From: a virus
Reading direction: 5' to 3' (one strand)
DNA: 25,298 nucleotides
Virus record (IMG/VR): IMGVR_UViG_3300047409_000787
Span: 1-25,298 of that record
Part shown: piece by piece, positions 1 through 25,298 of the stretch
How the letters are laid out: each line of letters begins with the position of its first letter
Numbering within the stretch: position 1 is the first letter of the stretch
Notes under the pieces: model-generated
What the model was told of the DNA's origin: nothing
Seen by the model: the letters and a program-made list of their open reading frames with translations, nothing else
Databases searched by the model: none
Translations under genes and position numbers: made by a program

Positions 1-3
1 CGA

Positions 4-30
4 GACGGGGCGTCCATGTGGCGCCCCGTC
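4..30 (+). terminator. GC-rich hairpin at window start
   Basis: A perfect 9-bp inverted repeat (GACGGGGCG at 4-12, CGCCCCGTC at 22-30) encloses a 9-nt loop. No T-tract follows, so it is not a canonical intrinsic terminator. GC-rich actinobacterial hairpins without T-tracts can still terminate. It probably closes a transcript that ends before the window. Confidence 0.4.
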
Positions 31-42
31 GTCATGCTCGGG

Positions 43-87
43 TAGCATCGTGTGTCGGGGAGTGGCGGCGGCCGACCTAGCCGCCGC
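43..87 (+). promoter_or_regulatory. Possible promoter and structured short transcript
   Basis: TAGCAT at 43-48 fits the TANNNT -10 pattern used elsewhere in the window. Downstream lies a perfect 8-bp hairpin (GCGGCGGC at 65-72, GCCGCCGC at 80-87). No convincing coding sequence follows before the next start at 171, so this may be a short structured RNA or an upstream leader. A GTG-started frame from position 50 or 62 exists but has no protein-like features. Nothing else was recognised in 1-158. Confidence 0.25.
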
Positions 88-158
88 TGGGCCGCGCCGG
101 TCGTCGCTCCCCCTCTGCATCTGTCGGACGGTCAGAAACCGGCACTTTCCAGGGGGTC

Positions 159-164
159 TATGCT
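159..164 (+). promoter_or_regulatory. -10 box for a leaderless start
   Basis: TATGCT lies 6 nt upstream of the GTG at 171, so transcription would begin at or next to the start codon. No Shine-Dalgarno sequence is suitably placed. The same spacing recurs at 6124, 7842, 8123 and 22756, which strengthens the call. Confidence 0.5.
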
Positions 165-170
165 TGCGTC

Positions 171-404
171 GTGAGCCGCGAACAAGACTCCCTGTTCCTG
201 CGGTTCGTGCGCGGGATGGTGCTGCTGCTGCTGCTGTACGGAGTCGGGATGATGGTCGTGGCGCTGGTCGGCGACAAGGTGATCGCGTCGCGGATGATCA
301 GCGGGTTCGGCACGATGTTCGCGGGCGTGCTCGGGCTGGGGTCGGGCTATCTGCTAGGACGCGCGGGCGGAAAGTCACCCGAAGCTGGGCCGAAGGGCGA
401 GTGA
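171..404 (+). CDS. Small two-helix membrane protein
   Basis: This is a 77-residue protein of unknown function. After a charged N-terminus (SREQDSLFLRFVRG) comes a hydrophobic segment at about residues 16-34 rich in Leu, Met and Val. A second weaker, Gly-rich hydrophobic segment lies at about 43-63. The tail is polar and charged (GRAGGKSPEAGPKGE). This fits a small inner-membrane protein with a hairpin of two helices. Holin-like or membrane-accessory roles are possible, but no lysis gene lies beside it. The GTG at 171 was chosen because a TATGCT -10 box sits 6 nt upstream, implying a leaderless mRNA. The gene stands alone, with a strong hairpin after it and a new promoter before the next gene. 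Confidence 0.65.
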   Translation: MSREQDSLFLRFVRGMVLLLLLYGVGMMVVALVGDKVIASRMISGFGTMFAGVLGLGSGYLLGRAGGKSPEAGPKGE

Positions 405-458
405 CCCGGGCGCAAACCGGGTATCCTCGCAACACGTTCCTACGCACCTCCCGACCAT

Positions 459-483
459 GCCCGCCCCATGCCGTGGGGCGGGC
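459..483 (+). terminator. Strong GC hairpin downstream of the membrane protein gene
   Basis: A perfect 9-bp stem (GCCCGCCCC at 459-467, GGGGCGGGC at 475-483) with a 7-nt loop lies between the membrane-protein gene and the promoter of the helicase gene. There is no T-tract. Its position between two transcription units supports a terminator or insulator role. Confidence 0.5.
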
Positions 484-501
484 AGTCAGGGCCGCTAGAT
501 A

Positions 502-521
502 CACGCAAAGTGTGCTATGGT
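502..521 (+). promoter_or_regulatory. Palindrome/-10 promoter element, copy 1
   Basis: CACGC-AAA-GTGTG (502-514) is a near-palindrome with one mismatch. It is followed after one C by TATGGT (516-521), a TANNNT -10 box with TG one base upstream (extended -10). The same arrangement recurs at 6682, 22729, 23562 and 24266. The palindrome occupies the spacer upstream of the -10, so a bound dimeric repressor or activator would control initiation directly. No clear -35 was seen. Confidence 0.6.
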
Positions 522-527
522 TCGTGT

Positions 528-548
528 GCGGGAAGACCCGCGGAAAGG
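528..548 (+). promoter_or_regulatory. Leader hairpin plus GGAAAGG ribosome binding site, copy 1
   Basis: GCGGG (528-532), loop AAGA and CCCGC (537-541) form a hairpin directly abutting GGAAAGG (542-548), which lies 12 nt upstream of the helicase ATG at 561. The same hairpin/RBS unit occurs at 23588, 24292 and 25057. The element lies downstream of the -10 box and so is transcribed. It probably stabilises the mRNA or presents the ribosome binding site. Confidence 0.6.
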
Positions 549-560
549 ACGGGTGCTGAG

Positions 561-2954
561 ATGGCGACGAAGACGGAACCGACTCTCGTAGGGGCGGCGC
601 AGGCGCTTGCAGCACGCGACGGCGACTTCGCGACGGCGCTCAACGGGCAGGGGTTCAACAAGGCCGACACGTACATCGGGCAGGCGCTCGCGGCGACCGA
701 TCAGGCGACGTGGGGCGCGGAGGTCGAGTACGGCGCGTGGGTGATGCTGCGGAAGTACCGCGGGCAGCTTGCTGGCTACGGCATCGACTTCGACGCGATC
801 CCGGTGCCGCAGGTGCCGCTGGCGTCCGATGAGGCGCGGGGTGCTGCGCGCGAGTTCGCGTACACGTACCGGGTGCACAAGCGCGCGGCGGAGCGGCGGA
901 CGGCGAATCAGCCGCGGATCGTGATGAGCGGCGACGACTTCGATGTCCGGTTCCCGTACGACGACGAGATGGTGGCGGGCATCCGCGAGGTGCCGAAGGA
1001 CGCGCGGGCGTGGGACCGCGACTTGCGCCGGTGGATCGTTCGCCCGGCGGGCGCGGCGGTGCTGGCGGTGTGGGCGGAGCGGTTCGGCGCGGCCATGAGC
1101 GAGGGTGCTCGGCACGCGCTGGCGGCGTTCGCGGAGTGGGCTGAGGCGGAGGCTGCGAAGCCGCCGTGCCGGGTCGAGCTTGACGGCGACAAGGCGCTGG
1201 TGTTCTTCCCGTACGCGGCGGACATCGTGGCGATCATGCGGACGATCACGGGCGCGACGTTCAACCGCGGCGCGACCCGCTGGGAGGTGCCGCTGGCGCG
1301 AGCGCGGAAGCTGGTCGAACTGGAGTCGAAGGGCTTCGTGGTGGCGTCCGAGTTGGTCGCTGCGGTGGAGGCTGCGGACGCGGTGCGCGGCGCGAAGGTG
1401 GACGCCAGCCGGGCACTTGACGCCGACCTAGACATCGCGGGCATCCGCGAGGGGCTGGCGCTGCATCCGTTCCAGAAGGCGGGCATTCGCTACCTGCTGG
1501 AGCACGCGGACGGGCGCGGGATCATCGGCGACGAGATGGGTCTGGGCAAGACGCCGCAGACGATGCTGGCGGTGCAGGCGGCGGACGCCTTCCCGGCGCT
1601 GATCGTGGTGCCGAACCTGGTCAAGATCAACTGGCTGCGCGAGCTTGACTTGTGGCTGCCGGGCCGGTCGATCACGCTGCTCGACTCGAAGGGCGAGGTG
1701 AAGGCGGGCAGCTTCCGGAAGCACGCGCTGGCGGGCGGTGGGCGCCGGACGATCACGCTGAACGACACGACGGCCGACTTCATGGTCGTGAACTACGACA
1801 TCCTGAAGAAGGTGCTGCCGCGGTTCACGGGCACGAAGCTGGGCGCCGTCATCTACGACGAGGCGCACTACCTGAAGAACCCGAAGGCACAGCGCACCAT
1901 CGCCGCGGGGAGCTTCGCGCGGCTCGCGAAGCTGCGGCTGATGGCGACCGGCACGGCGATCCTGAACCGGCCGATTGAGCTTCTGTCGCCGCTCACGATC
2001 CTGGGCCGGATCGGCGAGCTTGGCGGCAGCGGGTACTACCAGCGGCGCTACTGCGACGGTCACGTGGACGGGCTTGGGCACTGGGACGTGTCGGGCGCGT
2101 CGCACCTGGACGAGTTGAACGAGCGGCTGCGCGAGGTGTGCTACGTGCGGCGCGACAAGCGCGACGTGCTGACGGAGCTTCCGCCGGTGCAGCGCCAGTC
2201 GGTGCTGCTGCCGATCACGAACCGGGCTGAGTATCGCCGGGCGGAGAAGGACGTGGTGGAGTGGGCGCGGACGCAGGCGGCCGCGGACTCCGAGTTCCGG
2301 GCGACCCTGACCGGGCTGTCGAAGGCCGAGCGCGAGGCGGCGGTGAAGAAGCACGCCGACGAGGTGGGCAAGCGGGCCGAGTCGGCGGAGGCGCTGCGCC
2401 GGATGACTGCGCTGCGGCGGCTGACCGGCGAGGGCAAGATCGAGGCGGTCAAAGAGTGGGCAGCGGAGTTCGTCGAGCAGGGCGAGAAGCTGATCCTGTT
2501 CACCTGGCACGTGGACGTGCAGCGGGCGCTGCTGGATGCCTTCCCGACGGCCGCGCGGGTGCTGGCCGACGACGCGCCGCAGGTGCGCGACGAGCAGGTG
2601 CGCCGGTTCCAGGAGGACGCGAGCGTGCCGCTCATCGTCATCTCGCTGAGTGTCGGCGGTGTCGGTCTGACGATCACCGCGGCGCATCACGTCGCGTTCG
2701 TCGAGCTTCCCTGGCGGCCGGGTGACGTGGATCAGGCCGAGGGGCGTGCCTACGGACGGTTGAACGATGCGCACGGCATCTCCAGCTACTACCTGCTGGG
2801 CGAGGACACGTTCGACCTGGACATGGCGGACCTGATCGACGCGAAGCGGGCGGTGACCGACGCGGTGAACTCGGGCACCATCGGCGCGAGCGGCGAGTCG
2901 ATCATGGCGAGCCTGGTGGCGCGGATGGCCGAGCGGCAGGCGGAGGCGGCATGA
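561..2954 (+). CDS. SNF2/SMARCAL1-like DNA helicase with two HARP-like repeats
   Basis: This is a 797-residue superfamily 2 ATP-dependent DNA translocase. Residues 1-120 form an N-terminal region with a GFNKADTYIG motif of the kind seen in phage DNA-metabolism proteins. Two HARP-like repeats follow at about 122-185 and 203-263, each with a hydrophobic strand and a W-[IE]-V-[RP] end (RRWIVRP, TRWEVPL). The helicase core has Walker A GDEMGLGKT at about 322-330, DEAH at about 433 (IYDEAHYLKNP), motif III ATGTAILNRP at about 463, and motifs V/VI near 696-737 (GGVGLT, QAEGRAYGRLN). HARP domains in eukaryotic SMARCAL1 bind forked DNA and drive strand annealing. A fork-remodelling or replication role is therefore inferred. 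The ATG at 561 was preferred over an upstream start at 468 because it follows the leader hairpin and GGAAAGG. The end overlaps the next gene by ATGA. Confidence 0.92.
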   Translation: MATKTEPTLVGAAQALAARDGDFATALNGQGFNKADTYIGQALAATDQATWGAEVEYGAWVMLRKYRGQLAGYGIDFDAIPVPQVPLASDEARGAAREFAYTYRVHKRAAERRTANQPRIVMSGDDFDVRFPYDDEMVAGIREVPKDARAWDRDLRRWIVRPAGAAVLAVWAERFGAAMSEGARHALAAFAEWAEAEAAKPPCRVELDGDKALVFFPYAADIVAIMRTITGATFNRGATRWEVPLARARKLVELESKGFVVASELVAAVEAADAVRGAKVDASRALDADLDIAGIREGLALHPFQKAGIRYLLEHADGRGIIGDEMGLGKTPQTMLAVQAADAFPALIVVPNLVKINWLRELDLWLPGRSITLLDSKGEVKAGSFRKHALAGGGRRTITLNDTTADFMVVNYDILKKVLPRFTGTKLGAVIYDEAHYLKNPKAQRTIAAGSFARLAKLRLMATGTAILNRPIELLSPLTILGRIGELGGSGYYQRRYCDGHVDGLGHWDVSGASHLDELNERLREVCYVRRDKRDVLTELPPVQRQSVLLPITNRAEYRRAEKDVVEWARTQAAADSEFRATLTGLSKAEREAAVKKHADEVGKRAESAEALRRMTALRRLTGEGKIEAVKEWAAEFVEQGEKLILFTWHVDVQRALLDAFPTAARVLADDAPQVRDEQVRRFQEDASVPLIVISLSVGGVGLTITAAHHVAFVELPWRPGDVDQAEGRAYGRLNDAHGISSYYLLGEDTFDLDMADLIDAKRAVTDAVNSGTIGASGESIMASLVARMAERQAEAA

Positions 2955-3166
2955 GTCGCGCCCGGTACACGGACGCGCTGTCGTTCTCGTGCCCGACGTG
3001 CCATGCGCGGGTCGGCGAATACTGCTCGATTGGCTGCGAGGACAAGCGGGCGGACAAGGTGCACGCGCGGCGGGCGGCGCTGGTGCCTGCGCGGTCGCGG
3101 CCGAACGACGTGAAGTCGGTGTACGCGGTGGCGACGGCGGTCGAGTCGAACCGGCGGCGGCACTGA
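2951..3166 (+). CDS. Zinc-finger mini-protein (C-x2-C-x7-C-x12-H)
   Basis: This 71-residue protein has Cys14, Cys17, Cys25 and His38 in a C-x2-C-x7-C-x12-H arrangement (CPTCHARVGEYC...HARR), with a further Cys29. The rest is basic. This type of tiny CPxC finger is frequent in actinobacterial phages and presumably binds zinc and perhaps nucleic acid. The role is not known. It starts inside the helicase stop codon (ATGA overlap), so it is translationally coupled and should be made together with the helicase. The protein encoded at 3672-3851 has exactly the same ligand spacing and the same HAR motif, so the two are probably paralogues. Confidence 0.8.
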   Translation: MSRARYTDALSFSCPTCHARVGEYCSIGCEDKRADKVHARRAALVPARSRPNDVKSVYAVATAVESNRRRH

Positions 3167-3672
3167 TGCGGGTCGGGCTGTCCGGCATCGAGATGCGGTA
3201 CGTGGCGTACGTCGGCGTGCTGCGCCAGCAGGCGGCGGTCGAGAAGGGCCGCCCTGAGCCGTACGGCGCGCCGCCGCGCGATCCGACCGAGAACCACGCT
3301 CTGGGCGCCGCGGCGGAGTACGTCGTCTCGCGGACGCTCGGGCGGCACTGGTACGCGGTGCTGGAGCGCGTGACCGGCGCGCCGGACGTGTTCCCGAACA
3401 TCCACGTGCGGAGCACGACCTACGCGAACGGACGGCTGATCCTGCACGACACCGCCCGCGATCCGGAAGACGGGACGTTCGTGCTCGTGACGGGCACCCC
3501 GCCGACGCTGACGATGGTCGGCTGGATTCACGGCGCCAACGGCAAGCAGACGCGGTGGTGGGGTGATCCGGCGAGGAAGGGCCGACCGGCGTTCTTCGTC
3601 CCGCAGGCTGCGCTTCGGCCGATGTCGGAGTTGCTGCCGGGTGCGGCGTTCGTGCCTGGGAATCGGTTCTGA
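3166..3672 (+). CDS. Conserved phage protein, PD-(D/E)XK nuclease-like (tentative)
   Basis: This 168-residue protein starts at an ATG sharing one base with the previous stop (TGATG), so it is coupled. A long in-frame extension upstream to 2989 is rejected because it overlaps the zinc-finger gene entirely. Visible features are GAAAEYVVSRTLG at about 47-59, then DVFPNIHVRST at about 75-85, a LILHD strand, FVLVTG, a WIHG turn and AFFVPQAALRP near the end. The order conserved Glu, Asp, then a strand ending in a basic residue is compatible with a PD-(D/E)XK nuclease fold. The expected lysine is replaced by Arg in HVRST, so catalysis is uncertain. Similar unnamed proteins are common in phages. The helicase neighbourhood fits a DNA-processing role. 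Confidence 0.75.
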   Translation: MRVGLSGIEMRYVAYVGVLRQQAAVEKGRPEPYGAPPRDPTENHALGAAAEYVVSRTLGRHWYAVLERVTGAPDVFPNIHVRSTTYANGRLILHDTARDPEDGTFVLVTGTPPTLTMVGWIHGANGKQTRWWGDPARKGRPAFFVPQAALRPMSELLPGAAFVPGNRF

Positions 3673-3851
3673 TGGACGAGAAGACGGCGGAGTTCGCGGT
3701 CAAGGGCGCGGCGTGCCCGGTGTGTGGTGTTGCGAGCGGCGTGAAGTGCATCGGCCCGACGCGGCTGCTGATGGAGCAGCCGCACCACGCGCGCCTGAAG
3801 CTGGCGTCGGACATGGTGCAGGCGCGCAGGCGGCGGAGGCGGAAGTCGTGA
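3672..3851 (+). CDS. Second zinc-finger mini-protein, paralogue of the 2951 gene
   Basis: This gene encodes only 59 residues. Cys15, Cys18, Cys26 and His39 give C-x2-C-x7-C-x12-H, identical in spacing to the product of 2951-3166, and the motif again ends in HAR. The C-terminus is strongly basic (ARRRRRRKS), which favours nucleic-acid binding. It starts on TGATG with the previous stop and ends in GTGA shared with the next start, so it is fully embedded in the coupled operon. Function is unknown. Confidence 0.78.
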   Translation: MDEKTAEFAVKGAACPVCGVASGVKCIGPTRLLMEQPHHARLKLASDMVQARRRRRRKS

Positions 3852-4225
3852 CCTGCGGCGCGCGGTCCCGGCGAGGCGCCGTGTGCGCGCGCGAGCGTGG
3901 GCACATCGGCTGTCACGAGGCGTTCGTGGAGGGCGACTCGCGGCGCTGGTGGGGCGACATGAAGCTGACGAAGCCGCAGCGGCGGCACCTGCTGGCGATG
4001 CTCGACAACCCGGACGGGCGGACGCCGTGGCGGGCTGAGTGGAAGTCGTTCGAGCGGCTGGAGGCGCTGGGCCTATGCCGGATCGAGCGCGTCCGTCACG
4101 AGTTCCATTTCGCTGCCCGAGGCGGCGGCTTCCACACGTATCGGTACGTGGCGACGCTGACGAATGACGGGCGCGACCTGGCGACCAGCCTACGGAAAGA
4201 CGCTGCCGCCTATCCTCCAGCGTAA
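3848..4225 (+). CDS. Zinc-binding plus winged-helix-like protein
   Basis: This is a 125-residue protein beginning at a GTG that overlaps the preceding stop (GTGA). The N-terminal part holds Cys3, Cys13, His19, Cys22 and His23 in the pattern CGARSRRGAVC-x4-GHIGCH, which looks like a phage zinc site. From about residue 38 (MKLTKPQRRHLLAML) the sequence resembles a winged helix: helices, a FERLEALGLCRIERV recognition-like segment, then strand and wing residues (GGFHTYRYVATLT). An internal ATG at 3959 could start the winged-helix part alone. No stop separates the parts, so the longer form is preferred. It is probably DNA-binding and possibly regulatory. It is the third zinc-type gene in under 1.3 kb. 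Confidence 0.7.
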   Translation: MTCGARSRRGAVCARERGHIGCHEAFVEGDSRRWWGDMKLTKPQRRHLLAMLDNPDGRTPWRAEWKSFERLEALGLCRIERVRHEFHFAARGGGFHTYRYVATLTNDGRDLATSLRKDAAAYPPA

Positions 4226-4232
4226 GGGAGGT
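4211..4232 (+). promoter_or_regulatory. Promoter and ribosome binding site of the collagen-like gene
   Basis: TATCCT (4211-4216) fits the TANNNT -10 pattern. A strong Shine-Dalgarno GGGAGGT (4226-4232) sits 5 nt before the ATG at 4238. The -10 lies inside the end of the upstream gene, so the collagen-like gene could be expressed separately from the helicase operon. Confidence 0.45.
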
Positions 4233-4237
4233 AGTAA

Positions 4238-5134
4238 ATGAAGGGATACGTGAGGTTCGCCCTGGGGGTCGTGGTGGCGATGTTCGCGCTGGCGGTGCCG
4301 TCGGCGGCGCTCGCCAACCCGGTGCCGGGGAATCCGCCACAGTCGCCGTGTGCGCATGGCAACCCGACGGACCTGTGCAGCCGGGTGGTGATCGTGGTCG
4401 AGCCGCCGGGCAAGAACTGTCCGAACGGCGGGATCAAGGTGGTCGTGGTCAACGGGATGCTGGACTCCGACCCGATGCGCAAGAAGCACGATCCGGTCGA
4501 TGAGACGTTCTTCGTGTGCAACGGCCTGAACGGGCAGCCTGGCCCGGCTGGTCCTCCCGGGCAGACGCCGGTGATCACGGTCGAGCCGCCGGGTGCGAAC
4601 TGTCCGGCTGGCGGCGTGAAGATTTTCCTGGCTGGAACGCCGCCCACTCCGGATCAGACGTTCTTTGTCTGCAACGGCGTGGCTGGCCCGGCTGGTCCCC
4701 CTGGCCCGGCTGGTCCCCCTGGCCCGGCTGGTCCCCCTGGCCCGGTTGGCCCCCCTGGGCCGACTGGTCCTGCTGGCCCGGCCGGTCCTCCCGGTGGCAC
4801 TCCGGCGACGGGCATCTGCGTCTCGCATCGAGTCGCGTCGTGGCACATCGTCGTGCGGAAGAACGTTCGGGTGAGCCGCGTGCGGACGACGTTCAACGGC
4901 AGGACTGCCGCGAACCGGCGCTCCCGGACGGGGAACGGCCGGTTGCAGTTCCATGTCCGGATTGACCTGCGCGGGAAGCAGTCGGGCGTGTACGTGGCCC
5001 GCATCCGCTACCGGTTCCGGCGGGTCGGTCAGGCGCACACGGTGAAGCGGACGAAGGTGCACTACTATCGCGTCGGCTGCCCGGGCCAGTTCGGCCCCGG
5101 TGGTCTGAACCAGTTCGAGGTGACCGTCCTGTAG
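4238..5134 (+). CDS. Secreted collagen-like protein
   Basis: This 298-residue protein starts with a signal peptide (about residues 1-27: basic MKGYVR, hydrophobic core, cleavage near ALA-NP). Next come two related segments at about 49-91 and 109-148, each running from VEPPG-x-NCP through GG-[IV]-K to FFVCNG, like repeats that precede collagen regions in other bacterial proteins. A short collagen region of Gly-X-Y triplets (GPPGPAG) spans about 149-187. The C-terminal domain (about 188-298) contains [13 protein letters not shown] and HYYRVGC, resembling C-termini of secreted proteins in Solirubrobacterales. It is probably exported and displayed or released as a trimer. It could be a lysogeny-expressed cargo gene altering the host surface. 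A phage fibre role is less likely given the signal peptide. It has its own promoter and strong RBS. Confidence 0.8.
4681..4796 (+). repeat. Collagen-coding 18-bp tandem repeat
   Basis: The unit CTGGCCCGGCTGGTCCCC is repeated about three times exactly and then in diverged copies (Val and Thr variants), encoding GPAGPP. Such a tract is prone to length change by slippage or recombination, so the collagen stalk length may vary between related phages. Confidence 0.8.
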
Positions 5135-5152
5135 CCCCGGCGGAGGCCAGCC

Positions 5153-5458
5153 GTGTCCAACGACCTGACCGAGATGATGGAGCGGTTCCGGCGCGCGATG
5201 GAGCGGCTGGCCGATGCCGTGCGCAAGATCGCCGTGGCGGTGAAGCGCGCGGTCGAGCGACTGCTGCCCGAGCTACGACGGCTCGCGCACGCGCGTAGGC
5301 GGGCGCGTGAGCGCCGCCCGGTGGAGACAGGGATTCGCCACCGGGCGGCGGATCGCGTCGTGTCGTGTCGTGCTGGGGGCGCTGAGAGGGGCGGTGGCGT
5401 CCGACGCCGGGTGCGGATGGAGCCGCGGGCTGGGGTGTGCCGCGGCCGGGCTGCGTGA
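5153..5458 (+). CDS. Coiled-coil, arginine-rich protein
   Basis: This is a 101-residue protein of unknown function. Residues 1-50 form a predicted amphipathic helix or coiled coil with regular hydrophobic spacing (LTEMMERFRRAMERLADAV). The remainder is highly basic and low in complexity. The GTG at 5153 follows GGAGG (5142-5146) at good spacing. The stop shares a base with the next ATG (TGATG), supporting translation through this frame. An overlapping frame from a GTG at 5307 has similar third-position GC, so the C-terminal half of this call is less secure. Confidence 0.55.
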   Translation: MSNDLTEMMERFRRAMERLADAVRKIAVAVKRAVERLLPELRRLAHARRRARERRPVETGIRHRAADRVVSCRAGGAERGGGVRRRVRMEPRAGVCRGRAA

Positions 5459-5727
5459 TGGCGCCGGTCAATCAGTGCTCGAAGTGCGGCGCGCCGGTGA
5501 AGTTCTACGCGACCGAGACGGGGTGGCAGGCCGCGCCGCCGCGGATGATGCCGCTGAACCCGGAGCCGGTGCCGGACGGGAACGTGATCATCCTGCCCGG
5601 GGTCGGCGCCCGGCCGCCGCTCGCGCACGTGCTGAAGAAGGGCGAGGCGGCACCGCCGGACGCGCTGCGGTACGTGACGCACTTTGCCGAGTGCCCGTTC
5701 GCTGCTGACTTCCGACGGCGGCGGTGA
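5458..5727 (+). CDS. Zinc-ribbon-like phage protein
   Basis: This is an 89-residue protein with an N-terminal CSKC (Cys7, Cys10) and a C-terminal HFAEC. Between them are MMPLNPEPVPDGNVIIL and a HVLKKGE segment. This layout (CxxC, PLxxEPxPDGNV, HFxxCP) is recognisable from many small actinobacterial phage proteins of unknown role. A zinc site formed by the N- and C-terminal Cys/His residues is inferred. It is coupled to the upstream gene (TGATG) and overlaps the downstream GTG start by GTGA. Confidence 0.75.
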   Translation: MAPVNQCSKCGAPVKFYATETGWQAAPPRMMPLNPEPVPDGNVIILPGVGARPPLAHVLKKGEAAPPDALRYVTHFAECPFAADFRRRR

Positions 5728-6113
5728 AGCGGTCCGGGCCGCCCGCTCGCAACACGCCGTTGAAGCGGTCGGCGATGAAGCGGGTGCGGGTGGAGCGGGA
5801 CTGGTCGGACGCGCTGGCGAAGTGCAAGGCGGAGGGTCGGTGTCGGGCGTGCAAGCGGAAGGGCAAGGTGGAGGCTGCGCACCTGATCGGCCGCGAGCAC
5901 GACGGGCCGCGCACGCTGGGCGACGAGACGCTGTGGGTGAACCCGGTGGACGTGGTGCCGCTGTGCGTGACGCATCACCGGTCGTATGACCGCCGGACGA
6001 TTGACCTGTTGCCGCATCTGACGGTGGAGGAGCAGGCGCGGGCGGTGTTCGTGGCGGGCGGGATTGCGGCGGCATGGCGACGGCTGACAGGCGACCGGGC
6101 GGCCGCCGTATAA
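5724..6113 (+). CDS. HNH endonuclease-like protein
   Basis: This is a 129-residue protein. The HNH signature is visible: CRAC at about 40-43, VEAAHLIGREHD at about 49-60 with the first catalytic His, an Asn in VNPVDVVPLC, then a Cys and the final His in CVTHHRSYD. The two Cys pairs would hold a structural zinc. The N-terminus is basic (KRSGPPARNTPLKRSAMKR), suiting DNA contact, and the C-terminus is helical. Phage HNH proteins nick or cut DNA in packaging, recombination or homing. No terminase is adjacent, so a recombination or free-standing endonuclease role is more likely. The GTG start overlaps the previous stop (GTGA). One copy of the decamer GTGTTGCGAG (minus strand) lies in its 5' end. 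Confidence 0.82.
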   Translation: MKRSGPPARNTPLKRSAMKRVRVERDWSDALAKCKAEGRCRACKRKGKVEAAHLIGREHDGPRTLGDETLWVNPVDVVPLCVTHHRSYDRRTIDLLPHLTVEEQARAVFVAGGIAAAWRRLTGDRAAAV

Positions 6114-6116
6114 GCT
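6109..6116 (+). promoter_or_regulatory. -10 box for a leaderless start at 6124
   Basis: TATAAGCT (6109-6116) contains TAAGCT ending 7 nt before the GTG at 6124, the spacing seen at other apparent leaderless starts here. It overlaps the stop of the HNH gene. Confidence 0.4.
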
Positions 6117-6123
6117 CGGATGA

Positions 6124-6495
6124 GTGATCCTCGACGTGCTCTTTCACTGGTCCCCGCGGGAGCGCCGGACGGGGATCACGCGGCTCGGGCTGGTGCCCGG
6201 GAAGCGGCCGACGGCGCCGGGCGGCGTGATGGCGGTGACGGACTGGGAGCAGATGATCTGCCTGGGTCCGACGCCGGTGCGAGCGTGGCGGCTGTCGGCG
6301 CAGGCGTTCGGTTCGCCGTACGGCTGGTGGGACCTGTGGGAGGTGTCGCTGGACGCGAAGGACGCCGTGCACCTGGTGCCGCAGTGGGGGCCGGTGCTGC
6401 GGGAGGTGCGTGTTGCGAACCGGATACCGAAGCGGCGTGTGGTGTGGGTGGCAGAGCGCGAGATGCCGCATCCGGCAGACGTGGCCGAGCGGTAG
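6124..6495 (+). CDS. Small ADP-ribosyltransferase-like protein (tentative)
   Basis: This is a 123-residue protein. The start LFHWSPRERRTGITRLGLV looks like the first strand and helix of ADP-ribosyltransferase-type folds (H-x-[ST] followed by a helix ending in GL). It continues with ICLGPTPVRAWRLS, WDLWEVSL, a hydrophobic strand before PQWGP, then REVRVANRI and VVWVAER, an alternation of short strands compatible with that fold. Similar small proteins occur in actinophages without assigned function. If active it would transfer ADP-ribose from NAD to a host target. The catalytic glutamate cannot be pinned down by eye. GTG 6124 was chosen over ATG 6120, which is in another, less protein-like frame. 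A hairpin-rich gap follows. Confidence 0.7.
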   Translation: MILDVLFHWSPRERRTGITRLGLVPGKRPTAPGGVMAVTDWEQMICLGPTPVRAWRLSAQAFGSPYGWWDLWEVSLDAKDAVHLVPQWGPVLREVRVANRIPKRRVVWVAEREMPHPADVAER

Positions 6496-6540
6496 TACCG
6501 TTCGACGGCTAGTAGGGACTCGCGGCCTGGACTCGCTGGG

Positions 6541-6563
6541 AATGGTCCGCGGGCGGGACCGTT
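6541..6563 (+). terminator. Hairpin downstream of the ADP-ribosyltransferase-like gene
   Basis: AATGGTCC (6541-6548) pairs with GGACCGTT (6556-6563), including one G-T pair, across a 7-nt loop. It is followed by a G-rich run, not T. It lies about 45 nt after the stop at 6495. It is a possible terminator. Confidence 0.35.
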
Positions 6564-6578
6564 GGGGGGTAGGCGGTC

Positions 6579-6584
6579 TACACT
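6579..6584 (+). promoter_or_regulatory. Possible -10 box in the 6496-6724 gap
   Basis: TACACT fits TANNNT and would start an RNA near 6591. That RNA would carry GGAGG (6607-6611), a 17-codon reading frame (6617-6670) and a hairpin (6635-6656). Only the arrangement supports it. Confidence 0.3.
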
Positions 6585-6616
6585 GGGCTGTCGGCCTTCC
6601 GTGGCAGGAGGCAGGC

Positions 6617-6670
6617 GTGGAGCCACACGGGCGTCGAGGGGTGCGTATGCCCCTCGGCGCCTTCGGCTGA
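6617..6670 (+). CDS. Candidate 17-residue leader peptide
   Basis: A GTG-initiated frame of 17 codons follows GGAGG at a 5-nt spacing and ends 11 nt before the palindromic promoter at 6682. The stem CGAGGGG (635-641 of this kilobase, that is 6635-6641) and CCCCTCG (6650-6656) lies within it. Translation of the frame would disrupt the hairpin, as in attenuator leaders. No conserved peptide is recognised, and it could be chance. Confidence 0.22.
   Translation: MEPHGRRGVRMPLGAFG
6635..6656 (+). terminator. Hairpin before the 6682 promoter
   Basis: A 7-bp perfect stem, CGAGGGG and CCCCTCG, with an 8-nt loop. It is a possible terminator or attenuator. A second CCCCT at 6671-6675 could compete for pairing with the same G-run. 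Confidence 0.35.
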
Positions 6671-6681
6671 CCCCTCTGAGA

Positions 6682-6701
6682 CACACAACGTGTGCTACGC
6701 T
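6682..6701 (+). promoter_or_regulatory. Palindrome/-10 promoter element, copy 2
   Basis: CACAC-AAC-GTGTG (6682-6694) followed by C and TACGCT (6696-6701), with TG positioned for an extended -10. It has the same geometry as the copies at 502, 22729, 23562 and 24266. Unlike copies 1, 4 and 5 no hairpin follows. A short leader carries GAGAGG (6714-6719) before the GTG at 6725. Confidence 0.6.
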
Positions 6702-6724
6702 TGGCCGAGCGATGAGAGGTAGCC

Positions 6725-7294
6725 GTGTTCTACGACTTCCCGATCAACACCGACACTCGCGTCGGTCGGCAACTGGCGGCACTCGCCCAGTCCGATAATC
6801 GGAAGGGCGTCGTCCTCGTCACCGTGACGGTGGCGCAGGCTGACGGAGGCCGCCGCTACCACGAGACGTTCGCCATCCGGCAGTGGCATGGCCGGGATGG
6901 TTCGCGGAACCTGAGCGTGAGCGTGCACGGGTCGGCCGACTGGGCGAACGGCGTGCAGCCGATCACGTGCCTGCACCTGAACCTGCTCTCGCGGCAGGCG
7001 TTCGAGGGGCGGGACGAGCGCGGGCATCGGCCGCTGATCCGGTACGCGGCGCACGCGGCGCTCCAGTACGCCTGGACGGGCGAGGTGCCGACGCCGAGCA
7101 ACGGCACGGTCGAGGCGGTCGAAGCGGCGCGGTGCGGCCGGTGCGGCGCGCAACTGACCGACATCGAGTCCATCGAGCGCGGGCTGGGACCGGAGTGCGC
7201 CGAGAAGCGAACCGGCTCGCGCACGATCCGGTCGCTCGACCGTCAGATGCTCATGGCTGACGGTGACGTGGAAGCGGTCGCCGGGTCGCGCTAG
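6725..7294 (+). CDS. Phage protein with a C-terminal DUF6011-like zinc motif
   Basis: This is a 189-residue protein. The N-terminal two thirds is a beta-rich region without a recognised family (GVVLVTVTVAQADGG, HETFAIRQWHGRDG, LSVSVHGSADW). Near the C-terminus CGRCGAQL, then DIESIERGLGPECAEK, match the short DUF6011-type motif of actinobacterial phage proteins (CGRCG...L-x-[DN]-x-x-S-x-x-x-G-x-GPEC), with three Cys and neighbouring residues likely to bind zinc. Function is unknown. A binding role on nucleic acid or protein is a guess. The GTG at 6725 is set by the GAGAGG ribosome binding site and the promoter at 6682. Confidence 0.75.
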   Translation: MFYDFPINTDTRVGRQLAALAQSDNRKGVVLVTVTVAQADGGRRYHETFAIRQWHGRDGSRNLSVSVHGSADWANGVQPITCLHLNLLSRQAFEGRDERGHRPLIRYAAHAALQYAWTGEVPTPSNGTVEAVEAARCGRCGAQLTDIESIERGLGPECAEKRTGSRTIRSLDRQMLMADGDVEAVAGSR

Positions 7295-7322
7295 CGGCCG
7301 CCACATACCGACACCGGGCTGG

Positions 7323-7372
7323 TAATCTTCACGTACTGGGTTCGTGCCGACGAACCCCCGAGTGCAAGGGAG
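7323..7372 (+). promoter_or_regulatory. Promoter, leader hairpin and ribosome binding site of the 7380 gene
   Basis: TAATCT (7323-7328) is the -10 candidate. A perfect 8-bp hairpin follows, GGGTTCGT (7338-7345) and ACGAACCC (7350-7357) with a GCCG loop, and then AAGGGAG (7366-7372), 7 nt before the ATG at 7380. The order -10, hairpin, RBS, start equals that of the repeated leader at 502, 23562 and 24266, but the sequences differ. Confidence 0.5.
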
Positions 7373-7379
7373 CTTCAAC

Positions 7380-7742
7380 ATGGCCGGATCGCGGATGGAT
7401 ACAGCGACCGCGGAACTTGTCGCTGCGCGCGACGAGAAGCACGACGAGGTGCGTGCGCTGATGGAACGGCTGGACGCTGCGAAGGCCGACCTGCGGCGGA
7501 TCGAGACGGCGCTGAAGTCGCTCGACCCGGCGGTCGGCCAGCGGCGCGACGAGCCGGACTTCGCGGACAAGGTGGCGGAACTGCTGACCGCCGAGGGGCC
7601 GATGACGAAGGCCGAGATTAGCCGTCGGATCGGCGGGCCGCGGTCGCGCGCGACGCACGCGCTCGGGGTGCTGGAGCGGCGCGAGCAGGTGCTTCGGACG
7701 GGCGAGTCGCGGGGCCGTTCGCCCGAGTTCGCGCTGACGTAG
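7380..7742 (+). CDS. Coiled-coil winged-helix DNA-binding protein
   Basis: This is a 120-residue protein with two parts. Residues about 10-45 are a charged coiled coil (ATAELVAARDEKHDEVRALM through LRRIETALKSL) that could dimerise it. Residues about 60-115 form a helix-turn-helix of winged type: FADKVAELLTAEGPMTKAEI, RRIGGPRSRATHALGVLERR, then a short wing (QVLRTGESRGRSPEFAL). Tandem helices and a basic wing ending in an aromatic residue are typical of MarR/ArsR-like folds. It is the best candidate in the window for a transcription factor acting on the palindromic promoters, though that link is inference. The ATG at 7380 was chosen over 7344 because of AAGGGAG and because 7344 lies inside the leader hairpin. 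Confidence 0.75.
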   Translation: MAGSRMDTATAELVAARDEKHDEVRALMERLDAAKADLRRIETALKSLDPAVGQRRDEPDFADKVAELLTAEGPMTKAEISRRIGGPRSRATHALGVLERREQVLRTGESRGRSPEFALT

Positions 7743-7820
7743 ACTGGCGCTGCCTCGCCGGGAGCCGCCCGTCCGTACTCGGGTCAGGAGAGGCGGCGTC
7801 CATAGCGGGCGCCCGGCGGG

Positions 7821-7840
7821 CGGCGGTGTAGCATCCGCCG
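7821..7840 (+). promoter_or_regulatory. -10 box inside an inverted repeat, leaderless start at 7842
   Basis: TAGCAT (7829-7834) ends 7 nt before the ATG at 7842. The inverted repeat CGGCGG (7821-7826) and CCGCCG (7835-7840) flanks it, so a bound dimer could cover the -10. Upstream, CGGGCGCCCG (7806-7815) is a perfect 10-bp palindrome. The rest of 7743-7841 shows nothing more. Confidence 0.45.
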
Positions 7841-7841
7841 G

Positions 7842-8105
7842 ATGGCGGACACGCGCGTGAGGATCACGGCGGGCCTGCCACGGGTGTTCGATCCCGTGGT
7901 GGGCTGTCCCGCCGGTGAGCCGATTGCCGAGGCGGTGGCGGGGTCCGGCTGCCACTGCCGGGTGGAGCGGTCGGCGATCATGGCGGCGACGAGTCCGCGG
8001 TCGCTGATGGCGTTCTGCCTGGGCGACTACTGCGCGTGCCCGACGTGGCAAGCGGAGAAGGAGCGGGTGTGGGCGGCGCGGCGTACTGAACTGGTGGACG
8101 TGTAG
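7842..8105 (+). CDS. Cysteine-rich small protein, probably metal-binding
   Basis: This 87-residue protein has six cysteines: Cys22, the pair Cys37/Cys39 (GCHC), Cys59, and the pair Cys64/Cys66 (FCLGDYCACPTW). The second half, MAFCLGDY-x-x-CP-x-W, is a pattern I associate with small proteins of unknown function in actinobacterial phage-like sequences. Six cysteines in this spacing could bind zinc or an iron-sulfur cluster. In a reducing cytoplasm disulfides are less likely. It appears to be leaderless, with TAGCAT 7 nt upstream. It lies just before the structural genes and could be regulatory. Its job cannot be told from sequence. Confidence 0.68.
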   Translation: MADTRVRITAGLPRVFDPVVGCPAGEPIAEAVAGSGCHCRVERSAIMAATSPRSLMAFCLGDYCACPTWQAEKERVWAARRTELVDV

Positions 8106-8110
8106 CGGCC

Positions 8111-8116
8111 TATGAT
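8111..8116 (+). promoter_or_regulatory. -10 box for a leaderless start at 8123
   Basis: TATGAT, close to the ideal TATAAT, ends 6 nt before the ATG at 8123. It is the best -10 match in the window. It probably drives the short gene at 8123, the portal gene and the giant gene as one transcript. Confidence 0.55.
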
Positions 8117-8122
8117 GCTCGC

Positions 8123-8335
8123 ATGGCGGACCAGGGAACGCTCCGTCGATACGAGCCGATGGTCGGTGACTATCTGACGGACGGTCGGCGTCTGTTCCAG
8201 ATACTTCTGATCGACGGTCCCCGCGCAGTGGTCGAGAACTGTCGGACGGAGGTCACGGGGGAGCACGATATGTCCGTCGTCCGTAAGATGAAGCTCGTCC
8301 GGCGGTCACGGGAGGGCGTCGATGGGTTTGCTTGA
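8123..8335 (+). CDS. Small conserved protein preceding the portal
   Basis: This is a 70-residue protein, apparently leaderless. It has a beta-rich core (YLTDGRRLFQILLID, RAVVENCRTE, then SVVRKMKLVRR) that resembles a small SH3-like fold. The ENCRT strand followed by a hydrophobic tail recurs in short phage proteins encoded just ahead of portal genes. Its last 14 bases overlap the portal start, so expression is linked to the portal. The function is unknown. An accessory role in head assembly is possible. Confidence 0.65.
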   Translation: MADQGTLRRYEPMVGDYLTDGRRLFQILLIDGPRAVVENCRTEVTGEHDMSVVRKMKLVRRSREGVDGFA

Positions 8336-10265
8336 TCGGCTTCGGGAGGCGACCGGGTTCGCGGTGGTCACGACGGACGACCTGGCGCTGCACGAGGCGA
8401 CCGTCACCGAGCTTCGCGCGACGCGGCGCGACCTGGACATGATCGGGTACACGGCGCTCGACTACCTGACCCGGACGGGGCAGCCGGATGCGCCCATCGC
8501 GACGCGGCGGCAGTGGGCGCACGCGGCGCGGGACGTGTGGCGGACCGACCCGATGGCGGGCGCTGCGGTGGACCTGCAGAACGACTTTACGTTCGCGCGC
8601 GGCGTGCCTCGCCCGCGTGCGCGCGATCCCGAGGTGCAGGTCGTGATCGACGAGGCGTGGGACGACGTGGACAACAAGGCGGCGCTCACGACGTACGCGG
8701 CGCAGATGGCGCTGGGCACCGACCTGTCGCTTCAGTCGAACCTGTTCCTGACGATCTTCGACGGCGGCGACGACGGCAAGGTGAAGGTGTCCGTGATGCC
8801 GCACGACCGCGTGGTGGACGTGGTGCGCGATCAGGACAACCCCATGCGCATCCTCTACTACGTGGTCGAGAAGGCCGACGCGGAGTGGGACTTCAAGAAC
8901 GACATGCTGAAGACGGCGGGTGGCACGAGCGGCGGCCGCGGCGGTCTGACGAACGAGCGGGATCAGCAGTCGAACCTGCGGATGGGCCAGAAGGTCGTCT
9001 ACTACGAGCACTGGCTGAACCCGCGCGTGTTGCGAGAGGAAGGCGTCACGTTCCCGACGCCGCCCGCAGAGAAGCTGGCGGAGGGCCGCATCTACCACGT
9101 CGCGCAGAACCGGATGTCGGAGATGGCGTTCGGCGTGCCGACGATGCAGCGGACGCTCCGGTGGCTGTCGGGCTACAACGAGGTCGTCGCGGCGCGGGTG
9201 GACATGGCGAAGGCGGCGGCGGCGTACATCATGAAGCAGACCGCGAAGGCGACGCCGGGCCAGTTGTCGAAGCTGGCGTCGCAGGCCATCTCGCGGCGGT
9301 CGGAGTTGGGCGCGGCGACGATCCCGGACACGGGCGCGGCGAAGATTCCTCCGGCGAACGCTTCGATCCTGCTGGAGAACGACGCGGTGAACTCGGCGCC
9401 GTTCAAGCTCGATTCGGGGTCGGCGAACGCCATCCAGGACACGCAGATGATCCGGGCGCAGGTGTCGGCGGCGGTCGGCTGGCCGCAGCACTACCTGGGC
9501 GACGCGAGCGCGAGCACGGTGGCTGGCAACACGGCGCTGGAGTTGCCGGTGCTGAAGCACGTCGAGGCGCGGCAGGAGTTGTTCGAGAACCTGTACCGGG
9601 CGTTCATCGACCGGGTGATCGAGCGGGCTGTCGAGGTGGGGCGGCTGGACAAGTTCGCGACGCCGGAGGGGTCGGCGCTGGCGGCCATCGAGCCGGAGGC
9701 GGAGACGACCACGACGACCACGACGGCGACGCAGGAAGCGGCGGACGATCAGGACGAGACGCAGACGGAGCGCGACCTGAGCTACGAGTTCAAGATGCCG
9801 TCGGCGCTGCGGCGGATGATGGCTGACCTGGTGAGCGCGGTGACGAACACGGCGCGGACGTTCGACCCGAACAACACGAACCTGGAGTTGAGCCGGACGC
9901 TGCTGACGATCACGCTCGGCGAGGCGTTCGAGATGCAGGACCCGGCGGAGGCGGTGGAGCGCATCCTGCCGGTCGGCTACCAGGACCCGGCGGTGATGGC
10001 AGCGCAGGCCGCGGCGCAGGGCACGCCGCCGGAGCAGCCGCCGTCGGATCAGCAGCAGCAGAACAGTCAGGGCGAGGGCGCGCCGACCGGCGGCGATGGC
10101 GTGGATCAGGCGAACAACCCGTACGGCGCGCCGATGAAGACGCCGCCGCCGGAGCAGCGCGTGGTGCAGCAGGCGTCGCTGTCGATGCTGGAGGCGGAGC
10201 TTCTGGCCGATCCGGCGTTCCGCGATGCGTGGATCGCGGCTGTCGAGCTAGTGACCGAGGACTGA
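8322..10265 (+). CDS. Phage portal protein
   Basis: This 647-residue protein would form the dodecameric portal ring at the capsid vertex through which DNA is packaged and released. Recognisable portal features are WRTDPMAGAAVDLQNDFTF near 75-95, PHDRVVDVVRDQDNP near 160-175, YYEHWLNPRVL near 225, NRMSEMAFGVPTM followed by the long helical segment AARVDMAKAAAAYIMKQTAK (about 265-310), and GWPQHYLGDAS with TALELPVLK (about 385-410). An acidic Thr-rich stretch at about 460-485 and a Gln/Pro-rich stretch at about 565-610 look like flexible crown extensions. The ATG at 8322 follows GGGAGGG (8310-8316). The gene directly precedes the MuF-type giant gene, the usual portal-MuF order. One copy of GTGTTGCGAG lies at 9027. 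Confidence 0.92.
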   Translation: MGLLDRLREATGFAVVTTDDLALHEATVTELRATRRDLDMIGYTALDYLTRTGQPDAPIATRRQWAHAARDVWRTDPMAGAAVDLQNDFTFARGVPRPRARDPEVQVVIDEAWDDVDNKAALTTYAAQMALGTDLSLQSNLFLTIFDGGDDGKVKVSVMPHDRVVDVVRDQDNPMRILYYVVEKADAEWDFKNDMLKTAGGTSGGRGGLTNERDQQSNLRMGQKVVYYEHWLNPRVLREEGVTFPTPPAEKLAEGRIYHVAQNRMSEMAFGVPTMQRTLRWLSGYNEVVAARVDMAKAAAAYIMKQTAKATPGQLSKLASQAISRRSELGAATIPDTGAAKIPPANASILLENDAVNSAPFKLDSGSANAIQDTQMIRAQVSAAVGWPQHYLGDASASTVAGNTALELPVLKHVEARQELFENLYRAFIDRVIERAVEVGRLDKFATPEGSALAAIEPEAETTTTTTTATQEAADDQDETQTERDLSYEFKMPSALRRMMADLVSAVTNTARTFDPNNTNLELSRTLLTITLGEAFEMQDPAEAVERILPVGYQDPAVMAAQAAAQGTPPEQPPSDQQQQNSQGEGAPTGGDGVDQANNPYGAPMKTPPPEQRVVQQASLSMLEAELLADPAFRDAWIAAVELVTED

Positions 10266-10266
10266 G

Positions 10267-13200
10267 ATGCCCGAGCCTCCGCGCCTGGACGGGTTCGCGC
10301 GGCAGCGCGGCGAGCGCCGGATCGACGCGGCGGTGCGCGAGTGGCTGGAGCGGTCGGTCGGCCGGTCGAGCGGCGCGGTGCCGGTGCTGCACGTGGACGA
10401 GGGCGCCATCGCGTTCGCGCTCGCGGAGGGCCGGTTCCAGTCGGCTCGCGAGGTGGTCGGTGGTGTGTTGCGAGACATCGAGCAGGCGTGGTTCGGGATC
10501 GACCCGGAGGCGCGGCCGGATCGGTGTCCGCACTACGGGGTGATGGAGCGGCCGGACGCGCCGCCGAATGGCGAGATTCGGGTGCGGCTGAAGTCGGCGG
10601 TGCGCGAGCGGACGACGTTCGTGTTGCAAGAGGCGGGGGTGGAGCCGTCGGCGGTGAACGATCCGTCGCCTGCGAGCGCGGGCGACGATGGCCTGTTCGG
10701 GCCGTTCGCGGGGCTGGAGTCGGTGGCCGAGGCGCACGTGCACGGTGGTGTGGCGTGGAGCGACGTGTCTGGGGTGGACTTTCCGACTGACCCGGGCGAC
10801 GAGTTGCTGGATGCGCTGACGCGGCGGGGCGTGGCGTGGACGATTGCCGAGGCGACGACGACGGAGCCGCAGACGAACGCCGATCCGCCGCCGACGGAGC
10901 CGGTGCCGCCGAGCGCGAGCGCGGGCCAGGCTGCGTCGGGGCTGCTCGCGGCGCTGGGTGTGTCGGGTGTCGCGGCGATGCCGCTGATGGTCGGCGCGAA
11001 GGCGGCTGCGGGCGGCGCGGACACGGTGGCGGCGGCGACTTCGATGGTGCTCCAGTCGCTCGCGGTGTCGGCGGTGAAGACGACGGACGCGGAGGCCGTG
11101 GCGGCTGCGATGGGCCAGCATCCGGAGTTGGAGCCGACCGACGTGGACGAGGTGCTGGACCGGGAGCGTGGCTACCAGGCGGAGTTCATGCGGAAGATGA
11201 GCCGCCGGGTGAAGCGCGACCTGCCGAAGGCGCTGCGGATCGAGGAAGCGGGCGAGCGGCGGCAGGCGATTCAGAAGATCGTGGATCGCGAGCGGCGCTA
11301 CATCGAGCAGCGACGGCAGGCGTTGTCGGGGCGGCTGGCGGGGTTCGCGGACATGAAGCGGCTCCAGGAATCCTCGCCGCAGGGCGCGTACTGGCAGTTG
11401 TCGAACACTGTGCGGCAGCACACGCCGGACTGCATCGCGATGAGCGGGAAGGCGTGGCCGTGGGCGGTGCTGCGGAAGTACCATCCGCCGCTGCACGCCG
11501 GGTGTCCGTGTCGGCTGCTGGGGATCGCGGAGGCGCAGGCGCGAGGGCTGCTGCGGCGTGGCGCGCTGCCCGATCCGGCCGACGCGATGCGACGCGCGGA
11601 CGCGATTGCGCGGAAGGCGCGGCAACTGGAGGAAGTCGATCCGGCGCTGGTGGACGAGTACCTGGCGCTGGTCGAGGCGCGCTCGCGCACGCACCCGTAC
11701 GATCTACGCTACGCGAAGGGGACGGTGAAGGGCGGCCAGTTCCGTCCGCGCCGTGGCGCCGCGATCCCTTCGACCCGGGCCGTAGTACGTCGCTTGGGGG
11801 CAGCGGGGAGCGTGCTACGGGACCTGGTTCCAGAGGATCGCGGTGCCCCCCGTCATCGGACGGTGCGGCTGCGCGGCCGCCGGGTGTCGGTCCCGGAGCA
11901 CCGGAACTTCCAGCGGGTGATCGACGGGCACACGTTCACGAGTCCGCCGGACAGCACGAACGTGTACCGGGACGGGAAGCTCATCTCGACGCCGGACGCA
12001 CCGGAGGCGCATCCGGACGTGCTCGACTGGCGGAAGACGGGGCGGCTGACGGTCGGCACGCCACCGAAGTTCTCCGCTGACGCGCAACTGGTGCACGACG
12101 TGCTCGCGGGCCGGTCGCCGCAGGCGGTGCTGAAGGGCACGCCAGCGGACGTGCTCGATGCGGTGGCGCGCGACGCGGGCTTCGTGCACGCGGACTCGGG
12201 CGAGGGGTGGGCGTCGTACCGGCACACGGACGGCTCGACGGTGACGGTCGAGACGAAGGACGGCCTGGTCACGGACGCGCTCGTGGAGCGGTCGTTCGTG
12301 CCGAAGGAGGAGGACTTCCACCGGGTCGAGCACGCGCCGAAGACGTGGGGCGAGTTCCTTCAGGACGCGGTGGCGGTGGTGGGTGGCATCGCCGCGCGCA
12401 CGGACGCGCGCTGGGCGTACGGGACGATGGGCTTCGATCAGTCGCTCCACGATCACACGGGCGTGCACCTATGGGACGGCAACGTGCTGGTGGCGCCGCG
12501 GGTGCAGGCGGACATCGAGGCCGCGCTGGCGCGCGCGGACAAGGGCGAGGCTGACCCGTTCCCGGCGACGACCGCGCGGGCCTACAGGACGGTCGTGCAC
12601 GAGCTTCTGCACGGCGTGAACCCGACGAACTGGCGCGACTACGTGGACACCAGGAAGCCGGGCGCGGCGCTGGAGGAGGCGCTGACGGACGAGGTGACCG
12701 GTTCGGTCGTGAACCAACTGCTGGACGATCACGGGCTGACGGACGTGGCGCAGTGGATGGCGAACAACCCGCGGCACGACGCTTCGGTCGGCTACTACGA
12801 GCACTACCGCGCGGCGCTCGACGAACTGCTGAACGAGGCGGGCATCCCGGTGGCGGATCGTCCGGCGCTGCTGTGGCACATGAAGACGCAGATGTCGCCG
12901 GACGAGCGGGCGGCGTTCCTGTCCGAGCGGACGGGGCGCGAGCCGGTGGAGTTGGCGTCGTTCTTCACGACGCAGGTGGCGCCGGACTACGTGCCGATGA
13001 TCGGCGCGGCGCCGGATTCGCCGATTCGTCCGGCGACGTGGACGATGAAGGGCGAGCAGGCCGGGCTGGGCGCCATCGCCGTGTTGCGAGACGGGACGCC
13101 GGTGCCGATGGTCGATGCGGGCGAGCGCAGCGGTGTGCCGTTCGGGGTGCTGGAGACGGGGCAGATCGTCACGGAGTCGGACTTGCAGCGGGTGATCCCG

Positions 13201-16200
13201 GCCGAGCCGGGCGGGCCGGTGCATCGGGTGCCGTTCCAGTGGTTGGGCACGGGCGGGTTCGAGACGCTGGGTGTGGGCGACGAGGTGGACTTCGGGGAGG
13301 GCACGAAGGGCGTCGTCGAGGACATCGACGAGAACGCGGACGGCACGGTGCGGGCGGTGCGGGTCGGCGGCGACTACGGGTCGGTGTGGATGACCGAGGC
13401 GCGGCTGGCGGGCGCGACGCGCGCGGGCGACCCGAAGGGCGCCGAGCCGGGGGCCGGGCAGATCAAGGTGACGCCGCACAGCCTCGGGCCTGACCTGTTC
13501 CTGCCGACGCCGGTGCCCGGCGACCTGGGCACGTGGCAGGACGCGGGCTTCGCGTCACAGGCGGAAGCTGGCCGCGAGGCGCTGCTGCTGATGCTCTCAC
13601 CCCAGATGGCGCGGCTGTCGGCGGAGGATGCGGGCAAGCGGCTGGCGCACCTCCGGGCGCTGCTGCGGCGCGGCACGGGCGCACGGCAGGACTTGGACAG
13701 GGGCGAGCTTGAATCCGAGGAAGTGCGGCTCAACGCGCTGCTGGAGGCCCGTGCGAACGCCTCGGAGACGCTGCGGGCGCGGATCGCGGCGGTGCAGCGG
13801 GCGCGGGACGGGTTCCTGAAGATCAGCACGAGCGAGTTCAACCGGCTGTACGTCGGCAAGGACGAGATGGCGACGCTGCCGGACGGGTCGCAGATGCCGT
13901 ACCGGACGCTGCTCGACGAGACGCGGAAGCCGTTCGGCGAGGTCAGCATCGTCCACGACGAGGACCTGCCGAACGCGCTGGAGGTGGACGCGGCGACGTA
14001 CCGCGCCGACCTGCTCACGCCGTCGGAGCGGGCGGACGCCATCGGTGCGGTGGAGCCGTTCCTGACGCGGATGCTGGGCGATCAGTGGGAGGGCGCGGTC
14101 GAGGACGACCCGGAGCGGGCGCTGGACATGGCGCTGTGGTCGGCGAAGGGCGGCGTGCCGATGAGTCCCGGCCTGCGGCGCGAGATTGGCCGGATGTCGG
14201 TCGCGAACAAGGGGATGACGCCGGGTGTCGGCGTCGGCGCGCCGGTGGCGTTCACGCAGGTCGGCACCGGCCGGAAGCTGAACGACGACGACCTGCGCCA
14301 GATGACGAGCGTGTATACGCCGGACCCGCTGGACGCGCCGCGGGTGCTGGGCGCGTTCAACGCGCTGGCGTCGGCGACGGCCGGGCAGAACTCGGTGATC
14401 GACCTGGAAGGGCGGCTCGTGACGCTGCGGGACGTGGCGGCTGACCTGCCTGATCCGGCGTCCGGCCGCGACGACGAGCACAAGTACCAGGCGGCGGTGT
14501 ATGCGGCGAACACGCCTGATCCGGTGACGGCGTATATGCAGGCGGTCGGCTACGAGGCGGCTGACCTGCGCGGGGCGGGCCTGGGCGCGGTGCAGTACCC
14601 GGCGGTGCCGAATCCGCTGGCGACGACGGGCGATTCGCAACTGCTGCCGCAGAGCGGGGTGCCGGATTGGCTCGGTTCGTCGGCGGTGCGGGGTGTGATG
14701 CACCTGAGCGTGCGGCAGGACGAGCGGGCCGCCATCGAGTCGCACGGGATCGACGTGATGGCGGGCCGGTCGCCGTGGGGCCGCGGGGTGTGGGCGGCGA
14801 CGCACTCGAATCCTGAGTTCGGCGATGCGGTGCCGGTGGCGCTGCGGATCGAGAAGCCGCTGCACGTGACCGGCCGCGACGACGATCACTTCCGGGAGCG
14901 GTACGTGGAGCCGGTGGTCGCCGACCTGCGCACGCGGGGTGTGTCGCCGATCAGTCCCGAGCGGGACGCGATGATCGCGGATCGGGTGCTGGCCGACGGC
15001 TACGACGGCGTGATCGTGAACGGCGGCGACGAGGCCGTGTCAATGTCGCCGGACAGCGCGCGGCCGGTGGAGCGGATCGAGTTCGATTACCGGGACGCGC
15101 CGCCGAACCTGACGTACGACCAGGAGCGCGAGTTCGCGCAGATGTTCCGTGGCCGGTTGGGCCGGTCGGTGTTCATCCAGGGGCGCCGCAACTTCATTCC
15201 GCTGGACGAGGACTTCTCGCGCGAGTCGGAGGATGGGCTGGTGCTGTTCACGAGTCCGGCCGGGACGACGCGCGTGTTGCGAGCGGAGCGGCAGCCGGAC
15301 GGTTCGTGGGGCGAAGCGCAGGTGGCGTCGGCGCCGCGGTGGCGGCGTACGCATCCGGACCTGCGGCAGCGGCGCGCGAGCACGCGCACGACTCCGCCGC
15401 CCGCGTCGCCCCGGGCTGGGCCGACTCCGCCGCCGACTCCGACTCCGCCGCCGGTGACGGACGCTCCCGTGCAGGACATCCGGCCAGGCCAGTCGGTGGT
15501 CGTGCGCGAGGCGAACGGCCAGCTTCACGGTGCACAGGTGAGTGAGGTGCCGCGGGACGGGATGGTGCGGGTGTTCGTGGCCGAGAACGACCACACGCTG
15601 CCGGAGCACTCGGGCTGGCGGACGGTGGCGGTGTCGCAGATCGCGATGGTCGATCCGTGGCAGCCGAAAGCGTGGGATGCGGTGTCGATCTACGCCACGT
15701 CGTATGAGTCGTTCGAGCGGATCGCGCGTGGCGATTCGAGCATCACGGTGCCGGACTGGTCGGGCTGGCGGCCTGGCCGCGAGAACTCGCTGGCCGAACT
15801 GGCGAACATCGCGATGGCGAACCGGTTGAGCCGCACGACGGGGCCGCTTGATCCGGAGTTCCGGGTGCTGGCGTCGGACGCCTTCCGGTACGGCGATCAC
15901 AGCCACGGCGTCCCGCAGCAGGCGATTGCCGAGGGCTACGCGGCGATCATGGGCGACTGGAACTCGGCGGTGCAGCGGTCGCCGCACTGGTCGCGGACGG
16001 TGGGCGACATCGCGCGGCGGCTGGAGTTGCCGTTGCCGCCCGAGTTCGAGACGTGGATGGACGCCGAGGACGGGAACGACAACCGGATTCCGCCGCCGGA
16101 TCAGAAGCTCGCGCCGGAGGCGCTGTTCACGCAGCTTCGCGAGCACGATGGCGGGCTGCTGCGGCCGCTGACGGCGCTGCTGCGGGAGAACGGGTTCGCG

Positions 16201-19200
16201 GAGGAAAGCTCTCGCGAGGGCTGGATTCTGACCCGGCCGGAGGGCCGGATGCAGGTGACGTTCGACCGCCGCTACCGCGACCTGCTGCCGGGCGAGACGC
16301 CGCCGTACGAAGGGCAGAGGCAGGACTGGGGCGTGGTCAACGTCCGCACGTCGTTCATCCCGGCGGCGGACGCGACGGCGGGGCCGCGGACGCTTCAGCG
16401 GTTGCAGGCCGACCTGAGCGTCTTCGATGCGCAGGCGGCGAAGAACTACTTGACCGCGCGCGGGTGGGTGAAGCCGGGCAGCTACGGCTACGCGCCGTAC
16501 TTCTCGCCGGACGGCCGCTACTCGCTGGTGTACGCGGGCGTCGATCACGTGCAGCGGTCCCACAAGTGGCAGTTGTTGGAAGTGATGACGAACACGCGCC
16601 GGGTCGAGGCGATCCGCGCGCTCGCGGGCGCGGGCCGGTGGCGTGACGCGATCCCGGTCGGCACGCCGTTCGACACGGCGCGGCAGGCGGCGGACATCGT
16701 GGGCGAGGTGGAGCACGCGAAGGACGCGCCGATCTTCACGGTGTGGCCGAAGTCGGGGCTGGGCACGCCGATGCGGTTCCGGGTCGGCCGGGACGGGCCG
16801 ATGAATGACAAGGTGGTCGAGGTCGGCATCCCGGGCGCCGGGCCGCACGACATCCTGACCGACGCCGAGGCCGCCGACGCGCAGGAGCGGGTGCGGATCG
16901 CGGAGGCGGAGGCGTGGAACAACGCGACCGATCAGCGGGTGGAGGCGATCCGCGAGGCGCTGACGGCGGCGACGGACGCGAAGCGCAACCCGCTGAAGAT
17001 CGGCCGGGGCCGGACGGCGACGATGATGGAGGCCACGAGCACTGAGGTCGAGGCGGTGCTGAAGGGTCTGCGGATGAAGCCGACGACCCGGAACGCGCGG
17101 CGCCGGACGACGCCGGAAGGCGACGAGGTGCTGTCGCGTACCTACAAGTCGGCGGAGACGGGCGCGTCGATCATCGTGGACTTCGCGAAGCGGCCGACGC
17201 CGCTCGGGCCGCGGTACATGCTGGTCGAGTCGCGCGCGTTCAAGCTGCCGGGCGGGTCGGTGGCGCTGCGGCGCGAGCGGGTGCGTGGGCGGGTGCCGCA
17301 GAATCAGGCGGAGTACGCGGGTGACCTGACGGCGCTGGCGCTGGAGTTGTCGCGCGCGAACGGCGTGCCGGAGGGCAGGCAGTCGGAAATCAGCGAGGTG
17401 ATCTTCTCGACCGGCACTCGGCGCGGCACCGGTTACGAGGGGTTCTCGGGGCTGCACCAGTTGCGGGGCTACATCCGGCTCGGCTCGGCGGTGCTTCCGG
17501 CGCTTCAGCGCGGCATCGAGCGGCGCAACAACAACGAGCACCTGTCGAACCAAGAGAAGGCCGATCTGTACGCCTCCTACAAGGTGATGGCGCACGAGTT
17601 GCTGCACTCGGTGAACCAGGACCGCGACCCGATCAACACGTACGGCGGGGTCGGCCTGGAGGAAGCCGTCGTCGAGGAACTGGCGCACGTCACGGCGCGC
17701 GACTGGCTCGGCGAGCACGGCTACCACGATGTGCTGGAGTGGGCGCAGGAGAACCCGTCGAACGAGCGCGTGCTGGGGTCGTACCGCGGGTTCCGGCAGG
17801 GGATGCGGACGATCATGGACGACGCGAAGGTGCCGCAGGGCGAGCGGCAGGCGTTGCTGATGCGGCTCCGCTACGGCTACCCGGGCGAGTCGCGGCTGGA
17901 GCGGCTGAACCAACTGATGCGGGACGCCAACGGCGGGACGATCCCGAGCGGCCGCGAGTCCTCGACGCGGCTGTACGGCTCCGCGAGCGACGGGAACCGG
18001 ACGCCGCCGAACTTCCAGGCGGTGCTGAAGCTCGATCCGCACCCGACGCCGCTGGAGCAGGGTCAGGTCGTGACCGACCGGGCGGGCAACGTGGTGCGGC
18101 TGATCGGCACGTCCGGGGTCGGTCAGTCGGTGGAGTGGTACGGCGAGTCGCCGGACGGCACGCAGCGGCTCTACAAGGCGACGGAACTGGTGCCCATCGG
18201 TGCTGGGCTGGCGCCGGAGCGGTTCCCGGAGGGCGCCGATCCGTACCGCAGCCGCGATCAGTTGCGGATCGGTTCGGTGGTCACGGTGGGCGACCGGCTG
18301 GGCCGGATCACGGCGACGTACCGGCAGGACTCGGCGGGCCGCAACCGGGCGGGCTACACGATCCAATGGCTGGACGACGGGTCGTTCGATGGGCTGGCGC
18401 CAGACTCCGAGTTCGGGATCGTGCAGCACGAGGCGATCCGGCCGGTGGAGGGCACGCAGGTGGCGGTGCTCCACAACGGCGAGGTGAAGCTGGGCACGGT
18501 CGAGCGCGACACGTACGGCACGCTGGGCATCGCGATCCCGGGCGAGTACGTGCGCGGCGTGACGCCGGAGCGGGCGCTGCCGCCGCTGACCGCGAAGGGT
18601 GGGTCGGTGTTGTGGCGCGGCCGCGAGTGGAAGGCGGGCGAGCGCGTCCGGGTGGGAGACGTGGAGGGGATCGTCTGGGACACCGCGGCGGGCGATGGCA
18701 TCACGATCCTGACGCAGACCGGCGAGGGGACGCGCGGCGAGCCGACGCATCGCGAGCTTCGGGTGGGCGCGGGCGACGCGGGGGTGCCGGTCGCGCCGAC
18801 GCCGCGGCTGGTGGCGGCGGAGTCGCTGGCGTTCCGGCCGCGGAGCCTGAGCGGCGCGGGCGATGTCGAGGTGATGGCGGGCCGCCGGTACGTGACGCCT
18901 TCGGGGGCGCCGGTCGTGGTGGCGGGGTTCGCGCCGACGGCGACGGCGGGCGAGTGGGCGGTGATCGACCACACGGGGCATCCGTGGCGGCCGAGCGACC
19001 TGTCCGAGTGGGTGCCGACGGTCGGCAACATCGCCACGCTGTCGGATGGCGAGGAGGCGTACGTCGGCAGCATCGTGCGCAGCACGAGGGCCATCGGCGC
19101 CCGTCCGCAGCCGGGCGAGGCGCCGGGCACGCGGTCGCCGATGAAGGTGCTCGGCATTCGGCCGGACGGGCGGATTCGAGCGGTGATCCTGGGCGCGGAC

Positions 19201-22200
19201 GGGTCGCCGTCGGGCACGGAGGTTGTGCGGTGGCCGGAGTTCCTGATGCTGGCGCCCGGGCACGCACAGCCGGATCGGCCAGAGCCGCAGCCGCCGCTTG
19301 ACCCGAACGAGATTCCGGGTGGCTGGATTCGGCCGGGCGGCGGCGGGATGGTGCTGGCGTACGGCGACGAGCGGAACCCGAGGCTGTCGCGCGATGACCT
19401 GCGCACGCAGGCGCTCATGGAGGTCGCCGAGGAGCCGGACGGCGGGCTGGTGAAGCTGCGGCAGGGCGCGGAGCACCACATGCTCGATCCGGCCACGCTG
19501 CGTGTTGCGAGCCGGATCGCGTCCGGGCACATCGTCACGGCGGGCGACATCGTGACGACGAGTGGCGAGGACTCGCACGACGGGATCGTCGAGTCGGTGG
19601 ACTGGCGCGGCGCGTTCCCGGTGATCAAGCTGGTCGGCGACGACACCGCGTATGACCCGCGGCACCTGCGCGTGACGACGCTGCCGAATGGGCTGAAGGC
19701 GGGCGACCCGGTGCGCTACGAGCGCGGCACCGTCGCGGGCCTGCGCACCACGACATCGGGCGAGGGGTGGATCATCGGCATGGCCGAGAACGCTCCGCAG
19801 CCGACGGTGCTGGTGCGCGACATGGCATCGAACGCCGAGGTGCTTGTCGAGCCGTCGGCGGTGACGCGGTGGAAGCCGGAGCCGCTGACGCGGGTCGAGC
19901 CGGTGGTTGGCCTGTCGAAGGCGATGGGCGAGTTGGGCCGGGTGGACTGGGCCGACGCCGCGGAGACGCGGCGGCTCGGGGAGAAGATCGGCACGTCGTT
20001 CGCAGCACAGATGGCGGAGGGCGCGGCCGCGGCGCTGGTGCGGCAGGCGGATGACGAGCGGGGCATCCTGACGGGCGAGAAGCCGCGGGCGTTCCTGGCG
20101 GCGGCCATCGAGGCGGTCTACACGAACGAGGCGGCCGCGCGGACGCTCCAGACCGATCATCCGATGCTGTACGAATGGGCGGTTGACTCGCTCGCGCAGA
20201 ACGGCGTGGTGCTGCCGCCGTGGGTCGAGCCGCCGACGTACGACGTGAAGTCGGATGCGTGGCTTCGGGCGTCGTTCTCGGGCGTGTTCGGCCGCTCGAA
20301 CCTGCGGGCGATGGTGACGAGCACGACGGTGCGGGGCGATCACATGGCGGTCGGCGGGTCGGTGATCGACGCGGGTGGCAGCCGGGTGGGCGAGTTCAAG
20401 CGGGCGATCTATCCGGACGCGAACAAGGTGCATCACTCCTACCTCCAGATTCAGGATGCGCACCAGGGGACGGGCTTCGCGGGTGGGTTCATCCGGAAGA
20501 CGGAGAAGGCGTACGTGGACGGCGGGCTGACGCACATCACGGTGAGCGCGACGTTGAAGAACGGCGCGTACACGTGGGCGACGATGGGCTTCCAGGTGCA
20601 GAGCAATCAGAAGGGCGTGATGCGCGACCTGGTGAACTCCGCGGCGCGGTCGAGCCGGATTACGGCGGACGAGAAGACGCACCTGTTGGAGCGGATCGAC
20701 TCGGGCGACATCGCGGTGATCGAGCAGTTGGCGCACGCGGACGGGCGCCCGGCGGGAACGGAGCGGCCGAACTTCAACCTGGGCCAGAAGGTGCTGGTGG
20801 GTCAGTCGTGGTCGGGCGTGAAGTTCCTGCCGGGCCATCCGAACTACGTGCCGCGGCCGGATCGTCCGCCGCGCTCGCCGCGAGCGGAGCCGCCGCCGCC
20901 GCCCGAGCCGCCGGAGCCGCCGCCTGCGCCGGTGCCGGTGGACGGGGTGGGCGCCGTGCAGCCGGATGGCGTGATGCCGGATTGGCCGGTGCTGCCGAAG
21001 GCCGCCTTCACGGACATCCAGCCGGGCGACGTGCTCCGGTTCGGCGACCGCAGCGGCGGCGCCGCCTACTACCTGAAGATCGACCGTACGGAGAGCGGGG
21101 TCGTGCACGGGACGGTGGTCGCGTCGAATATGCGGGGACGGCCGGTCGGCCAGTCGCGTGAGTTGCTGGCGACCCACTATTCCTTTGATCAGTGGACGTA
21201 CCACGGCCCCGCGGCGCCGCCCGAGCCGCCGCCTGCACCGGAGCCGCCACCGTCGGGGCCGCTGTCGATGGAGAACATCACGCCGGGGTTCCAGTTCACG
21301 ATGACGACGCCGGACGGCGACGTGGCGTGGACGGGCCGGGTGACGGCCACGCATCCGGCTGGGCCGTCGTCGGGCCGGTCGATCACGGTCGAGCAGAAGC
21401 AGTTCGACGCGAACGCTCCGGGCGACAACATGCGGTGGGGGTCGGGGTTCCTGATGTACGAAGACGAGTGGCAGCAGTTGGTCGGCCAGCGCCGGATTCG
21501 CGCGCGGCCGCCGGAGGCCGATCCGACGTTGGGCGCGATGCAGCAGCAGGGCGTGATCCCGGAGTGGCCGGTGTTGCCGAAGCCCGCCTTCGACGATCTA
21601 CAGGTGGGCGACGTGATCAGCCGGACGGACGGTCAGGAGAAGCACTTCGTGAAGATCACGGACATCGACGGGCGCGGGCAGGTGCGCGGCACCATCGTCG
21701 CGTCGAACGTGGTCAACACGTTCCCGGTGGGCGAGCAGCGGACGGTCGGTCCGCTCGGCTGGGGAGGCATGGGCGATGCGTGGCAGTTCCACGGGCACGT
21801 CGCGGCCGACGCGCCAGCCGCTCCCGGAACCGCGCCGGGCTGGGTGCCGTCGGCCGCGAACGTGACGACGGGGTTCCTGGTGCGGATGGAGGACCCGTAC
21901 GGCCATCCGGATCGGACGTTCCAGGTGGCGGGCCGGTTCGGGGAGCGGATGCTGCACCTGAAGCGGTGGAACGCTGAGACGCGCCAGTGGGGCGGCGACG
22001 AGCCGTGGAGCTACGACGAGTGGGACCGCGCGGCGCAGATCGGACAACTGCACGCGGCGGACGCACCGGCCGGGTCGGCCGAGGCGCCGACGGTCGAGGC
22101 ATCGGGGCCGCTCGGGACGCCGCAGGCGTTCGGTGTGCTTCCGTCCTGGCCGGTGCGGGAGAAGCCTGCGTACTCGGCGTTGCGGGTCGGTGACGTGATC

Positions 22201-22725
22201 CGCCGGTCGGAGGACGGCGAGACGTACTGGATGCGGGTGACGGAAGCCAACGCGACGGGTCGCACGCGGACGGAGGTGATCGCGTCGAACGTGGATCACC
22301 GGCAGATTGGCGACGTACGCTCGATCAACTCGGGCATCTGGGGCCTGAACTGGTGGACGTACCACGGGAACGCCGAGTCGGACGAGCCGCCGTCGGCGCC
22401 GCTCGTGCCGTCCGCGCCCGAGGCGCCTGCTGGCGTGGGTGCGGTGCAGCGGGTCGGCGTGATTCCGGACTGGCCGGAGCAGGAGAAGCCTGCGTTCCGG
22501 GACTTGCAGCCGGGTGACGTGATCAGTCGTCGCGACCCGAGCACGGCGACGAACTACTTCGTGCGGATCGTGGAGAACCGAGGCAGTGCTGTCGTCGGCG
22601 AGGTGGTCGCGACGGATGTTCCGGCGACCTGGGGCATCGGCGAGGAGCGGGTCCTGACGCCGACCGGCTGGAACGCGGATGTGTGGCGGTACAACGGCTC
22701 GGCCCTGGCGTCGCAGAACGAGTGA
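10267..22725 (+). CDS. Giant MuF-type polyvalent protein, 4,152 residues
   Basis: One uninterrupted frame of 4,152 codons begins two bases after the portal stop. Domains in order: DUF3626-like region (about 20-195); Ala-rich hydrophobic linker (216-280); MuF head-morphogenesis domain with HTPDC, GK and HAGCPCRLLG (293-420); a KGGQFRPR junction (about 490); metalloprotease module 1 with HELLH at 778-782 and Glu803/804; beta-barrel segments (915-1065); helical region (1066-1465); ADP-ribosyltransferase-like domain (1468-1610); Pro-rich linker (about 1708-1735); unknown modules; metalloprotease module 2 with HELLH at 2443-2447 and Glu2465/2466; repeated SH3/KOW-like barrels (about 2580-3200); GNAT-like acetyltransferase (3335-3448); Pro-rich linker; C-terminal A-B-A-B-A-A repeats (3560-4144). 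MuF proteins are minor head proteins bound to the portal and can be ejected with DNA. An injected multi-effector acting on the host is therefore inferred. Ordinary MuF proteins have a few hundred residues. Confidence 0.9.
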   Translation: MPEPPRLDGFARQRGERRIDAAVREWLERSVGRSSGAVPVLHVDEGAIAFALAEGRFQSAREVVGGVLRDIEQAWFGIDPEARPDRCPHYGVMERPDAPPNGEIRVRLKSAVRERTTFVLQEAGVEPSAVNDPSPASAGDDGLFGPFAGLESVAEAHVHGGVAWSDVSGVDFPTDPGDELLDALTRRGVAWTIAEATTTEPQTNADPPPTEPVPPSASAGQAASGLLAALGVSGVAAMPLMVGAKAAAGGADTVAAATSMVLQSLAVSAVKTTDAEAVAAAMGQHPELEPTDVDEVLDRERGYQAEFMRKMSRRVKRDLPKALRIEEAGERRQAIQKIVDRERRYIEQRRQALSGRLAGFADMKRLQESSPQGAYWQLSNTVRQHTPDCIAMSGKAWPWAVLRKYHPPLHAGCPCRLLGIAEAQARGLLRRGALPDPADAMRRADAIARKARQLEEVDPALVDEYLALVEARSRTHPYDLRYAKGTVKGGQFRPRRGAAIPSTRAVVRRLGAAGSVLRDLVPEDRGAPRHRTVRLRGRRVSVPEHRNFQRVIDGHTFTSPPDSTNVYRDGKLISTPDAPEAHPDVLDWRKTGRLTVGTPPKFSADAQLVHDVLAGRSPQAVLKGTPADVLDAVARDAGFVHADSGEGWASYRHTDGSTVTVETKDGLVTDALVERSFVPKEEDFHRVEHAPKTWGEFLQDAVAVVGGIAARTDARWAYGTMGFDQSLHDHTGVHLWDGNVLVAPRVQADIEAALARADKGEADPFPATTARAYRTVVHELLHGVNPTNWRDYVDTRKPGAALEEALTDEVTGSVVNQLLDDHGLTDVAQWMANNPRHDASVGYYEHYRAALDELLNEAGIPVADRPALLWHMKTQMSPDERAAFLSERTGREPVELASFFTTQVAPDYVPMIGAAPDSPIRPATWTMKGEQAGLGAIAVLRDGTPVPMVDAGERSGVPFGVLETGQIVTESDLQRVIPAEPGGPVHRVPFQWLGTGGFETLGVGDEVDFGEGTKGVVEDIDENADGTVRAVRVGGDYGSVWMTEARLAGATRAGDPKGAEPGAGQIKVTPHSLGPDLFLPTPVPGDLGTWQDAGFASQAEAGREALLLMLSPQMARLSAEDAGKRLAHLRALLRRGTGARQDLDRGELESEEVRLNALLEARANASETLRARIAAVQRARDGFLKISTSEFNRLYVGKDEMATLPDGSQMPYRTLLDETRKPFGEVSIVHDEDLPNALEVDAATYRADLLTPSERADAIGAVEPFLTRMLGDQWEGAVEDDPERALDMALWSAKGGVPMSPGLRREIGRMSVANKGMTPGVGVGAPVAFTQVGTGRKLNDDDLRQMTSVYTPDPLDAPRVLGAFNALASATAGQNSVIDLEGRLVTLRDVAADLPDPASGRDDEHKYQAAVYAANTPDPVTAYMQAVGYEAADLRGAGLGAVQYPAVPNPLATTGDSQLLPQSGVPDWLGSSAVRGVMHLSVRQDERAAIESHGIDVMAGRSPWGRGVWAATHSNPEFGDAVPVALRIEKPLHVTGRDDDHFRERYVEPVVADLRTRGVSPISPERDAMIADRVLADGYDGVIVNGGDEAVSMSPDSARPVERIEFDYRDAPPNLTYDQEREFAQMFRGRLGRSVFIQGRRNFIPLDEDFSRESEDGLVLFTSPAGTTRVLRAERQPDGSWGEAQVASAPRWRRTHPDLRQRRASTRTTPPPASPRAGPTPPPTPTPPPVTDAPVQDIRPGQSVVVREANGQLHGAQVSEVPRDGMVRVFVAENDHTLPEHSGWRTVAVSQIAMVDPWQPKAWDAVSIYATSYESFERIARGDSSITVPDWSGWRPGRENSLAELANIAMANRLSRTTGPLDPEFRVLASDAFRYGDHSHGVPQQAIAEGYAAIMGDWNSAVQRSPHWSRTVGDIARRLELPLPPEFETWMDAEDGNDNRIPPPDQKLAPEALFTQLREHDGGLLRPLTALLRENGFAEESSREGWILTRPEGRMQVTFDRRYRDLLPGETPPYEGQRQDWGVVNVRTSFIPAADATAGPRTLQRLQADLSVFDAQAAKNYLTARGWVKPGSYGYAPYFSPDGRYSLVYAGVDHVQRSHKWQLLEVMTNTRRVEAIRALAGAGRWRDAIPVGTPFDTARQAADIVGEVEHAKDAPIFTVWPKSGLGTPMRFRVGRDGPMNDKVVEVGIPGAGPHDILTDAEAADAQERVRIAEAEAWNNATDQRVEAIREALTAATDAKRNPLKIGRGRTATMMEATSTEVEAVLKGLRMKPTTRNARRRTTPEGDEVLSRTYKSAETGASIIVDFAKRPTPLGPRYMLVESRAFKLPGGSVALRRERVRGRVPQNQAEYAGDLTALALELSRANGVPEGRQSEISEVIFSTGTRRGTGYEGFSGLHQLRGYIRLGSAVLPALQRGIERRNNNEHLSNQEKADLYASYKVMAHELLHSVNQDRDPINTYGGVGLEEAVVEELAHVTARDWLGEHGYHDVLEWAQENPSNERVLGSYRGFRQGMRTIMDDAKVPQGERQALLMRLRYGYPGESRLERLNQLMRDANGGTIPSGRESSTRLYGSASDGNRTPPNFQAVLKLDPHPTPLEQGQVVTDRAGNVVRLIGTSGVGQSVEWYGESPDGTQRLYKATELVPIGAGLAPERFPEGADPYRSRDQLRIGSVVTVGDRLGRITATYRQDSAGRNRAGYTIQWLDDGSFDGLAPDSEFGIVQHEAIRPVEGTQVAVLHNGEVKLGTVERDTYGTLGIAIPGEYVRGVTPERALPPLTAKGGSVLWRGREWKAGERVRVGDVEGIVWDTAAGDGITILTQTGEGTRGEPTHRELRVGAGDAGVPVAPTPRLVAAESLAFRPRSLSGAGDVEVMAGRRYVTPSGAPVVVAGFAPTATAGEWAVIDHTGHPWRPSDLSEWVPTVGNIATLSDGEEAYVGSIVRSTRAIGARPQPGEAPGTRSPMKVLGIRPDGRIRAVILGADGSPSGTEVVRWPEFLMLAPGHAQPDRPEPQPPLDPNEIPGGWIRPGGGGMVLAYGDERNPRLSRDDLRTQALMEVAEEPDGGLVKLRQGAEHHMLDPATLRVASRIASGHIVTAGDIVTTSGEDSHDGIVESVDWRGAFPVIKLVGDDTAYDPRHLRVTTLPNGLKAGDPVRYERGTVAGLRTTTSGEGWIIGMAENAPQPTVLVRDMASNAEVLVEPSAVTRWKPEPLTRVEPVVGLSKAMGELGRVDWADAAETRRLGEKIGTSFAAQMAEGAAAALVRQADDERGILTGEKPRAFLAAAIEAVYTNEAAARTLQTDHPMLYEWAVDSLAQNGVVLPPWVEPPTYDVKSDAWLRASFSGVFGRSNLRAMVTSTTVRGDHMAVGGSVIDAGGSRVGEFKRAIYPDANKVHHSYLQIQDAHQGTGFAGGFIRKTEKAYVDGGLTHITVSATLKNGAYTWATMGFQVQSNQKGVMRDLVNSAARSSRITADEKTHLLERIDSGDIAVIEQLAHADGRPAGTERPNFNLGQKVLVGQSWSGVKFLPGHPNYVPRPDRPPRSPRAEPPPPPEPPEPPPAPVPVDGVGAVQPDGVMPDWPVLPKAAFTDIQPGDVLRFGDRSGGAAYYLKIDRTESGVVHGTVVASNMRGRPVGQSRELLATHYSFDQWTYHGPAAPPEPPPAPEPPPSGPLSMENITPGFQFTMTTPDGDVAWTGRVTATHPAGPSSGRSITVEQKQFDANAPGDNMRWGSGFLMYEDEWQQLVGQRRIRARPPEADPTLGAMQQQGVIPEWPVLPKPAFDDLQVGDVISRTDGQEKHFVKITDIDGRGQVRGTIVASNVVNTFPVGEQRTVGPLGWGGMGDAWQFHGHVAADAPAAPGTAPGWVPSAANVTTGFLVRMEDPYGHPDRTFQVAGRFGERMLHLKRWNAETRQWGGDEPWSYDEWDRAAQIGQLHAADAPAGSAEAPTVEASGPLGTPQAFGVLPSWPVREKPAYSALRVGDVIRRSEDGETYWMRVTEANATGRTRTEVIASNVDHRQIGDVRSINSGIWGLNWWTYHGNAESDEPPSAPLVPSAPEAPAGVGAVQRVGVIPDWPEQEKPAFRDLQPGDVISRRDPSTATNYFVRIVENRGSAVVGEVVATDVPATWGIGEERVLTPTGWNADVWRYNGSALASQNE
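10324..10851 (+). other. DUF3626-like N-terminal domain of the giant protein
   Basis: Residues about 20-195 contain, in order, VPVLHVDEGAIAF, a CPHYGVM segment, ERTTFVLQEAG and VAEAHVHGGVAWSDV. This order (a [PH]YG motif, a [CT]TF strand, then EAxVHG) matches my recollection of DUF3626, a poorly characterised actinobacterial family. The His-containing EAHVHG may form a metal or catalytic site. Homology is tentative. Confidence 0.45.
11143..11526 (+). other. MuF (SPP1 gp7-like) domain of the giant protein
   Basis: Residues 293-420. A long charged helical stretch (LDRERGYQAEFMRKMSRR onward) leads to HTPDCIAMSGKAWPW and HPPLHAGCPCRLLG, the Cys/His cluster at the end of the Mu gpF/SPP1 gp7 family. 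Encoded immediately after the portal gene, it should anchor the giant protein to the portal inside the head. Confidence 0.8.
12343..12966 (+). other. Zinc metalloprotease module 1 of the giant protein
   Basis: VVHELLHGVN supplies HExxH (residues 778-782). LEEALTDE, about 25 residues on, supplies the third ligand in gluzincin style. A trailing helical part (LLDDHGLTDVAQWMANNP, YYEHYRAALDELL) matches the second module at 17314-17938, so the two arose by duplication. Confidence 0.7.
14668..15096 (+). other. ADP-ribosyltransferase-like domain of the giant protein
   Basis: Residues 1468-1610. VMHLSVRQDERAAIESHGI opens the domain with His1479. Next come GRGVWAAT, AVPVALRIEKPLHV, ADGYDGVIVNGG near 1576-1586 and a closing strand before ERIEF. 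These match the order of motifs in ADP-ribosyltransferase-type domains of phage polyvalent proteins. Which residues are catalytic is not settled by eye. Confidence 0.5.
17314..17938 (+). other. Zinc metalloprotease module 2 of the giant protein
   Basis: MAHELLHSVN gives HExxH at residues 2443-2447, and LEEAVVEELAHV gives Glu2465/2466. The following LGEHGYHDVLEWAQENP and FRQGMRTIMDDAKVPQGERQ parallel module 1 (DDHGLTDVAQWMANNP, YRAALDELLNEAGIPVADRP). Both copies keep all metal ligands, so both may be active. Confidence 0.7.
20269..20610 (+). other. GNAT-like acetyltransferase domain of the giant protein
   Basis: Residues 3335-3448. A strand (SYLQIQDAH) is followed by QGTGFAGGF at 3400-3408, which matches the acetyl-CoA pyrophosphate-binding Q-x-x-G-x-[GA] loop of GNAT enzymes. 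Then come a helix, a HITVSATLKNG strand and AYTWATMGFQV, the usual last strand. The target is unknown. Confidence 0.55.
20944..22698 (+). repeat. C-terminal A-B-A-B-A-A protein repeats of the giant gene
   Basis: Four A units of 85-88 residues lie at 20944-21207, 21532-21795, 22114-22368 and 22438-22698. Each runs from a GV-x-P-x-WP opening through K-[AP]-A-[FY] and a GDV strand to a final W-x-[YF]-[HN]-G. Two B units (about 21271-21500 and 21853-22060) share GF followed by a strand and YDEW or YEDEW. A and B look like SH3-type beta barrels. Pro-rich linkers precede the first A and the first B. Confidence 0.8.
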
Positions 22726-22728
22726 ATA

Positions 22729-22748
22729 CACACAAAGTGCGATACACT
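22729..22748 (+). promoter_or_regulatory. Palindrome/-10 promoter element, copy 3, leaderless start
   Basis: CACAC-AAA-GTGCG (22729-22741, one mismatch) is followed by A and TACACT (22743-22748). The ATG at 22756 is 7 nt further on, so the mRNA is probably leaderless. It starts three bases after the stop of the giant gene and begins a new transcription unit. Confidence 0.6.
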
Positions 22749-22755
22749 GCGTCAG

Positions 22756-23028
22756 ATGTCCCGTGACTTCCCATCCGAGCGCGAGCTAGCGCAGCAGCAG
22801 GCGGTGTTCGACTCCGCCCGCGAGCGCGTGCGCGAGCAGGTGCTTGCACGGCACGAGGATGAGGACGAGCCGGTGCTGCCCGATGATCCGGCGGGCGTGG
22901 CGGGGTGGATGGCGTGGCTGACGCCGGAGGACTCGGCGCTGCTGAAGCGGCTTCAGGATGAGGGCCTGGACGCGATCTACGGGCCGCGTGAGGGGCCGCC
23001 GCCGCTCCAGGTGCCGGATGCTGGATGA
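22756..23028 (+). CDS. Small acidic protein downstream of the giant gene
   Basis: This is a 90-residue protein of unknown function. It has a charged N-terminal helix (SERELAQQQAVFDSARERVR), an acidic segment (HEDEDEPVLPDDP), a short Trp-containing hydrophobic stretch (VAGWMAWLTPED) and a Pro-rich end. No motif is recognised. It opens a three-gene coupled unit (22756-23550) under its own palindromic promoter, and its start appears leaderless. The last 11 bases overlap the next gene. The position after portal and MuF would suit a head-assembly accessory, but the sequence alone does not show that. Confidence 0.65.
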   Translation: MSRDFPSERELAQQQAVFDSARERVREQVLARHEDEDEPVLPDDPAGVAGWMAWLTPEDSALLKRLQDEGLDAIYGPREGPPPLQVPDAG

Positions 23029-23272
23029 GACGACGAGCGCCCCGGCGCTGGTGCCGCTCACGCCGCCGCCGCTAGTGCCGGTGCAGCGGCACGAGCATCA
23101 TCACCACGTGGTGGTCGAGATGCGCGGCGCGAACGGGTCGCTCGACGACGACACGAGACGTGAGATGCTGCGTCGGTTCGAGCGAGAGCTTCGGCCGCTG
23201 GTCGGCACGGACGCCGAGACGGTGGCGCGGAAGCTGGCGCTGATCGTGATGGCGATGCTGGAGACGGAATGA
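23018..23272 (+). CDS. Small protein with a histidine-rich segment
   Basis: This is an 84-residue protein. The N-terminus is Pro-rich (LVPLTPPPLVPV), followed by QRHEHHHHVVVEM, a His cluster that could bind metal, and then a helical C-terminal half (DDTRREMLRRFERELRPL). Function is unknown. The ATG at 23018 lies inside the 3' end of the previous gene, and its stop forms ATGA with the next start, so it is translated as part of a coupled trio. An upstream GTG at 22958 would only lengthen the overlap and is not preferred. Confidence 0.65.
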   Translation: MLDETTSAPALVPLTPPPLVPVQRHEHHHHVVVEMRGANGSLDDDTRREMLRRFERELRPLVGTDAETVARKLALIVMAMLETE

Positions 23273-23550
23273 GCGAGCGAGACAGGGCGTACATGGCGCT
23301 GCTCGACGCGGCGGTGATGGACGGCGACGTGGAGCGCATCCTGGAGGTGCGTGATCAGATCGTGGGCGACCCCGCCGAGGACCTCGACCGGCCGTTCCTG
23401 ACGGGCACGGCGACGACGTACGCGAACGACCTGGCGACGATGTTGCAGACGCCGGACGAGGCGTTGCGGGGGCCGTCTGACCTGATGCGGCGGATCAACG
23501 ACATCGGGGATGACGAGTTCGACGAGCCGTCGGCGCCGCCGGGAGAGTAG
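23269..23550 (+). CDS. Small acidic helical protein
   Basis: This is a 93-residue protein of unknown function. The first part (RDRAYMALLDAAVMDGDVER through LEVRDQIVGD) is helical and the end is acidic (NDIGDDEFDEPSAPPGE). The start ATG overlaps the previous stop (ATGA). It is the last gene of the trio. A hairpin straddles its stop codon and the next promoter begins at 23562. Confidence 0.65.
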   Translation: MSERDRAYMALLDAAVMDGDVERILEVRDQIVGDPAEDLDRPFLTGTATTYANDLATMLQTPDEALRGPSDLMRRINDIGDDEFDEPSAPPGE

Positions 23551-23559
23551 CGGCGCCGA
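23530..23559 (+). terminator. Hairpin over the stop codon of the 23269 gene
   Basis: TCGGCGCC (23530-23537) pairs perfectly with GGCGCCGA (23552-23559) around a 14-nt loop containing the stop TAG. There is no T-tract. It abuts the next promoter and probably separates the units. Confidence 0.4.
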
Positions 23560-23561
23560 TA

Positions 23562-23581
23562 CACACGGCGTGTGCTATTCT
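23562..23581 (+). promoter_or_regulatory. Palindrome/-10 promoter element, copy 4
   Basis: CACAC-GGC-GTGTG (23562-23574) is a perfect 5-bp inverted repeat, followed by C and TATTCT (23576-23581) with TG in extended -10 position. It drives the genes at 23619 and 23990. Confidence 0.65.
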
Positions 23582-23587
23582 TCAGGT

Positions 23588-23614
23588 GCGGGGAGTGCCC
23601 CGCGGAAAGGGGAG
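23588..23614 (+). promoter_or_regulatory. Leader hairpin plus ribosome binding site, copy 2
   Basis: GCGGGG (23588-23593), loop AGTG, CCCCGC (23598-23603), then GGAAAGGGGAG (23604-23614), 4 nt before the ATG at 23619. The stem differs from copy 1 at the loop-proximal pair yet pairs perfectly, so structure is conserved along with sequence. Confidence 0.65.
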
Positions 23615-23618
23615 CGAC

Positions 23619-23990
23619 ATGACCGGAGCAACGACGGTGTTCGCGCCGCGCACGGCTGGCAATCCGTGGGGGTACTGGCGGGTCGAGGACCTGACTGACC
23701 TGCCCGCGGCCACGAAGCGGCGCCGCAACTCGATCAGCTTCATCCTCACGAACGAGGGCCTGGCGCGCTTCACGCGCGAGGTCGGTACGCCGACCTGCTG
23801 CTACTGCCACCAGGGCATCGAGGACGACGGCAAGGTCAAGCCCTACGGCACCTACGTGCCGCGCACGAAGCGCGCGAAGGTGTGGCACTACGAGTGCGGC
23901 TGGGGCGCGCTGCTGGACGACATCGTGCTCAACGACTGCGTGGCCCGGCGCGTGCTCGTGCCGGAGAACATCGACCTTGGAGGTGCCTGA
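23619..23990 (+). CDS. Phage protein with a CxxC/HxxC zinc site
   Basis: This is a 123-residue protein. CCYCHQGIEDDGKVKPYG near 63-80 and VWHYECGWG near 90-98 give a CxxC...HxxC arrangement resembling a small zinc finger (LIM or PARP-finger-like order), where the HYEC pair ends the site. The N-terminal part (WGYWRVEDLTDLPAATKRRR) is basic and aromatic. It may bind DNA or a protein. No family is recognised. The start is fixed by the leader hairpin and GGAAAGG. The stop shares a base with the next ATG (TGATG). Confidence 0.75.
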   Translation: MTGATTVFAPRTAGNPWGYWRVEDLTDLPAATKRRRNSISFILTNEGLARFTREVGTPTCCYCHQGIEDDGKVKPYGTYVPRTKRAKVWHYECGWGALLDDIVLNDCVARRVLVPENIDLGGA

Positions 23991-24253
23991 TGGCGCGGAA
24001 GACACTGCTGCTGAAGCCCGGCCAGCGGGTGCTGCACGAGGGCGGCCGCGAGGCGACCATCGTCCGCTACATCTCGCCGCACAACGGCTACCGCGTGCGG
24101 TTCGACGAGGGCGAGCGGCGCCAGTTCGAGCCGGAGGAGGTGCGGATCGCGGCCGTCAATCTGACGCCGCTGCCGAAGGGGTCGAAGCTGCACGCGGAGT
24201 GGGAGGGCCGCTGGCCCGCGTTCATGGACAAGCACCGCACGTGGGCGCGCTGA
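23990..24253 (+). CDS. Small KOW/SH3-like protein
   Basis: This is an 87-residue protein. Residues about 1-50 (LKPGQRVLHEGGREATIVRY, GYRVRFDEGERRQFEPEEVR) look like a KOW/SH3-type barrel: G-x-x-V at the start, a Gly turn and alternating strands. The C-terminus (WEGRWPAFMDKHRTWAR) is aromatic and basic. The ATG overlaps the previous stop, and GGAGGT (23980-23985) lies 4-5 nt upstream. Function is unknown. Similar short barrels occur within the giant protein. Confidence 0.7.
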   Translation: MARKTLLLKPGQRVLHEGGREATIVRYISPHNGYRVRFDEGERRQFEPEEVRIAAVNLTPLPKGSKLHAEWEGRWPAFMDKHRTWAR

Positions 24254-24265
24254 ACCGGCGCAATA

Positions 24266-24285
24266 CACACAGAGTGTGCTACTAT
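24266..24285 (+). promoter_or_regulatory. Palindrome/-10 promoter element, copy 5
   Basis: CACAC-AGA-GTGTG (24266-24278) is a perfect 5-bp inverted repeat, followed by C and TACTAT (24280-24285), with TG in extended -10 position. It starts 12 nt after the stop at 24253 and drives the last operon of the window. Confidence 0.65.
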
Positions 24286-24291
24286 TCGGGT

Positions 24292-24315
24292 GCGGGGAGA
24301 AGCCCCGCGGAAAGG
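24292..24315 (+). promoter_or_regulatory. Leader hairpin plus ribosome binding site, copy 3
   Basis: GCGGGG (24292-24297), loop AGAAG, CCCCGC (24303-24308), then GGAAAGG (24309-24315), 11 nt before the ATG at 24327. The stem is the same as copy 2 but the loop length differs. Confidence 0.65.
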
Positions 24316-24326
24316 CAGGTTCGGAG

Positions 24327-24539
24327 ATGCAGGGATACACCGCCGGTGACCGCGTGACCATGCGCGACGTCCCCACGCTCGGCGTGATCGTCAGGATCGA
24401 CGAGACGCGCCCGTTCGGCCTGATCTACCTGATCGACTACCAGCCCACCGGGCGCCCGGTCCACGGCGGCACCGTCCGCAACGGCCACGTCCGCGAGTGG
24501 TTCAGCCGCGACGAGTTCGACACGACGGGGGGTGCCTGA
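24327..24539 (+). CDS. Small SH3-like protein
   Basis: This is a 70-residue protein of unknown function. GDRVTMRDVPTLGVIVRID, YLIDYQPTGRPV and a final EWFSRDEFD read as a small beta barrel of SH3/KOW type ending with a short helix. The ATG at 24327 was chosen because it follows the leader hairpin and GGAAAGG. An upstream GTG at 24276 lies within the promoter palindrome. Its stop overlaps the next ATG by one base (TGATG). Confidence 0.7.
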   Translation: MQGYTAGDRVTMRDVPTLGVIVRIDETRPFGLIYLIDYQPTGRPVHGGTVRNGHVREWFSRDEFDTTGGA

Positions 24540-24844
24540 TGACCGACAACTTCTGCCAGTGCAACGCGCGCGAGCTAGTCGAGCAGATCGGCCGCATGAA
24601 CGTGCTGTCGATCAGCGGCGGCCGGGTGGGCGTCCGCGAGACGGGCATCACGCTGCCGGTCAGCAACGGCTACAGCGTCACGGTCGATCTGGACGGCAAC
24701 GACACGTACGTGGTCCGTCGTGTCTTCAAGCGCGGCGCGAAGGTCTGGGTCAAGGGCGAGCAGCGCGACGTGTTCTGCGAGGAAGTCGGCGAGGTGGCCT
24801 ACCGCGCCTCGTGCTTCCGCAATGGAGAGTGGGGGACGGCATGA
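24539..24844 (+). CDS. Conserved actinophage protein of unknown function
   Basis: This is a 101-residue protein. The central segment, LSISGGRVGVRETGITLPVS followed by NGYSVTVDLDGNDTYVVRRV, VWVKGEQRDVFCEEVGEVAY and ASCF, is one I recognise as strongly conserved in many actinobacterial phages, always unnamed. It is beta-rich with scattered Cys residues (FCQC at the N-terminus). It lies in a coupled small-gene operon, overlapping the gene before by one base and the next by ATGA. Its function is not known. Confidence 0.8.
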   Translation: MTDNFCQCNARELVEQIGRMNVLSISGGRVGVRETGITLPVSNGYSVTVDLDGNDTYVVRRVFKRGAKVWVKGEQRDVFCEEVGEVAYRASCFRNGEWGTA

Positions 24845-25083
24845 AGAAGGGGACGCAGGTGTTCGAGTTCCAGCCGGTCGGCGCGGATCGCTGGGACCGG
24901 CGCGCGAATCAGCCGACGCCGGGCACGCTGGTGCGCAAGGTGCAGCCGCACGGCTGCCCGCGCAACGGCACGATGGGTCACTGCTTCGTCGAGGACGCCG
25001 ACACCGGCACGTTCTACGGGCTGGTGCTGCTGAACTCGCTCCAGAAGGCAACGAAGGCGGGCGCGGCCCGCGGAAAGGGGTGA
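24841..25083 (+). CDS. Small basic phage protein
   Basis: This is an 80-residue protein without a recognised family. It has a basic start (KKGTQVFEF), a TPGTLVRKVQPHGCPRNGTM segment with one Cys, and CFVEDADTGTFYGLVLLNSL, which suggests a small beta fold. Its 3' end carries the fourth hairpin/RBS copy (25057-25080), so its last codons also form the leader of the next gene. The ATG overlaps the previous stop (ATGA). Confidence 0.65.
   Translation: MKKGTQVFEFQPVGADRWDRRANQPTPGTLVRKVQPHGCPRNGTMGHCFVEDADTGTFYGLVLLNSLQKATKAGAARGKG
25057..25080 (+). promoter_or_regulatory. Leader hairpin plus ribosome binding site, copy 4, inside a gene
   Basis: GCGGGC (25057-25062), loop GCG, GCCCGC (25066-25071), then GGAAAGGGG (25072-25080), 8 nt before the GTG at 25089. 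No CACAC/GTGTG palindrome or TANNNT box precedes it, so this unit works at the RNA level within the operon. Confidence 0.55.
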
Positions 25084-25088
25084 TCGCG

Positions 25089-25298
25089 GTGAGCGCGATC
25101 AACGGTCTGATGTTCGGTCACAAGCACGACCTGCCCGCCGTCACGGCGGCGTGGGGCGCGCGGCTGATCTTCCCGAACGACGTGGTGTGGGATCGCACGG
25201 ACGCCGCGGGCGAGCCGGACGCGAAGGCGAAGCTGCTCGGCTACCTGCGCGAGACGGTTCGCGCGGAGCCGTTCGACACGGCGGCTCGGATCGCGTCG
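25089..25298 (+). CDS. Phage protein, 3' end outside window
   Basis: The first 70 codons of an open frame run to the window edge without a stop. GTG 25089 follows GGAAAGGGG at 8 nt. The product begins SAINGLMFGHKHDLP and continues with LIFPNDVVWDRTDAAG and LLGYLRETVRAEPFD. No family is recognised, and the true length is unknown. Confidence 0.65.
   Translation, partial: MSAINGLMFGHKHDLPAVTAAWGARLIFPNDVVWDRTDAAGEPDAKAKLLGYLRETVRAEPFDTAARIAS

What the first reader, a model, noticed from the sequence alone, without database searches (positions are those of the whole stretch)
10267..22725. A 4,152-residue MuF polyvalent protein filling half the window
Seen: one frame with a MuF Cys/His cluster near its start, two complete HExxH metalloprotease modules, an ADP-ribosyltransferase-like domain, a GNAT-like domain, many small barrels and Pro-rich linkers. 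Known: MuF proteins sit on the portal and some carry effector domains. The 'polyvalent protein' concept proposes that these are injected to counter host defence. Inferred: this is a packaged multi-enzyme effector of unusual size, far beyond a standard MuF protein.
Basis: partly seen in the sequence, partly recalled or inferred. Interest (0 to 1): 0.88.

Follow-up and report, generated by a model that had tools for sequence, protein, structure and literature searches.

The report
Giant portal-linked phage multi-enzyme protein
A tailed phage carries, right beside its DNA-portal gene, one 4,152-residue protein that joins a likely capsid-anchoring part to several likely enzymes, apparently one of a family of oversized cargo proteins that such phages may inject into bacteria along with their DNA.

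Summary
The 4,152-aa frame at 10267-22725 is real: it is intact in a second contig (4,149 aa, DNA 98.2% identical) and under purifying selection (dN/dS 0.205). It starts one base after the portal gene. Residues 284-430 are a divergent MuF-like domain (TIGR01641 E 1e-4, below cut-off) shared with 22 further IMG/VR loci, each with a homologous portal upstream. Two paralogous HExxH metallopeptidase modules (E 2e-18) keep their active-site motif; a model of copy 1 looks most like M1-type zinc peptidases, without a significant Foldseek match. A GNAT module is well supported. Two ADP-ribosyltransferase-like segments exist: an N-terminal one (profile hits the solved ART SopF, E 3.5e-5) and a weaker one at 1465-1620. 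Relatives keep portal and MuF, often the peptidase, and carry other cargo (Zeta toxin, NUDIX, GNAT, ART); one is larger (4,683 aa). Best reading: a portal-anchored, probably self-processing polyvalent effector protein. Packaging, cleavage, injection, activities and targets are inferred. The concept is published (Iyer 2017; Jamet 2017); the size, the architecture and the family are what is new here.

The parts
8322..10265 (+). portal protein gene (647 aa), immediately upstream
   Evidence: PHROG 10963 portal E 5e-26; 25% identity, E 5e-12, to a Methanoculleus virus protein encoded in its packaging region; homologue upstream of MuF in 23 of 23 loci
10267..22725 (+). 4152-aa MuF-like polyvalent protein gene
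   Evidence: intact in sibling contig; dN/dS 0.205
10372..10851 (+). residues 36-195, N-terminal ADP-ribosyltransferase-like domain
   Evidence: pairwise BLASTP E 6e-8 to Mycobacterium phage Tierra gp9 residues 322-502 and 5e-8 to D29 gp2, above the best of 60 shuffles each; three-row profile hits PDB 7dn8/7dn9 (SopF), E 3.5e-5 and 1.9e-4; database-wide tblastn only E 0.09
11116..11556 (+). residues 284-430, MuF-like domain with H-T-x-x-C ... H-x-x-C-x-C cluster
   Evidence: TIGR01641 E 1.2e-4, 22.4 of 39.65 bits, 9 of 18 family members match at E<=0.1; PF04233 E 0.028, 4 of 18; 18-row alignment
11698..11766 (+). residues 478-500, conserved post-MuF motif (YAKGTVKGGQFRPRRG), in the place of HPRGRGG[KR]W of other members
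11854..12021 (+). residues 530-585, region of a small box resembling 1624-1672
   Evidence: residues 1624-1672 match L063 340-386 and L042 367-404 (E 0.006 and 0.012), which lie at this place in those proteins; weak
12064..12966 (+). residues 600-900, metallopeptidase module 1 (HELLH 778, LEEALTDE 802)
   Evidence: AlphaFold block pLDDT 75-96 over the core; zinc peptidases are the best 18 rows of the PDB second look, best Z 8.4
13054..13404 (+). residues 930-1046, domain shared with L042
   Evidence: E 3e-18
13462..14058 (+). residues 1066-1264, region shared with L042
   Evidence: E 2.6e-7
14659..15126 (+). residues 1465-1620, second ART-like segment
   Evidence: 30% over 64 aa, E 5e-5, to an ART-PolyVal domain (PF18760 E 4e-30) of a 2295-residue phage frame; PF18760 itself not reached; AlphaFold inconclusive, pLDDT 39
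15136..15282 (+). residues 1624-1672, small box found in L063 and L042
   Evidence: E 0.006 and 0.012
15367..15471 (+). Pro-rich linker 1
16984..17934 (+). residues 2240-2556, metallopeptidase module 2 (HELLH 2443, LEEAVVEE 2464), paralogue of module 1
20296..20826 (+). residues 3344-3520, GNAT acetyltransferase-like module
   Evidence: profile hits 6 PDB sequences at E<=1, 5 named acetyltransferases, best E 0.005; homologous to Microbacterium phage Jera gp5 (E 7e-14) and to L053, whose segment passes the Pfam cut-off
20842..20946 (+). Pro-rich linker 2
20938..22710 (+). four ~95-residue repeats (about residues 3558-3649, 3749-3847, 3952-4034, 4054-4148) with other segments between

Best explanation
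It is a portal-associated minor capsid protein of the MuF kind that has grown into a polyvalent effector protein of a contractile-tailed phage. The MuF-like domain attaches one or a few copies to the portal inside the head; the rest (an ART-like domain in front; two metallopeptidase modules, a second ART-like segment, a GNAT and repeats behind) travels as cargo. The metallopeptidase modules, which sit next to MuF in 7 of 19 complete family members, most likely cut the chain into working pieces, in the head or after entry; the pieces enter the cell with the DNA and modify host proteins (ADP-ribosylation, acetylation) in the phage's favour. Shown: intact frame, purifying selection, MuF-like domain next to the portal, homology of the modules, active-site motif of the peptidases, different cargo in relatives. 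Inferred: packaging, copy number, self-cleavage, injection, enzyme activities, targets.
For: Frame intact and selected (MuF part dN/dS 0.025). Portal gene ends one base upstream. MuF-like core in 23 loci (sibling included), portal homologue upstream in 23 of 23, some loci near-duplicates. Peptidases: the 9 distinct modules of this family keep HExxH plus a second Glu motif; AlphaFold block pLDDT 75-96 over the core; best 18 rows of the VIA second look are zinc peptidases, best Z 8.4, rmsd 4.0, 177 aligned; 7 of 7 PDB profile hits are thermolysin-family, though only at E 0.3-0.6. GNAT. N-terminal ART. Pfam hits over cut-off in 5 of 10 relatives scanned: Zeta toxin 1e-22, NUDIX 5e-13, GNAT, ADPrib_exo_Tox. 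Sibling phage has TerL, sheath, baseplate, head maturation protease. Published model: MuF fused to effectors, zincin self-processing (PMC5512222, abstract, passages and sections 6, 8, 9, 11, 29, 33; PMC5576092, passages).
Against: No direct evidence of virion location or delivery. Matches of the protein itself to MuF profiles are below curated cut-offs, PF04233 found nothing in the own record and 1 sub-threshold match in 13 records; MPTase-PolyVal and ART-PolyVal found nothing in 13 records. Foldseek found no PDB or BFVD match at E<=0.001, and the VIA note warns that Z under 8 may be a common arrangement; 3 rows reach 8. ART model failed. The usual active-site positions of the two ART-like segments are only partly recognisable by eye, so one or both may be inactive. 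hhalign of the MuF profile with single known MuF proteins was weak. 5 of 10 relatives scanned had no Pfam hit over cut-off. Large parts of the chain have no assigned module.
Confidence: 0.68

Rival explanations
1. It is a polymorphic MuF toxin used by a temperate phage against other bacteria or rival phages, with immunity in the lysogen, rather than an establishment factor.
For: MuF polymorphic toxins are published for temperate phages (PMC5576092, passages); two relatives carry Zeta-toxin domains at E 1e-22 and ART domains occur.
Against: No tyrosine integrase in the sibling record; 1 of the 11 family records searched has one (records may be incomplete, serine integrases not searched). Immunity genes were not searched for. 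Many modules in one chain instead of one C-terminal toxin.
Confidence: 0.13
2. It is mainly structural: a giant internal head or portal-plug protein in which repeats and enzyme-like domains are architectural, and the metallopeptidases only mature the prohead.
For: MuF proteins are head components (PMC5512222); four C-terminal repeats and Pro-rich linkers; the two ART-like segments may be inactive.
Against: Cargo differs between relatives whose portals are 34-62% identical to this one, unlike a structural part; a separate head maturation protease is encoded; members of 318, 324 and 435 aa manage without it.
Confidence: 0.14
3. The frame is an assembly error or a chance open frame in 71% GC DNA.
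For: High-GC DNA gives long spurious frames; a 2104-codon antisense frame overlaps it.
Against: Same frame in a second contig, dN/dS 0.205, and 31-39% identity over 600-1000 residues with frames of three other contigs.
Confidence: 0.01

Closest known systems
Phage polyvalent proteins (Iyer et al. 2017, PMC5512222)
   Same: Several unrelated enzyme domains in one chain beside packaging genes; zincin peptidases, ART, GNAT; proposed packaging and self-processing.
   Different: The named Pfam families ART-PolyVal and MPTase-PolyVal do not match here; ART-like domain before MuF; two paralogous peptidases of one divergent family; 4,152 aa.
MuF superfamily and MuF toxins (Jamet et al. 2017, PMC5576092; Mu gp30, SPP1 gp7)
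   Same: Gene directly downstream of the portal; Cys/His cluster; sub-threshold TIGR01641 match over 88 of 109 positions.
   Different: Below curated cut-offs; N-terminal enzyme-like extension; many internal modules rather than a short protein or one C-terminal toxin. SPP1 gp7 itself was not held and not compared.
Mycobacterium phage Tierra gp9 (annotated capsid maturation protease and ADP-ribosyltransferase)
   Same: Portal-adjacent protein with a homologous ART-like domain; MuF-like Cys/His cluster by eye.
   Different: 727 aa; ART after the MuF-like part; no metallopeptidase or GNAT seen by eye.
Microbacterium phage Jera gp5 and Alteromonas phage R7M gp24
   Same: Portal-adjacent head proteins with a homologous GNAT module.
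   Different: 667 and 637 aa; GNAT C-terminal in Jera, N-terminal in R7M.
N4 virion RNA polymerase
   Same: Works-like comparison only: a very large packaged protein with a zincin domain (from PMC5512222, section 8).
   Different: No sequence comparison made here.

Membership tests
MuF superfamily | gene immediately downstream of portal | tested here: met
   portal ORF ends 10265, this ORF starts 10267
MuF superfamily | reaches curated cut-off of PF04233 or TIGR01641 | tested here: not met
   15.6 of 29.6 and 22.4 of 39.65 bits; so filed as divergent MuF-like only
MuF superfamily | C-terminal Cys/His cluster conserved in the family | tested here: met
   H102, T103, C106, H127, C130, C132 invariant in 18 rows
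MuF superfamily | fold like known MuF proteins | tested here: inconclusive
   no significant Foldseek match; three 'Phage head morphogenesis domain' proteins and one 'Minor capsid protein' among the 50 weak BFVD rows
Polyvalent proteins | two or more domains with unrelated activities in one chain | tested here: met
   metallopeptidase, GNAT, ART-like, by homology only
Polyvalent proteins | encoded among phage packaging genes | tested here: met
Polyvalent proteins | delivered into the host with the DNA | not testable with these tools
   needs virion proteomics and infection assays
MPTase-PolyVal (PF18818) | profile match | tested here: not met
   0 of 13 records at E<=1
Zincin-like metallopeptidase, gluzincin type | HExxH plus a downstream Glu | tested here: met
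   both copies and all 9 distinct modules of the alignment
Zincin-like metallopeptidase, gluzincin type | fold | tested here: inconclusive
   zinc peptidases head the VIA list, Z 8.4 downward, with no significant Foldseek match
ART-PolyVal (PF18760) | profile match of segment 1465-1620 | tested here: not met
   0 of 13 records, none on the slice; only a 64-aa BLAST match to a true member
GNAT | profile relation to acetyltransferases | tested here: met
   6 PDB hits at E<=1, 5 named acetyltransferases, the sixth named CG8481; QGTGFA loop read by eye, motif recalled
MuF polymorphic toxin | temperate phage with toxin domain and immunity gene | tested here: inconclusive
   no PF00589 in sibling record; immunity not searched

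The most novel reading that the evidence does not exclude
A family of tailed phages, at least partly contractile-tailed, builds a standard cargo rack on the portal: a constant MuF core, often with a metallopeptidase, followed by freely exchanged enzyme modules, up to 4,683 aa, in which a short header motif (HPRGRGG[KR]W or its YPKGTxxGGQF variant) marks module borders as a processing or loading signal that also tags separate proteins such as a tRNA nucleotidyltransferase/phosphohydrolase protein and an endolysin.
Probability: 0.28. Interest if true: 0.78.

Novelty: new variant of a known kind. Interest (0 to 1): 0.58.

Why it matters
It turns the polyvalent-protein idea into a comparable series: related phages with homologous portals and MuF cores carry from almost nothing to more than 4,000 residues of differing cargo. 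That lets one ask directly whether zincin modules cut such chains, what a MuF anchor can deliver, and which host processes the exchanged enzymes attack.

Tried and rejected
The whole-protein Pfam scan gave 0 families; slices gave sub-threshold hits only. tblastn of residues 1-1078 (E<=1e-3) and of the MuF slice (E<=10) found nothing in the phage collection, and residues 1-3000 nothing in plasmids at E<=1 (3001-4152 not searched there). Viral-contig scans with the whole protein, the portal and the peptidase as single queries found only the sibling contig; alignments were needed. A genome-contig scan with the MuF alignment gave 11 pattern matches, 0 confirmed, so no host is assigned. The match of residues 1155-1346 to an Acidovorax phage primase (E 0.04 in the collection) is left unexplained. 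TerL family PF03354 had no match in the sibling; PHROG TerL matched in 13 of 16 records. PDB Foldseek and BFVD gave no match at E<=0.001. An ART scan with a two-row alignment found only the sibling. AlphaFold of the ART segment failed (pLDDT 39). Profile searches of PDB: MuF one hit at E 0.95, two-row peptidase alignment none, ART segment alone one unrelated hit at E 0.17.

Full report
What is there. The frame 10267-22725 (+) codes for 4152 residues. Its GC by codon position is 0.72/0.52/0.92. A second contig, IMGVR_UViG_3300045120_000498 (127,514 bp; L001, G001), carries the gene in a 17.2-kb stretch of 98.2% identity, with an open frame of 4149 residues and one three-residue gap. Between the copies there are 145 synonymous and 86 non-synonymous changes, dN/dS 0.205 overall, 0.025 for the MuF part and 0.356 for the GNAT part, which also has the highest dS of the segments tested (0.164).

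Context. The gene starts one base after the portal gene (8322-10265; PHROG portal E 5e-26). The sibling contig is a contractile-tailed phage: TerL, tail sheath, baseplate wedge, tape measure, head maturation protease, RecT-like and Ku-like proteins and methyltransferases among 41 larger ORFs scanned (which lists 25 of 63 families). Of 11 family records searched (of 16 with handles), 7 have the sheath family and 1 a tyrosine integrase, not the sibling (records may be incomplete). No near phage is in INPHARED; the portal's only matches there, at 25% identity, are two Methanoculleus virus records.

MuF. Single-sequence matches are sub-threshold: TIGR01641 E 1.2e-4 (22.4 of 39.65 bits), PF04233 E 0.028 (15.6 of 29.6); PF04233 found nothing in the own record and one sub-threshold match in 13 records. 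The case rests on the family: an alignment of six MuF cores matched 100 stretches in IMG/VR, of which 23 loci were confirmed, one being the sibling; all 23 have a homologue of this portal upstream. Several are near-duplicates (L017/L043, L048/L049, L050/L051, L055/L056, L059-L062). Eighteen rows keep H-T-x-x-C and H-x-x-C-x-C, and 9 of 18 match TIGR01641 at E<=0.1. hhalign with single known MuF proteins (Mu gp30, a Methanoculleus virus protein, Jera gp5) paired the Cys/His region but weakly. I call it MuF-like.

Size. Of the 23 loci, 19 have complete MuF ORFs (the sibling's taken from L001, L047 completed through L063): 318 (four near-identical loci), 324, 435, 742, 996, 1046, 1054, 1268, 1871, 2359, 2373, 2389, 2659, 2839, 4149 and 4683 aa; four run off their contigs. 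The window protein is thus second largest here and not unique. The N-terminal extension is special to window and sibling: in the other 22 loci the MuF match begins at residue 37-109 instead of 284.

Metallopeptidases. Modules 600-900 and 2240-2556 are paralogues (27% over 178 positions, E 2e-18). A profile of both found relatives in other contigs. L042 aligns with residues 258-1264 at 39%, L043 and L063 with about 284-890 at 31-32%; this peptidase sits after MuF in 7 of 19 complete ORFs (sibling, L042, L043, L045, L046, L054, L063). Nine distinct modules (chosen by homology) keep HExxH and a second motif with Glu; nine other HExxH sites in relatives, counting near-duplicates, lack that second motif and may be other families. 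AlphaFold of residues 258-930 with 19 rows gave mean pLDDT 75, pTM 0.48, blocks of 75-96 over the peptidase core. In the VIA second look (544 chains) the best 18 rows are M1 aminopeptidase, LTA4H or DPP III chains, Z 8.4 to 6.9, three of them at 8 or more; rows for the N-terminal helices are mixed. Foldseek itself had no match at E<=0.001. The nine-row profile hits 7 PDB sequences, all thermolysin-family, at E 0.31-0.63.

ADP-ribosyltransferase. The N-terminal domain matches Tierra gp9 (residues 322-502) and D29 gp2 at pairwise E 6e-8 and 5e-8, bit scores 39.3 and 37.7 against maxima of 21.6 and 17.7 in 60 shuffles each, though only E 0.09 and 0.3 in the whole collection. Tierra gp9 is portal-adjacent and annotated capsid maturation protease and ADP-ribosyltransferase. 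Of three PDB hits of the three-row profile the best two are 7dn8 and 7dn9, E 3.5e-5 and 1.9e-4, which a review lists as the ADP-ribosyltransferase SopF (PMC10333799, passages). The segment 1465-1620 aligns over 64 residues (30%, E 5e-5) with a true ART-PolyVal domain (PF18760 E 4e-30) in a 2295-residue phage frame; its own profile match and model failed. Whether either is active is open.

GNAT. Residues 3344-3520 match Jera gp5 (C-terminal) and R7M gp24 (N-terminal), both encoded next to portal genes. The three-row profile hits 6 PDB sequences at E 0.005-0.94, 5 of them named acetyltransferases, the sixth named CG8481. An IMG/VR scan confirmed 22 loci with relatives, sibling included. The homologous part of L053 passes the Pfam cut-off (24.6 against 20.7 bits).

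Cargo. Pfam scans of 10 relatives' MuF ORFs (L047 cut by its locus end) found over cut-off Zeta toxin in 2, NUDIX in 2, Acetyltransf_1 in 3 and ADPrib_exo_Tox in 1, in 5 of 10 proteins; the other 5 (L043, L044, L045, L047, L056) had nothing over cut-off. Their portals are 34-48% identical to this one. One anchor with different loads is what a delivery protein predicts and a structural one does not.

Header motif. HPR[GD]..G.[WF] occurs 17 times in 7 of 25 MuF ORFs examined, near-duplicates included (shuffle expectation at most 0.005 each), and in other proteins of these phages: before the tRNA nucleotidyltransferase and phosphohydrolase parts of the next gene in L053 and L055, before the endolysin part in L044, in a minor head protein in L015, and in a 402-aa protein without PHROG match in the sibling. 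In the window protein only the variant at 478-500 exists. Its meaning is unknown; one text search for four such strings returned one unrelated paper.

Mechanism and verdict. Published work proposes that MuF fusions are delivered from the head and that zincin domains process polyvalent proteins (PMC5512222: abstract, passages, sections 6, 8, 9, 11, 29, 33; PMC5576092: passages). The anatomy here fits and adds an extreme, family-wide case. Three further paper searches (listings seen) showed no paper on this family by title or abstract, which does not prove absence. Delivery, cleavage and targets remain to be shown.

Noticed in passing
MuF ORFs of L048, L049, L051-L053, L055, L056 and other ORFs (e.g. 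L053:12692-15883, L044:5607-6695, L006:11008-12216 minus strand): A short motif HPR[GD]xxG[KREQ][WF] lies in front of recognised modules in giant MuF proteins and in separate proteins (tRNA nucleotidyltransferase/phosphohydrolase, endolysin); possible processing or loading signal.
   Followed up: partly
window 3861-5144: A collagen-like gene (4238-5134; DUF7151 over cut-off, collagen just below, 18-bp tandem DNA repeats) lies in a stretch that the sibling contig lacks: about 1.28 kb against about 24 bp.
   Followed up: no
window ~23561 and ~24265; four places in the sibling contig (L001 153, 23289, 23996; L004 12770): A repeated element ACACACnGnGTGTGCTA followed by a GC-rich hairpin and GGAAAGG before start codons; probably a phage promoter/operator with a structured leader.
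   Followed up: partly
window 15040-21354, minus strand: A 2104-codon antisense open frame inside the gene; taken as a high-GC artefact.
   Followed up: no
P0001 residues 1155-1346 (window 13729-14304): 28% identity over 198 positions with an Acidovorax phage ACF1 protein annotated DNA primase; E 0.04 in the phage collection, unexplained.
   Followed up: partly
L063:96-14144: A still larger relative, 4683 aa, with modules of the same peptidase family near both ends; ART-like and zinc-ribbon-like segments by eye only, Pfam gave at most a sub-threshold RES match.
   Followed up: partly
L067:1050-7934: A separate 2295-residue phage frame with a clear ART-PolyVal domain and HExxH motifs by eye.
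   Followed up: no
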